From Muribaculaceae bacterium (GTDB lineage Bacteria > Bacillota > Clostridia > Lachnospirales > Lachnospiraceae), in assembly GCA_023666425.1 (NCBI GenBank), contig JAMPCA010000001.1, positions 1,158,570 through 1,222,569 on the forward strand: a stretch of 64,000 nucleotides of DNA, given 5' to 3'. Within the stretch, counting starts at the first letter, position 1, and each line of letters opens with the position of its first letter. The notes beneath the pieces are model-generated. The model was given only the letters and a program-made list of their open reading frames with translations, did not search any database and was not told the origin of the DNA. The position numbers and the translations under genes are program-made. Shown here piece after piece: positions 1 to 64,000 of this stretch.

Positions 1-3
1 AAC

Positions 4-248
4 GCCTTATTACTTCTGACACATTCGTATCAGAAGTAAGGCGCTCTCCGAGGGTGCAGGATGTCCAGTGGACATCCGTTTTGCACCGACCGAAGCGGAG
101 CGTAGACAGTGTTTGCCGTCGGTAAACACCGTCTGCCTGTCGGCATCCGTAGTTTGTCGGAAAAGCTGCCCGACAGACTGCTCATTCCGGCAGAATACCG
201 CCGTCATTCGCTTTGGGTGACGGTACCGAATAAGACTTTTCGGTACCG
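4..248. repeat. Hairpin cluster, possible oriT of element 1
   Basis: The first 300 bases hold no credible gene but several inverted repeats. Arms TTACTTCTGA/TCAGAAGTAA lie within 4-44. GGATGTCC-agt-GGACATCC (59-77) is nested in GTGCA/TGCAC. An arm pair around 106-149 is near-perfect. CGGTACCGAA (221-230) pairs with TTCGGTACCG (239-248). The TGTCC-N3-GGACA palindrome also occurs in the hairpin cluster of element 2 beside its relaxase gene. Inferred: a transfer origin or terminator cluster, with the relaxase expected just left of the window. Confidence 0.45.
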
Positions 249-302
249 TTCCATAGGCTTCCTTTTCGGAATTGAGTACCGAATACAAATTTTCGGAACC
301 GC

Positions 303-752
303 CTACTCACCCATTGCAAATGCAAACGCCATCATATCCTCAGATAATTCTGTTTCCTGCATCTGCTCCATTCCATCTATATAAGTCCCTTCTATAAGCG
401 CTTCTGCGCCGGAATGAAAAACGGAAGCATATTCACTGAAACTGCTGCTAATCTGCTCTGCTAAAATGTCCTGCCACTCTTGAAGAATTTCATGGAATTT
501 TTGCTCTAATGCCCTATCTAGCATTTCTCCAAAAACATCCATCGGCTTTTCACTGAATACAACAGCATTGTCCTCCGCTTTATCAGCTCCAGTCCTTATC
601 TGTCCGTCAAGAACCGCCACAAACGCATCGGAAAGCAGCTTCCCATAAGAACCGTCCTTTCTTGTAATACCCTGCAAATACTCCCATGTCCTGCGCTGGT
701 TTTCATCTTCCATGCAGAATTTTATATTGCTACACTTATAATTTTTCCTCAT
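303..752 (-). CDS. ParR-like partition adaptor (probable)
   Basis: A 149-residue acidic protein encoded directly after the ParM-like gene, 15 bp away. The N-terminal part (about residues 18-50) reads RRTWEYLQGI...GSYGKLLSDAF. This resembles the short DNA-binding adaptors that follow ParM-type actins in Firmicutes mobile elements, where W-x-Y-L-Q and a following S-Y-x-K/A helix are typical. The rest is helical and acidic with no motif I can name. In such systems the adaptor binds a repeated centromere and caps the actin filament. A repeat array upstream of parM (1747-1839) is a candidate centromere. The assignment rests on position and weak motif similarity, so it could instead be an unrelated accessory protein. 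Confidence 0.45.
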   Translation of the reverse strand: MRKNYKCSNIKFCMEDENQRRTWEYLQGITRKDGSYGKLLSDAFVAVLDGQIRTGADKAEDNAVVFSEKPMDVFGEMLDRALEQKFHEILQEWQDILAEQISSSFSEYASVFHSGAEALIEGTYIDGMEQMQETELSEDMMAFAFAMGE

Positions 753-767
753 TATAAAGCCTCGTTT

Positions 768-1691
768 CTACACCGCCTGTCTGCGCTGTTTCTGCATTGC
801 AAGATATTCGTACCCTTTAGCATTGGCGCAAATGTCCTCAATAAAAGTCACATTCCCATTTGAAGCGATATTGCTGTAATGTCTGAGCAGACAGCCGCCA
901 CCGCCGATCACATAGAGATGCACCAGATTCTCCTTATACCCATAATCAGTCAGCCGCTTCAAAATATCTCCTGCATATCTGTCTGCAATCCGATTGACTG
1001 TTTTCGCCACATTATCCGTCCTGCCCCGCAATCCGTTTATCAGCATCGGCTCGATCATCGCCTCCGGTATGCTTTCCCCCGCTGATTTTGATAATTCTTT
1101 CTGTATCTCTTTCATACAGATTGAAACACCAAATTTGTCCGTCACAAGGCTTTTCTCTAACGGTCTGCCGTCAACGATCTGCATCACGTTCATAGTGCCA
1201 TTCCCTATATCCGCTATCATGTTAAAACCTTTCATAACTCCAGCATTGCATACTGCCGCAAATCCCTGTGGAAACACTTCTACGCCGCACAGATGCACCC
1301 GATAATTTTCTTTACGGAATGAGAAAAATAATTCCTGCTCCTGCATCAGATATTTCTTAAAATCTGATGCCTGACTTTTCGCCCATGCAAGAGGAAGTCC
1401 GACAGCTAATATTAATTTTGCCTCATGCAGACCTCTGAATTTCAGTTCTTCCGCCAATCCTGCCAATGTGAGGATAAAGAAGTCCTGCGAATCCGTTTTA
1501 TTGCCCTGATAAATCAGATGGTTTTCCCCAATTACATAATACTTATCTTTATATTTAATGTAATTCGTGCTGACAATCGGTTCTTCTTCAAAACATTCCA
1601 CACCTGTCTTAAATACCCTGTGTGCTGTTTTTATATTGCCGTATCCATGATCCAGACCGATAATGATTTTTGTGTTATTAAATTTCTGCAT
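768..1691 (-). CDS. ParM/StbA-like actin-fold plasmid segregation protein
   Basis: A 307-residue protein with actin-fold phosphate-binding motifs: IIGLDHGYGNIKTA at residues 9-22 (phosphate 1), MIADIGNGTMNVM near 155-167 (phosphate 2) and YVIGGGGCLL near 258-267 (adenosine loop). The length is normal for ParM/Alp-type DNA-segregating actins. The ATG lies 9 nt after a GGAGGG Shine-Dalgarno. Known of the family: filaments of the ATPase push replicated DNA molecules apart through an adaptor bound to a centromere. Here the gene sits between a replication helicase and a ParR-like gene inside an integrative element, which suggests that the element has a replicating, actively segregated extrachromosomal phase. 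Confidence 0.85.
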   Translation of the reverse strand: MQKFNNTKIIIGLDHGYGNIKTAHRVFKTGVECFEEEPIVSTNYIKYKDKYYVIGENHLIYQGNKTDSQDFFILTLAGLAEELKFRGLHEAKLILAVGLPLAWAKSQASDFKKYLMQEQELFFSFRKENYRVHLCGVEVFPQGFAAVCNAGVMKGFNMIADIGNGTMNVMQIVDGRPLEKSLVTDKFGVSICMKEIQKELSKSAGESIPEAMIEPMLINGLRGRTDNVAKTVNRIADRYAGDILKRLTDYGYKENLVHLYVIGGGGCLLRHYSNIASNGNVTFIEDICANAKGYEYLAMQKQRRQAV

Positions 1692-1746
1692 AATAAATGC
1701 CCTCCATATTGTTATTAATCTTATTTCTGTGTTTTCAGTTTTCTCT

Positions 1747-1839
1747 GTTTACACCGTTTACAAATAGATGTAATTCTTGATTTTTCAACACTTCTTTGTA
1801 AACCCACAGTTTACAAAAATGTAAACACACTCTGTAAAC
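1747..1839. repeat. GTTTAC/GTAAAC repeat array upstream of parM-like gene
   Basis: Six hexamers lie in 93 bp: GTTTAC at 1747, 1756 and 1809, and GTAAAC at 1798, 1821 and 1834. They fill most of the 181-bp gap between the VirE-like gene and the ParM-like gene. Iterated sites immediately upstream of a parM-type gene are the usual place for the centromere/operator bound by the adaptor. They could alternatively be iterons of a replication origin served by the VirE-like and CHC2 proteins. Confidence 0.5.
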
Positions 1840-1872
1840 AGAGTGAAAAAGAATTTAAAACGATAGTATCCG

Positions 1873-3216
1873 TTACTCCTTAAAAGGAATTTGTGCCTCA
1901 TTCGGCAATGGTGTAAATCCCTGCATATCAGTTTCACGCTTCCATCCACGCTGCAATCCATACTTGGTGAACCTGTGAGAGCTGATTTTCTCCCACCCGT
2001 CTATACAAGTATTCATAATACTGTTAATTTCCTTAATCTCCCATTGTTTCGGTTCCTCGTATTCATGCCGTAGCGCCTCCCTATAAATCATCTCACTGCA
2101 CACGTATTCTTCCGCACAGTCATCCAGCCACGCCTGAATAATCCCTACTTTCGTATCTTCCGGCATAAACTGTTTCTGCATCTCTTTCAGATATTCTTCC
2201 ATCTCTTTTGACAGCTTCAGCTCATGCGCACAGTTCTTATAAATAACCATTGCCTCCGCCCACGCTTGCACGATGTACTCCCTTGATTCCTTTTCGTCCT
2301 CAAGGATATGTTTTTCCACACGCTCCTGATGTACCAGAACAGGCGCAAATCTCCTGTTGCCCGTCCTATCCAACGGAAGAAAATCAAGATTGTTTGATGT
2401 GCCGACAAAGATACACTGTCTTGGTCTGTCCTCAGCATAAGCCTGATATGGAATACGGTATGTTTCTTTCTGCCTGCTCAGAAACGATTTAATATCTTCA
2501 ATACTCTTTGCATTGACAGTCGCAAGCATCTCTGACATTTCAATGATCCAATGCCCCTGCATCTTGCTGTAAACATTTTCGTCGTCCATACGCTTCAAAT
2601 CGTCCGTAAACCATTCATCATTAACAGCAAGGAAACGGAAGAATGTAGACTTTCCTGCACCCTGACCGCCTACAAGACAGACCATGATTTCAAACTTACA
2701 GCCCGGCTCATAAATCCGGCGAACTGCCGCCAGCATCAAAAGCCACATGATCTCCCTTGTATATTCATTGTCATCTGCACCGAGAAAGCGCGGAAGCAGA
2801 CTGTCAATCCTGCCTTTCCCATCCCATTGCAGATTTTCAAGGAAATCTCTGATAGGATGGTAGCTTTTTTCACTGGCTACGATACTGACTGCCTTATTAA
2901 TGGATTTATCACTGGAAATACCGTAATTTGTTTCTATGTAACGCTGGATCTGGTACATATCCACATCTGTAATGCCGCCCGCGTTCCTTTTCCAAAAAAG
3001 CGGCTTCACAATGTCAGTCTTATTTGTCAGTTCATTTTTACAGATGGCATCTTTCAGCACCGGATCCCTGTATAGAATCGTCATGCAGTTCTCAATGGAA
3101 GATTTTACATAACCTTTCTGCGTTCTCACAAGCGATTCCAGCACATCTTCTACCGTACTTATTTCCGCATCAAGTGCTTCCCCGACAGCATTCCATGATT
3201 CGTTTTCTGTCTGCAC
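1873..3216 (-). CDS. VirE-family P-loop ATPase/helicase-like replication protein
   Basis: About 447 residues. The central part is a virulence-associated E (VirE) type superfamily 3-like ATPase: Walker A VGGQGAGKST, Walker B-like HWIIEMSEM, sensor region CIFVGTSNN, then TGNRRFAPV. The N-terminal part contains the family's DFLENLQWDGKGRID segment. Chosen start: GTG at 3214-3216, just behind AGGAGAGG; a TTG five codons upstream overlaps that Shine-Dalgarno. It overlaps the CHC2 gene by about 47 nt, so the two are co-expressed. Known: VirE proteins paired with CHC2 zinc-finger primases replicate phages and integrative elements. Probably the element's replicative helicase. Confidence 0.8.
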   Translation of the reverse strand: MQTENESWNAVGEALDAEISTVEDVLESLVRTQKGYVKSSIENCMTILYRDPVLKDAICKNELTNKTDIVKPLFWKRNAGGITDVDMYQIQRYIETNYGISSDKSINKAVSIVASEKSYHPIRDFLENLQWDGKGRIDSLLPRFLGADDNEYTREIMWLLMLAAVRRIYEPGCKFEIMVCLVGGQGAGKSTFFRFLAVNDEWFTDDLKRMDDENVYSKMQGHWIIEMSEMLATVNAKSIEDIKSFLSRQKETYRIPYQAYAEDRPRQCIFVGTSNNLDFLPLDRTGNRRFAPVLVHQERVEKHILEDEKESREYIVQAWAEAMVIYKNCAHELKLSKEMEEYLKEMQKQFMPEDTKVGIIQAWLDDCAEEYVCSEMIYREALRHEYEEPKQWEIKEINSIMNTCIDGWEKISSHRFTKYGLQRGWKRETDMQGFTPLPNEAQIPFKE

Positions 3217-3862
3217 AAACCTCTCCTGCAATTTCCTCCACCTTCTTCCTGTCTTTCAAAAACAACTCCTGCCTCTCTGAAACTTCACCCATACACAGAA
3301 TATCCAGCCAATAGTTGATAAGCGGCTCTGCATGGAGCATCTGCGCATAATCATCCGAAAAGACTATATCCGGCGGCTTTCCAATCAGGAAATGACCTGC
3401 ACTGTCAATTTCCAAAATACAGTTTTTCAGTACGCCCACAGTCCGGTTACACCATTTTTCAAAACGCTCCTGAATATGCAGTATCCTCTCACATTCCGCC
3501 TTTTCCCTGCGGATGCGTTCCCTTTCCTGCACGCTTAATTCCGCATTTCCTTTTACATCAATCGGCAGACTAAATTCCTCTATCAGCTTTAATGCCGCAT
3601 CATACTGTGACAATCCAAACATACGGGAAACATAATCAACCGCATCTCCACCGACACCACAGGCAAAACAGTGATACTTCTTGTCAATCTTCATGCTTGG
3701 GTGCTTATCATCATGGAATGGACAACAGGCTAAGCCATTCCTTTTAACCTGCAAACCATAATATTCCGCCACCTGTCTTGCTGTCAGATATTCCTTTATC
3801 TCACTAAAAATGGACAAAATAATAGCTCCTTCCTTTGATTTTGGGTGCAGAAAATAATCCAT
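3170..3862 (-). CDS. CHC2 zinc-finger DNA primase-like protein
   Basis: A 230-residue protein with an N-terminal CHC2 zinc-binding domain: CCPFHDDKHPSM (about residues 47-58) and YHCFACGVGGDAVDYV (about 64-79), giving the C-H-C-C ligand pattern of DnaG-type primases. No TOPRIM catalytic domain is evident at this length; the rest is charged and helical. It is encoded immediately upstream of, and overlapping, the VirE-like helicase, a common primase-helicase arrangement in mobile elements. Inferred role: zinc-dependent template recognition and priming for element replication. The catalytic part may be supplied by another protein. Confidence 0.8.
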   Translation of the reverse strand: MDYFLHPKSKEGAIILSIFSEIKEYLTARQVAEYYGLQVKRNGLACCPFHDDKHPSMKIDKKYHCFACGVGGDAVDYVSRMFGLSQYDAALKLIEEFSLPIDVKGNAELSVQERERIRREKAECERILHIQERFEKWCNRTVGVLKNCILEIDSAGHFLIGKPPDIVFSDDYAQMLHAEPLINYWLDILCMGEVSERQELFLKDRKKVEEIAGEVCADRKRIMECCRGST

Positions 3863-3906
3863 AAAAATTTATGGAAATTTCTTTTGTCCCATTGTCGAAA
3901 GACCGA

Positions 3907-3949
3907 AGCTTTGCTATACTATATTTGCGGAATAGAGTATAGTAAAGCT
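3907..3949. repeat. Inverted repeat between integrase and replication genes (element 1)
   Basis: Arms AGCTTTGCTATACT (3907-3920) and AGTATAGTAAAGCT (3936-3949) match at 13 of 14 positions around a 15-nt loop. The repeat lies in the 96-bp gap between the integrase stop and the CHC2 start. Element 2 has a different inverted repeat at the same position (16712-16783) that also contains GCTATACT. It could be an attenuator, an origin hairpin or a recombination-module border; the thymine run expected of a simple terminator is lacking. Confidence 0.5.
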
Positions 3950-3958
3950 CTGCTTTCA

Positions 3959-5068
3959 TTACTCGGAGATGCCCTTGTTACCAGCAGGGGCATTTTCCTT
4001 ATCTTCACTTCCGTCAACAATTAGACGGTCCAGTAAAGATGCAACTTTTTTCTGTTCACTTGGATATAAGTGTCCATATGTATTAAGCGTGACCTTAATA
4101 TCTTTGTGCCCTAACCGTTCCTTAATGATCAGCGGCTGTACACCCTGCTTAATGAGGTAGGCGCAATGGCTATGTCTAAGAGAATGCACATCAATTTTCT
4201 TCACTCCTGCCTTATCAATATGCCTTTTCATGGTATGCTGCACTGCTTCTGCAACCACAGGAAATAATCTTTCATTTTTTGGATACTGATATAACCGCTT
4301 CCAATACGACTCTATTTCCTTTGCAAGAAACACAGGAATCTCTATTGTCCTCACTGAATTGTCTGTTTTCGGTTCCGTAATAATATCTACCCTGTTCATA
4401 CGATAATAGGTTTTTGTAATATGAATCTGGCAATTCTCTATATCAATATCTTCCATAGAGAGTGCGAGCATTTCACCTTCACGCATCCCCGTCCAAAATA
4501 AGAGCTGGAACATCAGATAAGAGCGGCTTCCCTTTTCAAATGTCGCTATGAACTTCTGATATTCCTCATATGTCCAAAAATCCAACCGTCTTACATCGGA
4601 ACGTCCTATCTTCTTTACCTTTTTGCAAGGATTGTTCCATAAGTTATAAATTTTCTGTGCGTGAGTAAATAGTGCGGTTACTTGATTCTGCAACATTCTC
4701 TGATAGCTTTCCGAAAAGTTCTTGTTGCGGATTTCATTCTGCCATGCAATAATATCCGCCGGAGTAATTTCATTCATTTTCTTCTCTCCAAGATATGGTA
4801 TTACATGGGTTTGTATCATGTATCGCTTATTCCGTTTTGAACGCTCTTTCAGTTCGCCGTCCTTGTCATTAAAATAAATATCCACAAAAGAAGCAACCGT
4901 CATATCCATATCGGCATTCGCCACACGCTTAAACTCACTTTCGTAATCCTGTGCCTCCTTTTTTGTCCGGAATCCTCTTTTGTACTTTTTCTTTCGTTTT
5001 CCCGTCCAGTCCTCATAATAGAACTGACAGTACCAGCTTCCACGCTCTGCGTCCTTATAAGCCGGCAT
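3959..5068 (-). CDS. Tyrosine recombinase/integrase of element 1
   Basis: A 369-residue phage-type integrase. It has an N-terminal Arm-DNA-binding domain (YKDAERGSWYCQFYYEDW), a SAM-like core-binding domain (about residues 60-160), then a catalytic domain with arginine in WTGMREGEM, HSLRHSH, LGHKD and the tyrosine in LNTYGHLYP. Start chosen at the ATG of MPAYK, behind GGGAGTGG; the GTG three codons upstream overlaps that Shine-Dalgarno. It is clearly homologous along its length to the integrase of element 2 (16788-17864), as expected for enzymes using the same tuf target. It sits 17 nt downstream of the excisionase-like gene. Confidence 0.93.
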   Translation of the reverse strand: MPAYKDAERGSWYCQFYYEDWTGKRKKKYKRGFRTKKEAQDYESEFKRVANADMDMTVASFVDIYFNDKDGELKERSKRNKRYMIQTHVIPYLGEKKMNEITPADIIAWQNEIRNKNFSESYQRMLQNQVTALFTHAQKIYNLWNNPCKKVKKIGRSDVRRLDFWTYEEYQKFIATFEKGSRSYLMFQLLFWTGMREGEMLALSMEDIDIENCQIHITKTYYRMNRVDIITEPKTDNSVRTIEIPVFLAKEIESYWKRLYQYPKNERLFPVVAEAVQHTMKRHIDKAGVKKIDVHSLRHSHCAYLIKQGVQPLIIKERLGHKDIKVTLNTYGHLYPSEQKKVASLLDRLIVDGSEDKENAPAGNKGISE

Positions 5069-5085
5069 ATTAACCACTCCCTTCT

Positions 5086-5289
5086 TTACAATACCGTTTC
5101 GACCTGCTTATTGCTTCCGTAAAACTTTGTTTCCCAAAACGCTCTTGGAACTCTGCCGGAAACTACAATAAATCCTGATTCTTTCAATTCCTGATTCAAC
5201 TCTTTGATGATTTTGTATGCATATCCTTTGGAAATTCCTAATTCTTCCGAAATATCTTCGGCATACATCATGTAATTGTTGTTTTTCAC
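5086..5289 (-). CDS. Excisionase-like helix-turn-helix protein of element 1
   Basis: 67 residues. A helix-turn-helix ISEELGISKGYAYKIIKELN is followed by a basic beta-wing with GRVPRAFWETKFYG. It matches the 64-residue protein of element 2 (17882-18076), which has the same fold and a GRIPRAYW segment. Start chosen at GTG 5287-5289, five nt after AGGAGGTG; this gives the same length as its counterpart. A longer frame reaches upstream to 5376 but lacks the ribosome-binding site. Directly upstream of the integrase, it probably acts as recombination directionality factor and/or autoregulator. Confidence 0.75.
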   Translation of the reverse strand: MKNNNYMMYAEDISEELGISKGYAYKIIKELNQELKESGFIVVSGRVPRAFWETKFYGSNKQVETVL

Positions 5290-5459
5290 TTTGCCACCTC
5301 CTCTCTTGATTTTTTGCAAGATATAATTGTTCGCTATTTGTATCTTGCTTGCATTTTTATCATACATGTTGTTCAAAATAATGTCAAGCTATTTTTGTTG
5401 ATATTTTTATATCTTTATGATAAAATATTGTTTGACGAAATTACAAGGGAGGTAATCAT

Positions 5460-6680
5460 ATGAATCTATATTCCATTAATACAATAAAACAAGGGTTTTT
5501 GTTCTATCCTCTTGTATACAATATTAAAAAATCAGATTATTCGGAATCACTTATATTGACTTATAACGACACAGACAGCAATACATACCAAGAAGTTTTA
5601 GGAACAAACCGTTCCATACTTTCTAATTGGTTGGAAATACTTGATTATGATACAGAAGCAAAGGAAACACTTGACAAGACTTTTGACCTACTATTATCGT
5701 CCATTCATTTGTTTGGAATAAAATCTGAAATGCCAAAAAATACTCTTGCCAATCAGATTGACAGCTTTATAAAAAGTTTTGACAGTAAAGTGTTTAGTGA
5801 TGTCGCAAGCTCTGTTCTGGACATTTTAAAAGAGTGCTTTGATCCGCACCCTGTACTCGCTTATCTTTATCCACACTACTACGCACTGCTCCATTCATTA
5901 TATCTTTACACTGAAAAAAACTGTTCTTATGAAGATATTAAGTCACAGTTTACAAAAAAAATGACAATCCTATTGCAAGAACTGCTACACTTAAAATCTT
6001 CTTATGAACAGGCAAAGGAATATACCCAATCCGTATTTATTGAACCATATGTCGAAAGCGCTTCTATACCAAGCACCACTTCGGCAGCCTTATATCATTC
6101 CTACTGTAAAATGCTGAATAAATCTAATTTTTATATGGACACATTTGATTTTCCGATTGCGGAGGATTATCTAAAAAATAATTTTGACAGTGATACACCT
6201 TCATGGAACTCTTATTTGGGATTATTTTCAGAAAAGTTGCTGGATGCAGATACACAGAACCATTATATAACATCATTTGCACAATTCCTCCATATCGGAC
6301 TATCCATTATGATGTCTGGTGAAATGGTAATTCGGAAATGCAAACTATGTAATGGGTATTTTCAGACCAAGCATTCTTCTGACCAGATGTATTGCAGCCG
6401 CATTTATAAAAATACTGCTGCAACCTGCAGCGAAGTGGGCGTAAGAAAAACTTATAAAGAAAAACTGTTCCAGCATCCGATTCATCAGGAATTTACCAAG
6501 TCCTACAATAAACTTTATGGGCGCATCCGACGCGGCAAAGTTCCAAACGATACGCCACTAATGAATGAATTGAAAAAGCTGCATGATGAATACACAGAAA
6601 AATATGAAAATACGCACAAGAAAGACCGAGAAGCGGTCTGGAAAGAATATATTCAGAAGAATAAGGAATTGCTTGGATAA
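5460..6680 (+). CDS. DUF6076-like protein, cargo of element 1
   Basis: A 406-residue protein behind a strong AGGGAGG Shine-Dalgarno. The C-terminal third holds a cysteine cluster CKLCNGYF...YCSR...ATC (about residues 297-324) that looks like a small zinc-binding region, followed by a basic helical tail rich in Lys/Glu. The N-terminal two thirds are alpha-helical and acidic with no motif I recognise. It resembles the DUF6076 proteins seen in clostridial mobile elements; their function is unknown to me. It is divergent from the integrase module. The 170-nt AT-rich gap between 5290 and 5460 presumably carries divergent promoters. Confidence 0.6.
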   Translation: MNLYSINTIKQGFLFYPLVYNIKKSDYSESLILTYNDTDSNTYQEVLGTNRSILSNWLEILDYDTEAKETLDKTFDLLLSSIHLFGIKSEMPKNTLANQIDSFIKSFDSKVFSDVASSVLDILKECFDPHPVLAYLYPHYYALLHSLYLYTEKNCSYEDIKSQFTKKMTILLQELLHLKSSYEQAKEYTQSVFIEPYVESASIPSTTSAALYHSYCKMLNKSNFYMDTFDFPIAEDYLKNNFDSDTPSWNSYLGLFSEKLLDADTQNHYITSFAQFLHIGLSIMMSGEMVIRKCKLCNGYFQTKHSSDQMYCSRIYKNTAATCSEVGVRKTYKEKLFQHPIHQEFTKSYNKLYGRIRRGKVPNDTPLMNELKKLHDEYTEKYENTHKKDREAVWKEYIQKNKELLG

Positions 6681-6735
6681 AATCATTAAATGCTAGAATA
6701 TTTTCAAAAAAATCTCAAATTCTGAAAATTGGGGA

Positions 6736-6763
6736 TTGACAGTAAGTAAAAATATGATATTCT
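6736..6763 (+). promoter_or_regulatory. Probable sigma-A promoter for the 6820 gene
   Basis: TTGACA (6736-6741), a 16-nt spacer and TATTCT (6758-6763) lie in the gap before the nucleotidyltransferase-like gene. A second possible -10, TATAAT, follows at a spacing too long for the same -35. The gene therefore appears to be transcribed independently of the DUF6076 gene. Confidence 0.5.
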
Positions 6764-6819
6764 ATAATGATACATTCATTAAGATTGTATGGAGGCATGG
6801 GCGAAAGGAGATATAATAT

Positions 6820-7467
6820 ATGTATGAATATGTAAAAAAATCCGAGTATGCCCCTGTCAGAAAAGAGCTTGAACAGATTATTAAGCGTACTCAAATTGAA
6901 ATGCGTAAAAACTATGGAGTAAAATTCCAATTCCATCTAATCGGAAGCGGTAAAAAACACCTTGTTACCAGAATTAAAGACGGAAACAAAGGATATGATT
7001 TCGATTATAATTTAATTCTTTCCCCTCCTAGCAATGGCTATCATTATGATCCAAAGATTATCAAACAAAATTTTATGACTGCTTTAAAAACGGCCCTACA
7101 AGGAACAAAATACTCATTTCCAAAGGATTCAACATCTTCTATCACGATAAAAGTTTGGGACAAAGACAAAAAGAAAATAAACTACAGTTGTGACTTTGCC
7201 ATTATCTATTATGGAAGAAACGGCAACAATGACGGCTATTATTATCTTAGAAACAATAAAACGCAACAGTCCTATCAATTTGTCTTTCGGACATTATCAT
7301 CTGACATAGATGAAAAAGTTCACGATATTATTAAGGATAATTGCTGGTCTTACATAAAAGAAGAATATCTTTACCTAAAAAATATCAACGAAGGAAATAA
7401 AAAGCATTCTTTTTCCTTATATGCTGAAGCAGTCAACAATGTATATAATCAGATGTATCTTCAATAA
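6820..7467 (+). CDS. Nucleotidyltransferase-like (Pol beta fold) protein, cargo of element 1
   Basis: 215 residues behind GAAAGGAG. Residues 38-66 contain HLIGSGKKHLVTR followed by YDFDYNLIL, matching the Gly-Ser ... Asp-x-Asp pattern of the Pol beta nucleotidyltransferase superfamily. A candidate third aspartate is in YSCDFAIIY (about residue 128). The C-terminal part is helical. Members act as tRNA/NMP transferases, MNT-type antitoxins or nucleotide-second-messenger synthases; the sequence alone does not say which. No HEPN toxin or obvious effector is adjacent. It sits against the attachment site, where cargo genes usually lie. Calling it a nucleotidyltransferase is motif-based inference. 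Confidence 0.5.
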   Translation: MYEYVKKSEYAPVRKELEQIIKRTQIEMRKNYGVKFQFHLIGSGKKHLVTRIKDGNKGYDFDYNLILSPPSNGYHYDPKIIKQNFMTALKTALQGTKYSFPKDSTSSITIKVWDKDKKKINYSCDFAIIYYGRNGNNDGYYYLRNNKTQQSYQFVFRTLSSDIDEKVHDIIKDNCWSYIKEEYLYLKNINEGNKKHSFSLYAEAVNNVYNQMYLQ

Positions 7468-7555
7468 CACTCTACAGTAAAAAGAAGACTTTTATCATTT
7501 CCCGAATATTTTAGAAGCATTATAGAAGCACAAGTGACTTGCAAAACTGTTTTTT

Positions 7556-7592
7556 ACTCAAAAAGGCTTTCGAGGGAATCCCCGAAAGCCTT
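7556..7592 (-). terminator. Intrinsic terminator behind the stranded tuf tail
   Basis: Arms AAGGCTTTCG (7563-7572) and CGAAAGCCTT (7583-7592), with inner GGG/CCC, read on the minus strand into TTTTTGAG. It lies 23 nt past the stop codon of the duplicated tuf tail. Its position corresponds to the terminator at 18901-18938 behind the functional tuf. Confidence 0.85.
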
Positions 7593-7614
7593 GATTTTAC
7601 TGAATAAATTATAA

Positions 7615-7668
7615 TTACTCGATGATAGACGCAACCCTGCCAGACCCAACAGTCCTGCCACCCTCACG
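7615..7668 (-). pseudogene. Displaced tuf 3' end (17 codons plus stop) carried by element 1
   Basis: Read on the minus strand, this encodes [17 protein letters not shown] and a TAA stop. The functional tuf ends [17 protein letters not shown]. The codons before the shared block (above 7668) do not match tuf at all. This is therefore not a decayed gene copy but a 3'-end cassette that once completed tuf when element 1 was next to it. Insertion of element 2 into the shared core separated it from the rest of tuf. Confidence 0.9.
7640..7668. other. Attachment site between elements 1 and 2 (att core, 29 bp)
   Basis: 29 bases identical to 18997-19025; similarity extends about 8 bases further on the stop-codon side with one mismatch. 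It marks the right end of element 1 and the left end of element 2. The other side diverges immediately (7669 onward is element DNA, whereas 19026 onward is tuf), which fixes the crossover region within this block. Confidence 0.88.
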
Positions 7669-7771
7669 ATACTTTAATAGCATTTTTTGCGGTATTTTCT
7701 ATGCTTTTTATTGTGGAAAACGGCGTAAAATCGTTGTTTTCATGTGGCTTATTTTTATTTGCATAATTTCT

Positions 7772-7789
7772 TGGCACCGTTTTGGCACC
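7772..7789. repeat. Sub-terminal 18-bp repeat, left end of element 2 (possible integrase arm site)
   Basis: TGGCACCGTTTTGGCACC, itself two TGGCACC copies, lies about 104 bp inside the left att core. An identical copy lies about 123 bp inside the right core (18857-18874), in the same reading direction. Sub-terminal repeats at both ends are what arm-type integrase or Xis binding sites look like. The rest of 7669-7904 is AT-rich with no gene seen. Confidence 0.55.
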
Positions 7790-7904
7790 AAAAAATAACT
7801 ATTACCATATCTCCTCGATATATACATAGATTTTCTAAATAGTATTAGCCAATTAGAAGCTGCCGAAATACACAATTCCATTTTAAATCATACAATAAAC
7901 AAGC

Positions 7905-9782
7905 CTACCTATATATACGCACATAACAAGTTTTCCTTTTGCTTTCAAATGAATTGATATACTCCCTATCTTCAACTATAGCCCTATCTGGATCATATAC
8001 TATAAACATTACTCCATATTCGTCTGGTATTTCTGTAATATCAGCAGCAATACCAACACTTGCAACTGATGGAGACGTACTCTTACGAATATATTTTCCT
8101 TCTATAAGCAAGTTTTCTTGTGACAAATCTGCTCGATAGTTTGTAATTCCAAACTTAATTACTGGAAATTCACGACTAAACTCTTTTTTCGCAGCTCCAA
8201 GCAATGCTTTTATTTTATCATTCATATCATTCTCATTTTTAGGTTTATCCGAATGAAACATAATTGATATGTTTTCTTTAAGAATTCTATCAATTTCCGC
8301 AACTCGTATATCCATTGGTGTCTTTAAATATTCTCTGTTATCTATCATATCCAAAAAAGAATTTTTTTCAACCTTCTTTCTTAAATTATCATTCTTCATA
8401 CGCATAATACTCGTTGCACGCAAAACAGAATCTCCATATCTCATAAACAAATCACATATTTCATTCATATTATCCTCAGCATTTTTACCCGGCCAAAATT
8501 TTAAAAGTGATGTCATCTCTTCTGGGTATTTTTTATACAACTCCATTGGAGAATTATATTCTTCCATACAAGCCAAGCGAAGTGTATTATATAATCTCTG
8601 CACAGTTTCCTTTCCAGGATTGGACAAAATAAAATCATTAGCATATGGAGCATCAAATTCGTCAAGATTCGCTGCATACATCGCAAAACGCCGATCAATA
8701 CATTGTGAACAGCATCCACAATGTGGTGCCATGCCCGGCTTATTTCGAGTAGAACTACAAGAAACCGCACTCGCCATTAAGTCTTTTTCTCCAAACTCTA
8801 AAAATTTCTTCACTATATCTTCTTTAGTTTTATTATAATATGGTGCTTCAACCAGAAAATCATTATCAAAAAAATGAAAAATCTTATTCATTAGACCTAA
8901 TGTTTTCGGGTGTGTCGTTCTACTGGCGCGCGCATTTATAACATCTGTCTGTGTAGGCAAATTGATGCTTGTAATACCATTTTCATATATATAAAATTTT
9001 TTCTTTCCTATACTGTGGCATATAGAAAATGCTATTGCGGAGAACAAAAACATTCTTGTTCTCTGAGTTTCCTCTTTACTAACCATTCCACAATTATTGC
9101 ACTGAAACCCATAGTCAATTAATCGATTTGGATATTTCTGATTAAGGTACTCTATTATATTTCTTTGAGTATGAATTACAGAATTATTTGCTTTATGACT
9201 AACGATAAGAAGCCTTTTATCCAAATCTGTATTAAGCCGTTCTATTACACCAGCAAGAGAATCTAAGCCACCTGAAAAAAGCATTACATCTACATTCTCA
9301 TTATCTCCAATTCGCTCCGCTTCGCTATTAAATATAGATAACTGTTTATAATCTTTTTTCGGTAATAACCCCTCTGTTGATTTTTCAAATACAAAAGTAT
9401 AACTGCGATCACCTGTCATAAAACATAACGCATCCGAAAGTGCTTTTTTCAAACTGCTATTTTCCCAAAAATCAATATCTAAAACAGGTATATGAAATTC
9501 AAAACTACGTGCCCAAGCATCATTACCTAAACTTGTTCTTTCTCCTCTATTAACTTGCCGATCTGCACAAAAAACCATTGCAGCAATATACAAAAAATCT
9601 AGGATACGAGAAGGCAGTGTTTCTGGATCATTAACAAATTTATCATAACCAATAACAATATTCTGTTCCAAGTCATTGCAATCATAATTTATCAGGTTTA
9701 TTTCCTCTGATTCACATTTATCAGAATGACACAATTCTCCACAATATACTTGAACTAGCTTAAGAGGCTTATTATCTATCAT
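7905..9782 (-). CDS. QueC/QatC-like deazaguanine enzyme with predicted C-terminal PD-(D/E)XK nuclease domain
   Basis: 625 residues, against about 220-230 for housekeeping QueC. Seen: PP-loop ATP-pyrophosphatase motif MLFSGGLDS (residues 167-175), RTRMFLF (241-247), ENGITSINLPTQ (267-278), SRTTHP (287-292) and zinc ligands C342, C355, C358, C361 in HCGCCSQCIDRRFA. These are shared with the defence-associated QatC/Cap9 branch of QueC. About residues 515-625 look like a DpnII/MboI-type restriction fold: N-E-N-D-M start, YRADLS (D552), LLIEGKY (E561, K563), then VMFIVYDPDRAIVED. Its start overlaps the stop of the upstream gene by 11 nt, so the two are coupled. Inferred: it transfers a 7-deazaguanine group to its partner's N-terminus and carries its own nuclease. 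The nuclease call is motif-based. Confidence 0.8.
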   Translation of the reverse strand: MIDNKPLKLVQVYCGELCHSDKCESEEINLINYDCNDLEQNIVIGYDKFVNDPETLPSRILDFLYIAAMVFCADRQVNRGERTSLGNDAWARSFEFHIPVLDIDFWENSSLKKALSDALCFMTGDRSYTFVFEKSTEGLLPKKDYKQLSIFNSEAERIGDNENVDVMLFSGGLDSLAGVIERLNTDLDKRLLIVSHKANNSVIHTQRNIIEYLNQKYPNRLIDYGFQCNNCGMVSKEETQRTRMFLFSAIAFSICHSIGKKKFYIYENGITSINLPTQTDVINARASRTTHPKTLGLMNKIFHFFDNDFLVEAPYYNKTKEDIVKKFLEFGEKDLMASAVSCSSTRNKPGMAPHCGCCSQCIDRRFAMYAANLDEFDAPYANDFILSNPGKETVQRLYNTLRLACMEEYNSPMELYKKYPEEMTSLLKFWPGKNAEDNMNEICDLFMRYGDSVLRATSIMRMKNDNLRKKVEKNSFLDMIDNREYLKTPMDIRVAEIDRILKENISIMFHSDKPKNENDMNDKIKALLGAAKKEFSREFPVIKFGITNYRADLSQENLLIEGKYIRKSTSPSVASVGIAADITEIPDEYGVMFIVYDPDRAIVEDREYINSFESKRKTCYVRIYR

Positions 9783-10554
9783 GTTCAGCCTCCCTTCTCA
9801 ACTCCTCGCGCATTTTCGCAAATGAAAGGGTCAAAAATGATACCATCTCATCATGTGATGGTGCTGAATTAACAGCATATTTATTAAACCAGCCAGCTGC
9901 AAAAGACTGCATTAACTTTGATATTTCAAAAGCATGATCAGCTATAGAACTCGCTTGTTCTGTAAGCATTTTTGTAAAATTATCTAATTGACGATAATCA
10001 TTGATTGACGATGCTGCTTCACGTTCTACATAATACTTTATTTGCTTGTCAGTAAAAACAGCAAAAAATGAACGTGCCATTTCACAAAATGCTGCACCTG
10101 TCCCAGCATTTACAAATGGACTTCTATTTTCTCCACAAAAAAGACTTAATTGTCCATCATTATGATTTTCATAATACTTAATAATTGACTGCATAGCAGC
10201 GTCTTTTGCCAACTTATTAATTTCACAAGATCCCTGTTCAACAGAAATATACTCCTGCGCACTTGAAACCAAGGACAACAACGACATTTCTTCATCAACA
10301 TCGTATCCATTACTATTTAAATATGCAATTTGATCCGATTGCTTTGCTGAAAAAGCCAAATTTGCCAAATATGATATCGCTTTAATTATCGACTCATCAT
10401 ATGGCAATATTTCATATGTATTCCGAATAGCATCTAATGTATTATTAGCAATTTGAAGAACTACATCTGAATCTCCGCCAAAAAGAGACAAACTTTGCAC
10501 TATACTATTCCATTGTTTTGTATGTGGCAAAAAGCCTATGCGCACATGTCCCAT
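9772..10554 (-). CDS. Met-Gly partner protein of the QueC-like enzyme (unknown family)
   Basis: 260 residues beginning MGHVRIGFLPHTKQW, mostly alpha-helical. I recognise no enzyme motif. The start is well fixed: GGAG lies 8 nt before the ATG. Gly2 means the Met should be removed, exposing an N-terminal glycine. Known: in type IV CBASS, and by relation in Qat, a QueC-like enzyme is reported to attach a 7-amido-7-deazaguanine to the N-terminus of a partner protein. The 11-nt overlap with the QueC-like gene fits an enzyme-substrate pair. Inferred role: the sensor or modified subunit of a two-gene defence module. It is not a CD-NTase by sequence. Confidence 0.6.
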   Translation of the reverse strand: MGHVRIGFLPHTKQWNSIVQSLSLFGGDSDVVLQIANNTLDAIRNTYEILPYDESIIKAISYLANLAFSAKQSDQIAYLNSNGYDVDEEMSLLSLVSSAQEYISVEQGSCEINKLAKDAAMQSIIKYYENHNDGQLSLFCGENRSPFVNAGTGAAFCEMARSFFAVFTDKQIKYYVEREAASSINDYRQLDNFTKMLTEQASSIADHAFEISKLMQSFAAGWFNKYAVNSAPSHDEMVSFLTLSFAKMREELRREAEHDR

Positions 10555-10678
10555 GTAACCAACTCCATTTTACAATAAATATTTCTTCTCTTGCTTTCTA
10601 TCTCTTATTATAATTTTCCATTACAAAATAATTCCATTACACAAAATAATTCAGTTTTATTTACATTTCCCAAAAGTT

Positions 10679-11596
10679 TTATCTCGGCCCCAAAAACTTA
10701 TCCCCATTCAAATGTATCATATGTTCCGGTATTTCCGCAATCCAGACTTCCGTTTCCCATGCCAATGTTTCCGAAAACCTCTTATACGTCTTAAAATCCA
10801 AAAACGCTGTCACAAAAATTTTCCCTGCTGCTACATTTTTTGTCATCTCTGTTAATTCCAATATCCTTTTGGCATCCATCGGTCCAACAGAAGTCACCGA
10901 TTCCACAAAATAAATCCAATCCTTATCTCCCCTATACAAAACCACATCCGGCATCTTATCATGTAATGTAATTTCAAACCCCAATTCCGTCAATTTGTCT
11001 ACATTCTTTACCAAGTCCTTCTCTATGGTATCCCCAACATATAAACATTCCGAATTTGGAGCAAACCGAGGGGCAAATTCCTCAATAATAGCCTTTTGCA
11101 GCTCATTATGCTTGCCTGCTGAAAACTGAAAATCAAGTCCGTTAATACGCACCGGCATCATTGTCATCTTCTTTTTAGACGCATACATATCCACCAGTTT
11201 TTCATGGTATGCCAAAAAACGATTTACGGCTTTTTGCCATTCCGATGTCTGAAATGCCCTTATCGTCTGCAATGCTTCTTCCGTAAGCCTATACCTATAA
11301 TTAGGGCTGTTCGTGGCTTCGCCATTATCTTCAACCAACGCTGCCGTCCGAAAATGGTGTAATGCCTGCTTGCGAAATGTTTCCCTGCTGTTCTCTGCAT
11401 AGGTCACTCCATAATTTATATTGGCAAATTGAATCATATCGTGAATCCGAATCCACGCATTATCCGCATCCGACCAGTCCATATCCGGCTTTATGCCTGC
11501 CATTGCCAGCAAAACCAGACAGCAAATATCTGCCTGCTGCGCTTTAGGCATCCCAAGCATTTTCAAAACTTCTCTTGCTTCGTCAATTTTATCCAC
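10679..11596 (-). CDS. BsuBI/PstI-family type II restriction endonuclease
   Basis: 305 residues. The N-terminal helical domain contains YAENSRETFRKQALHHF, a hallmark of the BsuBI/PstI family. The C-terminal catalytic domain contains YVGDTIEKDL, MPDVVLYRG, WIYFVESVTSVGPM and KIFVTAFLDF, again family signatures. Family members cut CTGCAG, although specificity should be tested. It overlaps the methyltransferase gene by 8 nt (translational coupling, methyltransferase first), which ensures that protection precedes cleavage. The length is normal for the family, with no frameshift. The 124 bp downstream (10555-10678) are AT-rich with no gene. Confidence 0.9.
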   Translation of the reverse strand: MDKIDEAREVLKMLGMPKAQQADICCLVLLAMAGIKPDMDWSDADNAWIRIHDMIQFANINYGVTYAENSRETFRKQALHHFRTAALVEDNGEATNSPNYRYRLTEEALQTIRAFQTSEWQKAVNRFLAYHEKLVDMYASKKKMTMMPVRINGLDFQFSAGKHNELQKAIIEEFAPRFAPNSECLYVGDTIEKDLVKNVDKLTELGFEITLHDKMPDVVLYRGDKDWIYFVESVTSVGPMDAKRILELTEMTKNVAAGKIFVTAFLDFKTYKRFSETLAWETEVWIAEIPEHMIHLNGDKFLGPR

Positions 11597-13115
11597 AGTA
11601 CCCCTCCAGTATCATATTACAGCTATTCTCCGACATATCTTTGCTGTTCATCAGTTTTCTTCCCATTTCCTGTATGCTCTCCAAATCCGGCACCGGCATA
11701 GAATTGATCTCCGTAGAATTGACCTGCGTAGAACCATTCAAAATCCGATAGTATTCGTCATACAATGTCGAATTAAATAGTACATACAATCCATATACAA
11801 GGCACTCCGACATCTCAGACAGCAGCCCATCCACAAAATTTATTTTATTCTGCGTACTTATCTTTGTATATTGCGGATAGTTTTTTGACAAATACACTCC
11901 ACACTGCAACCTACGACGTTCCTCTTTTGCCGTAAATCGCTTCACAAACAAATAATTCCGATTCTCCTGCAATAACCCCCTCTGATTTGTCACCACATAT
12001 TCATGCTCTTTTTGAATCGGGAACTGCACCTTCCCCTGCCGAATATGCTGCGAATAAAAGAGCGGTATCGCCCCTTCTTCTTCTGTATCCCGAAGAATTT
12101 CCCGATTGCGAAAATCAACAGTCAGCCCCGTTTTCATCTTCAACCCAATATCTGGCAATGTTTTGTCAAACTGATGAAGTTTTTCCAAAACATCAACTTC
12201 CTCCTGATTTGTTACCAAATATACATAGTAATCCTTGTCCGAAACCACCAGATTGTATGGCACGCTTAAAGACATCAAATCAGCAAAATCATGATTGGAT
12301 TCCGAAGACGTAATCGTAACCCTCTCCGGCTCTTTTGCTGTCTTCTTCACTTTAATAATGATTGTTTCCTGCAGCACCTGTTCCTTATCAAAGACCTTGT
12401 TCCGGCTTACAAACAAATGAACATGCTCTAATTTCCCTTCCGCAAGAAAATATTCACGGAATCTTTTAAAATATGCTCCCGAAGTCCAGGAACGAGGGAT
12501 AATATAGACCATCTCCCCATTCTTTTTCAAATTAAAAAGCCCCATTGCCGCAAAAATAAAATACATATTTGGCGCACCATAACATACATCCGGCATCGCT
12601 TTCGCTTCCGGCGCATCTTTTGAGATCTTCATATAAGGAGGATTGCCAATCACAAAATCAAATTTCTTTGGATCGGGATTTCCGCCAATCATATAGTTAA
12701 AATCCAGATATTGGCTCATAATATAATTATCAGTCAACACATGGATTGACAACTTTTTTGAAGAATGTTCCCTGCAATATTCCAAGTTACTATATAAAAG
12801 GGGCAATACATTCTCATCATTTTCATAGCAGGTTAGTTCTATTTCTTCAACTGTCGCAATTGTTTCCATGTATTCAATAAATGCACACGACAATATGCCC
12901 GACCCTGCTCCGGCATCTAACACGCTGATTTTCGACATATCCTCTGGAATATGATATAGCCCCGCCATAAATTGGGCTGTTTCCTTGCTTGTAAAGAACT
13001 GCCCATATTTTTTACGTTCTTTCTTCGGCATATCTTCAATATACTGATTTGTCAATTCAATAACTTTTTCTAGCATTTCTATCCCCGCCACGATTTCCAA
13101 TTTTGTTACCATCAT
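11589..13115 (-). CDS. Adenine-specific DNA methyltransferase (M.BsuBI/PstI type)
   Basis: 508 residues. SAM-binding motif VLDAGAGSGIL (about 46-56), catalytic NPPY in DFVIGNPPYMKIS (about 137), and the family's KYGQFFTSKETAQFMAGL (about 36-53 from the first Met). This is an N6-adenine gamma-class methyltransferase whose C-terminal half acts as target recognition domain. It partners the adjacent BsuBI/PstI-type endonuclease, so the likely target is CTGCAG. Start uncertain: the first ATG has no clear Shine-Dalgarno, whereas an ATG at 13076 is preceded by GGGG. A palindrome at 13212-13235 upstream may regulate it. Confidence 0.9.
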   Translation of the reverse strand: MMVTKLEIVAGIEMLEKVIELTNQYIEDMPKKERKKYGQFFTSKETAQFMAGLYHIPEDMSKISVLDAGAGSGILSCAFIEYMETIATVEEIELTCYENDENVLPLLYSNLEYCREHSSKKLSIHVLTDNYIMSQYLDFNYMIGGNPDPKKFDFVIGNPPYMKISKDAPEAKAMPDVCYGAPNMYFIFAAMGLFNLKKNGEMVYIIPRSWTSGAYFKRFREYFLAEGKLEHVHLFVSRNKVFDKEQVLQETIIIKVKKTAKEPERVTITSSESNHDFADLMSLSVPYNLVVSDKDYYVYLVTNQEEVDVLEKLHQFDKTLPDIGLKMKTGLTVDFRNREILRDTEEEGAIPLFYSQHIRQGKVQFPIQKEHEYVVTNQRGLLQENRNYLFVKRFTAKEERRRLQCGVYLSKNYPQYTKISTQNKINFVDGLLSEMSECLVYGLYVLFNSTLYDEYYRILNGSTQVNSTEINSMPVPDLESIQEMGRKLMNSKDMSENSCNMILEGYCG

Positions 13116-13145
13116 ACCATATAAACACCCAATTTTCTACAAAAA

Positions 13146-13235
13146 TGTGGCAGCCTGTCAATTTTTCCTACTTTCAGACTGCCACATAAATCCTTTCCCT
13201 GTTTGCCTTATTTACATGACGCTAGCGTCATGTAA
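13146..13235. promoter_or_regulatory. Stem-loop and 24-bp perfect palindrome upstream of the R-M operon
   Basis: TGTGGCAG (13146-13153) pairs with CTGCCACA (13179-13186), extended by an inner CTG/CAG. Next comes a perfect 24-bp palindrome at 13212-13235 whose half is TTACATGACGCT. Both lie in the 180-bp gap between a broken gene and the methyltransferase start. No controller-protein gene is present. Possible roles are operator, transcription terminator of the relaxase operon, or recombination scar. Confidence 0.5.
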
Positions 13236-13297
13236 GAAATAATCATCGAAGGAAATATAATTTCAAATCGAAGCGTTTGTCTCTACTATTGCTGTTG

Positions 13298-13612
13298 TTA
13301 CTTTACAAATCCCCTTTCTAGCTTATCCCGCTGATTTTTCAACTCATTCTGCTTTTCATAAAGACTGTTCCGCTCTTTACACAATTCCTTCATTCGTTCC
13401 AGCTTGTTCCTAATCCCCTCCCGACATTCCGGCTCTATCTTTTTATATTCGCCTGTCAGATTACGGATTGTGCTGTTGTTCTGCTTAATCTACTCTGAAA
13501 TGCAAATCCAGTCAATCAGGTTTCGCACTTCCGCATCAACATCATATAAATCCGTTTCCGTCAAAATCTTTGCACATAGCCGCACCATTACTTGTTTCTC
13601 TGTATCTGTCAT
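13298..13612 (-). pseudogene. Small element gene interrupted by an in-frame TAG
   Basis: Reading from ATG 13610-13612 gives MTDTEKQVMVRLCAKILTE... for 39 codons, then TAG, then an open frame of about 64 codons rich in Lys, Glu and Asn (KLERMKELCKERNSLYEKQ) to TAA at 13298. Both halves read like one charged, coiled-coil-forming small protein of about 104 residues. A single base change would restore it. It lies 9 nt from the next gene upstream in the relaxase operon. No function is recognised. Confidence 0.6.
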
Positions 13613-13621
13613 ATTCTACCC

Positions 13622-13990
13622 TCAACTTTCATATCTGAAAAATTCCCTTGCCAACGCTTCTGCCATACTCTTGCTATATCCCTGTTTCAGATACCCTTGA
13701 ACAATCGTTCCAAACGTATTCTTTACCATATCCGCCTCTATATCGCAGTATGCCTGCATTTCCCCCGACAGTGCCATTACAACATACTCTATCGGCTTGT
13801 CATCTAACAATTTATGCAGCTTGGCCAGCGACTGTTCGGTGACATTCAGATGTGCTTCTACTTCCTCGCACTTTATACGCAAGATGTTCTTATCTGTAAA
13901 ATACACCTCCACATAGCCATTATCCATGTTATACTCGCAGCTTGCAATATTCTCTACAGAATACATTCCTTCCCAATTTCTGTTATCCAT
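13622..13990 (-). CDS. Hypothetical element protein (DUF6061-like N-terminus)
   Basis: 122 residues behind AAAGGA. The N-terminal part (ASCEYNMDNGYVEVYFTDKNILRIKCEEVEAHL) is a beta-rich stretch resembling DUF6061-type small proteins of clostridial mobile elements. The later part has PIEYVVMALSGEMQAYCD, also seen in that family. The C-terminus (YLKQGYSKSMAEALAREFFRY) is helical. It is encoded 15 nt after the relaxase gene, so it probably belongs to the mobilization operon. Function unknown. Confidence 0.5.
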   Translation of the reverse strand: MDNRNWEGMYSVENIASCEYNMDNGYVEVYFTDKNILRIKCEEVEAHLNVTEQSLAKLHKLLDDKPIEYVVMALSGEMQAYCDIEADMVKNTFGTIVQGYLKQGYSKSMAEALAREFFRYES

Positions 13991-14005
13991 CCTATCAATC
14001 CTTTC

Positions 14006-15376
14006 TCATCTGCTAATTCCATATGTTCTGTTACGCTGTTTTTCTTTTTGTGCAATCCGTTCCAATTCTCTTGCATTTGTTATAATCGCATCAATTTTAT
14101 CCGCTCCGGCATATCGTTTCACACGTTCAAAATCATCCGCCTTTTCCTGTAACTGCTCCAATTTTGAAGATTGCTGGTGTATCCTAACTTTATAAAACTC
14201 TACGTCTTTTGTCTGCTTTGTAGTTTTTTCCTTCAGTTTCTTGTTTTCTTCTGTAAGTCTGACACACCTTATCGTAAGGCTTTTTACCGTATCTTTCAGC
14301 TTTATCACAAGCGGCGCTGCGTTTTTCTCCCGGTAAGATTTTGCAGTCATCAGCATACCTGTCTCCGGCAACTGCCATTTGGCATCTTCATCATAGATAT
14401 GTACGTTGCGCTCCATGGTTTCCTTAGACTGCGCCATTTTATTGATTTCCTTCTGTAATTTTCTCTGCTGCTGCTCCAATTCTCCATTATCGGATAATAA
14501 CTTTTTTCTGCTTTCAATCAGTCCGTCCGTTTCCTGCCTCAGCAGAACATTTTTTGCAGAAAGTTCTGATACTTCCTGCCTAATCGCATCGCCTTCGTTT
14601 TTCATCCGCTCTGTTTCTTTCTCTGCTAAAATCTGCTGGCTGACAATCTCGGACAGCTCCGCCTTTCCATCAAGCAATGCCTGATCCAGTTTTGCAACTT
14701 CCTTTTCCCGCTCCTGTTTCTTATAATTAAGCACGGAAAGATGTTTGTTATGTGTCCCCAGGTGTTTCCACTGTATCCCATACCGCCCCATCACCTTTGA
14801 AAGCTCCTGCTTCTCTGACTCTATCCACTGGTTCCATTCTGATTCGCCCCTGCTGCCGCCGTGGAATCCCTGCGCCGCTAACGCTCCCTTTAATGACACC
14901 CTTGTGTCAAGCCCCCGTTTACTGCCGCAGATAAAGGGAACAAAATCAATGTGGACGTGCGGCTTTTCTTCGTCCATATGAAGATACGCTGAAAATACAT
15001 ACAGATGCGGGTTCCTCCGCTGAAAATCCTGCATAAAATCAACCAGTATTTCTTTTGCCAATTGTCCGTTTTCACTTCTCGCATTCATATCGTCCTTATT
15101 GCCAATCTGCAAAATCACTTCATGGAATGGCTTTTCCTGTTTGCCGCGCTCAATCTTTTTATAATAATCGTCTATTTTTCTGTCATTGCGTTTCTGTTTC
15201 GCATTGTATCTTTCCAACGCATCATCAAATAATTTGTGATACACATCTTTGATATTCTCCTGGCAGAACTCCACATTGTATTTTGTCCGTGTGCTGTCTA
15301 TGTGCTTTGCATGAAATCTTCTTTTGTTATGGTTCTCCGAACCTTTTCCCATCATGCCGCTAATCGTTCTTTCCAA
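14006..15376 (-). CDS. MobV-family (Mob/Pre) relaxase
   Basis: 456 residues. The N-terminal nuclease domain carries the three-histidine metal motif in HMDEEKPHVHIDFVP (about residues 132-146) and an upstream RTKYNVEFC segment. The C-terminal 230 residues are a long coiled coil (ERMKNEGDAIRQEVSELSAK and similar). Start TTG at 15374-15376, 8 nt behind AGGAGG. Known: MobV relaxases nick at oriT next to their gene and pilot the strand into a recipient using a conjugation machine supplied in trans. The hairpin-rich region directly upstream (15431-15562) is the natural candidate for its target. Confidence 0.9.
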   Translation of the reverse strand: MERTISGMMGKGSENHNKRRFHAKHIDSTRTKYNVEFCQENIKDVYHKLFDDALERYNAKQKRNDRKIDDYYKKIERGKQEKPFHEVILQIGNKDDMNARSENGQLAKEILVDFMQDFQRRNPHLYVFSAYLHMDEEKPHVHIDFVPFICGSKRGLDTRVSLKGALAAQGFHGGSRGESEWNQWIESEKQELSKVMGRYGIQWKHLGTHNKHLSVLNYKKQEREKEVAKLDQALLDGKAELSEIVSQQILAEKETERMKNEGDAIRQEVSELSAKNVLLRQETDGLIESRKKLLSDNGELEQQQRKLQKEINKMAQSKETMERNVHIYDEDAKWQLPETGMLMTAKSYREKNAAPLVIKLKDTVKSLTIRCVRLTEENKKLKEKTTKQTKDVEFYKVRIHQQSSKLEQLQEKADDFERVKRYAGADKIDAIITNARELERIAQKEKQRNRTYGISR

Positions 15377-15430
15377 TAAAAATACCTCCTGCTTTATTTA
15401 TTTTTTAGTGCCAGATACAGCACAGGCTTT

Positions 15431-15562
15431 GTTACTTTCCCGAAAGTAACGCAAAAGCGCTTTTGACAGGCTGCGCTCTATCAAAAGCGCCTTTGCGCCC
15501 TGCCGGGAGCTAGCTGTCCGCTGGACAGCTTACCGTCCTACGGACGGAGCGGCTTTCGCCGC
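15431..15562. repeat. Hairpin cluster next to the relaxase gene, candidate oriT of element 2
   Basis: Five consecutive inverted repeats: GTTACTTTC/GAAAGTAAC (15431-15450), GCGCTTTTGA/TCAAAAGCGC (15457-15490), AGCTGTCC/GGACAGCT (15512-15530), CCGTCC/GGACGG (15533-15547) and GCGGC/GCCGC (15549-15562). They fill the non-coding gap upstream of the MobV gene. MobV origins of transfer are typically short hairpins just upstream of mob. The TGTCC-N3-GGACA palindrome recurs in element 1 at 61-75. Confidence 0.55.
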
Positions 15563-15591
15563 CTTTCTGCCGTTACTATCCGGCTTTCTCC

Positions 15592-15696
15592 CAACAGCGC
15601 AACATTGCAATGTCTGTAATCTTTGCAACCTTGCAATCTTCAAGAACGCAGTTTCAAGACTGCAAATTTCTAATACCCTGCATTGTTGCGCTGTTG
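15592..15696. repeat. 18-bp inverted repeat with TTGCAA-type iterons, candidate replication origin
   Basis: CAACAGCGCAACATTGCA (15592-15609) is the reverse complement of 15679-15696 with one mismatch. The 69 bp between them contain repeated TTGCAA/TTGCA units. It lies between the RepA-like ATPase gene and the candidate oriT. Iterated short sites inside a larger inverted repeat beside a helicase-like gene suggest an origin, but a terminator or recombination site is also possible. Confidence 0.4.
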
Positions 15697-15710
15697 CCTT
15701 GCTCTGTCCG

Positions 15711-16688
15711 TCACTGTCTGATTTTATCCAGTTCCCAATACCATGTATTGTTAATCCGCTTTGCCCGGATGCCTAATTCTTTCTTCGCGTTTTCCAGTGT
15801 CCGTTTTGATATGCCCTGTTCGTCTGCCAGATTGAAAACCTCATTGCTCTGTATGGCATTGTTTGTTTCTGCCAGTTCCCGGAGCAGCCGCTTTGCCTGT
15901 TCCATCTTATTTATTTTAGGAACAATACCGCCTAGCACTTCATCAGCCGTAATCTCATAATCCCCAAGCCACCTGAAACCCTCCTCTGACAGTGCAAACG
16001 CTTTCGGATGCCCAAATGCCGCTAAATTATTTTTTATCTGAATAACCGCCCTGATATTCGGCTCACCCTCTACCCTGCCGACCAATAGCACGCTTCTTGC
16101 AACCGCAAAGAAGTCTATAGAACCCATGCCCCGATATGCCGCTTTATTGCCCGCCGCCTTGTTCATATGCCCGACAAGGATAATCGCACATTGATACTTT
16201 TCTGCTAAGACCGCCAGCTTTTTTGTCATATCCCTTGCTTCGTTTGCCCGGTTCATATCCATGCCGCCGCCCAAATAAGCCTGTATCGGATCTAAAATCA
16301 ATAGCTTTGCTTTTGTCCTTATGACTGCTTCTTCCAACCGTTCATCTATCATGGAAAGTGATTTTATGCTTTCATCAATAACTGAAATATTTTCGCAGTC
16401 TGCCCCTGCCTGTTCCAAGCGCGGCTTTATCGTATCGGAAAGACCGTCCTCTGCGCTCTGATAAATCACATTCAGAGAATCCGTCAGTTGCATCTCACTG
16501 TCTATACCCACTCCCCTTGATAATTTCGCCGCTATGTTCAGCACAAGCGTTGTCTTTCCATCCCCCGGATCTCCTTGAATGATTGTCAGCTTTCCATAAG
16601 GGATAAATGGATACCACAGCCAGGAAACTTCCTGCGACTGTATCTCTGACATTTTAATCAACTGTAATTCTGTTTTCGTTTCTTCCAT
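15711..16688 (-). CDS. RepA-like AAA ATPase (AAA_25, hexameric helicase family)
   Basis: 325 residues. Walker A in IIQGDPGDGKTTLVLNIA (about residues 38-55), Walker B in AKLLILDPIQAYLG, then the RecA-core sensor segment AIILVGHMNKAAG and RGMGSIDFFAVARSVLLV. This is the profile of RepA/RSF1010-type replicative helicases and related AAA_25 ATPases of mobile elements. A winged-helix-like C-terminus (NEVFNLADEQGISKRTLENAKKEL) may bind DNA. Start chosen at ATG 16686-16688, five nt after TGGAGG; an in-frame ATG four codons upstream overlaps that Shine-Dalgarno. It replaces, in position, the CHC2/VirE/ParM module of element 1. Confidence 0.8.
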   Translation of the reverse strand: MEETKTELQLIKMSEIQSQEVSWLWYPFIPYGKLTIIQGDPGDGKTTLVLNIAAKLSRGVGIDSEMQLTDSLNVIYQSAEDGLSDTIKPRLEQAGADCENISVIDESIKSLSMIDERLEEAVIRTKAKLLILDPIQAYLGGGMDMNRANEARDMTKKLAVLAEKYQCAIILVGHMNKAAGNKAAYRGMGSIDFFAVARSVLLVGRVEGEPNIRAVIQIKNNLAAFGHPKAFALSEEGFRWLGDYEITADEVLGGIVPKINKMEQAKRLLRELAETNNAIQSNEVFNLADEQGISKRTLENAKKELGIRAKRINNTWYWELDKIRQ

Positions 16689-16711
16689 AATGTCCTCCAT
16701 TTCTGAAAATC

Positions 16712-16783
16712 GTTGCCACTGGAAGAAACCTCTGCTATACTTAATTTGTATTTATTTGGTAACAGAGGTTTTCCAGTTGCCAC
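16712..16783. repeat. Inverted repeat between integrase and RepA-like gene (element 2)
   Basis: The arms share ACTGGAA and AACCTCTG: GTTGCCACTGGAAGAAACCTCTG region 16712-16734 against CAGAGG...GCCAC at 16763-16783, about 20 paired positions with small gaps. The loop contains GCTATACTTAATTTG. It occupies nearly all of the gap between the integrase stop and the RepA-like start, the same place as the inverted repeat of element 1. Confidence 0.5.
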
Positions 16784-16787
16784 AGCC

Positions 16788-17864
16788 CTAACAGTTGCCG
16801 CTGTTGGGGCAATTTTCTTTTTCATTGTCAAGTAAGTCTGCCACTCTCCGCTGCTGGTTAGGATATAAATGCCCGTAGGTATTCAATGTAATGCGGATAT
16901 CCTTATGCCCTAAGCGTTCCTTTATCAAAAGCGGCTCAACACCTTTATTGATGAGGTACGCAACATGCGAATGCCGAAGGTCATGCACCCGGATGTCCTT
17001 TACCCCTGCTTTCTTAATGCTCCGCTTCATCTTATGCTGCACTGCCTCCTGGACAATTGGGAAAAGCCGTTCATTGTCCGGCATCCCATAGTGGCCGTCA
17101 ACAAAATCTTTGATTTCCTTTTTCAAAAACTCCGGCATCTCCACCACACGGATCGACTGTTTTGTCTTCGGTTCTGTAATGACATCCTGCCTTTCCGTGC
17201 GGTAATAAGTCTTTGTGATGCTAAGCTGGCTCTTCTCAAAATCAACATCTGCTTTTGTTATAGCAAGCAATTCGCCAATCCTGCAGCCTGTCCAGAACAA
17301 TATTTCAAAAATAAGATAATACCTTGTCTGCGGTTCGATTGTCTGGATAAACTGCTGATACTCCTCCAAAGTCCAAAATGTCAGGCTCCGGCTGTCAGAG
17401 TTCCCCATCCTTTTTACTTTCTTGCATGGATTTGCCTGCAAATCGTAGATGCGCGACGCATGGGTAAACAAACTCGTCAATTGATTCTGTATCATTCTCA
17501 GATAAGATTCTGAAAATCCCTTCTTCTGCATTTCGTTCTGCCACTGTATAATCTGCCCCGCAGATACTTCGCTCATCATACAGTCGCCAAAATATGGAAT
17601 GATATGCTGCTCCATCATGTAGCGTTTGTTTTTCATGGTGCGATCCTTCAATTCATTCTGCTTATCCTCAAAATAAACTTCCATGAACTCGCCCAGCTTC
17701 ATATCCATGCTCCGGCTGCTGTTTAATTTTTTCTGCCGCTCATACTCCAATGCCTCTCGCTTTGTCTCAAACCCACGTTTCCTGCGCTTTTTCTTTTCTC
17801 CCTTAGCGGTTGTTTCAAACCACTGCGCAGACCACTTTTTTGTGTCCTTTTCCTTATAAGCCAT
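16788..17864 (-). CDS. Tyrosine recombinase/integrase of element 2
   Basis: 358 residues. The N-terminal Arm domain is YKEKDTKKWSAQWF; the core-binding domain follows (to about 155). The catalytic domain has arginine in WTGCRIGEL, HDLRHSH, LGHKD and the tyrosine in LNTYGHLYP. ATG behind GGGGAGTGG. It is closely related to the integrase of element 1 (long shared stretches such as FSESY and NPCKKVK), in line with the shared tuf target. It is encoded 17 nt after the excisionase-like gene; the spacing is the same in element 1. It integrates the element into the 29-bp core in tuf. Confidence 0.94.
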   Translation of the reverse strand: MAYKEKDTKKWSAQWFETTAKGEKKKRRKRGFETKREALEYERQKKLNSSRSMDMKLGEFMEVYFEDKQNELKDRTMKNKRYMMEQHIIPYFGDCMMSEVSAGQIIQWQNEMQKKGFSESYLRMIQNQLTSLFTHASRIYDLQANPCKKVKRMGNSDSRSLTFWTLEEYQQFIQTIEPQTRYYLIFEILFWTGCRIGELLAITKADVDFEKSQLSITKTYYRTERQDVITEPKTKQSIRVVEMPEFLKKEIKDFVDGHYGMPDNERLFPIVQEAVQHKMKRSIKKAGVKDIRVHDLRHSHVAYLINKGVEPLLIKERLGHKDIRITLNTYGHLYPNQQRRVADLLDNEKENCPNSGNC

Positions 17865-17881
17865 AATGCCACTCCCCTTTC

Positions 17882-18076
17882 TTAGCTTACCGATAAATCA
17901 TAGCCGTACATCTTCTTTGCCCAATACGCCCTTGGTATGCGCCCTGCCATTGTGATATAGCCCTGCGCCGCCAATTCCTGGTTCAAAGACTTCACCAGCT
18001 TATAAGCATGGGATTTTGAGCAGTCCAGTTCTTTTGCAACATCATTGACGCTCATCATATACTTATAATTCGCCAT
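17882..18076 (-). CDS. Excisionase-like helix-turn-helix protein of element 2
   Basis: 64 residues: MMSVNDVAKELDCSKSHAY is a helix-turn-helix start, then KLVKSLNQEL and a basic wing GRIPRAYWAKKMYG. It is the counterpart of 5086-5289. The ATG is behind AGGAGG. Adjacent to the integrase and divergent from the XRE regulator across a 246-bp region with repeated TATGWTTTTCGTA boxes. Likely recombination directionality factor; it could also repress the integrase operon. Confidence 0.75.
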   Translation of the reverse strand: MANYKYMMSVNDVAKELDCSKSHAYKLVKSLNQELAAQGYITMAGRIPRAYWAKKMYGYDLSVS

Positions 18077-18133
18077 AGATTCATCCTCCTTTCGCTTTTC
18101 TGATTTGATTACATTTTTTATAATATTTATCTT

Positions 18134-18292
18134 TATGTTTTTCGTAAGTGTATAATAGCACTTTATCTTTCATGTGTCAGCTGTTCGTAAAAATTTTTTT
18201 ATGATTTTCGTAAAGCATATTATCTAATGATTTCCTCTTTTATTTTTCTAAGATGTATGGTATGATAGATAATAAATTTATGTTTTTCGTAT
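18134..18292. promoter_or_regulatory. Repeated TATG(A/T)TTTTCGTA boxes: candidate operators between xis-like and XRE genes
   Basis: TATGTTTTTCGTAA (18134-18147), TATGATTTTCGTAA (18200-18213) and TATGTTTTTCGTAT (18279-18292) are near-identical 14-mers, with a partial TGTTCGTAA at 18182-18190. All have the same orientation in the divergent intergenic region 18077-18322. They are natural binding sites for the XRE regulator or the excisionase-like protein controlling the switch between integration and excision. Confidence 0.65.
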
Positions 18293-18322
18293 TTTTAGCA
18301 CATATGAAAACAGGAGGTCACT

Positions 18323-18805
18323 ATGGGCGATGGAAAGAAACTGAAAGAAATACTTGACAGCAAGAATACAAATGTCCGCCGGATTGCAAAGGCTACGGGG
18401 ATCAGCGCCACAACGCTGTACTCTATTATACAAAAGGATTCCAATATCCGGTTTGACTTTGCGCTGCGGCTGGCAAACGAATTAGAAATTGATGTGAATG
18501 AGATATGCGCCGCCAGTCCATTTTCCGGTGCCATTACCGAAGAAGAAATATATCCCACGCTCCCGGACGGCCTGCATGGCGCACTCGATGGCAGCCGGGT
18601 AAAGACATATCTGAAAAATTCTTTATATCCATTGATGTACCTGTTTGGGAAAAACAGTATGCCGGACGTGGATAACCTATTGACTTCATTTTATCAGCTA
18701 GACGACGAGGCAAGAAAGGAAATCGTAGAAACCATACAATTCAAACTGCAGTACCACCGTGATCCAGAACGGGCAGAACAGGTAAAACAAATAAAAGGCT
18801 GGTAA
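18323..18805 (+). CDS. XRE-family regulator of element 2
   Basis: 160 residues behind AGGAGGT. N-terminal Cro/C1-type helix-turn-helix: VRRIAKATGISATTLYSII (about residues 15-33) and RFDFALRLANELEIDVNEI (about 40-58). The C-terminal part is helical, with LTSFYQLDDEARKEIVETI. It is transcribed opposite to the integrase operon, across a region of repeated 14-mers, a typical lysogeny-style repressor arrangement. Likely represses excision and mobilization. It lies beside the right att end. The gap 18806-18971 holds the 18-bp arm repeat and the tuf terminator. Confidence 0.85.
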   Translation: MGDGKKLKEILDSKNTNVRRIAKATGISATTLYSIIQKDSNIRFDFALRLANELEIDVNEICAASPFSGAITEEEIYPTLPDGLHGALDGSRVKTYLKNSLYPLMYLFGKNSMPDVDNLLTSFYQLDDEARKEIVETIQFKLQYHRDPERAEQVKQIKGW

Positions 18806-18856
18806 AAAATAAACTCCGTTGAAAATAGCATCAAATTTCATCGGAGCTCTATTTTA

Positions 18857-18874
18857 TGGCACCGTTTTGGCACC
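18857..18874. repeat. Sub-terminal 18-bp repeat, right end of element 2
   Basis: TGGCACCGTTTTGGCACC, identical to 7772-7789, about 123 bp inside the right att core. The pair suggests integrase arm-type or accessory-factor sites. Confidence 0.55.
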
Positions 18875-18900
18875 GCTTATCACATTTTTCCTATTGCAAA

Positions 18901-18938
18901 CTTATAAAAAGGGCTTTCCGAAAAACTTCGGAAAGCCC
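18901..18938 (-). terminator. Terminator of tuf (supplied by element 2)
   Basis: GGGCTTTCCGAA (18911-18922) pairs with TTCGGAAAGCCC (18927-18938). The minus strand continues into TTTTTATAAG. It is located 34 nt past the tuf stop. Because the att core lies upstream, inside tuf, this terminator belongs to the element. It replaces the host terminator functionally, in the same way as the one at 7556-7592. Confidence 0.88.
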
Positions 18939-18971
18939 ATAAATTCAGTGTTTAGCCTTATTAGTTATAAA

Positions 18972-20159
18972 TTATTCAACAATCGTAGCAACCCTTCCAG
19001 ACCCAACAGTCCTGCCACCCTCACGGATAGCGAAGGTAAGTCCCTGCTCCATAGCGATCGGGTGAATCAGCTCAATCGTCATCTCTACGTTATCGCCCGG
19101 CATACACATCTCTGTGCCGCCCGGAAGATTGCAGACACCCGTTACGTCTGTTGTTCTGAAATAGAACTGCGGACGATAGTTATTGAAGAACGGTGTATGA
19201 CGGCCACCCTCGTCCTTTGTCAGAACGTATACCTGAGCGGTAAACTTTGTGTGACAGGTAACAGTACCCGGCTTAGCCAAAACCTGTCCTCTCTCAATCT
19301 GGTCACGGTTAATACCACGAAGAAGGGCACCGATGTTATCACCAGCCATAGCCTCGTCCAGCTGCTTGCGGAACATCTCGATACCGGTTACAACCGTCTT
19401 CATCGTATCTTCCTTGATACCTACGATCTCAAGCTCCTCGTTCAGGTGAAGTGTACCACGCTCTACTCTACCGGTTGCAACAGTACCACGACCGGTAATC
19501 GTAAATACATCCTCTACCGGCATCAGGAACGGCTTGTCTGTCTCACGCTGCGGATCCGGAATATACTCATCAATCGTGCTCATAAGCTCCATGATCTTGT
19601 CGCCCCACTCGCCGCTCGGATCCTCCAGAGCCTTCAGTGCAGAGCCCTTGATGATCGGGCAATCCTGGAACTCATACTCCTCAAGCTGCTCGGTAACTTC
19701 CATCTCAACCAGCTCGATCAGCTCAGGATCGTCTACCATGTCGCACTTGTTCAGGAATACAACGATATACGGAACGCCTACCTGACGGGACAGAAGGATG
19801 TGCTCCTTTGTCTGCGCCATAACACCGTCCGTAGCAGCCACTACAAGGACAGCGCCGTCCATCTGTGCCGCACCGGTGATCATGTTCTTAACGTAGTCAG
19901 CATGTCCGGGGCAGTCCACATGTGCGTAATGTCTCTTCTCAGTCTCATACTCAACGTGAGCGGTAGAAATTGTGATACCACGCTCTCTCTCCTCGGGAGC
20001 CTTGTCGATGTTCTCGAAATCTGTAGCAGTGTTACCGGCAACACGCGCAGCCAGCACCTTTGTAATTGCTGCTGTCAGAGTAGTCTTACCATGATCTACA
20101 TGACCAATGGTACCGATATTACAATGTGGTTTTGTTCTTTCAAATTTAGCCTTTGCCAT
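18972..20159 (-). CDS. tuf: Elongation factor Tu
   Basis: 395 residues, full length. Delivers aminoacyl-tRNA to the ribosome as a GTPase. G1 GHVDHGKTT (residues 18-26), G3 DCPGH, G4 NKCD, followed by beta-barrel domains 2 and 3 ending [10 protein letters not shown]. Last gene of the str operon, about 100 nt after fusA. Odd: the last 17 codons lie in and beyond a 29-bp integrase core, so the codons after the core (…ATIVE) and the terminator come from element 2. The reading frame and length are preserved. The gene is expected to be fully functional. Confidence 0.99.
18997..19025. other. Attachment site in tuf (att core, 29 bp), right end of element 2
   Basis: Identical to 7640-7668. It covers the codons for REGGRTVGS plus two bases of the next codon near the EF-Tu C-terminus. 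To the right the sequence is tuf; to the left it is element 2. Integration into the conserved 3' end of an essential gene, with the tail rebuilt by the element, keeps the host viable. Confidence 0.9.
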
Positions 20160-20263
20160 TTGAAACGTCCTCCTTCATTTTATACCCTTTTGTCCGGGCA
20201 ATATTTTTCTTGTTAATAAACGACTGATTTGATTATATATAATAATCCGCTATTTTTCAAGCC

Positions 20264-22381
20264 TTATTTCGTTCTTGCCGTAAGAACCTTATCCTGCACG
20301 TTCTTCGGCACCGGCTCGTACTTCTCAAAAAACATAGAGTAGTTACCGCGCCCCTGCGTCTTTGAACGCAAATCTGTGGAATATCCGAACATCTCGGCAA
20401 GCGGTACATAACCGCGCACAATCTTGCCGCCGCCCAGATCATCCATACCCTCGATACGGCCGCGACGGGAATTGATATCGCCAATAACGTCGCCCATATA
20501 CTCCTCAGGCATGGTCACCTCAACCTTCATAATCGGCTCCAGGAGCACTGGCGCAGCCTTCTGCATCGCCTCCTTGAAGCACATGGAACCTGCGACATGG
20601 AAAGCCATCTCGGAGGAATCGACCTCATGGTAGGAACCGTCATACACAGTCGCGTGAATGCCGACTACCGGGAACCCGCCGAGCGAGCCCGCCTTTGTCG
20701 CCTCCTCAATACCCTCGCCGATTGCCGGGATATACTCCTTCGGAATCGCACCGCCGACCACCTCAGAATCGAACTTGTACAGCTCCTCTCCGTTGGCGTC
20801 CATCGGCTCGAAACGAACCTTACAGTGGCCGTACTGTCCACGTCCACCGGACTGCTTTGCATACTTGTATTCCTGATCTACCGGCTTTGTAAACGTCTCC
20901 TTGTACGCCACCTGCGGAGCGCCTACATTGGCCTCGACCTTAAACTCGCGAAGCAGACGATCCACGATAATCTCCAGATGGAGCTCTCCCATACCTGCGA
21001 TAATGGTCTGTCCCGTCTCCTGATTGGTGTGGGCGCGGAAGGTCGGATCCTCCTCCGCAAGCTTTGCAAGAGCCTCGCCCATCTTGCCCTGTCCAGCCTT
21101 CGTCTTCGGCTCGATCGCCAGCTCAATAACCGGCTCCGGGAACTCCATGGACTCAAGGATTACCGGATGCTGATCATCACAGATCGTATCGCCGGTCGTC
21201 GTAAACTTAAAGCCTACGGCTGCCGCGATATCGCCGGAGTAAACAACGTCCAGCTCCTCCCGCTTGTTTGCGTGCATCTGCAGAATACGTCCGATGCGCT
21301 CTTTTTTATCCTTTGTTGCGTTCAATACATAGGAGCCTCCCTTGCAGGTTCCTGAGTACACGCGGAAAAATGCCAGCTTACCCACAAACGGGTCAGCCAT
21401 GATCTTAAATGCCAAAGCGGAAAACGGCTCGTCGTCGGAAGCATGGCGCTCGATCTCATTGCCGTCCAGATCCACACCCTTGATAGCCGGGATATCCGTC
21501 GGAGCCGGCATGAACTCAAGGACTGCATCCAAAAGCTTCTGAACGCCCTTGTTGCGGTACGCAGAACCACAGCATACCGGAACCGCCGTACACTCACACG
21601 TCGCCTTGCGCAGAACAGCCTTCATCTGCTCCACAGAGGGTTCCTCGCCCTCGAGGTACATCATCATCAGATCATCATCCAGCTCGCAGATTTTCTCGAC
21701 AAGCTCGGTCTTATACAGCTCCGCCTGATCCGCCATATCGCCGAGATCGTCGGTCACTGTAATATCATCGCCCTTCTCATCATTGTAGATATAGGCCTTC
21801 ATCTCGAACAGGTCAATAATGCCCTTGAAATCATCCTCCCTGCCGATTGGCAGCTGGAGAACAATTGCATTTTTGCCCAGTCTGTTGCGAATCTGGTCTA
21901 CAGCTCCGTAGAAGTCCGCCCCAAGGATGTCCATCTTGTTAATAAAGGCCATACGGGGCACGTTATAGGTGTCAGCCTGACGCCATACATTCTCTGACTG
22001 CGGCTCCACACCACCCTTCGCACAGAAGACACCAACGGCGCCGTCCAATACGCGGAGGGAACGCTCTACCTCAACCGTAAAATCTACGTGTCCGGGAGTA
22101 TCGATAATATTGATGCGATGCTCAAGCGCGTCAGCCTTCGGCTTAGTCTGCTCCTCTAATGTCCAGTGACAAGTAGTTGCGGCTGAAGTGATCGTGATAC
22201 CTCTCTCCTGCTCCTGCGCCATCCAGTCCATGGTCGCAGTACCTTCGTGAGTATCACCAATTTTGTAATTCACACCAGTATAATACAGAATACGCTCTGT
22301 CAATGTAGTCTTACCCGCATCGATATGAGCCATAATTCCAATATTTCTGGTTCTCTCAAGTGGATATTCTCTTCCAGCCAA
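20264..22381 (-). CDS. fusA: Elongation factor G
   Basis: 705 residues, normal for bacterial EF-G. Catalyses GTP-dependent translocation on the ribosome. G1 [10 protein letters not shown]2 [12 protein letters not shown]3 [10 protein letters not shown]4 NKMD, then domains II-V including the domain IV segment [15 protein letters not shown] and the C-terminal [17 protein letters not shown]. Third gene of the str operon, 15 nt after rpsG. No unusual features. Confidence 0.99.
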
Positions 22382-22396
22382 GGTTTTTTCCTCCTA

Positions 22397-22867
22397 TTAG
22401 AATCTGTAATGCGCGAAGGCCTTGTTCGCCTCTGCCATTTTGTGCATATCTTCTTTTCTCTTCACGGCTGCACCGGTATTGTTCGCTGCATCCATGATCT
22501 CGTTCGCCAGTCTCTCCTCCTGCGTCTTCTCGCCTCTTGAGCGGGAGAAATTGGTCAGCCAGCGAAGAGCCAGCGCCTGACGGCGCTCCGGGCGAACCTC
22601 GATGGGCACCTGATAGGTGGCTCCGCCGATACGTCTTGCCTTGACCTCAAGGGCAGGCATAACATTGTTCATAGCCTCCTCGAATACCTCGAGTGCAGGC
22701 TTTCCAGTCTTTTCCTCTACTCTGGAAAATGCGCCGTAAACGATCTTCTGTGCAACACCCTTTTTGCCGTCCAGCATAATATTGTTGATCAGCTTGGTTA
22801 CCACCTTGTCATTGTACAACGGATCTGCCAATACGTCTCTTTTCTGAGTATGTCCTTTACGTGGCAC
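22397..22867 (-). CDS. rpsG: 30S ribosomal protein S7
   Basis: 156 residues, full length. Starts [16 protein letters not shown] and contains the S7 signature region ([19 protein letters not shown]) and [16 protein letters not shown]. Binds the 3' major domain of 16S rRNA. Second gene of the str operon; the 140 bp between it and rpsL contain no gene and may hold an S7-type autoregulatory site, which I cannot define. Confidence 0.98.
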
Positions 22868-23007
22868 GTTACTTCCCTCCTTAACTAAATAATTAGATCA
22901 ACGGTACTCACATATGTCTAATGTGTAGTGCTCCTTATTTCATAAATGAAATAAATCCCAACACTAACCTACTAGCTCTAATTGTGATACTATTGTCGAG
23001 CCGCGGC

Positions 23008-23436
23008 TTACTTGGAAGCCTTCGGTCTCTTGGCGCCGTACTTGGAACGGGCCTGCTTCCGGTTCGCAACACCAGCGGTATCAAGCGTACCGCGGATGAT
23101 ATGATAACGTGTACCAGGCAAATCCTTCACACGTCCGCCACGAATCAGAACAACACTGTGCTCCTGAAGATTGTGTCCCTCGCCCGGAATGTAGCTGGTC
23201 ACTTCGATTCCGTTGGAAAGACGAACTCTGGCAATCTTACGAAGAGCGGAGTTAGGCTTCTTAGGGGTAGCCGTCTTAACAGCCGTACATACGCCGCGCT
23301 TCTGCGGAGAAGACGTATTGATCGGTCTCTTCTGCAGAGAGTTGTAGCTTCTCTGAAGCGCAGGTGCGGTAGACTTCTTTACAGTCGTCTGACGTCCCTT
23401 TCTAACTAACTGGTTGAATGTTGGCATTGATTTCAC
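23008..23436 (-). CDS. rpsL: 30S ribosomal protein S12
   Basis: 142 residues. [12 protein letters not shown] start, [19 protein letters not shown] and the [11 protein letters not shown] loop are invariant S12 segments, including the lysines (KKPNS and the following GRVKDLPG) that govern streptomycin response; both are wild-type here. The ATG of MPTF at 23428-23430 is probably the true start, since an in-frame MKS lies just before it. First gene of the str operon, behind the consensus promoter at 23503-23531. Confidence 0.98.
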
Positions 23437-23502
23437 CTCCTGTATTATTTTCCGCCATGTATTACTGTACGCAAAAAAAGCACAAATAACACATGCTAGG
23501 AC

Positions 23503-23531
23503 ATTATATATGTTTTCTATTTTGTTGTCAA
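23503..23531 (-). promoter_or_regulatory. Perfect consensus sigma-A promoter of the str operon
   Basis: On the minus strand, TTGACA (23526-23531), a 17-nt spacer and TATAAT (23503-23508), all consensus, about 70 nt upstream of rpsL. No other open gene lies between. A promoter this strong fits rpsL-rpsG-fusA-tuf, among the most highly expressed genes. Confidence 0.92.
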
Positions 23532-23598
23532 GAAAAAAATGTTTTTCTAACTACACTTTTCTCTATACAAAAATAACTCCATATGCTAAATTATTCCT

Positions 23599-24219
23599 AT
23601 GACAGACATATACTTTTACCAGTTACCGGACTCTGCCGGCTGGGCTGATTACGCGCCCCTGCTCCCCTGTATTTCCACAGAACGGCAGACCCGTATCGCA
23701 TGTATGCCCTCGGACAAAAACAAAATACTGAGCCTCTGCGCCGAACTTTTGCTCCGCCGCATTGCCTGCAGACAGCTTGCCGTGGAAAACGATTCCCTGC
23801 ACTTTCAGCAGTCGGAGCATGGAAAGCCCTTTCTCTGCGGCCATGAGGGCTTTCATTTCAACTGGTCGCACGCGAAGGACGCGCTCGCCCTCGCGGTCGC
23901 GGACTCGCCCGTGGGAATCGACCTTGAGCAGTGTCCGCCCCGGGGTGATGTGGAAAAGCTTGCCCGCCGCTTTTACACAAAAAAAGAAGCCTCCTATGTG
24001 CTGCAGGCTGACGAAGGGCGTGAAACCCGTTTTTGTGAGATCTGGACGAGAAAAGAAGCGTGGACAAAATGCACGGGAAGCGGTCTGACGGTTGCGCTGG
24101 ATTCCTTCGACGTGACCAGCGATCCAAGGCTTACCACCTTCCGGCACGGAGACTATATGATATCCCTGTGTTGTGACTCTCCCGGCTTCCGGCTGACGAT
24201 CCTCACGGATATCCGGTAA
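23599..24219 (+). CDS. 4'-phosphopantetheinyl transferase (Sfp/AcpT superfamily)
   Basis: 206 residues. Transfers the phosphopantetheine arm of CoA to a carrier-protein serine. Family motifs: FHFNWSHAKDALALAVADSPVG (about residues 85-106; His-Ala), GIDLEQ with the metal-binding Asp/Glu, then FYTKKEASYV and the catalytic WTRKEAWTKCTGSGL. The size fits Sfp-type enzymes more than AcpS. It converges with the cbiO-like gene, 10 nt apart. No polyketide or nonribosomal peptide genes are in view, so the substrate is unknown. Confidence 0.88.
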   Translation: MTDIYFYQLPDSAGWADYAPLLPCISTERQTRIACMPSDKNKILSLCAELLLRRIACRQLAVENDSLHFQQSEHGKPFLCGHEGFHFNWSHAKDALALAVADSPVGIDLEQCPPRGDVEKLARRFYTKKEASYVLQADEGRETRFCEIWTRKEAWTKCTGSGLTVALDSFDVTSDPRLTTFRHGDYMISLCCDSPGFRLTILTDIR

Positions 24220-24229
24220 GGATTTGCCG

Positions 24230-24931
24230 CTATAGTCCGTGCTTCTCCAAAAGTTCATTATCCAGCAATGCAGACGCAGCCTCTCCGTCGTAAGCAATTT
24301 CTCCCTTGTCCAGCAGCAGCACCCGGCTGCAGAGTGCCTGCACCATGTCCAGATCGTGGCTTGCGATCACCTTTGTCCCCGGCGTCTCCCCCAGAACCCG
24401 GATCAGATTTCTCCGGTTTCTGGGGTCCAGTGCAATCGTCGGCTCGTCGAACAGCAGCACCCGGGGCTCCATGGACAGCACCGTCGCAATCGAGGCAAGC
24501 TTCTTTTGTCCGCCGGACAGCCGGTACACATGACGGTCAGACAGTTCCTCCATATGCACCTTGCGAAGCGCCGCCATGACTCTTTCCTCCACCTCCGGCT
24601 CTCCGTAGCCATAATTCCTCGGTCCAAATGCCACATCCTCATACACCGTAGACAAAAAAAGCTGGCTGTCGGAGTCCTGAAACACATAGCCCACGGATTT
24701 CCGCAGCTCACGCAAACGCTTTTTCTCCACCGGACAGTCCAGTACCCGCACGCTTCCGCCGTAATCTGTCAAAAGTCCCACGAGAATCTTGAGCAGCGTG
24801 GATTTTCCTGCGCCGTTTGCTCCTATGATTCCGACGCACTCCCCTTCCCCCACATGAAAACGGATTCCCTTTAAAACCGGATTATTCCTCTGCGTCTCAT
24901 AGGTATATGTAAGCCCCGACACCTCGATCAT
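24230..24931 (-). CDS. ECF transporter ATPase for cobalt/nickel (CbiO/NikO-like)
   Basis: 233 residues. Walker A GANGAGKST (about 37-45), Q-loop VFQDSDSQLF typical of ECF ATPases, signature LSGGQKKLASIA, Walker B VLLFDEPTIALD, H-loop SHDLDM. Powers import together with the transmembrane proteins encoded just upstream (CbiQ 4 nt away). Last gene of the NikMN-Q-O operon. Confidence 0.93.
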   Translation of the reverse strand: MIEVSGLTYTYETQRNNPVLKGIRFHVGEGECVGIIGANGAGKSTLLKILVGLLTDYGGSVRVLDCPVEKKRLRELRKSVGYVFQDSDSQLFLSTVYEDVAFGPRNYGYGEPEVEERVMAALRKVHMEELSDRHVYRLSGGQKKLASIATVLSMEPRVLLFDEPTIALDPRNRRNLIRVLGETPGTKVIASHDLDMVQALCSRVLLLDKGEIAYDGEAASALLDNELLEKHGL

Positions 24932-24935
24932 CCCA

Positions 24936-25742
24936 TCACCTCACCAGATTGCCCACCAGCACAAACACCGGAACCTTCCTGAGAAACAAAAACAGGCTCC
25001 ACCAGCAAAGCACATATATCACACCTTTATGCGCAGACTTTGCGCGCCCCGCCGTCCTCGCCACATAAGAGCCGTCATAGCCCCGCAGCTCCATGCACTG
25101 ATAGACAGCCGTCGCCCTGTCCATGCTCCGCAGCAGCAGATTGCCCAAAAAAGCGCCCCAGCTTCGAAGCTGGATACCGCGCTGTCCCGGCGCCCGAAGC
25201 TGATAGGCAGTCTGCATCCGGTCAATCTCCTTCAAAAACACGATTATGTAGCGATAAATCAGCATCACCACCGTGATACACACATCGGGCACATGCAGCG
25301 ACTTCATGGCGTGGCAGAGTCCGTCCACCCCGATCTGTACAATGAGAAAATAGCAGGCACAGACGGCAAAAAGCCCCTTTAAAAAAAGCGTACACATAGT
25401 AAGTACGCCGCCGCTTATCTGTACATTCCACAGGGTCATATACACCTGCCTGTCCAAAAACGGATTTGCGATTCCCACGCCAACCAGTAACAGCAGCGCA
25501 TACCGAAAGCGCCGGATGCCCCTGTGCAGGGATATGTCCTCCCACGCCGACTGTACCAGCAAAAACACCACAAGCGCGCCAAGCCCGAACAAATCATAGC
25601 GGTCAAAGGATACCACTGTAAAAAGGAAGCCGAGAGTGACAAGAAGCCTTGCCACGTCCGGCAAAGTGCTTCTCCTCCGCCTCGTCATGGACTCCAGATC
25701 CATCTCATGTATGACAGCAATCGCCCGTTTTAATCTATTCAT
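24936..25742 (-). CDS. ECF transporter transmembrane coupling protein (CbiQ/NikQ-like)
   Basis: 268 residues with several hydrophobic segments (VARLLVTLGFLFTVVSF, LGALVVFLLVQSAW, YALLLLVGVGIANPF). The coupling helix motif MQTAYQLRAPGQRG and QCMELRGYDG are the two Ala/Arg-Gly signatures that dock onto the ATPase in CbiQ/EcfT. It overlaps the substrate-binding gene by 8 nt. Transmits ATP hydrolysis to NikM. Confidence 0.92.
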   Translation of the reverse strand: MNRLKRAIAVIHEMDLESMTRRRRSTLPDVARLLVTLGFLFTVVSFDRYDLFGLGALVVFLLVQSAWEDISLHRGIRRFRYALLLLVGVGIANPFLDRQVYMTLWNVQISGGVLTMCTLFLKGLFAVCACYFLIVQIGVDGLCHAMKSLHVPDVCITVVMLIYRYIIVFLKEIDRMQTAYQLRAPGQRGIQLRSWGAFLGNLLLRSMDRATAVYQCMELRGYDGSYVARTAGRAKSAHKGVIYVLCWWSLFLFLRKVPVFVLVGNLVR

Positions 25743-26730
25743 TTCGTCTTTGCTTCCGCACCCATTTTAGGGCGCCACAAAACAGCAGGCACAAAAGAAC
25801 CACGATTGCACCGCCGACAATACCGGAAATGCTTGTCCCCGCCGCATTCATTCCCTGCACCGAATAATCTGGCAAAACGGCGGTCGCTGTCTGCAGCCGC
25901 TCCGCAAGACTGTAAACGCCCCCTGTGCGCTCCAGCTCTGTCACACCCGTCACACGCTCAACCGACCACTCCAGCCCGTCCGGAAACGCAGAGGCAAACA
26001 GCGATACAAATCCCGCAACGACCACGGTAATTCCCGCAAGAGAAAGCACCACCGTCTTCGCAGGCCAGCGCGCCTCCCTCTCTGTCTCTCCCGTACCCCA
26101 GAGGAGCTCCGGCCGCACCTCATAAAGGAATACTAAAACCGCCGCCGTAATCAGCCCCTCCACCAGTCCGATGGCAAGGTGGATCGGCTGCATCACACCG
26201 GCAAACACCCCGAACGGCAGCTCTGTGATTCCGGAGGCTGTCGTTTCCAGTACCACTGAAAAGGCTCCAAGCTGGAGAGTGAGGATACAGCCTAAAATGG
26301 AAGCCGCAAAAATGCGTTTTTTACTCACTCCCCTTTTCATCATTCCTCTCCATATTAGGAAACCGCCGATAAAACAGCCGTAAAATGCCATATTCCAGAC
26401 ATTCGCACCCAGTGCCAAAAGCCCGCCGTCCGCAAACACGAGACACTGGATCAGAAGAATCCCTATCATGGTAAGAAAGCCTGCCTCCGGCCCCAATACC
26501 GCCGACAGAAGCATTCCACCGCAGAGATGTCCCGAGGAGCCAGTCCCCGGAATCGTAAAATTGATCATCTGCGCGCCAAATACAAATGCGCCCATAACCC
26601 CCATGACCGGAACTTTTTCCCGGTCCTCCACAAGCTTCACCCTTCTTACCGAATGTCCCGCCGCAACGGTCGAGCAGGCATACATGGTTGCCGCGACAAA
26701 CGGTGATAACAGCGCGTCTGCCATATGCAT
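25735..26730 (-). CDS. Nickel/cobalt-binding ECF component with C-terminal PDGLE domain (NikMN/CbiM fusion)
   Basis: 331 residues. The start was set to the ATG that gives MHMADALLSP. An in-frame GTG four codons upstream would give MESDMHM, but it overlaps the AAAGGTGG Shine-Dalgarno. The choice matters because in NikM/CbiM the free N-terminus and His2 are metal ligands. Hydrophobic helices fill residues 1-230, with PGTGSSGHLCGG matching the CbiM metal loop (His). The C-terminal domain has FPDGLEWSVE, the NikN/PDGLE motif, and a final membrane helix. First gene of the operon. Nickel is more likely than cobalt given the PDGLE fusion, but either is possible. Confidence 0.88.
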   Translation of the reverse strand: MHMADALLSPFVAATMYACSTVAAGHSVRRVKLVEDREKVPVMGVMGAFVFGAQMINFTIPGTGSSGHLCGGMLLSAVLGPEAGFLTMIGILLIQCLVFADGGLLALGANVWNMAFYGCFIGGFLIWRGMMKRGVSKKRIFAASILGCILTLQLGAFSVVLETTASGITELPFGVFAGVMQPIHLAIGLVEGLITAAVLVFLYEVRPELLWGTGETEREARWPAKTVVLSLAGITVVVAGFVSLFASAFPDGLEWSVERVTGVTELERTGGVYSLAERLQTATAVLPDYSVQGMNAAGTSISGIVGGAIVVLLCLLFCGALKWVRKQRRNE

Positions 26731-26782
26731 ATCCGATTCCACCTTTCCAAATCATACAACTACAGGATATCTCTCAATAGAA

Positions 26783-26810
26783 CCGGCTGTCCCAATAACT
26801 GAACAGCCGG
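26783..26810 (-). terminator. Hairpin after cheY-like gene
   Basis: CCGGCTGT (26783-26790) pairs with ACAGCCGG (26803-26810) in the 86-bp gap between the cheY stop and the NikM start. On the minus strand it is followed only by TTCTATTG, so termination may be partial and some read-through into the nickel operon is possible. Confidence 0.55.
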
Positions 26811-26816
26811 AAAAAA

Positions 26817-27176
26817 CTACTGAATGATTTTTTGAATGGTCTTTTTGATGGCCTCCTCGTCAAAGGGCTTGGAGAGGAACTCCAGGGCTCCGTATTTGAC
26901 AGCCTCCATCACCTTATCCTTCTGCCCCGCAGCCGTCACCATAATGACCTTCGCATTCTCGTCCGCATGATGAATCAGCTTCAGGCATTCAATCCCGTCC
27001 ATCTTGGGCATCGTAATATCCATCGTCACCAAATCCGGCCTGAGTTCTTTAAATTTCAAATATCCCTCCTCGCCGTTCGTCGCCTCGAATACGACCTCAT
27101 GCCCACACTCCTCCAAAATGGATCTAAGAACCTTTCTTGATGTCCTGGAATCATCTACAATCATTATTCGCGCCAT
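26817..27176 (-). CDS. CheY-like single-domain response regulator
   Basis: 119 residues, receiver domain only. Acidic pocket DDS (7-9), phospho-acceptor Asp in LVTMDITMPKMDG (about residue 53), conserved Thr/Ala in VMVTAAGQ (about 81), Lys in LSKPFDEE (about 103). Overlaps the CheX-like gene end by one base, so the two are one operon. In this arrangement the CheX-like protein probably dephosphorylates it. Fits control of flagellar rotation in this motile organism. Confidence 0.92.
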   Translation of the reverse strand: MARIMIVDDSRTSRKVLRSILEECGHEVVFEATNGEEGYLKFKELRPDLVTMDITMPKMDGIECLKLIHHADENAKVIMVTAAGQKDKVMEAVKYGALEFLSKPFDEEAIKKTIQKIIQ

Positions 27177-28045
27177 TACTGCTCCTCCATAACCACAAAT
27201 TCTAATTCTTTATCATTCACAAAAACCGGCACCCTGCACACCTTACCCTTTAATATTCTCTTTTCCGTAATAAGCTCCGGCGGCATGAGCTCCAGCTTAA
27301 CTCCCTGCTGGCTCAGGGGCGATACATACAAGCCATCGACACAGTTTAGGAATTCTCCGGCCGCATCCAGGGAATCCTCGTCTATCGCAGAAAACTCCTC
27401 CCTGCCAAACACACTGGCCAGCTGCAGCAGGCCTCCGGAACTCTCCAAAAAGGCCGCTGTGACGCCGCTCTCTCCCTCCAGCACCTGCATGGCCGCGCCG
27501 CACAGCTCAAGCTCTCCGGTCATAGAGGCCTTCCCAATGTATACATGACGGTCTATACAGCGGATGACCGTGCGCACCGCCACGCCCACCAATTCCTTAA
27601 AATCTGCCGCTTCCGGGGGCAGATACATGGGCACGATACGGTCTGCCTCGTCAGACTTTAGCCATTCCATCTCGCTCCTGCTAAAGCCATTCTCCCTGCG
27701 GAAGTCCTCGAGAATCCCGTCGATATCCTCCATCTTCACATAACCGGAATCCACCAGCACCTGCGCAAATGCCAGATAGGTATTGCCCTGCTGCTTTAGG
27801 AGATTGCCAATCTGCTCATCAGTCAGATACCCCTTCTCCACCGCGATATCGCCGAAGCGCTTATCCATGGTGGACTGCAGACGGTTCACTTCCTCCGCCT
27901 GCTCGTTTGTCATCATCCCCTCTGCAACGGCAATCAGTCCGAGCTTTACCCTGACCTGATCCATCTTCTCCACGGACTCCCGCAGCTGGGCGCTGGTAAA
28001 CGTCCCTTTTTCTACCAGATAATTTCCTAAAATGTACTCAACCAC
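27176..28045 (-). CDS. CheX/CheC-like phosphatase domain protein with N-terminal MshEN-like region
   Basis: 289 residues. The first 120 residues hold two helical repeats of the type ILGNYLVEKGTFTSAQLRE and IAVEKGYLTDEQIGNLL, as found at the N-terminus of type II/IV secretion ATPases (MshEN/GspE-N). From about 140 a CheX-like domain follows: GVTAAFLESSGGLLQLASVF, then EDSLDAAGEFLNCVDGLYVSPL, matching the E-x2-N phosphatase helix (E and N present), and LMPPELIT. Known: CheX/CheC remove phosphate from CheY-P. The operon partner is the downstream CheY-like protein. The MshEN-like part may tie it to a nucleotide signal or pilus ATPase, which is inference. Confidence 0.75.
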   Translation of the reverse strand: MVEYILGNYLVEKGTFTSAQLRESVEKMDQVRVKLGLIAVAEGMMTNEQAEEVNRLQSTMDKRFGDIAVEKGYLTDEQIGNLLKQQGNTYLAFAQVLVDSGYVKMEDIDGILEDFRRENGFSRSEMEWLKSDEADRIVPMYLPPEAADFKELVGVAVRTVIRCIDRHVYIGKASMTGELELCGAAMQVLEGESGVTAAFLESSGGLLQLASVFGREEFSAIDEDSLDAAGEFLNCVDGLYVSPLSQQGVKLELMPPELITEKRILKGKVCRVPVFVNDKELEFVVMEEQ

Positions 28046-28143
28046 TTTCTAACCCCCTTCTCCCCTTGTTATTAAAAAAGTGCATCATGGGATTATTATA
28101 CACGATTCCTTTACTAAAATCTACTAAAATCTCTTTTTGAGGC

Positions 28144-28656
28144 CTACAAATAGGTCACCGTCTCAGAGAGCTCCCTGCGCTTAAAATGATTCTCCAGCGG
28201 TCCCGTTCCCTCCGCCCTGTAGCCGAGATCCAAAAGCATGAACACCACCTCGTTTTCCGGCAGATCAAAGGCATGGGACACCTGCTCCGGGTCAAAGCGG
28301 TTGATCCAGCAGCTGTCCACACCCTCATTGGCGGCGGCCAGAAGCATATGGGTGGCCACAATGGCTCCATCTTCCATGCCGGAGTCCAGCTTTTCCCCGG
28401 GATAAGTAAATACACGGTTCTTGTCGTAAGTGACAATCGCCACCGTTTCCGCCCCGTATCTGCAGGGCGTACACTCATCGAGCTTTTCCAGCGCCTCCGC
28501 AGATTCTACAATATAAATATGATGCTCCTGCAGATTCTTTGCGGTGGGCGCCGCCTGTGCCGCTTTTAAAATTGCCTCGAGCTTTTCCCTCTCCACAGGT
28601 CTTCCGTCGTACCTCTTGCAGGAGAAACGATTCTGAATCACTTCTGTAAATTCCAT
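28144..28656 (-). CDS. Nitroreductase-family FMN oxidoreductase
   Basis: 170 residues, short-form nitroreductase. RFSCKRYDGRPVEREKLEAIL (start) and AAQAAPTAKNLQEHHIYIV form the FMN-binding N-terminus; the C-terminus has MLLDLGYRAEG. Typical of clostridial NADH/NADPH-dependent nitroreductase-like proteins; the physiological substrate is unknown. The start is 4 nt after the trpD stop, so it shares the trpD transcript. Confidence 0.88.
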   Translation of the reverse strand: MEFTEVIQNRFSCKRYDGRPVEREKLEAILKAAQAAPTAKNLQEHHIYIVESAEALEKLDECTPCRYGAETVAIVTYDKNRVFTYPGEKLDSGMEDGAIVATHMLLAAANEGVDSCWINRFDPEQVSHAFDLPENEVVFMLLDLGYRAEGTGPLENHFKRRELSETVTYL

Positions 28657-28659
28657 AGA

Positions 28660-29685
28660 CTATGCCTCCGTCTGATTACTTTTCTCAATGAAACTCTGCA
28701 GAACCTCCAGCGCCCTGCCGGAATCAATCAGCTCTGCCGCAAGGGCAATGCCCTCCTTCATGGTGGCCGCCTTCCCGCCGATGTAAAGGCCTGCCCCGGC
28801 ATTCATAAGTACTGCGTTGCGCTTATGTCCCTGCTCTCCCTTCAAAATGGCAAGGGTGATCGCCGCATTCTCCTCCGGCGTCCCTCCCGCCAGATCCTCT
28901 CTGCGGCAGCGGGCAAAGCCAAACTCCTCCGGCGTAATGATGCTGGTGCGAAACCAGCCTTCCCGAAACTCGCAGATCTTCGTGGGGGCGCTCATGGAAA
29001 TCTCGTCCAGCTTATCCTGCCCGTAGACCACCATGCCACGCTGTACCCCGAGACTGATCAGTACCTGCGCCAATGGCTCCACCAGATATTCGTCGTAGAC
29101 GCCCAGAAGCTGCAGCTTCGGGCTTCCGGGATTGGTGAGGGGTCCCAAAATATTAAAGACTGTGCGGAAACCCAGCTCTTTCCGGATCGCTCCTACATAC
29201 TTCATAGAGGAATGATATTTCTGCGCAAAGAAGAAACACATCCCCACCTCCTTAAGCAGCCTCTCACACTGTGCCGGGCTCTGCTCAATATTAACTCCCA
29301 GTGCCTCCAGACAGTCTGCTGTACCGCACTTGGAAGAAGCTGCCCTGTTCCCGTGCTTTGCCACCTTCATACCCCCGGCGGCAATCACCAGCGCGGAAGT
29401 GGTGGAAATATTAAAGCTGTGGGCGTTATCCCCGCCGGTTCCCACAATCTCAAACAGCTCCATCCCTGTCTCCACCTTCGTGGCGTGATCCCGCATGGCG
29501 GCCGCACAGCCCGCAATCTCATCTGTCGTCTCCGCCCGCGCGCTCTTTGTGGAAAGCGCTGACAGAAACGCCGCGTTCTGGGTCGGCGAGGTCTCGCCGC
29601 TCATAATCTCATTCATCACTGCATAGGCCTCGTCGTAAGTCAGATCCTGCTTATCCACGATTTTCACAATAGCTTCCTTAATCAT
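28660..29685 (-). CDS. trpD: Anthranilate phosphoribosyltransferase
   Basis: 341 residues, normal for TrpD. Joins anthranilate and PRPP in tryptophan synthesis. [14 protein letters not shown] (about 83-96) is the PRPP/anthranilate site, followed by [15 protein letters not shown] and the NILGPLTNP loop. It is separate from any trp operon in view and is co-transcribed with a nitroreductase. No T-box leader could be recognised in the 95 bp upstream. Confidence 0.95.
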
Positions 29686-29781
29686 TTTCGTTCACACTCC
29701 CTTCCTTAATATAGGATTATAGCATACTCCTTTGAATTCTTAAACTTATTTTAGAAAAGGTAAGCATTTTATCATGGCATG

Positions 29782-29790
29782 TGCTATACT
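29782..29790 (+). promoter_or_regulatory. Extended -10 promoter (TGCTATACT) of the ABC exporter operon
   Basis: TGC-TATACT at 29782-29790 lies 23 nt before the TTG start at 29814. It overlaps the upstream in-frame GTG (29781), which therefore cannot serve as start. No convincing -35 was found, as is usual with extended -10 promoters. Confidence 0.55.
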
Positions 29791-29813
29791 GTTTTCAGAT
29801 TGGAGGCAGCATC

Positions 29814-31562
29814 TTGAAGAATAAGAAACCAACCCACATAAAGAAGCCTGACCGCATCTGCTCCTATTTTCTCAGCGAGTGGTTCCCGCTTCTCATCGTG
29901 ACTATAACGGGCATTCTTTACAATACCGGCATGACCGCCGCCCCCTGGTTTGAGGGTCAGCTCGCCCAGAGACTTTTGGACGTCATGCAGAAAACCAAAA
30001 CGCCTCAGGACATGCTGCGCCTTGCCGGACTGTATGTGCTGGTTATTTTATTTGTCCAGACCATGCGTTTTGCAAAACGTTTTTATGTGCGCCGCTTCGC
30101 AAACGATGCAGGATTTGACATGAAACACTCTCTTTACCGCTGTCTGACCCACAAAAATCCTGCCGGACTGGAACAGCAGGAGAGTGGAGATCTCATAGCA
30201 AGAGCTGTCGGGGATGTGGACGCCTGCGTTGAAGGTATGCGCAAATTTACCACGGAAATTTTCGACACGGGAATCGTAATGATTGCCTATCTGGCTCTGC
30301 TTTTCCACTACGACTGGCGGCTGACGCTTCTCAGCTGTATCTTTCCTCCATGCGCCTATATTCTTGCCGACCGGCTCAAGGTAATCGTCACGCGGCGAAC
30401 CGCCGGACGCCGGGAGAGCGCCGGGCGCTTGTACTCCGCGACTCTCGACCGGATCTCCGCCGCCATGACCTATCGTATCTTCGGCGCTGAACCGGACCGG
30501 GATCACGCTTACGAGACGCGCCTTGCCGACTATGAGAAAAAATCTGTCCGCGCCGGAATCCTGGAGACAGCCATGCAGCCTCTGTACCGGATTATCTCCA
30601 TGACCAGCGTGCTTTTCATTCTGTGGTTTGGCGCAAAAAATGTGCTGGGAACCGGGTATGCGGACTGGAATATTGCCGCATTCACCACCTTTTTATCCTG
30701 TTTTGCCAGGCTGGCCGCAAAATCCTCAGGAGCGGCAAAGCTCTTTAACGCTGTGCAGAAGGCAAATGTCTCATGGAAGCGGATCCGTCCCCTTCTGCAC
30801 GCCGTACCAGAGGATGATTTTCTGCCTCCGCAGCCAGCCGCCGCCCTTACGGTGGATCGTCTGTCCTTTGCATACCATGACAACGACTATGTATTGCGCA
30901 ATGTCTCTTTCTCTGCAAAACCGGGACAGATTATCGGAATCACGGGACCCGTAGCCTGTGGAAAATCCACGCTTGGAAAAGCCTTTCTCTGCGAGCGCCC
31001 CTATGGCGGCTCTATCCGCTGGGACGGCAGGGAACTTTCGGAAATGAGCGGGGCGGAGCGCGCCGCGGTCGTTTCCTACATGGGACATGATCCCGAGCTC
31101 ATAAACGGCACCATTGAAGAAAATATCTTACTCGGAGATACCGGAGATGTGCGTCCCTGCCTTCGGGCCGTCTGCATGGAGCGGGAGATATCAAGAATGG
31201 AAAACGATATCCTTACGCCCATCGGAAGCAGGGGACTTCGTCTTTCGGGCGGACAGCAGGCACGCATCGCACTTGCGCGGACGCTTTTTCATCAAAAGCC
31301 CCTGCTGATTCTGGATGATCCCTTTGCCTCTTTGGATATAGCCACAGAACGGGCGGTGATGGAAAATCTGCGGCAGCTTGCCCCAGACTCCATTGTTCTC
31401 CTGATTTCCCACCGGCTGCAGCTGTTCCCTGAGCTGGATCAGATATTGTGGCTGAGGCACGGCATCACCATATCAGGCTCCCACAGGGAGCTGATGACCA
31501 TCAACGCAGAATACCGGAGACTGTACGCATCACAGCTTCAGGAAAAGGAGGACAAAGCATGA
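29814..31562 (+). CDS. ABC exporter half-transporter A (degenerate ATPase site)
   Basis: 582 residues from TTG 29814, 8 nt after TTGGAGG. N-terminal six-helix ABC exporter domain (about 1-320), then an ATPase domain: Walker A GPVACGKST, signature LSGGQQARIALART, Walker B LLILDDPFAS, H-loop SHRLQLF. The residue after Walker B is Asp, not the catalytic Glu, so one site is expected to hydrolyse poorly. Overlaps the next gene by ATGA. Known pattern: a heterodimeric type IV (B-type) exporter with one degenerate site. The substrate (drug, peptide, lipid) is unknown. Confidence 0.88.
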   Translation: MKNKKPTHIKKPDRICSYFLSEWFPLLIVTITGILYNTGMTAAPWFEGQLAQRLLDVMQKTKTPQDMLRLAGLYVLVILFVQTMRFAKRFYVRRFANDAGFDMKHSLYRCLTHKNPAGLEQQESGDLIARAVGDVDACVEGMRKFTTEIFDTGIVMIAYLALLFHYDWRLTLLSCIFPPCAYILADRLKVIVTRRTAGRRESAGRLYSATLDRISAAMTYRIFGAEPDRDHAYETRLADYEKKSVRAGILETAMQPLYRIISMTSVLFILWFGAKNVLGTGYADWNIAAFTTFLSCFARLAAKSSGAAKLFNAVQKANVSWKRIRPLLHAVPEDDFLPPQPAAALTVDRLSFAYHDNDYVLRNVSFSAKPGQIIGITGPVACGKSTLGKAFLCERPYGGSIRWDGRELSEMSGAERAAVVSYMGHDPELINGTIEENILLGDTGDVRPCLRAVCMEREISRMENDILTPIGSRGLRLSGGQQARIALARTLFHQKPLLILDDPFASLDIATERAVMENLRQLAPDSIVLLISHRLQLFPELDQILWLRHGITISGSHRELMTINAEYRRLYASQLQEKEDKA

Positions 31563-33202
31563 GGCATAGCCGCATTTTTTCTATAATAATGCATACGATT
31601 CGTTCCCTCCCCCTTCTGACAGTGGGACTCCTGTTCTGTGTCGCCGGTTCCGTATGCTTTGTCCTGCTGCCGCCGCTTGCGCTGGAGCGCGTGATAAACC
31701 AGCTCACCGCAGGCATGGCGTTTCCATTTTCACTTGCTCTTTTATATTTTGCCACGCTGGCTCTCTCCGGGCTCTTTGACGCTTTAAAGGAGATGATGAT
31801 CACAGTTTACGGCCAAAAAATTACACACAATATGCGAAGCGCGATGTGCCAAAAGCTTTCCCGGCTGCCCGCCTCCTATTTTTCCACAAACCAGCCGGGA
31901 GCAACCGTTTCCCGCTTTGTCAACGACGTGGATACGCTGGAAACGCTGTTCGGCTCCGGTATCATCGGCATGTTTGTGGATGTCTGCAGGGTTGCGGGCG
32001 TCCTCGTCGTCATCTTCACCAGAAGTCCCGGGCTGGGTCTGCTCATGCTCATTGTCACCCCGCTGCTCTTTCGCTTCACGCGAACGATACAAAAGCGGAT
32101 ACTTTCCGCCCAGCTGCAGAATCGCGCGGCAATCGGAAGGATCAGCGGACAGCTGCCGGAGACGATCCGCAATATCCGTATGATCCGCACACTGCGCAAA
32201 GAGTCCTATTTTGAAGAAAAATATGACCGGCGGATTGCGGAGAGCTACGATGCGCTCGAACGCACAAATTTCTACGATGCCATCTATTCCCCGGTCATTC
32301 TTGTGACAAGCGCAGGCGTCGTCGCCATAATGATGGCGCTGGCCTCCACCGGCGGCGTTATGCAGCACTTTTTTGGCATGTCTGTCGGCACGGCGGTTGC
32401 GGTTATTTCCTATGTAAGTAAGGTTTTTGAGCCGCTGGACAGCATCGGCATGGAGGTGCAAAGCATTCAGTCCGCAGCTGCCGGCATAAAACGCATCGAG
32501 GAATTTCTAAGGGAGCCGGAGCGAATCCGCGCAGATGAATCCCTCCGCGCGCAGGAGCTCATTGCAAGCCGCACGCCTGCGGTCTGCCTCACCGATGTGG
32601 ATTTTCGCTACATGGCTGAGCAGACGGTTCTCAAAGGACTCTTCTTCACGGTAAAACGGGGAGAAACCGTCACCTTTACCGGACGCACAGGCGCCGGAAA
32701 GAGCACGATTTTTAAGCTCCTGCTGGGGTATTACTCCCCCCAGAAGGGAAGTGTAAAAATCTTCGGCGCAGAGGCAGACGCAATTCCAGACAGCGACAAG
32801 CGCAGGCTTTTTGGCTATGTGGAACAGCGGTTTGTCCCGGTATCCGGCAGCGTGCGGGAACAGATAGCGGTATATGACAAGACGCTGTCCGATGAAGACA
32901 TTCAAAAGGCCGCCACGCTCTCCGGCATCCACGATGCCATCGCCGCACTGCCCCACGGCTATCAAACGCCCTATGCGGACAGCCTGTTTTCCCAGGGAGA
33001 ACGCCAGCTTCTCGCGATTGCCCGCGCCATCGCTGCAGATCCCGCCATTTTGCTTTTGGATGAAATCACTGCCAATTTAGACGCTGAGACAGAGCTTAAG
33101 GTCTTAAATGCTCTGCAGAATGCCTCAAAGAACCGGACGGTGCTCTCCATCTCCCACCGCCTGTATGCGCATTTCAAAAACCGGCTTATTATTATACAGT
33201 AA
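31559..33202 (+). CDS. ABC exporter half-transporter B (active ATPase site)
   Basis: 547 residues from ATG 31559 (MRHSRIF), behind AAGGAGG, overlapping its partner's stop by four bases. Membrane domain about 1-310. ATPase domain: Walker A GRTGAGKST, signature FSQGERQLLAIARAI (SQGE instead of SGGQ), Walker B ILLLDEITAN with catalytic Glu, H-loop SHRLYAH. Its non-standard signature would face the Asp-containing Walker B of subunit A, so both defects fall in the same composite site. Confidence 0.9.
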   Translation: MRHSRIFSIIMHTIRSLPLLTVGLLFCVAGSVCFVLLPPLALERVINQLTAGMAFPFSLALLYFATLALSGLFDALKEMMITVYGQKITHNMRSAMCQKLSRLPASYFSTNQPGATVSRFVNDVDTLETLFGSGIIGMFVDVCRVAGVLVVIFTRSPGLGLLMLIVTPLLFRFTRTIQKRILSAQLQNRAAIGRISGQLPETIRNIRMIRTLRKESYFEEKYDRRIAESYDALERTNFYDAIYSPVILVTSAGVVAIMMALASTGGVMQHFFGMSVGTAVAVISYVSKVFEPLDSIGMEVQSIQSAAAGIKRIEEFLREPERIRADESLRAQELIASRTPAVCLTDVDFRYMAEQTVLKGLFFTVKRGETVTFTGRTGAGKSTIFKLLLGYYSPQKGSVKIFGAEADAIPDSDKRRLFGYVEQRFVPVSGSVREQIAVYDKTLSDEDIQKAATLSGIHDAIAALPHGYQTPYADSLFSQGERQLLAIARAIAADPAILLLDEITANLDAETELKVLNALQNASKNRTVLSISHRLYAHFKNRLIIIQ

Positions 33203-33213
33203 ACATGTGCACT

Positions 33214-34467
33214 TTAACAAAACCGGTAGCGCACATCTGCAAACTGCACGATATCATTGACTTTGAGCTTCCGCCGCTCCTTATACACCAGCGCCTCGTC
33301 ATTTACGCAGGTGCCGTTCGTGGAGTTTAAATCTTCAATATAAAAGCAATCCCCGTCCCGGTCGATTTTGGCATGAAGCTGGCTGATGGTGTCCCGGTCA
33401 ATCCGGGCGTCCGCCTCCCGGCCATGACCAATTTTCACCACCCGCTCTGCCAGCGGAATATCTGCAAACTGCTCCATTCCCTGATAGAGCAGAATTCCTC
33501 TCGGCGCACCGTGAAAACTGCTCAAACATACGGTCGGATAGATTTCCTCCTGCGGGATATAGACTTCCTCCTGCGGGTACACCACGGGCGCTTCTGCCAA
33601 AACGGCACTTTCGCCACCGCCAGCCCGACCTTTCACATATTCCCACAGCTTCTGCCACAGTCCTCCCTTCTTTTGTGCACGCCCCTTTCCCAGCGGCCTC
33701 TCCAGCCTTCCTGCCGGCGGCCTCTCCCCTCGCTCCTGCCGCTTTTCGAATGTCTCCTGCGGTTTCCTGAACACCTCCTGCGGCCTTTTAAACGCTTCCT
33801 GCGGTTTCCTGAACGCTTCCTGCGGCTTTTTGAACACTTCCTGCGGCCTTTTAAACGCTTCCTGCCGTCTGCCTGCGCTCTCATTCCCTGCTGCAGGCAA
33901 TACTGCATCTGTCTGTTCCTCTTCCTTTGTCTGTACGATGAAATCCCGAATATCCATGATGGAATATCCTTCCTCCAGCGTCCTTTCGTAGATTCCGTAG
34001 GCTGCACGCACCGCCGCCTCGTCCTTGTGGTCGAGCCTTGTCAGCAGATACTCCATGAGCTGCTGGAACTCGCTCTCGATCGGCGAGCTGTTTCCAGGGT
34101 AAAGCGTAAAAATAAACTCCTTGTTGCTGTTGGTAATAAATACGAGCTCCGGATCCAGCATCAGACAGCTTGTGTGAATCAGATTCCACTCTAAAATCTC
34201 CAGCTCACTGCAAATGCTGATTACCAGCCGCTCTACAAAGGAAATCCCAATCTGCTTCATACGGCAATAGCTGTCCAGCGACTGCTTTCCGGATATGTTA
34301 TACCAGTACTGTCCGCCACCATCGATATAGGTCTTCTCCACCGGAAGCGTCCCCTTTAGCTTTCCTTTTAGCATCAGTCTCTCGTCCAGTCCGGGATTGG
34401 GACCCTCGGGAATCTTCATACAGCTTCCCGTCACATTTCTCTCATAAATTATTTCACGATTTATCAT
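33214..34467 (-). CDS. DUF6382/FHA-domain protein at the end of the Tad operon
   Basis: 417 residues. Residues 1-180 match the DUF6382 type (WYNISGKQSLDSYC, EFQQLMEYLLTRLD). Residues 202-250 are seven 7-residue repeats of QE[AV]F[KR][KR]P. The C-terminal FHA domain (about 330-417) has KIGHGREADARI, SQLHAKI and LNSTNGTCVND, the phosphothreonine-binding signature. Its start overlaps the TadE-like gene stop by 14 nt. FHA domains read Ser/Thr phosphorylation; the only Ser/Thr kinase seen here is at 46637-47992. A role in coupling phosphorylation to pilus assembly is inference. Confidence 0.8.
   Translation of the reverse strand: MINREIIYERNVTGSCMKIPEGPNPGLDERLMLKGKLKGTLPVEKTYIDGGGQYWYNISGKQSLDSYCRMKQIGISFVERLVISICSELEILEWNLIHTSCLMLDPELVFITNSNKEFIFTLYPGNSSPIESEFQQLMEYLLTRLDHKDEAAVRAAYGIYERTLEEGYSIMDIRDFIVQTKEEEQTDAVLPAAGNESAGRRQEAFKRPQEVFKKPQEAFRKPQEAFKRPQEVFRKPQETFEKRQERGERPPAGRLERPLGKGRAQKKGGLWQKLWEYVKGRAGGGESAVLAEAPVVYPQEEVYIPQEEIYPTVCLSSFHGAPRGILLYQGMEQFADIPLAERVVKIGHGREADARIDRDTISQLHAKIDRDGDCFYIEDLNSTNGTCVNDEALVYKERRKLKVNDIVQFADVRYRFC
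33718..33864 (-). repeat. Seven 21-bp coding repeats (Q-E-x-F-x-x-P linker)
   Basis: 147 bp encoding QEAFKRP, QEVFKKP, QEAFRKP, QEAFKRP, QEVFRKP, QETFEKR and QERGERP. It forms a charged linker between the DUF6382 and FHA parts. DNA repeats of this kind change length by slippage, so the linker may vary between strains. Confidence 0.9.
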
Positions 34468-34693
34468 TTAACACCTCTCTTACTGTCTGCCAGTTATAAA
34501 ACTCCCCGACCTCCCACATATCCGCAATACTCTCCTGTTCCGTTTCTGCCGCAACCTCCTGATACATGGAGATTCCCAGCTTCATCGCAAATGCCATGGC
34601 AAAAAGAACCAGCGGCACAATAAATGCAGCCTCCACCGTATAGCCCGCTCTCCATTTGCGCCATTTTCTATGTTTTGGATTCCTTCTACTCAT
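34454..34693 (-). CDS. Small TadE-like pseudopilin
   Basis: 79 residues from ATG 34691-34693 (MSRRNPKHRKWRKWRAG), behind AGGAGG. A basic N-terminus is followed by GYTVEAAFIVPLVLFAMAF, the TadE signature (Gly before the cleavage site, Glu at +4 or +5, long hydrophobic helix). It would be cleaved by a prepilin peptidase and take part in the pilus base or tip. It sits in the Tad operon between a prepilin peptidase and the FHA gene. Confidence 0.8.
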   Translation of the reverse strand: MSRRNPKHRKWRKWRAGYTVEAAFIVPLVLFAMAFAMKLGISMYQEVAAETEQESIADMWEVGEFYNWQTVREVLNDKS

Positions 34694-34758
34694 TTTTATC
34701 CAGCCTCCTCCTATACTCCCATGGCTTTCTACAAATCTCCATAACTGCACACTTCCCC

Positions 34759-35202
34759 TCAGACATTCCCTCCCGCCTGCACCAGCACATAGCCTGCCAG
34801 CAAAAACGGAATCAGCGGCAGGGTCGTCTTTCTCCCCCGATGCCGCACAAGAAGAAGAAAGAGCGCTGCAAGACCGGCCAGCGTGAGAGCCGTCATGCAC
34901 ATTTGCAGAAGCTGTGCCAGAGGCAGATAAGCGCCCATACATAAAATGACCAGCCCGTCTCCGTAGCCAATACTCTCTCTGCTGACACATGCCAGCAGCA
35001 GGCACAGCAATCCCGGGACAAAGCGAATCAGCACAGAAAGCTCCCTCCACTCTCCTCCCAGAAGAGACAAGGCCAGCCCCGCCGCCCCCACTACAAGAAT
35101 TGACGGGGTTGCCAGCTCCCGCCTGCGGATATCCTCCACGCTGAGATACCCCAGACCGGCCAGCCCGGCAATTGTTTTTCCCATTTGCAGCATTTCTTCC
35201 AT
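34759..35202 (-). CDS. Second A24-type prepilin peptidase
   Basis: About 147 residues (ATG 35200-35202 behind AGAGGA; an earlier ATG at 35221-35223 is possible). Highly hydrophobic. The two catalytic aspartates of the family are in YLSVEDIRRREL and ESIGYGDGLV. It resembles CpaA/TadV. Together with 42168-42689, the operon encodes two such peptidases, perhaps one for Flp and one for the TadE-like pseudopilins. Confidence 0.75.
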   Translation of the reverse strand: MEEMLQMGKTIAGLAGLGYLSVEDIRRRELATPSILVVGAAGLALSLLGGEWRELSVLIRFVPGLLCLLLACVSRESIGYGDGLVILCMGAYLPLAQLLQMCMTALTLAGLAALFLLLVRHRGRKTTLPLIPFLLAGYVLVQAGGNV

Positions 35203-35269
35203 TCGTTTCCTCTTTCTTTCCATTTCATTTTCTATCCACGCCGCTTTCTATCTGATCCCTGCCCATTTC

Positions 35270-35332
35270 CTTTCCGCCTGCTTTATTGTGCGCGCGTTAT
35301 TTTCTTTCCGCCTGCTTTATTGTGCGCGCGTT
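35270..35332. repeat. 29-bp direct repeat behind the TadE-like gene
   Basis: The unit CTTTCCGCCTGCTTTATTGT continues to GCGCGCGTT and occurs at 35270-35298 and 35304-35332. The copies are identical and 34 bp apart. The second copy runs up to the stop codon of the TadE-like gene. Possibly a small duplication or a processing/termination element. Confidence 0.75.
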
Positions 35333-36228
35333 TACTTCCCGCATTTCGAGCAGGGACCTCTGCTCCCCACTTCCGTGAGGGGTACCAGATAAATTGTCCG
35401 TTTCAGCCCACTGCAGGATAAATCCGTATGCCAGCAGACCCCATAGTCCGTTATGTACACAATTCCAGTGCCCGATTTTTCTTCCGCGCATCCAGAACAC
35501 GCGTAGTATTTGTGCTCACTTTTGTTTCTTATATTATCTATCAGTGCATAATCTACTGCCCGAATACTCAGATCCAGATAATGACAATCCCGGCTTCGAT
35601 GGTAAACGCTTCCATGTTCCGTGATGTAAACATAGTCCTCCTCCGTCCCATGTTCCCGGTCTCCCGTCCATTTTCGGCTCCTCTGCCCCTGCGAAACAGC
35701 AATTTTATCAATTTTAAAAAAGTTAATTGGTAATTTAATATAATAGTCCGCCTCAATATTTACATACTCTCCCGAAAAATCCGAGAGTATAAGGGACACT
35801 CCACGGCTCCCTCCTGCCACATAATTATCCACCACCTCATATTTTTCAGCCTCTTTTAGAAAACAGGCCTCCGCCGAGGCATAAAGCGCGGGAGCCGAAT
35901 CCGTCGTACTGGCAATGCAGGCCGTCTTTCGTCCCGCATAGCAGAGCGCGGTCTGTACCCCTGTCTGTACCTGCAGCACCCGGAAGAAAAAGAGCAAAAA
36001 GGTGAAAAAACCTGCCAGAAGCGGCAGAATAACTGCCGCCTCCAGCGTGTAGGAGCCCTTACAGCAGGTACATGAGCGTGTCCCCCTGCACACATGCCGG
36101 GAGTGAATGTGCGATTGCGTTTCTTTTATTTTTTCCATCTGTGCGTGCTCTGGGAGAGCTGTTTGCTTTCGTACATTATGCCTGTGTTTGCAAAGAGACA
36201 CACTCCTGCACCTGCCTTTCTCTGTCAT
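35332..36228 (-). CDS. TadE-like pseudopilin with duplicated His/Cys C-terminal module
   Basis: About 298 residues from ATG 36226-36228, which overlaps the previous stop as ATGA; a start at 36138 (MEKIK) is possible. A short Cys/His-rich leader precedes SYTLEAAVILPLLAGFFTF, the TadE cleavage-helix signature. The last 100 residues hold two copies of VYIT-[ED]-x-G-x3-H-x4-C-x2-L with downstream CSGC and CSKC, a possible zinc or disulfide module exposed outside the membrane. It resembles YHxxxC...CxxC domains attached to secreted enzymes. Part of the Tad operon. Confidence 0.7.
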   Translation of the reverse strand: MTEKGRCRSVSLCKHRHNVRKQTALPEHAQMEKIKETQSHIHSRHVCRGTRSCTCCKGSYTLEAAVILPLLAGFFTFLLFFFRVLQVQTGVQTALCYAGRKTACIASTTDSAPALYASAEACFLKEAEKYEVVDNYVAGGSRGVSLILSDFSGEYVNIEADYYIKLPINFFKIDKIAVSQGQRSRKWTGDREHGTEEDYVYITEHGSVYHRSRDCHYLDLSIRAVDYALIDNIRNKSEHKYYACSGCAEEKSGTGIVYITDYGVCWHTDLSCSGLKRTIYLVPLTEVGSRGPCSKCGK

Positions 36229-37775
36229 TGATTCCGGTTCTCCAGGTAGCTGTAGCGGGAGGTGCGCCGGATGCAAAACGTCTGCGCCTCCTCCCCCAGC
36301 AGCGTGACAAATCCCAGAAAAACCGGCACATAGGTATAAGATGCGCACACTTCGGCCTCGCAGACTACACAATCCATCCGGAAGCCCTCGTAGCCTGCGT
36401 TCTGCCGAACTGCCGCCTCCTGCACATCCATCGCCCGCATGGCAAGCGTCTCTTCACTGTGGAAGAATAAGAGCAGGCTCAGATAGTCCTTGTAGGATTT
36501 CCCCTGCGGACTGCTCTTTGCCTGGCGAAAGCCCGTCAGAAGTGTTGGAACCGCATGAAGATCCGAAGTCCAGTCCGCATCACTTTTCAGCATCGCAACC
36601 TTTCCGCCCGCCAGAAGTGTTCGAAGATCCAAAACACTCTCCGCATAAGCCCACGCCGCCAGAATCCCATACTTTACCGCCTCGATAATCAGGGGATTGA
36701 CGGTCGCTCCGGCGAGGAGCAGGGCAAGCTCCAGCGCCTCCGCCTGCTTTGCGGGAGACGCCACAAGGCTTGCCAGGTTCATAGCCTCCCGCATGGCAAG
36801 TATTTCCGCCACAACAAGCCTTAGATTTTCTGCATCGCTGCCTTTACCGCCAATCAGATATTCCAGCTCATAGTTCAGGCCGCGGTTCACTGCCTGATCC
36901 GTATAATTTGCCAGATAATGTGTCAGGTACTGGTTCATAAGCACCTGGTCATACCAGTCGCCGGACAAAGCCCTCTCTTCTTTCCCCTGCTGCAGCTCAC
37001 GGTGGGAGACGGTCTGCGCCAGCTCCATCTTCGCCCCGGAGATCTTCGCGCTCTCCGGCAGGACAAGGGAAAGGACGCCCTCCTTCTTTGTATCCACCAC
37101 CGTGGTCAGCAGATTTTCCTCTGTGTCCCCGGATCCTCTTTCAGAAACCCCCTTTTCACTGCCCTTTCTGGAAATGCCTTTCCGGGAACCACCCGCAGCC
37201 GTCTGCGGCGCTCCTTCAGCGGACTCCTCTATGCTCTCCAGTGCGTCCAGTGCACTTCCAATAGAGGCGTCCCCGTCGCCGTATTCCTTTTTCAGCTCCT
37301 TCGCAGACTCATAGCCGTCATACACCGAGCGGGCGGTTTCATAGGCAAGATTGTTTTTCATGTAGGACACCACTGCCGCCTGAAATACCTTCCCCCGCTG
37401 GTCAGTCATCAGCATGTATGACGTAAATTCCGCGTCCGTCATATCCGCGGTCAGAAGACTGCTTCCTGCCAGTGCCCGTGTTTTCCCCCTGCTGCTCAGA
37501 TTTGCGCAGCTCAAGTTCCTCATTTCCGCTTCCTGATTGTTAAAAGAAAGCTTATTATCTCCATTTTCCGCGCTAAATCCCAGTAAGTGGTAATTGTCCC
37601 ATAACGGAGACACATACTTTGCAAAGACAGACTCCAGCGCCGCGTCTGTATTCATCTGCAGCACCTTGCCATACTCTGCATTCCGCGCCGCTGCCAGCAG
37701 CGTAAAGATGAGCTGTGCCACAAGCATAAGGGACAGGGCTGCAAACACCGTAATGCTCCCTCTGCACCGCCGCAT
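36225..37775 (-). CDS. DUF5702-type protein of the Tad pilus locus
   Basis: 516 residues. GSITVFAALSLMLVAQLIFTLLAAARNAEY is an N-terminal TadG/TadE-like membrane segment. A long extracytoplasmic region includes WDNYHLLGF and a basic Gly/Ser-rich stretch (GSRKGISRKGSEKG, about residue 197-215). The C-terminus has DYLSLLLFFHSEETLAMRAMDV, typical of DUF5702 proteins in Lachnospiraceae. Starts 3 nt after the Flp pilin stop. Likely a minor pilin or assembly factor. Confidence 0.75.
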   Translation of the reverse strand: MRRCRGSITVFAALSLMLVAQLIFTLLAAARNAEYGKVLQMNTDAALESVFAKYVSPLWDNYHLLGFSAENGDNKLSFNNQEAEMRNLSCANLSSRGKTRALAGSSLLTADMTDAEFTSYMLMTDQRGKVFQAAVVSYMKNNLAYETARSVYDGYESAKELKKEYGDGDASIGSALDALESIEESAEGAPQTAAGGSRKGISRKGSEKGVSERGSGDTEENLLTTVVDTKKEGVLSLVLPESAKISGAKMELAQTVSHRELQQGKEERALSGDWYDQVLMNQYLTHYLANYTDQAVNRGLNYELEYLIGGKGSDAENLRLVVAEILAMREAMNLASLVASPAKQAEALELALLLAGATVNPLIIEAVKYGILAAWAYAESVLDLRTLLAGGKVAMLKSDADWTSDLHAVPTLLTGFRQAKSSPQGKSYKDYLSLLLFFHSEETLAMRAMDVQEAAVRQNAGYEGFRMDCVVCEAEVCASYTYVPVFLGFVTLLGEEAQTFCIRRTSRYSYLENRNQ

Positions 37776-37777
37776 CC

Positions 37778-37945
37778 TCAGACCTCTCCTGCCCGGTCGG
37801 TGATGGTTGAAAAAATATCGGACACCAGCTCGGTCAGTTTATCCCGAAAAAGCACCACCAGACCGATCAGAACCACCACAATCAGTATCATTTCTACCAC
37901 GCCAATCCCATCCTCGTCCATAATAAAATTCTTAAATCCTAACAT
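37778..37945 (-). CDS. flp: Flp/Fap-type IVb pilin
   Basis: 55 residues, read from ATG 37943-37945 (behind GAGGAAAA): MLGFKNFIMDEDGIGVVEMI, then LIVVVLIGLVVLFRDKLTEL. The prepilin site is G|IGVVE with the obligatory Glu at +5, followed by an uninterrupted hydrophobic helix. The leader is short and acidic. This is the only major pilin candidate in the locus and would form the fibre after cleavage by a CpaA-type peptidase. Lies between tadC and the DUF5702 gene. Confidence 0.85.
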   Translation of the reverse strand: MLGFKNFIMDEDGIGVVEMILIVVVLIGLVVLFRDKLTELVSDIFSTITDRAGEV

Positions 37946-37957
37946 AATTTTCCTCCT

Positions 37958-39169
37958 CTATGCATTAAATGAAAGCATTGCAGGAACCATAATTATTGCA
38001 ATTACGATTACAAGCATAAGTATCATCGGAAAAAGCAGCTTTGTTCCCGCTTCCTCCCCAAGTTTTTTTGTGAGCGCCCTGCGATCTTCCAGCGCCGTCT
38101 GTGCTTCCTGCTGCAAAAGCTGGCAGAGGCCACGGCTTCCCGTCTGCAGGTTCTGCACCAGTATACGCGCCAGCCGGTTATACGCGCCAAGTCCTGTCCG
38201 CCCGCCAAAATTTTGATAGGCCAGACGCTCGCTCTCGCCGTCCGCCATTTCATGGCTCGCAAGAAGCATCTCCTCATAAATGAAGCGCGGCTCAGCATTT
38301 CTTTTCTCCCTCTTCTCAGAATACCGGGCGGAAATCCTATTCCACGCCTGCTTTAAAGACATGCCGGAGCCAAGCAAAATGAGCAGTTTATTCACTACTT
38401 CCGCATAATCCAGGTGCATCTGCTCCTTTCGCCGCCGGCTTTCTTCCCTCTCCCTCTCCTGCCTGACAAAATGCAGGAGAATGAGCACCACGATTTCAAA
38501 AAACAGTGTCTTCCAGACGAGATACTTCCTTGTCTCCTCCCAGTGCAGGCGATAACCATTCACTGTCCGGGGAAGCGCAAGGTATTCCTCTCCCTCTGCC
38601 TCCTGCCTCTTATCAATCGCCGTCCCCACCGCACTCAACAGTGCCTCCTCCCTGGTCTGTGCCCGGGGATACACCATAAAGCCAAAACAGTAATCCTCCC
38701 GATACCTGCCGCAGGAGAGGGCGGCCGTGGCGTTCACCAGCTCTCCTGCTTCGGGAACGGCTTCCGCGACCCTTCCATCCACGGACATGACCCGATAGTT
38801 GTCCAGACTCCAGTCTGCACCGACCATTCCTCCGGCATAGCTCTCCTGCATCGAGACGGCGGCCGTGACACGATCGGCCTCCTCCTCACCAAAAAAGCCC
38901 GCATCGATCTCCTCCTTCGCCTGCGCAAAATATTTTTCGGCCTCCTCCTCTGTTATGGCCGTCTCCGCCACGGTAAGCGGATAGTCATAGTCCTCGAAAA
39001 GACCCTCCGCGCTCAACGTCAGATTTACGTCTGTGCTCCCTTCTCCCGGCTTCCCCCGGGCGATTTTTCCCCCGGCGTCCATCTGGCAGCCGTCAGTCTC
39101 TATATACCACGCCAGCACTAAAAGCAGCACACAGACTACGCCTGCCTCCATCACCTTTTTCCGTTCCAT
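37958..39169 (-). CDS. TadC-like membrane platform protein with extra N-terminal extracytoplasmic domain
   Basis: 403 residues. A signal-anchor (VVCVLLLVLAWYI) is followed by about 190 acidic residues with EEEAEKYFAQAKEEIDAGFFGEE, a domain not found in simple TadC proteins. A T2SSF-like domain then follows: NKLLILLGSGMSLKQAWNRI, GLCQLLQQEAQTALEDRRAL, LLFPMILMLVIVIAIIMVPAML. With TadB it forms the inner-membrane platform of the pilus motor. Follows tadB by 8 nt. Confidence 0.8.
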   Translation of the reverse strand: MERKKVMEAGVVCVLLLVLAWYIETDGCQMDAGGKIARGKPGEGSTDVNLTLSAEGLFEDYDYPLTVAETAITEEEAEKYFAQAKEEIDAGFFGEEEADRVTAAVSMQESYAGGMVGADWSLDNYRVMSVDGRVAEAVPEAGELVNATAALSCGRYREDYCFGFMVYPRAQTREEALLSAVGTAIDKRQEAEGEEYLALPRTVNGYRLHWEETRKYLVWKTLFFEIVVLILLHFVRQEREREESRRRKEQMHLDYAEVVNKLLILLGSGMSLKQAWNRISARYSEKREKRNAEPRFIYEEMLLASHEMADGESERLAYQNFGGRTGLGAYNRLARILVQNLQTGSRGLCQLLQQEAQTALEDRRALTKKLGEEAGTKLLFPMILMLVIVIAIIMVPAMLSFNA

Positions 39170-39177
39170 ATTCCCCC

Positions 39178-39915
39178 CTACATTTCAATCTGTAATATCT
39201 TCTCCGACCATAGAATTGCCCCGGCGTATGCCAGAAGACAGCCGCTCATAAAGACAATCCCCGCCACGTTCCCGTAAAGGACGTCCAAAAACCCCGGAGA
39301 GGAAAGCTTTAAATAAGCCAAAATCAGAAGCGGCACAAAATTCATAATTTTCTGCTCAAGCTTTTTAGCGGCCACCAGCACCTGAATTTCCCGGTCTGTC
39401 TCAAAGCGTGCGCGGATATGCTCCTCTGTGCCCTCCAGAATCGTCACAAAATTTCCGCCGCTTCTCTTTGCAAAGGAAAAGACCTCCGCAAAACTGGCAA
39501 TGTCGGCATTTCCCGAGCGGTTCGCCAGATCCTCCAGCTGCCCCTCCAGCGGAACATTCAGCTCCACGCGGCTGTTGATATTTGCCAGCTCCCGCCCCAA
39601 AACAGAGGCCTCCCCGTACAGGCTTGTAAGCTCCCTGCCCGCCTCCCGCCATGCGTTTTCCATGGACATTCCCGCCAGGAGGGCGGCGCCCACCGTCCGC
39701 AGCACGTCCAGAAACTCCCTTCCCATCTGCTCCTGAAGCCTCTCCCGTCCCAGCGCCGCGCTGCGCCTTTGCAGAATCAGAAAGATGACGGGACAAAGTA
39801 AAAGCCCCCAGATACTGTCATAAAACAGATAGGCGATGACAGCTGACAAAAGCGCCGTCATACCAATACATCTGAGCCGCTCTCTAAGAGAAAGCCGGTA
39901 TTTACGATAATCCAT
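39178..39915 (-). CDS. tadB: TadB-like membrane platform protein
   Basis: 245 residues from ATG 39913-39915, behind AGGAGG, overlapping the tadA end by 14 nt. Membrane segments at about 15-50 and at the C-terminus; T2SSF domain with FLDVLRTVGAALLAGMSMENAW and FAKRSGGNFVTILEGTEEHI. Pairs with TadC to anchor the TadA ATPase. Confidence 0.85.
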   Translation of the reverse strand: MDYRKYRLSLRERLRCIGMTALLSAVIAYLFYDSIWGLLLCPVIFLILQRRSAALGRERLQEQMGREFLDVLRTVGAALLAGMSMENAWREAGRELTSLYGEASVLGRELANINSRVELNVPLEGQLEDLANRSGNADIASFAEVFSFAKRSGGNFVTILEGTEEHIRARFETDREIQVLVAAKKLEQKIMNFVPLLILAYLKLSSPGFLDVLYGNVAGIVFMSGCLLAYAGAILWSEKILQIEM

Positions 39916-41143
39916 TCCCACCTCCTGCCCCCCGGCTGGCGGAAAATCTTTCTGTGAGCCCCGCCTGCGCCAGCTTCTCCTGATGGCGCAGCGAATCCAC
40001 ACGCACCAGCTCCCAGCCGTCCGCCTGCTGCATGAGCTGGTACAGTGGATGCAGCAGAATTTCCCCCTCTTTTATCCCATCCAGCTCTGTAATCTCCAAA
40101 ACCCGGCGGCTCTTGTCCGGCAAACGCCCCAGATGGACGATCAGATCAATTCCGGAAGCAATCTGCTGGCGAATGGCCGCAAGGGGCAGCTCCATTCCCA
40201 TGAGTACCATCATCTCCAGACGGCTTAGAATGTCCCCCGCCGAATTGCCATGAGCCGTGGACAGGCCTCCGTCATGTCCGGTATTTAACGCCTGCAGCAT
40301 GTCAAACGCCTCCGCCCCCCGGCATTCCCCCACCACAATTCTGTCCGGCCGCATACGGAGGGCTGTGCGGATCAGATCCCGGATTGTGACCGGAAGCACG
40401 CCCTCCATGTTGGCATTGCGGGTTTCCAGACGCACCAGATTTTTCACACCAAGAATCTGCAGCTCTGCCGAATCCTCAATGGTGATCACCCGCTCCTCCC
40501 GCGGGATATACTGGGAAAGGGCATTCAAAAAAGTCGTCTTGCCAGAACCCGTCCCCCCGGAGATTAAAATGCTGTAGCGCGCCTCCACCAGCAGGGCAAG
40601 AAGCTCTGCCGCTTCCCGGCTAATGGCTCCCTTTTCCATCAGTGCCTCCATGTCCAGCGGATGCTCCGGGAATTTGCGGATTGTGATGGAGGAACCGTCC
40701 AGCGAGATGGGAGAGAGCACGATATTCACCCGTGAGCCGTCGGCAAGCCGGGTATCCACGATAGGATTGGACAGGTTGACCACCCGGTTGTGCCTTCCGA
40801 CAATCTGCTGGATCACATCCTGCATCTTCTCCTCGCTGGCAAAGCCCTGATCCCACGGATAGACCCGTCCTGCTTTCTCGTAAAATATATGTTCCGGCCC
40901 GTTGACCATGATCTCGGACACCTCCGGATCGTCCACCAGCTCCTGCAGCGCATCCAGCTTCCGCAGGGAGTTAAACACCTGCCGTTCGATATGTACCCGC
41001 TCCCGGATGCTCAACGGACAGCCCCGCAGAACCAGCGTTGACGTCTCCCCGATCAGAGCCTCTATCTCCTCATCGCTCATATCCCGCGAAAGATCCATCT
41101 GCGCCAGCACCCTCTCACGAATCTGCGCACTGTAATTATCCAC
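39902..41143 (-). CDS. tadA: TadA/CpaF-type pilus assembly ATPase
   Basis: 413 residues. N-terminal helical domain, then [35 protein letters not shown], Walker [17 protein letters not shown], Asp box [11 protein letters not shown], Walker [23 protein letters not shown] and His box [16 protein letters not shown] hexameric motor for Flp assembly. It overlaps the tadZ gene by 8 nt and tadB by 14 nt, so the motor genes are tightly coupled. Confidence 0.95.
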
Positions 41144-42152
41144 AGACTGCCACCCCCGGCATCATACGGCGGATGCTGTCGCCAAACTCATTCCATTTCC
41201 ACTGCTCCACGAGTCTCTCGCAGGAAACGACCGGCCCCGTCAGCACGGGAAGTTCAATCTCGTGAAGCCTCTCTCCGGCCTGCAGATAACCGTGGGCTTC
41301 CAGCTCGCGCAAAAATTCCTTCTGTCTCCACTGTCCCAGTCCTCCCCGGCCTTTCATCAGATACACATGCTGACAGTCATTCAGCATATCGAAAAATCCC
41401 ACAAACCTGGATCCCAGATTCAGGATGACTGTGTGATATCCCCTCTCCTGCGCCAGCACACGAATAAGCCTCTGGTACACCTCTCCGCCGGCCTCGCAGA
41501 GACATTCCGTGTTTTCTGCCGGATAGACGTAATCCGCCTGATCCAGCCGTCCAATGCAGGACACCATACGCCCCAGCGCAAATTTTCCGCTCTCCGCCAT
41601 GACTAAAAGCTCCTCAAGCCCGGCACTCTGCGGCTCGCCTCCCAGTTGCGACAGCCCACTGTTCTCCTGCAGATCGAGAAGCAGCACGGACTCCTTCTCG
41701 CTCAAAATCGAGGCCAGCGTCACCGCCAGCGGAAGCTGGTACTCGTTCTCCGAGAGGGAATACACCGCCAGCATCCGCATGGGCTCTGACTCCTTCCCCT
41801 GCTGCACACCCCGGATCTCCTCCCCAATCTGTTTAAGAATCTCGTCTACAATCCGGTTGACCTCCTGATACTTTTCCACCAGACACACACCTCCTTCTCC
41901 CTGCTCTGTCCTTTCCTTCTGCTCCACCTCCGGGTCGTAAAGACAGACCGCCGGGCAGGAAAGCTTTGCTCCTGCAAGCCCCGAAAGCTCGGCCAGAACC
42001 ACATCCAGCCCTCCCGCCGACTCCAAAAGCGCCTCCCGCTCCGTAAATATATGCAGCTCCAGCTGCTGTCTGTAATGGTTCACGAGACAGCTCGTAAACC
42101 GCTCCCCATACTCCCGGTCCGGGATATATACTCCCAGACGTACACGTTTCAT
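41136..42152 (-). CDS. tadZ: TadZ/CpaE-like pilus localization protein
   Basis: 338 residues. N-terminal receiver-like domain (about 1-125), then a MinD/ParA-like fold: MLAVYSLSENEYQLPLAVTL replaces the P-loop, and SVLLLDLQENSGLSQLGG follows. The Walker lysine is missing, as in many TadZ proteins that act as polar landmarks. Upstream of tadA with overlap; downstream of the CpaA peptidase gene. Confidence 0.8.
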   Translation of the reverse strand: MKRVRLGVYIPDREYGERFTSCLVNHYRQQLELHIFTEREALLESAGGLDVVLAELSGLAGAKLSCPAVCLYDPEVEQKERTEQGEGGVCLVEKYQEVNRIVDEILKQIGEEIRGVQQGKESEPMRMLAVYSLSENEYQLPLAVTLASILSEKESVLLLDLQENSGLSQLGGEPQSAGLEELLVMAESGKFALGRMVSCIGRLDQADYVYPAENTECLCEAGGEVYQRLIRVLAQERGYHTVILNLGSRFVGFFDMLNDCQHVYLMKGRGGLGQWRQKEFLRELEAHGYLQAGERLHEIELPVLTGPVVSCERLVEQWKWNEFGDSIRRMMPGVAVCG

Positions 42153-42167
42153 AGTTCCTCCCTTCTG

Positions 42168-42689
42168 TTATGGGAATATGCCTGTCTTCACCGCCAAAAG
42201 GCCAATCAGTACCGCCACGGAGAAATGCATCAGATTTTCCTCCGGGCAGCCCTCGCGGTAAGAGACACACTCCCCCTTCGCCAGTGCCTGCAGATACGCA
42301 AAGCTCCTCCACAGACTGCTTTTTAAGTTGTGATTTGCAAGCATTTTGACCACTGCAATGACTGCGCCCGCTATAAAGGCCGCAAAAATGCACCTCGTCA
42401 AAGTCCTTACATCTGTGAATCCACCAATTACGGAAAAAAGTTTGATATCCCCGGCTCCCAGCACGCCGATGAGATACAAAAGATATAAAAGGATAACCGG
42501 AAAGAATATATTCCCAAGAATATACAGAAGCTCTGATGTCCGCCCAAGAATAATTCCGAACATCAGCGATAGTACAAGTCCCGTGAGAATCAGCCGGTTA
42601 CTGATCTTCATGGAACGGTAGTCCTGAACCACTGCCACGATTACGACCGCATACAGGGTCAGCTCCGATGCCAGTTGCACCGCGTTCAA
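42168..42689 (-). CDS. cpaA: CpaA/TadV-type prepilin peptidase
   Basis: 173 residues, very hydrophobic. Catalytic Asp residues in VQDYRSMKISN (about 23) and GAGDIKLFSVIGG (about 75). The start is TTG 42687-42689 preceded by AGAGGTGA; no ATG in this frame is better placed. Processes Flp and TadE-like prepilins. First gene of the Tad operon; the 131 bp upstream separate it from a divergent gene and should hold the operon promoter. Confidence 0.85.
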   Translation of the reverse strand: MNAVQLASELTLYAVVIVAVVQDYRSMKISNRLILTGLVLSLMFGIILGRTSELLYILGNIFFPVILLYLLYLIGVLGAGDIKLFSVIGGFTDVRTLTRCIFAAFIAGAVIAVVKMLANHNLKSSLWRSFAYLQALAKGECVSYREGCPEENLMHFSVAVLIGLLAVKTGIFP

Positions 42690-42820
42690 TATGCATCACC
42701 TCTTTTGTTGTAAAACGGATTATAACAAGTAGAAATTTGTTTGTCAAGCAATTTTTTTGTATAAGTTTTCCAGTTCCGCTTATACTTGTAAAAAGGGCAG
42801 CAAAAAAGGCAGGTGAAAAA

Positions 42821-43054
42821 ATGAAATTTTTTAAGACAGTTCCCGAACCCCCCGACGGCTACACCGTGCTCCTGAATGACATTGCGCGCACCACCGCGGA
42901 TCTGCGCAACGCCTACGAAAATCTCGAAAATGTGGTGGAGCCGGACTTAATCGACTACTACATCTATCAGGCAAAGGCCGTCCAGATGCGCTACAAGTTT
43001 CTGCTCGAATGCGCAAAAAAATTAGAGGGCTCTTACACGAAGAACCCTCTCTGA
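42821..43054 (+). CDS. DUF2508 family protein (YaaL-like)
   Basis: 77 residues from ATG 42821 behind AGGTGA: MKFFKTVPEPPDGYTVLLND, then IARTTADLRNAYENLENVVEPDLIDYYIYQ (quoted in parts). It is a small helical protein with the Leu/Tyr-rich pattern of DUF2508/YaaL, function unknown. Its last 22 bases overlap the end of the convergent fliS gene. A longer frame upstream lacks a ribosome-binding site. Confidence 0.75.
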   Translation: MKFFKTVPEPPDGYTVLLNDIARTTADLRNAYENLENVVEPDLIDYYIYQAKAVQMRYKFLLECAKKLEGSYTKNPL

Positions 43055-43509
43055 GTATCCATATCCATATAGCTTTCATTCAGGACAGCCCGGCCATATG
43101 TGATTCCCGCATAGACCTGCTGCGTGTTTCTCATCAGCGGCCGGCTTCTGTCCTGCCTTGCCGCCTCGATGAAGGAGCCGTGCAGCTTCCCCATCACCTT
43201 TTTTGCCTCCACAAGCCCCTCACCGCTGTTCTGATAAAGGGTGCGCGCCAGCTCATTCTTGCAGAACACATAGAGCGCGTACAGATTTTTGGAAAGCCCA
43301 TAGGAAAAGTCCAGGGCTCCGATCAGCTCGTCAAGGGTGCGCTGTGCCCCCCGGACTGCCTCTTTCACCGCCTGCCGGTCACCCACCGCAAGCGCCTGCT
43401 CTGCATCGTTGGTATAAGCAAAAAATATATCGTATATAATCACAATCATCTCGCCCTGATTACACTGGCTGAGCCGTCTTGTAAAATCTCTCTTTAAGCT
43501 GTTATCCAT
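43033..43509 (-). CDS. fliS: FliS-like flagellin export chaperone
   Basis: 158 residues from ATG 43507-43509. MIVIIYDIFFAYTNDAEQAL and GAQRTLDELIGALDFSYGLS follow the FliS helix pattern (L-Y-D-G-like motif here IYDIFFAY), with SKNLYALYVFCKNEL next. It binds the flagellin C-terminus to prevent premature assembly. Encoded 10 nt after the flagellin stop, same strand. It is more divergent than usual, with Ile-Tyr-Asp in place of the classic motif and a longer C-terminus. Confidence 0.75.
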   Translation of the reverse strand: MDNSLKRDFTRRLSQCNQGEMIVIIYDIFFAYTNDAEQALAVGDRQAVKEAVRGAQRTLDELIGALDFSYGLSKNLYALYVFCKNELARTLYQNSGEGLVEAKKVMGKLHGSFIEAARQDRSRPLMRNTQQVYAGITYGRAVLNESYMDMDTQRGFFV

Positions 43510-43519
43510 ACCGCACCCC

Positions 43520-44941
43520 CTACTGCAAGAGCGACAAAATCTGCTGCGGTATGTCGTTCGCCTGGGACAATACAGAGATTGAAGCCTGATCCAGCACACT
43601 TTGCTGGGTATACTCGGTCATCTCCTCCGCCATGTCCGTATCCAGAATGTTCGAGTAAGCGGCCGTCATATCCTCCTCGGTCTCTGCAAGGCTGCTCGCC
43701 GCATACTCCAGACGGTTCTGGAACGCACCGATTCTTGAGCGAACCTCGTTTAAAGTGGCAATCGCATCGTCCAGCGTATTCAGCGCTTTTTCCGGCCCCT
43801 TTTTCACCGTCACGTCCACTTTATCTAAATAAAGGCTCTCGGAGGATACCTCCGGGATTCGCACATCCATCTCCTGATACTGGTTTGCACCAATCTGAAT
43901 GGTCATCGCCCCGATATCCGTCACCTCGATGGAAACGCTCGCCTCAAAGGTCGTCACATTTCCCTCGGTAACAGGCTCGTTCAGCAGAAAATCCATGGAA
44001 AAACCGCCCACATCGGTCACTTTTACCCGGCATCCATCCACCAGCGCGGTGGCCGATTTGGAAAAACCATCGGTGGTATCCAGCGTAATATCGGCATCCT
44101 TGCCCGCTTTTTTCACCTCGTAACTGCCCGTCTCCTTGTTGAAACTTGCACCGTCTACACCATCCGCCATGCCCATGGACTCCGCCAGGGACTTGCTGAC
44201 CTCGATCACCATCTCCGCATTGGAACCGTACTCGCCGGTCTCCAGTGTATAGCTGCCGTCATCTGCCCGCACTGCGGTGCAGCCTGCCTGCTCCGCCGCC
44301 TGCCTGAGCTGCTCGTAAAATGCCTCCTCGTCCATGCCCTTGTAGTACTCATAGGTCACGTCGTTGATGGTCACGGTACCGGAAACACTGCTTGCTGACG
44401 GCGCCGGAAGTGTAAACTGGCCTTTTTCCGCGGGCGCATTCACCGTGAGATTATACATATCCGGCAAAACGCGGTCGGACACCGCGAGTCTTGTCGCTTC
44501 CCCGGAATATACGCGCACATCGGAAGAGCCGTCTAAAAGCGCCTTCGTATTGTACTCGGTGTCTGAGGAAATACGGTCTACCTCCTCTGTCAGCTTATCA
44601 ATCTCCGCCTGAATACTCTTGCGGTCGTTGTAAGAGTTGGTGCCGTTCGCCGCCTGAACGCTGAGCTCGCGCATACGCTGGAGCATACTGCTGACTTCAT
44701 TTAAGGCGCCGTCCGCAATCTGCAGCACCGACCTGCCGTCGGTGGCATTGGACTGTGCCTGGTCTAAAGCGTCAATCTGCGCCTTCATTTTGTTGGAAAT
44801 TGCCATACCTGCGGGATTATCGCCTGCGCTATTGATTTTCAGACCGCTGGAAAGACGCTCCATGGATGCGGTCAGCCGGTTCTCGGTACGCAGCATCTGA
44901 TTATTCGTAATGACAGCGGACATATTTCGATTGATTTTCAT
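43520..44941 (-). CDS. Flagellin
   Basis: 473 residues from ATG 44939-44941 (MKINRNMSAVITNNQMLRTE). Conserved N-terminal D0/D1 (RLSSGLKINSAGDNPAGMAI, LNEVSSMLQRMRELSVQAAN) and C-terminal D1/D0 (LDDAIATLNEVRSRIGAFQN, then VLDQASISVLSQANDIPQQI, LSLLQ). The central domain (about 150-370) is variable. Structural subunit of the filament, exported with FliS. A sigma-28-like promoter lies upstream. Confidence 0.96.
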   Translation of the reverse strand: MKINRNMSAVITNNQMLRTENRLTASMERLSSGLKINSAGDNPAGMAISNKMKAQIDALDQAQSNATDGRSVLQIADGALNEVSSMLQRMRELSVQAANGTNSYNDRKSIQAEIDKLTEEVDRISSDTEYNTKALLDGSSDVRVYSGEATRLAVSDRVLPDMYNLTVNAPAEKGQFTLPAPSASSVSGTVTINDVTYEYYKGMDEEAFYEQLRQAAEQAGCTAVRADDGSYTLETGEYGSNAEMVIEVSKSLAESMGMADGVDGASFNKETGSYEVKKAGKDADITLDTTDGFSKSATALVDGCRVKVTDVGGFSMDFLLNEPVTEGNVTTFEASVSIEVTDIGAMTIQIGANQYQEMDVRIPEVSSESLYLDKVDVTVKKGPEKALNTLDDAIATLNEVRSRIGAFQNRLEYAASSLAETEEDMTAAYSNILDTDMAEEMTEYTQQSVLDQASISVLSQANDIPQQILSLLQ

Positions 44942-44966
44942 ATAGAGTCCTTCCCCTAACAAATAT

Positions 44967-44994
44967 TTATCGAGCGTCCCTGCCCTTTGATTTG
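44967..44994 (-). promoter_or_regulatory. Sigma-28-like promoter of the flagellin gene
   Basis: Minus strand: CAAA (44991-44994), 16 nt, CTCGATAA (44967-44974), against the flagellar sigma consensus TAAA-N15-GCCGATAA. It is 26 nt upstream of the ATG. The match is partial but well placed. Confidence 0.5.
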
Positions 44995-45067
44995 ACCATC
45001 CTTGTCATCTCATCTGAACTATATATCGTCCTTTGGCAAAAAAATTTAACCCTTTCGCAAGTATAAT

Positions 45068-45096
45068 TTGCATTTCATGGGAAAACGTATTATAAT
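45068..45096 (+). promoter_or_regulatory. Sigma-A promoter of the DUF1858 gene
   Basis: TTGCAT (45068-45073), 17 nt, TATAAT (45091-45096), 41 nt before the DUF1858 start. A strong match. Confidence 0.75.
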
Positions 45097-45136
45097 GGGG
45101 GACAGCTTACAAATTAACTTAAAGGAGGATTTTTCT

Positions 45137-45346
45137 ATGGCTAAGGTTACAGGAGAGACCATGATCGGCGAGCTTCTTCAGATTGACGAGAACATTGCGC
45201 CGATGCTTTTGAATATCGGTATGCACTGTCTGGGCTGCCCGTCGTCCCAGATGGAGACCATCGCAGAGGCCGCTAAGGTGCATGGCATCGAGCCGGACGA
45301 TCTGGTGAATGACATCAATGATTTTCTGGAGCACGATCTGGCATAG
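45137..45346 (+). CDS. DUF1858 domain protein
   Basis: 69 residues from ATG 45137, behind AAAGGAGG. Contains MIGELLQIDENIAPMLLNIG, then MHCLGCPSSQMETIAEAA, the CxxC-type DUF1858 signature. In this family the domain is often found alone in clostridia or fused to hybrid-cluster or ScdA-type proteins and is thought to bind metal or sense redox/nitric oxide. Monocistronic, with its own promoter and a terminator 100 bp on. Confidence 0.88.
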   Translation: MAKVTGETMIGELLQIDENIAPMLLNIGMHCLGCPSSQMETIAEAAKVHGIEPDDLVNDINDFLEHDLA

Positions 45347-45447
45347 CAGCCAGCGAATGCGTATCCCGGACAGTTTTCGCATCAGAGGCGGCCTGGCTAT
45401 GATGCGAAAGAGCGGTTGATTTAGTGGGTTGACGAGTTGAAAAGCAG

Positions 45448-45487
45448 AAAACCACCCTTCGCTTGCCAAAGTTTTGGGGTGGTTTTT
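45448..45487 (+). terminator. Terminator after the DUF1858 gene
   Basis: AAACCACCC and GGGTGGTTT pair around an 18-nt loop and run into TTTTT. The 363-bp stretch 45347-45709 otherwise holds a second hairpin (45660-45687) and a weak minus-strand frame with one membrane segment, discussed in the findings. Confidence 0.8.
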
Positions 45488-45659
45488 CTATGTATGGCTG
45501 CTTACAAAATGTGAATATAAATGTAAGCAATGCCAAAAGGAATATACCAAAAGACAGCAAATCCTTAAAATCAAAACGATTTTTCACAGGCATCACCATT
45601 CTTTTAGAATGAAAGGTCGACCCACCCTGCAACACGGTTGCCTAATGTATAAATAGAAG

Positions 45660-45687
45660 CAGCCATGACACACGTCATGGCTGTTTT
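45660..45687 (+). terminator. Hairpin between DUF1858 and mecA genes
   Basis: CAGCCATGAC (45660-45669) and GTCATGGCTG (45674-45683) form a perfect 10-bp stem with a 4-nt loop, then TTTT on the plus strand. It lies 23 nt past the mecA stop and probably ends mecA transcripts from the other side as well. Confidence 0.65.
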
Positions 45688-45709
45688 ACTGTCCCTTTAT
45701 ATGCAAATG

Positions 45710-46468
45710 TTATAACGCGGCAATGACCTGAAGCGCATTCCCCCGCAGAATCCGGGCGCAATGCTCTGCATAGTAAGCGCCTACCGCTGCAGTGTAATTC
45801 CGCTGCTTTCCATACTCGGAAATCATGTTGCATACCTTGTTAAACTCCTCCGGCGTGTGGCCGCTCTTGTGCACCATCAGGAAAAGACGGTTTTTCTTCT
45901 CATTCTTGTATAAATCATTCTCACCATCGTAATAGCCCGTCAGCACATGGCTCAGCCGCTCGATGGATTCCATCGCGGAAAACTCAAACATCTTTGTGAG
46001 GTCTGTCATCACGCCAACCGGCTGTGCCGCTTTCTGCGATACGACTCCCTGCGCCTGCTGCTCCTCACCCTCGTGAAGCCGCTCCTGCTCTTCCCTGATT
46101 TTATTGAAAAGGCCTAAGATATCGTCCGCACCCTTCGCCTCTGCGCTTCCCGTGGACGTCTCAAACAGCATATCCTCGCCGGGCTCAGAGAACTGGGAAA
46201 ATCTGGTATCCAGCTCCTCCGGGTACTCCACCTTCGTGATGACAAGAATCAGCGACTCCGAGGACAGCGGAATCGCCTCCACCATCAGCGGGAGATCGTT
46301 TGCCTCAAAGCCAAACTCATAGTTCGCCTGCTGAATCATATCCTGAAAAAGTCCCTTGGCCTTCTCCGACCCATAGACAAACTCCCTTATATTGATCTGC
46401 CTGTCTGCCAGATCCTGCTTCGTCAGCGTGCACCGGATCTGGTTATCGTTTAATTTCTCAAGCTTCAT
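45710..46468 (-). CDS. mecA: MecA-like adaptor protein
   Basis: 252 residues. N-terminal MKLEKLNDNQIRCTLTKQDL, then ADRQINIREFVYGSEKAKGLF, and MIQQANYEFGFEANDLPLMVEAIP are the MecA substrate-binding domain. An acidic linker (about 95-150) leads to a C-terminal ClpC-binding domain (LYKNEKKNRLFLMVHKSG). Known: MecA/YpbH adaptors deliver substrates such as regulators to ClpCP. Convergent with the DUF1858 gene; monocistronic. Confidence 0.9.
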   Translation of the reverse strand: MKLEKLNDNQIRCTLTKQDLADRQINIREFVYGSEKAKGLFQDMIQQANYEFGFEANDLPLMVEAIPLSSESLILVITKVEYPEELDTRFSQFSEPGEDMLFETSTGSAEAKGADDILGLFNKIREEQERLHEGEEQQAQGVVSQKAAQPVGVMTDLTKMFEFSAMESIERLSHVLTGYYDGENDLYKNEKKNRLFLMVHKSGHTPEEFNKVCNMISEYGKQRNYTAAVGAYYAEHCARILRGNALQVIAAL

Positions 46469-46569
46469 TCCTTCTCACCCTCATCATATTGAACTGTAGG
46501 TTACAGATATTATAATCAAATACACACGGCTTGTAAAGTTCGTGCTCATAAAAAAATTATAAAAAATAC

Positions 46570-46598
46570 TTGCAAAAACAAAATACTTGTGTTATAAG
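46570..46598 (+). promoter_or_regulatory. Sigma-A promoter of the kinase gene
   Basis: TTGCAA (46570-46575), 17 nt, TATAAG (46593-46598). It overlaps an upstream in-frame GTG (46598), which rules that codon out as start and supports ATG 46637. Confidence 0.7.
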
Positions 46599-46636
46599 TG
46601 TATGCATGGGATGCATCCTTTGCCCCAGAGGAGCAT

Positions 46637-47992
46637 ATGACAATTAAAAACAATTTTATCATGTCCGGCCGCTACGAGCTTATGAAAAAGCTCGGGGAAG
46701 GTTCCGATGGAACCGTGTATCTGGCCAGACATCACTCTTTAGAGCTTGAGCGTGCCATCAAGGTTTTTCCCAAGAGAACCGGAGCCGCCTCACTCTTCGC
46801 TATTTCGGAAGCAAATGTCCTAAAGACGATTCAGCATCCGGGTATTCCCACAATCTACGATTTTGAAGAAGATCAACACAATTACTATCTGGTGGAAGAA
46901 TATATCCGCGGCGAGTCTTTATCACAGTTTCTGCTTCATCAGCAGTCAATTTCCCAAAGCTTGTTTTTTCAATTTTGTGAACAGCTGTGCGAGATTTTTG
47001 GATATCTGCATACACTGTGTCCCAGTCCGATCCTCTATCAGGATCTCAAGCCGGAGCACATTCTTATATGCGGATTGCAGCTAAAGCTCATAGACTTTAG
47101 TGTCTCCTCTTTTCTCGCAAATCCGGGAAATGACCTTCCACATTTTGGGAATACGGCCTTCAGCGCACCTGAGCTTACCAGCAGCCATGTGACGAAAGCC
47201 AGCGATATCTACAGCATCGGCCGGATTATGCAATACATGGCTGATCATGTGGATCCCGCACTCTCCCCAAATATCCTGACTATTATCCAGAAAGCAACCA
47301 GTGCAGAGCCTGCCCGTCGGTATGAAACGGCAGACGAGCTAAACTCTGCACTACAACAGGCAAATGATAATAACGGCAGGATGCATCCCAGGCAGACCAT
47401 CGCAGTACTTGGAAGCTATCCGGGCTGCGGGGCCACACATATTGCAGCTTCCTTAACCTGCGCCCTCGGCGCAATGGGGCACAAGGCTGTGTATTACGAG
47501 GAGAATTACTCCGACAGCCTGCGCAAAGCAATCCCCCATCTGCACGGGGTCAGTGAGAGGGAGGGCTGCTACCTCTACAAGTGTTTCAAAGGTTATCCCC
47601 GGTACGGGGAGGGCGTCGCGCTCACACGGCGGGCCGCTGACATTTCCGTCGTGGACTATGGCTGTGAGCCGCCCCCTGCGCTGACGGCAGATTGTATTCT
47701 GCTGGTCTGTGGCGGCGGAGCATGGCATCGGGATCAGACCGCTATGCCGGCTCTTCCGTCCGGGCTTCTTAAGAAACGCCTGCGGGTAGTCGCTAATCTG
47801 TGTGACCGCAAGGCTGCCATCTACTATGCCAGACGGCTGGACGCCCCGGTGTATCTGTATCCCTTTGATCCTACGCCCTTTGAGGCGGACAAGGGAAAAA
47901 GGCGTTTTGCCGAATGGCTGTCTTACCAGAAAGGAGGCAGGGAATTATTTTCACACATGCGAAGCCATATATCCCGGCTCCGGGAACAATAG
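46637..47992 (+). CDS. Ser/Thr protein kinase fused to an atypical ParA/MinD-like domain
   Basis: 451 residues from ATG 46637 behind GAGGAG. Residues 13-240 form a kinase: glycine loop GEGSDGTVY (20-28), Lys42 in AIKVF, catalytic YQDLKPEH (Asp136; the usual Asn is His141), DFS at 153-155 instead of DFG, then SAPEL. From 254 a second domain begins VLGSYPGCGATHIAASLTCA, which looks like a MinD/TadZ P-loop with both lysines lost, then AVYYEEN and VDYGCEPPP. No membrane helix or PASTA repeats. The next gene has the same P-loop variant and overlaps it by 79 nt. The kinase may be active with altered metal binding; partner FHA protein at 33214-34467 is a guess. Confidence 0.8.
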   Translation: MTIKNNFIMSGRYELMKKLGEGSDGTVYLARHHSLELERAIKVFPKRTGAASLFAISEANVLKTIQHPGIPTIYDFEEDQHNYYLVEEYIRGESLSQFLLHQQSISQSLFFQFCEQLCEIFGYLHTLCPSPILYQDLKPEHILICGLQLKLIDFSVSSFLANPGNDLPHFGNTAFSAPELTSSHVTKASDIYSIGRIMQYMADHVDPALSPNILTIIQKATSAEPARRYETADELNSALQQANDNNGRMHPRQTIAVLGSYPGCGATHIAASLTCALGAMGHKAVYYEENYSDSLRKAIPHLHGVSEREGCYLYKCFKGYPRYGEGVALTRRAADISVVDYGCEPPPALTADCILLVCGGGAWHRDQTAMPALPSGLLKKRLRVVANLCDRKAAIYYARRLDAPVYLYPFDPTPFEADKGKRRFAEWLSYQKGGRELFSHMRSHISRLREQ

Positions 47993-48549
47993 GGGTATGC
48001 GGAGCAGGCGCGGGTGTCGGCACGACGCATCTGTGCATTGCAATCGCCAATTATCTGTGCAGCAAATTTTACTCCAGCACCGCTTATCTGGAGATGAACG
48101 CAAGCCATGAGATCCGTGCCCTGGCGGGCAAACCGGATCATGGAAGCAGCTTTCGCCACCAGCGGATCGAGTACTATCCGGACATGACACTGTCCTATGC
48201 GCAGAAAATTCTGGCAGGCCACTACAGATACTATGTGCTGGACTTCGGCTGTCCCAGTCCCCACACACTCCGGGAGTTTGACAAATGCGACCACAGGCTG
48301 ATCATCGGCTGTGCAGGCACCTGGAAGGCGACGCAGTACCGGAAGTTTGTCGAACATACAATCAACAATCCATACAGAGAGGAGGACTACTTATACATTG
48401 GTAATTTTATGGGGTGTAAGAACGATATAGAACTACTGTCGCAAGCTTTTGGTGCAAGGGTGATTCCCATGCCCTACCTTTCTGATCCGTTTCACGTTGC
48501 TTCCTCATACTTTGGCTTTTTTGAGGATATTTTGAGAAGGAAGCATTAG
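47914..48549 (+). CDS. Atypical ParA/MinD-like protein paired with the kinase
   Basis: Up to 211 residues. IGVCGAGAGVGTTHLCIAIA is a P-loop-like segment without lysine, closely matching that of the kinase C-terminal domain. YYVLDFGCPSPHTLREFDKC is the Walker B-like region. Start uncertain: ATG 47914 has only a weak AAAAAGG upstream. A perfect AGGAGG (47932-47937) stands 6 nt before an in-frame ATT at 47944, so an AUU start is possible. It overlaps the kinase gene by 49-79 nt. It probably forms a complex with the kinase's own ParA-like domain. Confidence 0.7.
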   Translation: MAVLPERRQGIIFTHAKPYIPAPGTIGVCGAGAGVGTTHLCIAIANYLCSKFYSSTAYLEMNASHEIRALAGKPDHGSSFRHQRIEYYPDMTLSYAQKILAGHYRYYVLDFGCPSPHTLREFDKCDHRLIIGCAGTWKATQYRKFVEHTINNPYREEDYLYIGNFMGCKNDIELLSQAFGARVIPMPYLSDPFHVASSYFGFFEDILRRKH

Positions 48550-48573
48550 TTATCACACAAAAGGAACATCACA

Positions 48574-48708
48574 ATGAAGAAAACAAATTTACCGCTGCTT
48601 ATTGAATATAAGCCACAGGACTATCGCGGTCTGTATGTGTCAATCGCTCCCCAGCAGGAGCGCCTGTCCTCTGCCGCGGCGAAAGGAGATGATTACAGAA
48701 AAAAATAG
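48574..48708 (+). CDS. Small hypothetical protein, 44 residues
   Basis: ATG 48574 behind AAAAGGAAC encodes MKKTNLPLLIEYKPQDYRG, then LYVSIAPQQERLSSAAAKGD and a basic end. It lies 25 nt after the ParA-like gene on the same strand, so it is probably co-transcribed. No family is recognised. It could be a real small protein or a truncated remnant; the good Shine-Dalgarno and spacing favour expression. Confidence 0.5.
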   Translation: MKKTNLPLLIEYKPQDYRGLYVSIAPQQERLSSAAAKGDDYRKK

Positions 48709-48849
48709 GCCTTGTTTTTATTGTCACTTTAAAACAAACCATTCTTAGTGAAGGAGCCTTGATGCGGTTACTTCTATATTAAGTATGGAACAAAAATTTA
48801 TAATCTGTAGCACAATATGCGTAAAATCAGATGAAAAAAAGAAATGGGG

Positions 48850-48879
48850 ACGGGGCTGCCTTGGGCGGCCCCGTATTTT
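48850..48879 (+). terminator. Terminator of the kinase operon
   Basis: An 11-bp stem ACGGGGCTGCC / GGCGGCCCCGT (one T-G pair) with a 3-nt loop at 48850-48874, followed by ATTTTGATATT. It ends the kinase/ParA-like operon before the GH18 promoter. Confidence 0.85.
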
Positions 48880-48889
48880 GATATTAGAA

Positions 48890-48919
48890 TTGAATAAACA
48901 CACACGCTTATGATATAAT
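48890..48919 (+). promoter_or_regulatory. Sigma-A promoter of the GH18 gene
   Basis: TTGAAT (48890-48895), 18 nt, TATAAT (48914-48919), 39 nt before the ATG. Confidence 0.65.
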
Positions 48920-48958
48920 AGCTAATATCCCACAGGTTACAGAAAGGCAGGGTCTTAC

Positions 48959-50683
48959 ATGAAGAAGAAAAAAGCACTACCGGTTCTCGTGGTTGCCGCG
49001 CTGATCGTCATTATCGTCGCAATTACAGGCGTCACCACGCTGATCAAAAAATATACCCCCTCGAAGGAGCGTCAGGATCTGAACGAATATTACCACATTA
49101 CCTCGGAGGATCAGGTCGCCATCGTTTTAAATAATGAAGTCATCGAAACCACCGCTAAAATGATTGGCGATCACATATATGTGGACTACCATTTTCTTCA
49201 CGACCGGATCAATCCCCGGTTTTACTGGGATGCAAATGAAAATGTCCTGCTGTACGCCACCTCCCGGGAGCTGATCTCGGCGCAGGCGGACAGCAACAGC
49301 TATCTCATCACCAAGTCCTCGGTGGACTTCGGGCGTCCCGTGGTAAAGGCGACATCCGACTCTGCCTATGTGGATCTGGATTTTGTGAAGGAATACTCGG
49401 ATTTTACCTATGAATATGCCTCCGAACCGAACCGCATCATTATGACAAATGTGTGGGGGGACTACGAGACTGCTTCCCTAAAGCGCGCCACCCATGTCCG
49501 TGTCAAAGGCGGTATCAAAAGCCCGATTCTTGCGGATCTCGCCGAGAAGGACACGGTGTCTGTTTTGGAAAAGGGGGAGAGCTGGACGAAGGTAATGACG
49601 GCTGACGGAATCGTGGGCTATGTGCAGGCGAAAAAGCTGTCGGACACTACCACGGAAACGAGGGTGAGTGATTTTGAGCCGGAGACCTTTGCCCATATTA
49701 CAAAGGATTTTGAAATCTGTATGGCATGGCATCAGGTGACAAACACCTCCGCGAACTACGATGTGGCCTCTGTGCTCGCCAGCACAAAGGGAATCAATGT
49801 AATTTCCCCCACATGGTTCTACCTGAACGACAACGAGGGCAATCTTGCCAATCTCGCAAGCAATGACTATGTGAGCTACTGCCACTCCCAGGGCATAGAG
49901 GTGTGGGCTCTTGTCAGTAATCTGGAAAACAGCGATGCGGACTCTGCCCTTGTGCTGAACCGCACCAGCACAAGACAGAATCTGGTGAATCAGATTGTCT
50001 CCATGGCGATCCAGTATAACTTAGACGGAATCAATCTGGATTTTGAGGCTCTGCGCCCGGACGAGGTGGGAGATGCGTATATTGAGTTTGTGCGGGAGCT
50101 GTCTATCAAATGCGCGAACAACGGCATTGTCCTCTCCATCGACAATTATGTGCCCACGGACTATACCGCCTTCTATAACCGGAGCGAACAGGCAAATTAT
50201 GCGGACTATGTCGTAATCATGGGTTATGATGAGCATTATGCCGGCTCTGACGAGGGCTCTGTCGCCTCTCTCGGCTGGGTGCGCGACGGTGTGGTCAATA
50301 CGCTCGCGGAGGTTCCCACCAGCCAGGTCATTCTCGGGATGCCGTTCTATACCCGGGTCTGGACCCTCACCCCCACTGCGGAGGAAGGGGATTCCGACAC
50401 CGATATGAACTACGAAGTTTCTTCCAGAGCTTACGGAATGCGTGCGGCGGCCAGTCTTTTATCCACCTATGGCGCAGAAACGCAATGGCTGGACGAAAGC
50501 GGACAGCACTATGCGGAGTACGAGGCAGATGGCGCCATCTGTAAGGTATGGCTGGAGGATGCCGCCTCCGCCGAGGAACGCTTAAAACTTTTGGACGAAT
50601 ACGAGCTGGCCGGGGCTTCCTTCTGGAAACTTGGCTTTGAAACGCCGGATATCTGGGACACTGTAATCAAGTATATCAACTGA
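48959..50683 (+). CDS. Membrane-anchored GH18-family protein with SH3 and copper-amine-oxidase-like N-terminal domains
   Basis: 574 residues. Signal-anchor helix at 6-27 (PVLVVAALIVIIVAITGV). Residues 40-160 resemble a copper amine oxidase N-terminal-type repeat (VAIVLNNEVIETTAKMIGDH, IYVDYHFL). About 180-235 is a bacterial SH3 domain (VLEKGESWTKVMTADGIVGY). The glycoside hydrolase 18 domain (about 250-574) has DGINLDFEAL with the Asp-x-Asp-x-Glu catalytic motif. Similar proteins (YaaH/SleL-like) act on spore or vegetative peptidoglycan. Monocistronic. Confidence 0.88.
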   Translation: MKKKKALPVLVVAALIVIIVAITGVTTLIKKYTPSKERQDLNEYYHITSEDQVAIVLNNEVIETTAKMIGDHIYVDYHFLHDRINPRFYWDANENVLLYATSRELISAQADSNSYLITKSSVDFGRPVVKATSDSAYVDLDFVKEYSDFTYEYASEPNRIIMTNVWGDYETASLKRATHVRVKGGIKSPILADLAEKDTVSVLEKGESWTKVMTADGIVGYVQAKKLSDTTTETRVSDFEPETFAHITKDFEICMAWHQVTNTSANYDVASVLASTKGINVISPTWFYLNDNEGNLANLASNDYVSYCHSQGIEVWALVSNLENSDADSALVLNRTSTRQNLVNQIVSMAIQYNLDGINLDFEALRPDEVGDAYIEFVRELSIKCANNGIVLSIDNYVPTDYTAFYNRSEQANYADYVVIMGYDEHYAGSDEGSVASLGWVRDGVVNTLAEVPTSQVILGMPFYTRVWTLTPTAEEGDSDTDMNYEVSSRAYGMRAAASLLSTYGAETQWLDESGQHYAEYEADGAICKVWLEDAASAEERLKLLDEYELAGASFWKLGFETPDIWDTVIKYIN

Positions 50684-50717
50684 AACTGAGGGAATCACTT
50701 TGTTTTTGACATGCAAG

Positions 50718-51038
50718 CTATTTCTTTGATTTCTTTTTGTTTGTAAACATTGTGCCCCGCATTTTCTCATTCCTCCGCGTTGTGACAGAATCTATCTCTG
50801 GGGCTTCGGAGTCCCCGGAATAGTTTCTCAGGAATGCTATGGTCTTTATTTTACAGTTCTCGCACAGTTTGCCGGAACGAATCAGCGTACCACAATTTTT
50901 ACACGGAAACATAACACCCGGACAGTCCGCAAAATCAGGAATTTCTTTATCCCGTTCCAGCCAGCACCGCTGGCATATGGGACTGTCCGGAAAGTTATGA
51001 AAAAGCTGGCCGCATTTGCTACAAGTTCGTACTTCCAT
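50718..51038 (-). CDS. Zinc-ribbon protein linked to flagellar genes (YvyF/TIGR03826-like)
   Basis: 106 residues. The N-terminal ribbon CSKCGQLFHNFPDSPICQRC is followed by a second pair, FPCKNCGTLIRSGKLCENC. The C-terminus is basic with several Lys. It resembles the small zinc-ribbon regulator/chaperone near flgM in Bacillus (YvyF), although the second ribbon and placement next to a flagellin are different. Encoded 24 nt after the giant flagellin. Role inferred only from context. Confidence 0.6.
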   Translation of the reverse strand: MEVRTCSKCGQLFHNFPDSPICQRCWLERDKEIPDFADCPGVMFPCKNCGTLIRSGKLCENCKIKTIAFLRNYSGDSEAPEIDSVTTRRNEKMRGTMFTNKKKSKK

Positions 51039-51062
51039 GTATTCCTCCTCTTCTAATTCCGC

Positions 51063-54000
51063 TTATTGAAGCAAATTCAATACGGCCTGTGCCTGTTGAT
51101 TTGTCTGCGCCAGCATGGACTGCCCTGCCTGCTCCAGAATATTGTTTTTGAAAAGACTGACCATTTCCTCTGCCATGTCTGTATCGCGTATACGGGATTC
51201 TGCCGCCTGCGTATTTTCCTCAGTATTTTCATTCGAGCGGATTGCGTGCTCCAGAGCATTCTGCAGAGATCCGTACAAGCTTCTTTTGGCACTCACGTTT
51301 GCCAGCGCCCAGTTGACCATGTCAATCGTATTTCTGCTGTCTCCTTCCGTCAAACAATTCGCGCGCCCCAGCCCGAGAACAGCACTGTTTACGGAGAATC
51401 TCGGTATTGTCAGCCTATTTGGAACATCCCCGCTTTTTTGAATCTGAATAGAATCCTCCCATTTAATGGAATCCCATCGGGTCGGCGGCAATGGCATAGC
51501 ACTGTACGCGCGGAAGATGGAATCCACTGCAACGTTGGGGTTTTCATCGCCCACACGGACTGCGCTCGTATAATCGGTGGCATTGAGGGAAACCGCAGAT
51601 GCGCCAACCATTTCTGAGACTGCCCTGTCCGCATAGGTCTCCCGCGCGAGCTGCGGGCTTCCTGATGTAATGACGGTGATGTTTTCCCCGCCTACCTTAA
51701 TTGTCTTTGTTTCCGTCTGTGTACTGTTAGCATTTCCATTACCATCGTTTGCATAGATTATATGCACATCATATCGATCCATTCCTGCGTGATCCGCCGG
51801 CTTGTATTCTACATAACTGCCGACTGCATTTTTTACATACTGGCCGGAGGTATTATTTTTTACCATCTCGACCTGAATTTGATTCTCATAATCCGTATGG
51901 TCATACTGGTAAGTCAGCCGTTGTGAGCCGTTTCCTGCTGGACTGGTCAGGTTTAGAAAATACTGCTTTTTATTATCTGTATTGTATGGCGTCGTGTAAA
52001 ACATGGCAGCGCGAGACCAGCCATTTTCCTCTCTTGTTTCATGGACATAGAATTTGTTTCCATCGGCAGCATACTGTTGAAAATGATTATCAAAATTAGC
52101 GGTATCAATAATTTTAACCAGTGCCGAAGCAAGATCCGCTCCCGTCGTTACGCCTTTTTCTACCAGCGAAGACACCGAAATTTCCAGTTCCGGATTATTA
52201 GAAGATGAAGCAGACCGGGCGCTCGCATTATATCGAAAGCCTTCTACTTGTTTGTCACCGTCAGTATCATAAACAAATTTAAAACTGTAATGTTTGCTGC
52301 AGGTTCCACAGTTGGAATTAAATCCGCTTCCGATCAGCTCCCAAATACTATAATCCTGACCAAGACCCGAGAAATCAATCATACCGCAGGGAAATGATTT
52401 CTCGACATTATTATTTAGCAGTTCTGTATGTTCCATTGCAGATGTCACGGTTACCCGGTCAGTCATTTTCCCTGCTGCTGACACCTTGTCTGCACCGAGC
52501 AGATCTCTTAAATCCTTTGGCCCTAAATCCAGACCGTCAATCCCAGCCAGTGCCTGCAAAATTTTAGATTGAATCACGGAGTTTTCATAGTTTATCAGGT
52601 TCCGCTCCATCTCTGAAAGAACGGAACTGGCACTCCCCGTATATTGAATGACGTCATTCCCGTTATTCGTATAAGTCAGGCTGACCGAAGAATTTGCAGA
52701 TTGATAATTCATGCCCGGAGCAAAAGTCTGCGTTCTAAGATCAAAATCACGCCCTAAATCAATTTCGTCCTGGAGAGTGATTTTTGTATTCTCGTATGCC
52801 AGTCGGACGTCCGTTACATTCGGAAAATTGTTTGTGTTGTCCGCTGTCGTCTGGTAATGGGAAACCACGCTCTCGTGCGTAATTTCAACCCCGTCCAGAC
52901 CATCAATGACCGAATCGATACTTGTGATATCAGACAGCCTGAAATCAAAAGAGATTTTCGTGTCATTGACTCCGTCTGAATCGGAATAGGTATACTTGAT
53001 AGAATCGTTGATGTCCGTTCCGTGATCCCATGAGTGGATTCCCATGTCGCTCCACAGCTTTTTGGAGCCGGTAATATCGTTTCCGTCACCGTCCTGCAGC
53101 CACATTCCATCTGTATCTGCCCGAAGAACAAAGCTTTTTCCGGCTGCCGCCATCTGTGCGGCGGGGTTTGACAATCTTACTCTCAATCCGCCGATATCTG
53201 CTTCCACTGCCTGCACATCACTGCTTCCTGCATATGTGGCGTACACGTTAATCTTTTTCTCATCATGCGCGCTGTTGATAGCCTCAATCAGTCCAGGCAG
53301 CCCCTGATATGCGTTTTTCACTTCAAAAGTTATTTCTGCCCCATGATAACTGGCAATCCACGCGCCATTGATATAGGCAGAATCGGTTATTGCCTCGCCT
53401 GATTTGTTCTTAATCTCCTGCCACGGAACCTCTTCGCCGTCAATTTGCAAGCCGACGCTGCTCGCACTAATATCAAAGCTTCTCGTTATGCGGGGCACCT
53501 CATCTCCCTCCCTGGCAGAAATCGTCAGCATTCTGTTCTGACTATCCAGGTAAACCCATGTTCCCTCATGGAATTTCTGCTGTGTACCATCTGTGTAGAC
53601 CATGTTGGAATCAATCTCTGTCCATGGAATCCGGCTGTCATTGAACACAATACCGCCGTAGGTCACGTCGCCAGTTGCATCATCATAGGTAGCATTAAAG
53701 ATTTTTAAATCCATCGGTGCTCTGTCCAAATCCTCGATAATAAAATCGCCGATATCGTTCGGAGCCTGATTGTCTCTGGAGAAAATTCGAATATCGTTAA
53801 ATTCTGCGGTCTCATTGATCCGGTCGATTTCGGTCTTTAAATGCTGTACTTCGGCATCGATTGCCTCTCTGTCAGATCTTGACAGTGTACCATTTGCACC
53901 ATATACAGACAGTTCGTTCATCCGCTGGAGAATCGCCTGCACCTCCCCCATGGCTCCATCGCCGATCTGCAGCCATGATACGCCGTCCTGCATATTTTCT

Positions 54001-54188
54001 GTTCCGCGGTCGAGCCCCCGTATCTGCTTTCTCATTTTCTCCGAGATGGACAGACCTGCCGCATCATCTGCAGCCCGGTTGATTCGAAATCCGCTGGAGA
54101 GTTTCTCTGCTGCCTTCTTCTTGTCCAGACTTATCCTCTTGTACTGACGCTGCGCGTTTACCGCCTGCAAATTATGTGTAATTACCAT
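51063..54188 (-). CDS. Giant flagellin (1041 residues)
   Basis: Start ATG 54186-54188 behind GGAGAGGAG; MVITHNLQAVNAQRQYKRIS is a typical flagellin N-terminus. N-terminal D0/D1 to about 145 (LSSGFRINRAADDAAGLSIS, MNELSVYGANGTLSRSD). C-terminal D1/D0 from about 960 (RIRDTDMAEEMVSLFKNNIL, then GQSMLAQTNQQAQAVLNLLQ). About 800 residues of inserted surface domain are acidic, Asp/Asn/Thr-rich and beta-rich. Cysteines, rare in flagellins, occur in FPCGMID and SNCGTCSKHY. No HExxH protease motif was found. Sigma-28-like promoter upstream. Probably forms a thick or glycosylated filament sheath, or is a minor flagellin. Confidence 0.93.
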   Translation of the reverse strand: MVITHNLQAVNAQRQYKRISLDKKKAAEKLSSGFRINRAADDAAGLSISEKMRKQIRGLDRGTENMQDGVSWLQIGDGAMGEVQAILQRMNELSVYGANGTLSRSDREAIDAEVQHLKTEIDRINETAEFNDIRIFSRDNQAPNDIGDFIIEDLDRAPMDLKIFNATYDDATGDVTYGGIVFNDSRIPWTEIDSNMVYTDGTQQKFHEGTWVYLDSQNRMLTISAREGDEVPRITRSFDISASSVGLQIDGEEVPWQEIKNKSGEAITDSAYINGAWIASYHGAEITFEVKNAYQGLPGLIEAINSAHDEKKINVYATYAGSSDVQAVEADIGGLRVRLSNPAAQMAAAGKSFVLRADTDGMWLQDGDGNDITGSKKLWSDMGIHSWDHGTDINDSIKYTYSDSDGVNDTKISFDFRLSDITSIDSVIDGLDGVEITHESVVSHYQTTADNTNNFPNVTDVRLAYENTKITLQDEIDLGRDFDLRTQTFAPGMNYQSANSSVSLTYTNNGNDVIQYTGSASSVLSEMERNLINYENSVIQSKILQALAGIDGLDLGPKDLRDLLGADKVSAAGKMTDRVTVTSAMEHTELLNNNVEKSFPCGMIDFSGLGQDYSIWELIGSGFNSNCGTCSKHYSFKFVYDTDGDKQVEGFRYNASARSASSSNNPELEISVSSLVEKGVTTGADLASALVKIIDTANFDNHFQQYAADGNKFYVHETREENGWSRAAMFYTTPYNTDNKKQYFLNLTSPAGNGSQRLTYQYDHTDYENQIQVEMVKNNTSGQYVKNAVGSYVEYKPADHAGMDRYDVHIIYANDGNGNANSTQTETKTIKVGGENITVITSGSPQLARETYADRAVSEMVGASAVSLNATDYTSAVRVGDENPNVAVDSIFRAYSAMPLPPTRWDSIKWEDSIQIQKSGDVPNRLTIPRFSVNSAVLGLGRANCLTEGDSRNTIDMVNWALANVSAKRSLYGSLQNALEHAIRSNENTEENTQAAESRIRDTDMAEEMVSLFKNNILEQAGQSMLAQTNQQAQAVLNLLQ

Positions 54189-54238
54189 GATATCTCCTCT
54201 CCATGCAAAACTTTTGTTAGCTACATATCGTATCATTT

Positions 54239-54265
54239 ATATCGTCATAATGCAACCGATAATTA
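54239..54265 (-). promoter_or_regulatory. Sigma-28-like promoter of the giant flagellin
   Basis: Minus strand: TAAT (54262-54265), 15 nt, GACGATAT (54239-54246), against TAAA-N15-GCCGATAA. It lies about 50 nt before the start codon. Spacing is exact; three bases differ. Confidence 0.55.
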
Positions 54266-54373
54266 ACCTCTTTACAACAAATATGCTACATATTGTATCG
54301 AATTATACCTAAATTCAAAATATACTAAGGGTACTATGTTTGATTTGTCTTTATGAAATGGGGGGATTATTCT

Positions 54374-54814
54374 ATGGATAATAAGAGGCTGGCCTCAAAG
54401 CTGCGGGCTCTTCGCAAAGCCCATCAGTACACGCAGGACTACGTTGCTTCTTTCCTCGGTGTCGTCCGGCAGACTTACTCCCACTATGAAACCGGACTTC
54501 GAACGCCAAGCTATGAGGCGCTGTATAAGCTGGCAGGGCTCTACAATGTCTCCGTGGAGGATTTGATGCATCTGGCAGTGGAGCTGGACAAAAATGAATA
54601 CTACGATGCACCCCGCCCGACCCAGTCCAGTCAGGAGCTGGCAGGATACCTGGACTTTTTAAACGACCCGAAAAACCGGAAAAAGTATCAGTTTCACACG
54701 AAGCGGGAAAAGGAGCTGCTCTACTATTTTTCACAGCTTCCGGAAATTGAGCAGGAAGAAATGATTGCAATCGCGAGAATAAAGCTGCAAAAAATCCACC
54801 AAAACGTTCTCTGA
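54374..54814 (+). CDS. XRE-family transcriptional regulator
   Basis: 146 residues from ATG 54374 (MDNKRLASKLRALRKAHQYT). Helix-turn-helix QDYVASFLGVVRQTYSHYET; LYKLAGLYNVSVEDLMHLAV completes the Cro/C1 domain (about 8-65). The C-terminal part ends with IEQEEMIAIARIKLQKIHQN. Divergent from the giant flagellin gene, so it may regulate it. A 69-bp copy of its 3' end is found at 57250-57318. Confidence 0.85.
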   Translation: MDNKRLASKLRALRKAHQYTQDYVASFLGVVRQTYSHYETGLRTPSYEALYKLAGLYNVSVEDLMHLAVELDKNEYYDAPRPTQSSQELAGYLDFLNDPKNRKKYQFHTKREKELLYYFSQLPEIEQEEMIAIARIKLQKIHQNVL

Positions 54815-54926
54815 CAAAGGGCAGGCAAAAATCTGATATGCTGGAGCTTTTACCACGAAAACGGCTTGTTGATATATTTTTTAGGGCGTATAATAGAATT
54901 ATATTTCATAACAAAGGAGTGATTTT

Positions 54927-55193
54927 ATGGCTGACATATTAACGTGGGAGCAGATTCAGGAAAAGTACCCTGACCAATGGGTCGGACTTGTAGATGTTGA
55001 ATATATGGATAATGACGGGGTATCGGTTGCGTCTGCTGTCGTAAAATATGCAGACAAAGCAAACTCTGAGCTTACAAGAATGGTGCTGGACGGCGAGATC
55101 ATATCCCGTCACACCAATCCTGCTGCTTACAGTCAGGATTGGTGGGGAGCTCCATCATCTAAAAATTATCTTAGAAATTATCTTAGAAAATAA
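54927..55193 (+). CDS. Small hypothetical protein, 88 residues
   Basis: ATG behind AAAGGAG. LTWEQIQEKYPDQWVGLVDV, then EYMDNDGVSVASAVVKYADK. This is a pattern seen in small clostridial proteins predicted to accompany retropepsin-like or toxin-antitoxin genes, but I cannot name a family with confidence. The C-terminus SSKNYLRNYLRK is encoded by a 12-bp tandem duplication that belongs to a larger repeat (55153-55335). No partner gene is evident. Confidence 0.6.
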   Translation: MADILTWEQIQEKYPDQWVGLVDVEYMDNDGVSVASAVVKYADKANSELTRMVLDGEIISRHTNPAAYSQDWWGAPSSKNYLRNYLRK

Positions 55194-55335
55194 TTTTTAT
55201 CCGTTTAGATAATCGCCCAGCGCCTCTTTTTCCGCGTTTTTACGCACTTTTTGGATAATCTATATCTTTTGCAGAGTGCCTTCATCATCTAAATTATTAT
55301 CTAAGAAAATTATTTTAAGATCCATTTAGATAATC
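55153..55335. repeat. Imperfect direct repeat spanning the end of the 88-residue gene and the AlbA_2 gene
   Basis: 55153-55215 and 55285-55335 share TCATCTAAA, a TTATC-TTAGAAAATTATTT core and TTTAGATAATCG. The right copy encodes the C-terminus (RRLSKWILK) of the AlbA_2 protein on the minus strand. The left copy reads RLSKRIK in that frame. It may be the remnant of a second AlbA_2-type gene end. Confidence 0.5.
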
Positions 55336-57007
55336 GACGATTGGTTCCATCCCGGTCAATAACACCCTTTTTATGCATAGAGTGTAGCATATTTCTTATT
55401 TTATCCTCCTTCTGCTTCTCGTTCATGCTATCTGGCAATTTGCTCAGCAACAAGCACCTGATATCCCCCTTGGACGCACTTCCAAATTGTTTTAAATAAT
55501 TAACAATCAAATCCATGTAATATGCATCGTCCATGCCTTTATTCTTTGTGTACTGTGCCTTTTTATCTAACTGTTCAGCAACATTGGCAGACACATAGAT
55601 ATTCGGCAGTTTCCCTTCAATTACATTTAGCTTCCTGAGATGCCTGACCGCCTCGTTACTAATTTTTTGATGTTTTTGAACACAATCCAGCAAATACACC
55701 GTATTAGTGTCAAACTCCGGATTATCAAACAATATATGTGTATATGCTTCATCAATAATTTTTCCGTAAACCATCACTTTCACACATCTGTTCTCCGAAA
55801 AATCATAATCCGGCATAGGGAAATACCGCTCCTTTAAAATCTTATATACCCTCCGAATCCCCATTGTCTGTGTGTCAATCATATTAAAATTCATCATAGA
55901 ATCTGCCAAAAGGCGATTCCGTTTGTATGGCGGATTGTAGGTCGGATTTAATACCGGCTCAATCCCACCCGGCAAAAACGTTCCCGGATTGGCAAACATA
56001 ATCTTATCCTCAAATTCATTGAGATAAACCCTGCCCCCGATTGTATAGTCCATGTGGGCAATACAGTTATTCAGTAACTCTCGCAAAAGCCACATATCAT
56101 ATTGTTTTACCTCAACCGGAAACAAGGTGAGCTGATTCGGCATATATCGGTAAGTCAGATTTCGAATTTTCTCAAAAATACGATCGCTCAAGGTAATAAA
56201 AGGGATCTTAAAAATTTCATAATCCTTTATCTCTTCTTTAGAGTTATAAACTCTCCATGCAGCGTCTGGCGCCGATGCAAACATATAATCATAGTCCTCA
56301 TTCCCCAGAAGTACCATGGCCGCATTGGTAATTTGTCCTCCCTGTATCAATTTCAATTTCGTCAGAAACTGCTCATCCGTCATATTTTCAACTTCTTCCG
56401 CAATATGCGGACGATTCATTTTCTCAACATATTTACAACGAGCAAGTTTGATTGCTTCCTTATCCAAATGTTCTATCGTTGCTCCTTGTAAAATCTGTTT
56501 TGACCAGTCTCTATTCTCCTGCCCTCTGATCCTATCCAGTTCGTTAATTGATAGTGCCGATATCGATTCTCCATTTCTTCCGTAGAAATGATTATACCAT
56601 CCCACCGGAATACCTGTAGGAGCTGCCGGTATCTGAAACAACACTACTCTTTTCCTCTCACCGTTTATTTCCGGGTAAACCTCATATATCTCAATAAAAG
56701 AAATTCCGTCTGTAGTTCCCATTGTAATCTCATGTTTTAAAGATGCCAATCCCTTGGAATTCCTATAATCCGAACCGACAATTATCTTCCCTTTATTGCG
56801 TACACCAAACACAAGCCACCCAAACTGCAACCCTCTCAAATTGGCTTCATTGCTGATTGCCGAAAAATACTGTCCTATCTTATTTTTATCATAATCATTA
56901 CCAGCTTCTTTAAACTCTACTACTTCATATTCCCAGTCCTTGATCAGTTTGTCTAAAATATCCAGTAATTCCATTTCTGAAATTGAACTCATCACATTTA
57001 ATGCCAT
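55310..57007 (-). CDS. Schlafen AlbA_2-domain ATP-binding protein with HATPase-like region
   Basis: 565 residues. N-terminal AlbA_2 domain (about 15-150): VEFKEAGNDYDKNKIGQYFS, GWLVFGVRNKGKIIVGSDY. Central GHKL-like ATPase: LLRELLNNCIAHMDYTIGGR (N and D box), MFANPGTFLPGG (G box), NRLLADSMMNFNMIDTQTMG. C-terminal winged helix (GSASKGDIRCLLLSKL). Such proteins are annotated as transcriptional regulators or ATP-binding proteins, and some occur in defence loci. AT-richer than neighbours and flanked by duplicated gene ends, which suggests that it arrived by transfer. Confidence 0.85.
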   Translation of the reverse strand: MALNVMSSISEMELLDILDKLIKDWEYEVVEFKEAGNDYDKNKIGQYFSAISNEANLRGLQFGWLVFGVRNKGKIIVGSDYRNSKGLASLKHEITMGTTDGISFIEIYEVYPEINGERKRVVLFQIPAAPTGIPVGWYNHFYGRNGESISALSINELDRIRGQENRDWSKQILQGATIEHLDKEAIKLARCKYVEKMNRPHIAEEVENMTDEQFLTKLKLIQGGQITNAAMVLLGNEDYDYMFASAPDAAWRVYNSKEEIKDYEIFKIPFITLSDRIFEKIRNLTYRYMPNQLTLFPVEVKQYDMWLLRELLNNCIAHMDYTIGGRVYLNEFEDKIMFANPGTFLPGGIEPVLNPTYNPPYKRNRLLADSMMNFNMIDTQTMGIRRVYKILKERYFPMPDYDFSENRCVKVMVYGKIIDEAYTHILFDNPEFDTNTVYLLDCVQKHQKISNEAVRHLRKLNVIEGKLPNIYVSANVAEQLDKKAQYTKNKGMDDAYYMDLIVNYLKQFGSASKGDIRCLLLSKLPDSMNEKQKEDKIRNMLHSMHKKGVIDRDGTNRRLSKWILK

Positions 57008-57249
57008 ATCCTGCTCCTTATTTCTCCATAATTACAATCATTTCCAAAACGTAATCTTGCTCCTGATGCACCGGCATAATATAAAAATCTTTAATTTTCA
57101 CCGAATATATCCGCTGAAATATCAATCATAATAATTGCCTCCGCTTCAAGACCTTTACTGTCCGTAGTATTTGTAATACATATATTATACTATATATGGA
57201 CGCGGAAAGGTAGTTAAAATGCTGATTTAATCAGCGTTTCCCCAGATTA

Positions 57250-57318
57250 ATTGAGCAGGAGGAAATGATTGCAATAGCGAGAATAAAGCTGCAAAAAATC
57301 CACCAAAGTGTTCTCTGA
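57250..57318 (+). pseudogene. Remnant: 3' end of an XRE-regulator gene
   Basis: 69 bp, 65 identical to the end of the regulator gene (54746-54814 region). It encodes IEQEEMIAIARIKLQKIHQS-VL and a stop; two of the four differences are silent. No start or upstream part is present. The 57008-57423 stretch otherwise contains the promoter side of the AlbA_2 gene, a second short remnant and a hairpin. Confidence 0.85.
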
Positions 57319-57331
57319 CGGACAAAACACA

Positions 57332-57352
57332 ATCATCAAGTATATCAACTGA
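57332..57352 (+). pseudogene. Remnant: 3' end of a GH18-type gene
   Basis: ATC ATC AAG TAT ATC AAC TGA encodes IIKYIN-stop. The GH18 gene ends VIKYIN-stop with near-identical DNA (50663-50683). It directly follows the XRE remnant, so two gene tails from this same region lie side by side. Confidence 0.55.
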
Positions 57353-57367
57353 GAAGTATATTCGGAT

Positions 57368-57423
57368 AAACCCCTGCATAGATTGAAATAACAGCTTTTA
57401 TTTTCAATCTATCAGGGGTTTTT
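57368..57423 (+). promoter_or_regulatory. Hairpin abutting the amidase start codon; may hide its ribosome-binding site
   Basis: CCCCTG (57371-57376) plus GATTGAAA pairs with TTTCAATC plus CAGGGG (57413-57418), followed by TTTTT and then ATG. It is shaped like an intrinsic terminator. Yet AGGGG in its 3' arm, five nt before the ATG, is the only Shine-Dalgarno-like sequence for the amidase. Confidence 0.7.
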
Positions 57424-58218
57424 ATGAAGAAAAAATTCGAGATTTTTATGGTTGCCTGCTTGTTTGTAAGCTCTTTCCTCCTGGCCCGCGCAGGGGCGGC
57501 GCTGGTGGCCAGCCGCTCCAGCGACAAGCCGTGCATTGTGCTGGATGCAGGTCATGGGGGCGCAGACCCCGGCAAGGTCGGGGGAGATGATATTCTGGAG
57601 AAGGATCTGAACCTCCAAATTGTATTTAAGCTGAAAACGCTCTTTGAAAACAAGGGCTTTGAAGTGGTGCTGACCCGCACCGATGACAAGGCGCTGGTGT
57701 CCGACAACACCAAGGCGCTCAAGGTAGAGGACATGCGCAACCGGGTGGCGCTCATTGAAAAGGCCAATCCGATTATGACCATCAGCATCCACCAGAACAG
57801 CTATACGGATCCCGCGATCTCCGGACCGCAGGTCTTTTTCTACGACCAGTCTCCGGAGGGTGAGCAGATTGCCGCAACGATTCAGGCAGCTTTAAATGAG
57901 CAGCTGGATCCGCCAAAGCAACGGGTATCCAAATCGAACGACGACTATTACATACTCAAAAAAACTCCAAGTCCCACGGTAATCGTAGAGTGCGGTTTCC
58001 TCAGTAATCCGGAAGAAGCCGCCAAACTGACCGACGAGGCTTACCAGAATAAACTGGCCCGGGCGGTCTATAGCGGCGTCTGCACCTATCTTTCTGAAAA
58101 CGGCGGCGCCGGACTCGTTCCCTCTACAGAAAACGGCGGCGCCGGACTCGTTCCCTCTACAGAAAATACGGCTCCCGACACGGAGACTCTCCCGGAGAGC
58201 TCCGGCACGGAAGCCTGA
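57424..58218 (+). CDS. N-acetylmuramoyl-L-alanine amidase (Amidase_3, CwlD-like)
   Basis: 264 residues. Signal peptide or anchor at 1-30 (MVACLFVSSFLLARAGAALV). Amidase_3 domain: IVLDAGHGGADPGKVGGDDI (zinc His and Glu side), DMRNRVALIEKANPIMTISI, then IHQNSYTDPAISGPQVFFY, and VIVECGFLSNPEEAAKLTDE (catalytic Glu, about 178). Cleaves the amide bond between muramic acid and L-alanine; CwlD-type members act in spore cortex formation. The C-terminus carries a duplicated Gly/Pro-rich 11-residue repeat. No free ribosome-binding site, see the hairpin just upstream. Confidence 0.92.
   Translation: MKKKFEIFMVACLFVSSFLLARAGAALVASRSSDKPCIVLDAGHGGADPGKVGGDDILEKDLNLQIVFKLKTLFENKGFEVVLTRTDDKALVSDNTKALKVEDMRNRVALIEKANPIMTISIHQNSYTDPAISGPQVFFYDQSPEGEQIAATIQAALNEQLDPPKQRVSKSNDDYYILKKTPSPTVIVECGFLSNPEEAAKLTDEAYQNKLARAVYSGVCTYLSENGGAGLVPSTENGGAGLVPSTENTAPDTETLPESSGTEA
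58096..58161 (+). repeat. Two perfect 33-bp tandem repeats in the amidase gene
   Basis: 58096-58128 and 58129-58161 are identical and encode ENGGAGLVPST twice; the next codons start a third ENT. Slippage here would change the length of the C-terminal tail in steps of 11 residues without a frameshift. Confidence 0.92.
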
Positions 58219-58226
58219 CACACTGT

Positions 58227-61200
58227 TTACATAAATTTGCTGCTATACTGGATAAAACTCTCCGCAATATGGTACAGCCGGGTGGTCTGGACGGTGTCCG
58301 TCCGCTCCTCCGCCAGCTCACCTGCTGCTGCCATCTTCTCTTCACGCTGGATTCCAGCCATCTCATAGTGCTCCAGGGACAAATTTTTGGCAAGCGTCAC
58401 CCGGATATCTACTTTTCCAGTCTCTGCGCCCGAGCCCTTTAATGCAGAAACCAGGGAGCCGAGATTCCTCGCCAGCATTTCTCTGTTCTTCTGATCCTCC
58501 ACTGCAATCATTCCGGAAATTCCCTGCTCCTTTGCATGGAAAGAGGCCGCAACCTTGCCAAGCCTCGGGCTGTCAAATAAAATATCTACCATGCCCTTTT
58601 TCTCTGTCCCCCGGACAATTTTCAGGGAAACTCCCGTGACTGAATCGCCAGTCTGCACCGGCACCATATAGCTCTCCTCTTTCGCCTTTTTCGCGCAGAG
58701 CGCAAATGCACTCGTCATCTGCCGCATCTCACGGATATCCAGCGAGCGCACAGATGGATCCTCCACCAGCATCGTGTCCATGACATGCTCCGCCACATCT
58801 GCCAGCGTCTCCTGCGCATCCGCCAGCTCCTCGGGATTTTTCAGCGACTCTCCGAAATCCTTTAGCACCTTGGCCTTTAAATCCGCGATCAGCTCCATGG
58901 AATCCTTCGAGAATCCTTCCTTTTTCCAGAGTTTTTGCATGACACTGTTGGGGTGGCGCAAAAGCTCCGTCGCCGCCATAATATTGATCACACTGTTGGG
59001 CATATCGTAGCGCTCCAGATAAGAATACACCTCCTCCGAAGTCTCCAGAACCTGCTGGTAGGCCGCAAGCTGCTCCTTTATGTACGCCTCCTGCGCCTGC
59101 GTCTCCTGCTCTGAGGTTTCCATCTCCTGAAGGGCGGCCGCAAGCTGCTCCGGCGTCATATTCTCCCATCTTTCAGTTCCCAGCTGCGCCAGCTTTTCCG
59201 GCGATACATTGTCCAGCACATCCTTTAGACAATTCTGCTGGAAAGCTGCCTGGATCTGTTCGTCAATCCTCGGTCCGCCCGCGGTGCTCTCCACACCCTC
59301 AAAATCATCATCCACTGTATAGTCGATTCCACCGCTCTTTCTCGCGGAGCGCATGGCGGTGAGGAGGTTGCGCATGGTGGGTTCGCTGCCCTGATTCATC
59401 AGAAAACCAAGTGCCGCACCGTCCGTCTTTTCCACCTGGGCAATCAGGCGGTAAATCCCGATATAGCTCTCTCTCTCCTCCCGGGAGATCTCCTGATTCT
59501 GCTCTAATTTCCACAGGAATTTGCTGAACCGCTCCTGCTCCTCATTTCCGGTCTCCGCCTTGATCTGCTCCACGGTATGGTTCAGCTCCTCCATGGTCAT
59601 ATCCAGCGGATTCTCACCCCGGCGAATCAGCTCAAGCGTCACGGCCGGCGTCATGTTCTTAAACGCCCGCTGCATCTCCTCGTCCCGCGCCTTCACCGCC
59701 TGAATGTTTTCCTCTGTAATCTCCGTCTCATTATAGGAAAGAATCCGCACCGCACGGCGATTCGCCTCGCTGGTCTCTAAATTCATATCGGAGAGAATGT
59801 CGTCCACGTTGCGGAACGCCTTTTGAATGCTGTCTCCCATATCTTTCCGGGGCGCGGTCTGCATGGTTTCGTAGCGGTCATTCGCCTGCTCAAACTCCCT
59901 GCCCGATACCGCCTGCGCGCTTTCCCCGTCTATACTGCCCTGCGCGCGCGTTCCATCTGAAACATTCTGCCCGGACTCCCCGCCCGCAGCTCCCTGCGCC
60001 GCCTGCATGGGCTCATAGCTCTCGCCCCTCTCTGCAAACTCCCCGCGCAACGATTCCCCGACGCCATGGATAATCTCCACGGTATCGCGGTCGCTGACCT
60101 GCCCAAGCGTATAGGCAGGAGCACTCTTCATGTCTGCGAAGGTCTCCTCCGTCCTCGCAAATATGTCTATGTTTTTCTCCGTCGCCTCTATGCCAGCCCC
60201 GGTCAGCAGCCCGCGGTAAAACTGCCGTTCCTGCTGCTTTAAATTTTCTACCAGAAGCTCCAGAGGCTTTGTGTCGATATTGATACCGTGCTTTGCCATG
60301 GCGCGGCTCGCCTCCGTCGTCATAATCAGCCGCGTCTCCTCCAGCTTCCGTCTGGCTGTAATCATATAGCCGTCCTCCGGACGTCTCCCGGAGGTAATTG
60401 CCTTGGCCATGGAATCTGTCAATGCATTCCAGTCATAGGTATCGGTGGAAAGCTGGGTGGAAAGTTCTTTTAACTGCCCGATATAGACGAGATTTTCCTT
60501 CGTCACCGGAAGCTGGTGGGATACCAGCCATTTTCCGTTCTCCACAGTCTCGGCGTCTGCCGTCAGTCCCGCTTCCTCTATAATCGCCGCAATCTGTGTT
60601 TCCAGCGCAGCAAGATCCTCCGGCGTGACAAGCTCCACGCTGTTTTCCTGCGTCACAGTCCCCGCATGTTCTGCGGTGTAGACATTGTGAATCGTTGGCT
60701 CAAGCTCGTTTTTCAGCAGATAACCCATGGCGTCCTCACTGACGCCGGTGAGCGTTGCTGCCTGCTCCAGCGCGGCCACACTCTCCTGCACATTCGCCTC
60801 TGTCAGCGGGAGATCATTGGCGGTCAGCGTCTGCATGATCTGGTTCACGACCGCCGGATTCCCGGTGATCTGCTCCAGCTGCTCCCTTGTCAGAGTGTCG
60901 CCGTACACGGAGATATCCACTCCCGCTTCGGCGAGAACCGCCTTGATTTTATCTGTCACGGTGATAATCGTATGACTGTCGGTGGCCGAGGCAGAAAATC
61001 CCTGCTCCTCCATCTGCTTTAAATCCTCCGGCGAAGTGGTATTGGCAATCACCGCCATCTCGTTTGCACGGCTTTCGGCAGACTGCCCCTCATTGCTCTG
61101 AATCTCCTCCGCCACGGTTTTGTCCTGCTCTGCGTTCATGGGATTCTGGTAGGTGGCGTCCGCCATATTCACATTTCCCGCTGCGGAAACGCCTGCCAGC

Positions 61201-61352
61201 TTTTCGTACTTTTCTTTTTGCACAGCAAAAGCATTGCTGCTCTCCGGCATATAGCTCTGGTAAGCGGCAATGCCCTTTCCCATGGATTTCTTATCTACAT
61301 TGCGGTCTACATTTTCCCACAGATTTGTCTCAATATACACGAATTCTCCCAT
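58227..61352 (-). CDS. DUF6240 protein with FliK-like C-terminus (possible hook-length control protein)
   Basis: 1041 residues, acidic, rich in Glu, Ala, Thr and Gln, helical. Repeated segments of the form LTREQLEQITGNPAVVNQIM, TANDLPLTEANVQESVAALE and ITEENIQAVKARDEEMQRAF suggest several helical modules of about 60-80 residues. The last 150 residues resemble the FliK C-terminal (Flg_hook) domain: MVDILFDSPRLGKVAASFHA, then KNREMLARNLGSLVSALKGSG. Known FliK proteins are long helical rulers with such a tail. Placed among flagellar genes and convergent with the amidase gene. FliK-like function is inference; the annotation as DUF6240 is from recall. Confidence 0.6.
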   Translation of the reverse strand: MGEFVYIETNLWENVDRNVDKKSMGKGIAAYQSYMPESSNAFAVQKEKYEKLAGVSAAGNVNMADATYQNPMNAEQDKTVAEEIQSNEGQSAESRANEMAVIANTTSPEDLKQMEEQGFSASATDSHTIITVTDKIKAVLAEAGVDISVYGDTLTREQLEQITGNPAVVNQIMQTLTANDLPLTEANVQESVAALEQAATLTGVSEDAMGYLLKNELEPTIHNVYTAEHAGTVTQENSVELVTPEDLAALETQIAAIIEEAGLTADAETVENGKWLVSHQLPVTKENLVYIGQLKELSTQLSTDTYDWNALTDSMAKAITSGRRPEDGYMITARRKLEETRLIMTTEASRAMAKHGINIDTKPLELLVENLKQQERQFYRGLLTGAGIEATEKNIDIFARTEETFADMKSAPAYTLGQVSDRDTVEIIHGVGESLRGEFAERGESYEPMQAAQGAAGGESGQNVSDGTRAQGSIDGESAQAVSGREFEQANDRYETMQTAPRKDMGDSIQKAFRNVDDILSDMNLETSEANRRAVRILSYNETEITEENIQAVKARDEEMQRAFKNMTPAVTLELIRRGENPLDMTMEELNHTVEQIKAETGNEEQERFSKFLWKLEQNQEISREERESYIGIYRLIAQVEKTDGAALGFLMNQGSEPTMRNLLTAMRSARKSGGIDYTVDDDFEGVESTAGGPRIDEQIQAAFQQNCLKDVLDNVSPEKLAQLGTERWENMTPEQLAAALQEMETSEQETQAQEAYIKEQLAAYQQVLETSEEVYSYLERYDMPNSVINIMAATELLRHPNSVMQKLWKKEGFSKDSMELIADLKAKVLKDFGESLKNPEELADAQETLADVAEHVMDTMLVEDPSVRSLDIREMRQMTSAFALCAKKAKEESYMVPVQTGDSVTGVSLKIVRGTEKKGMVDILFDSPRLGKVAASFHAKEQGISGMIAVEDQKNREMLARNLGSLVSALKGSGAETGKVDIRVTLAKNLSLEHYEMAGIQREEKMAAAGELAEERTDTVQTTRLYHIAESFIQYSSKFM

Positions 61353-61461
61353 ATATCCGGCGGACTCCCTGTCTCAGCCGAATATGACATGTATTTGACA
61401 TCCTTGTCATTTATATTATCGGCAGCGCTTTTTGAATTCTGTAGGTGTAAAATTACAATTT

Positions 61462-61893
61462 CTATTCCGTTTCCACCGCCCCTCCGCGGTCCCGCAGCCA
61501 GTACAGTGTCTCGTCGTACCGGAGCATTTCTATGTACTCTGCGCTGTTTTCATCGTGGTAGGTAAGCGAGAGTATTTCTTTTTCCGGGCTGAGGTTTTCG
61601 TAGGGCTCAATTTCTACTGTCACTGCACCGTCCTCCTCCACGCATTCTCCCGTGCCGCCAATCCCGATTCCAATGTAATAACTGAACTCCCCGTCCTCTG
61701 TAATCTGCATATCATTTCCATACTGTATTCCGGTTCCGAAAAGAGAGGGATCTACGCGGTCAAAATCCAGCCTCCACGCGCCAGCCATGTCTGCAAGCTG
61801 TCCTGCCTCCCGGCCGGAGGCACATGCTGTTTGCAATGCCAAAATCACAACGGTAAGGGCGACAGGGAAAACACGGGTTTTTATTTTCATCAT
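61462..61893 (-). CDS. Putative lipoprotein, unknown function
   Basis: 143 residues behind AGGAGG. The signal peptide ends in a lipobox LQTAC (Cys about residue 24). The mature part has GAWRLDFDRVDPSLFGTGIQ, YYIGIGIGGTGECVEEDGAV and YLRD-like repeats of beta-strand character, resembling small lipocalin-like or DUF4595-type surface proteins. Monocistronic; the 109 bp upstream of the DUF6240 gene and 130 bp downstream of the helicase contain no gene. Confidence 0.7.
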   Translation of the reverse strand: MMKIKTRVFPVALTVVILALQTACASGREAGQLADMAGAWRLDFDRVDPSLFGTGIQYGNDMQITEDGEFSYYIGIGIGGTGECVEEDGAVTVEIEPYENLSPEKEILSLTYHDENSAEYIEMLRYDETLYWLRDRGGAVETE

Positions 61894-62023
61894 TGCTGCA
61901 CTCCTCCTTTTTATAAACCATAGTCTAACACATACCGCACCTCTTTAAAAGACTTTTCTAAACATACTTCTAGGATGAAATACAAATTTAGTTTCTTCAT
62001 CTTTGTGCAGCGGAATGTCCACC

Positions 62024-64000
62024 TCACCGTCTCTTTATAAGATAAATATCCGGGAGCACGATTGGATACTCCCTTCCCTCCTTCTGATCCGTCCAGCCCA
62101 GCACAAAGCGGATCTTCCCGCCTGCCATCACATAGCCCCCCGCCCTGTGTTTCTCAATCACGTCCTCCAGAAAATGTCTGGAAAATACCACGATTTTATG
62201 CCTCTCGCTGCCAAAGGAAATGGACAGGCCGTCCTCCTCGGGGTTCAGCTTCGCCCCGCCCCACAGTCTGCGGATGATCTCTTTTTTATCCTTGAAAAAT
62301 CCGAGGTTCACATCCTTGTGCGAGAGCTGGACAAGAAGCTCCCCGGGCTTTTCGTAATGATGATCATCCTGCCTCACACCAACGTCTGCCGCCGCAATGC
62401 CGTCGAGTACACTGCCGTTATAGTAGATATACAGTCCGTGCTTCGCCCTCGTCATACCCACATACAGGGCGCGCTTCGCCTCGTTCGTGTCCGCGCCGTA
62501 GTTCCCCAGCAGCATGACCACTCTGTCGAACTCGCGCCCCTTGGCCTTGTGAATGGTGGACACCACGACCTCGCTCTCCTCACTGGAAAAGAAATCCTCC
62601 AGACGGGATTCCTGCAGAAAAATGTCAAAATCCGACTTATATTTTTTAGGATACGCCACGGCAAAGGCATCCAGAAGATTCAGGCACAGCGGAAGGTTTT
62701 CGCTGTCCGCATATCTTCTCCGCAGATCCTCCCGCGCCTCCTTCCACTCCCGTTCACCGATAACCGGAGAGTGCAGATTCTTCTCCAGCCTCTGCTTAAA
62801 ATATGTGAGCTCAAGCATACGGCAGAGCTCAAACCTTTCGTTGCTCTGAATCAGCCGTGCCCGTACTCCCTTATATTTGAGCAGCCCCATCACCTGCAGC
62901 GCCTCCTCATTTTTTCCCGTGAGAATACACACCGACCCTCCCCCGCTCCGGAGCGCACGCGCTTTTTCCGCCACCGGCTCCTCCAGATGATAGCTGCGGC
63001 ATTTCACCAGCTCCACCTCGCCGGCCTCCTGCCTTTTGGCCAGAATCGGTTTATTCTTCAGGCGGTTGCCGATCGTCTGCACAAAGGCATTGGAAAAAGC
63101 AACGATCTTCTGATCGCTCCTGTAATTGTCCAAAAGCTCATACATTTTTGCGTCCTCCCTCTCTAAAAAGGACTTAAAATGCGCGGAGCTTGAGCCGCGG
63201 AATTCATAAATATTCTGGTCGTCATCTCCCACCGCAATCACCCGGAGCTCATCATTTTTCTCAATCAGCGCCGACACAAGCGCAAACTCCTGCGCGCTCA
63301 TATCCTGCGCCTCGTCGATGACCAGCACGTTCTTCGTAATCCGCCCCGGTTCCACCTCGCCGCCCGCAATCATGTCCGCCGCATCCTGCACGACCGTCTG
63401 CGAACTGTCCAAATCCCCAATCCTTCCCAGCAAATCAAAACAATAGGAGTGGAAGGTCTTGATCTCCACATAAGCCGCCGCATTGCCGATCAGGTCATAC
63501 AGACGCTTTTTAAATTCCGTCGCCGCCGCCCGGGAAAAAGTCACCATAAGAAGCTGCTCATGTTTGACCTCCTCCAGCATAATCAGGGAGGCCAGCTTGT
63601 GTACCAGTACTTTCGTCTTGCCGCTCCCCGGCCCCGCCGCCACCACAATATATTTTGATCTGTCATCGTCGATAATTTCTCCCTGTGCCTCCGACAGACC
63701 GTCGAACAGCCGGTTGTATTTCTCCGGGGTAATATTCCGGTTGATTTCGTCCTTCCGGTTTCCCTTAAAATATTTGGCAATAAAAGCCTTGTAGTCCATA
63801 TAAAAATAATCATTTACAAAAGTCAGGGCGTCGTCGTAGTTTTGCAGCATCATGTTGGCGAACTCCCCGACAATATGGATCTGCTGCATTTTCTGTTTGT
63901 AAAAAGCGTCCAGTTGCTTATAATCCTCCGCTTTGTAACGAATCTTGTTGTCCAACTGCAGCCTTTTTATCTGCATCCCGCTGTAGAGCACAAGAAAACC
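62024..64000 (-). CDS. UvrD/Rep-family (SF1) DNA helicase, N-terminus cut by window edge
   Basis: At least 655 residues visible and open to the window end. Motif I VAAGPGSGKTKVLVHKL, Ia MVTFSRAAATEFKKRL, motif II LVIDEAQDMSAQEF, motif III VGDDDQNIYEFRGSS, motif IV LLDNYRSDQKIV, motif V VVSTIHKAKGREFDRVVML, motif VI LYVGMTRAKHGLYIY. Unwinds DNA in repair or recombination. The N-terminal part seen (YKAEDYKQLDAFYKQKMQQI) precedes the ATPase core and suggests an additional domain off-window, as in RecQ-UvrD fusions or stand-alone clostridial helicases. Confidence 0.9.
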   Translation of the reverse strand, partial: GFLVLYSGMQIKRLQLDNKIRYKAEDYKQLDAFYKQKMQQIHIVGEFANMMLQNYDDALTFVNDYFYMDYKAFIAKYFKGNRKDEINRNITPEKYNRLFDGLSEAQGEIIDDDRSKYIVVAAGPGSGKTKVLVHKLASLIMLEEVKHEQLLMVTFSRAAATEFKKRLYDLIGNAAAYVEIKTFHSYCFDLLGRIGDLDSSQTVVQDAADMIAGGEVEPGRITKNVLVIDEAQDMSAQEFALVSALIEKNDELRVIAVGDDDQNIYEFRGSSSAHFKSFLEREDAKMYELLDNYRSDQKIVAFSNAFVQTIGNRLKNKPILAKRQEAGEVELVKCRSYHLEEPVAEKARALRSGGGSVCILTGKNEEALQVMGLLKYKGVRARLIQSNERFELCRMLELTYFKQRLEKNLHSPVIGEREWKEAREDLRRRYADSENLPLCLNLLDAFAVAYPKKYKSDFDIFLQESRLEDFFSSEESEVVVSTIHKAKGREFDRVVMLLGNYGADTNEAKRALYVGMTRAKHGLYIYYNGSVLDGIAAADVGVRQDDHHYEKPGELLVQLSHKDVNLGFFKDKKEIIRRLWGGAKLNPEEDGLSISFGSERHKIVVFSRHFLEDVIEKHRAGGYVMAGGKIRFVLGWTDQKEGREYPIVLPDIYLIKRR

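Follow-up and report, generated by a model that had tools for sequence, protein, structure and literature searches.

Two adjoining genes in the window, the whole 64,000-nucleotide stretch of DNA analysed here, raise the question of what a QueC-fold enzyme does when it carries a candidate nuclease and is coupled to a partner protein that starts with Met-Gly. A first-pass annotation, made from the sequence alone, had read the pair as a conjugating enzyme of the QueC/QatC kind bearing its own nuclease, by analogy with enzymes that attach a deazaguanine to a partner's N-terminus. The closest known system is Qat, in which QatB and QatC by themselves protect against some phages, a protection that is lost with G2D or PP-loop mutations (passages cited from PMC13279940).

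A QatC-type enzyme overlaps its partner gene

The window pair is real: both open reading frames were confirmed where the annotation had placed them (Table 1). According to the ORF list of the window they share 11 bases (9772-9782), an overlap that suggests translational coupling of partner and enzyme. The enzyme matched the PADLOC QatC model with an E-value of 1.2e-54 over residues 57-374, NCBIfam QatC (NF041925) at 200.8 bits, under the equivalog cut-off of 280, and canonical QueC (TIGR00364) at 21.4 bits against a cut-off of 150. Its PDB matches were QatC chains only (9vlk and 9zee). All the motifs that the annotation had listed are present, namely SGGLDS at residues 170-175, ENG at 267-269, SRTTHP at 287-292 and the cysteines C342, C355, C358 and C361. 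In a 24-member alignment of enzymes, S170, G171, G172, D174, S175, E267, N268, G269, R288, T289, H291, P292 and the four cysteines are invariant, and L173 and T290 vary. The QueC cluster 2 motifs SGGxDS, D(x)4R, WxR, RxRxxxF/Y, ExG and HP occur in 24/24 aligned enzymes, as do P(x)4TK and CGxCxxCxxRR except at P314 (23/24) and the second R (22/24); the R-W and C-C spacings are unlike published ones. Judged by these motifs, the core is a QatC-type ATP-pyrophosphatase. From the QatC structure in PMC13279940 (passages cited) we infer that the extension following the core, at residues ~376-487, would be the partner-binding region.

Table 1. The module and adjoining features, by position in the window
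Feature	Coordinates	Strand	Basis or remark
Partner protein, 260 aa	9772..10554	-	ORF starting MGHVRIGFLPHTKQW; remotely QatB-like at best
QatC-like enzyme with C-terminal predicted nuclease tail, 625 aa	7905..9782	-	PADLOC, NCBIfam and PDB QatC matches
N-terminal extension and QueC-fold core, residues ~1-375	8658..9782	-	SGGLDS, ENG, SRTTHP, CGxCxxC
Extension, residues ~376-487	8322..8657	-	Kept across tail types in BLAST and global alignments
C-terminal predicted DpnII/MboI-like PD-(D/E)XK tail, residues ~500-625	7905..8285	-	D552, E561, K563, D581
BsuBI/PstI-type restriction enzyme and adenine methylase	10679-13115	-	Directly upstream of module
ORF, 215 aa	6820-7467	+	GS...DxD pattern, nucleotidyltransferase-like by eye
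Mobile-element-like stretch	303-17864		PHROG matches to a partition protein and a helicase-like ATPase

The pair is rare but widespread

Scanned by pattern with a three-row alignment of partners, a collection of genomes from 84,980 species yielded 34 loci among 79 candidate stretches. In all 50 loci assembled, window included, a QatC-like ORF adjoins the partner gene, some of these ORFs being broken or cut by a contig end. Enzyme and partner thus co-occur as the annotation would have it, at least when searched from the partner side; five truncated partner remnants that lack an enzyme (L017, L074, L075, L090 and L096) were left out of the 50. In one of these remnants (L017:5585-5701), the orphan N-terminus MGHERVGILPKTQRW runs into stop codons; it lies upstream of genes that by eye resemble a Cmr type III CRISPR operon.

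Genome samples gave a measure of frequency. Enzyme matches were found in 7/250 genomes of the window's family, its own included. The other six are ordinary QatC, open frames of 442-464 aa that matched only over residues 52-399 and that by eye sit in qatABCD operons. Among 398 genomes of the window's phylum there were five matches: its own, genome G588, in which the enzyme is split over two frames, a remnant of the N-terminus in G421 and two further, weak matches. Samples of three other phyla (those of G660, G650 and G665) gave matches in 6/337, 5/301 and 7/294 genomes, and a Leptospira noguchii plasmid carries a tailed pair at 31% and 35% identity. From these counts, the pair is rare, on the order of one or two per hundred genomes, yet it occurs across many phyla. 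Viral contigs (IMG/VR) searched with the 34-member partner alignment A5 returned a single locus, L069, in which the enzyme ends after 277 aa; single-sequence scans of viral contigs found no relative, and the partner had no match among phages. Weak partner matches in G462, G629 and G193 (E 0.006-0.2) were set aside as probably due to chance.

The partner has a conserved Met-Gly start

Searches of Pfam, NCBIfam, PHROG and PDB found nothing for the window partner, and PADLOC gave a single weak match (E 0.018). Its start is strongly conserved among relatives, with the consensus MGHxRxGxLPxTxxW. Partner starts could be read in 46 of the 50 loci (34 in A5 and 12 others), and every one of them begins MGH. 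The Gly2 on which the annotation had relied is therefore kept in 46/46, with the reservation that starts were chosen by a pattern requiring Gly at position 2, so that independent support comes from the conserved block behind the start. Within A5, M1, G2, H3, R5, P10 and W15 are invariant and the start codons are 31 ATG, 2 GTG and 1 TTG; among the 12 other partners, L071 lacks R5, L072 lacks P10 and L097 lacks both R5 and W15. QSFAAGW is also invariant in A5, a conservation that is partly selected because this was one of the two search patterns.

We compared the partner with QatB by profile alignment. With 31/46 readable partners against 12/13 QatB, hhalign gave a probability of 23.6% and a score of 31.9, whereas controls reached no more than 18.1 with 20 column shuffles, 16.3 on reversal and 16.2 with six unrelated alignments; smaller sets gave 3.1% and 0.9%. 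P10 and W15 recur together in 2/12 aligned QatB, the short-tailed L023 and L102, and in 43/2,966 distinct M-started 15-mers from long ORFs of the fetched DNA. Five of those 43 do not begin MGH; they include the L023 QatB (as L008) and a Labrenzia partner, L104. The latter is a 187-aa protein that has Ser at position 2 and keeps P10 and W15; on a Labrenzia plasmid (L104:2276-5390) its gene forms a three-gene set with those of an SDGMDS-bearing QueC-like enzyme and an XRE regulator. By sequence, any kinship of the module partner with QatB is remote at best.

The gene pair could also be a toxin-antitoxin-like unit, in which the fused effector is toxic, the partner restrains it and phage defence is secondary. 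The overlap of the genes, their mobile-looking surroundings, a plasmid copy (L002) and an enzyme beside the partner in 50/50 loci would all fit this. Against it, the conserved tail of the partner resembles that of QatB, and QatB and QatC are known to work as a defence unit (PMC13279940, passages cited). We think a toxin-antitoxin role unlikely, though compatible with the sequence.

The enzyme carries interchangeable C-terminal tails

Residues 515-624 matched the Pfam family PF18742 (DpnII-MboI) at 26.4 bits, 0.6 below the cut-off of 27. Across the 24 aligned tails (alignment A4) the match is general, at E <= 0.01 in 24/24 and 4.7e-12 at best, and D552, E561 and K563 are invariant. These three residues align with the D..ExK of three ORFs without a QueC core, 270-323 aa long, which the tail profile recovered along with G665 itself from 334 genomes of the G665 phylum. 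The nuclease that the annotation had proposed is thus borne out as a prediction: the tail is predicted to be a DpnII/MboI-type PD-(D/E)XK nuclease, which differs from the Pfam family in being fused to a QatC-like enzyme. Against the PDB, the tail profile gave one match (mS76, E 0.026), which we set aside as chance-level.

The fusion is not unique to the window, and the nuclease is one of several tails. Across the 50 loci, 29 tails are DpnII-like (24 by Pfam; L016, L027 and L042 by phmmer; L088 and L089 by profile), two are TIR (TIR_2; L044 and L055), two are trypsin-like proteases (Trypsin_2; L026 and L028), 14 are other or unassigned and three are unreadable (L031, L036 and L069). The 14 comprise eight Pfam-scanned loci without a tail match above the cut-off (L034, L049, L051, L054 and L070-L073) and six (L091-L095 and L097) without a match to the nuclease tail profile, the sole test applied to them. 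By eye, L026 and L028 keep a His-Asp-Ser triad, and the L049 tail resembles another PD-(D/E)XK. L070-L073 and L092-L095 form a divergent subfamily; their enzyme ORFs measure 699-951 aa, and inspection by eye shows a possible winged-helix-like and helical region common to their tails.

Similarity between enzymes with different tails ends at about residue 455-500 in 8/9 cross-type BLAST pairs, the exception being L034/L054, which are similar up to position 545 of the L034 ORF; same-type pairs aligned to the end (4/4). When tails were forced into global alignment, identity was 9-25% between types (four pairs) and 46-50% within a type (three pairs). A tree of 42 partners places the trypsin clade within a nuclease clade on starred branches (98/91 and 99/96); long branches that meet drew a warning from the program. 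Tail labels need 8 changes on this tree, the minimum possible being 7, and the starred branches alone force 3 changes of the nuclease label. Taken together, these comparisons suggest a conserved pair that is fitted with interchangeable killer domains across phyla. A single core bearing nuclease, TIR and protease tails is the usual pattern of defence effectors, both by established knowledge and in PMC12799240 (passages cited).

The range of tails bears on whether the enzyme is instead a modification-dependent or stand-alone restriction factor, whose tail cuts DNA constitutively while the QueC core binds or senses nucleotides without conjugation. A DpnII/MboI-type tail next to BsuBI/PstI restriction-modification (R-M) genes invites that reading, which leaves the conserved partner N-terminus unexplained. 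Moreover, because TIR and trypsin tails share the same core, restriction is unlikely as the common function, and we rate the restriction-factor explanation as very improbable.

Genomic setting and relation to Qat and CBASS

As the annotation had noted, BsuBI/PstI R-M genes adjoin the module and the surrounding stretch looks mobile; by eye it also holds two integrase-like ORFs and one relaxase-like ORF. The 215-aa ORF on the other side had no NCBIfam, PADLOC or PHROG match and a sub-cut-off Pfam match to FlaG (13.6 bits). Neighbours of L024-L057 were surveyed through the 99 longest of 138 neighbouring ORFs, a scan that missed one 274-aa ORF. Among the matches listed (25 of 295 PADLOC, 25 of 103 Pfam) are N6 methylases, PglZ, AbiEii, type I/ISP and IIG R-M and CAP12-type TIR, recorded here as occurrences, together with metabolic proteins such as sulfatases. 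At L028:4237-5842, a DUF6088 gene and an AbiEii toxin gene lie immediately upstream of the trypsin-type module.

QatA and QatD profiles matched 0/50 module loci, most of which span 3-17 kb (the window 64 kb), versus 6/6 Qat loci. Because the QatA profile was built from those six Qat loci and the QatD profile from five, the six-locus match is a positive control only in part. The absence of the Qat A and D (TatD) genes claimed in the annotation is upheld by this result, but the statement that the window has no AAA ATPase was too strong, since 15711-16700 encodes a helicase-like ATPase (PHROGs), though not QatA. No CD-NTase was found among the seven window proteins scanned with profiles, the partner included, and to that extent the claim of a window free of CD-NTases stands.

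The module resembles Qat in several ways. Both enzymes have a common QatC-type core with N- and C-terminal extensions (QatB-QatC, PDB 9zee and 9vll; PMC13279940, passages cited) and share SGGxDS, RxRxxxF/Y, ENG, (S/T)RT.HP and CGxCxxC; in both systems the partner gene lies directly upstream with an overlapping start and encodes an MG start with Gly2. Unlike Qat, the module is not a four-gene qatABCD system, its enzyme has a fused C-terminal effector, whereas the family's six QatC lack a tail, and its partner begins MGH rather than the MGTS of QatB. In the passages cited from PMC13329287, qatA and qatD adjoin about a third of QatC-cluster genes. Type IV CBASS (Cap9 with a CD-NTase) likewise sets a QueC-fold enzyme beside a protein with an N-terminal glycine, but Cap9 is short (~185 residues; PMC13329287, passages cited), the module partner has no CD-NTase match, and the Tyr/Asp that read 7-carboxy-7-deazaguanine (CDG) are replaced. 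A conserved core with a swapped domain is also seen in CBASS, Avs, pAgo, Lamassu, Hachiman and trypsin-nuclease pairs (PMC12799240, passages cited), whereas the core here is QueC-type. The two trypsin-type loci differ further from the pairs of PMC12799240, in that an MBL nuclease gene directly upstream was sought beside the trypsin tails and found in 0/2 loci.

A host-made deazaguanine is unlikely in this strain

The annotation's proposal that a deazaguanine is conjugated to the partner can be examined in the active site and in the host. In P. aeruginosa QatC, Thr278 and Thr280 stand in place of the CDG-reading Tyr/Asp (PMC13279940, passages cited). Counted on the PDB alignment, they fall on window Ser287 and Thr289; position 287 is S or T in 24/24 aligned enzymes (S, replacing T278, in 22 and T in 2) and position 289 is T in 24/24. 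The window's genome (98% complete) yielded no FolE and no PTPS/QueD, and its only QueC-family matches were the enzyme itself and a 38-position match in a 361-aa ORF. For QueE the best match was 24.6 bits to one subfamily model, a test of little power, since the cut-off is passed by no named control genome and a likely QueE of G646 reaches only 38 bits. In G588, a single contig, there was no QueD and only two short N-terminal QueC-family matches, in ORFs of 372 and 386 aa. Nor was full-length QueC found in 3/5 Qat hosts (G088, G193 and G223).

Deazaguanylation as in type IV CBASS would have the enzyme join CDG to the partner Gly2, the base coming from host or phage metabolism. Cap9 does so in CBASS (PMC13279940, passages cited), the MG start of all readable partners would suit it, and a QueD-family gene is present in 24/33 host genomes examined, a set that left out the hosts of L002, L027, L036, L051, L069 and later loci. 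Set against this are the negative searches for FolE, QueD and a separate QueC in the window's host, with at most the weak QueE-type match, the similar picture in G588 and the replacement of Tyr/Asp by Ser/Thr, and we judge deazaguanylation to be of low probability. Because no FolE, QueD or separate QueC was found and the active site is of QatC type, deazaguanine conjugation is unsupported in this host, and a host-made deazaguanine is unlikely to be the attached group in this strain; other hosts may supply one.

A candidate switch for a fused effector

The reading that we favour as probable is a QatBC-like anti-phage (or anti-mobile-element) module whose killing domain is fused to the enzyme. 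Removal of Met would allow the partner's glycine tail to enter the enzyme active site, where, on the model proposed for QatB, an ATP-dependent reaction would modify the partner covalently. While bound to the partner, the enzyme may hold its tail domain idle until infection alters the complex or its modification state, releasing or clustering the tail so that it cuts DNA. In relatives the same switch would drive a TIR or trypsin-like protease. The attached group is probably not a host-made 7-deazaguanine in this strain. Of the first-pass reading, the QatC-like enzyme, the predicted nuclease tail, the MG partner and the R-M neighbour remain, and deazaguanine conjugation finds no support in this host.

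The annotation had called the architecture possibly undescribed, and we found no published description of a QueC or QatC fused to a TIR, nuclease or other effector in the literature searched, with preprints outside its scope. In the passages cited, PMC13329287 describes no effector fused to QatC, PMC12799240 reports trypsin-like proteases fused to other defence enzymes, and the QueC passage of PMC10952713 lists only qatABCD and type IV CBASS. We tentatively raise the possibility of an undescribed two-gene immune class spanning many phyla, in which a QueC-fold enzyme would modify the partner Gly with a group other than host-made 7-deazaguanine, possibly phage-supplied, and so gate an interchangeable fused effector.

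The pair is real, conserved and more general than the annotation saw, and the biology proposed for it is drawn by analogy. For Qat itself, the passages cited from PMC13279940 report no obvious QatB active site and no catalytic motif in the QatC extensions, and leave the reaction unresolved. The module could help to show how QatB and QatC act against phages when QatA and QatD are missing. It displays a candidate effector that can be swapped, and nuclease, NADase or protease assays could therefore read what a QueC-type switch puts out; because the host has no detected 7-deazaguanine pathway, the identity of the attached group can be tested.
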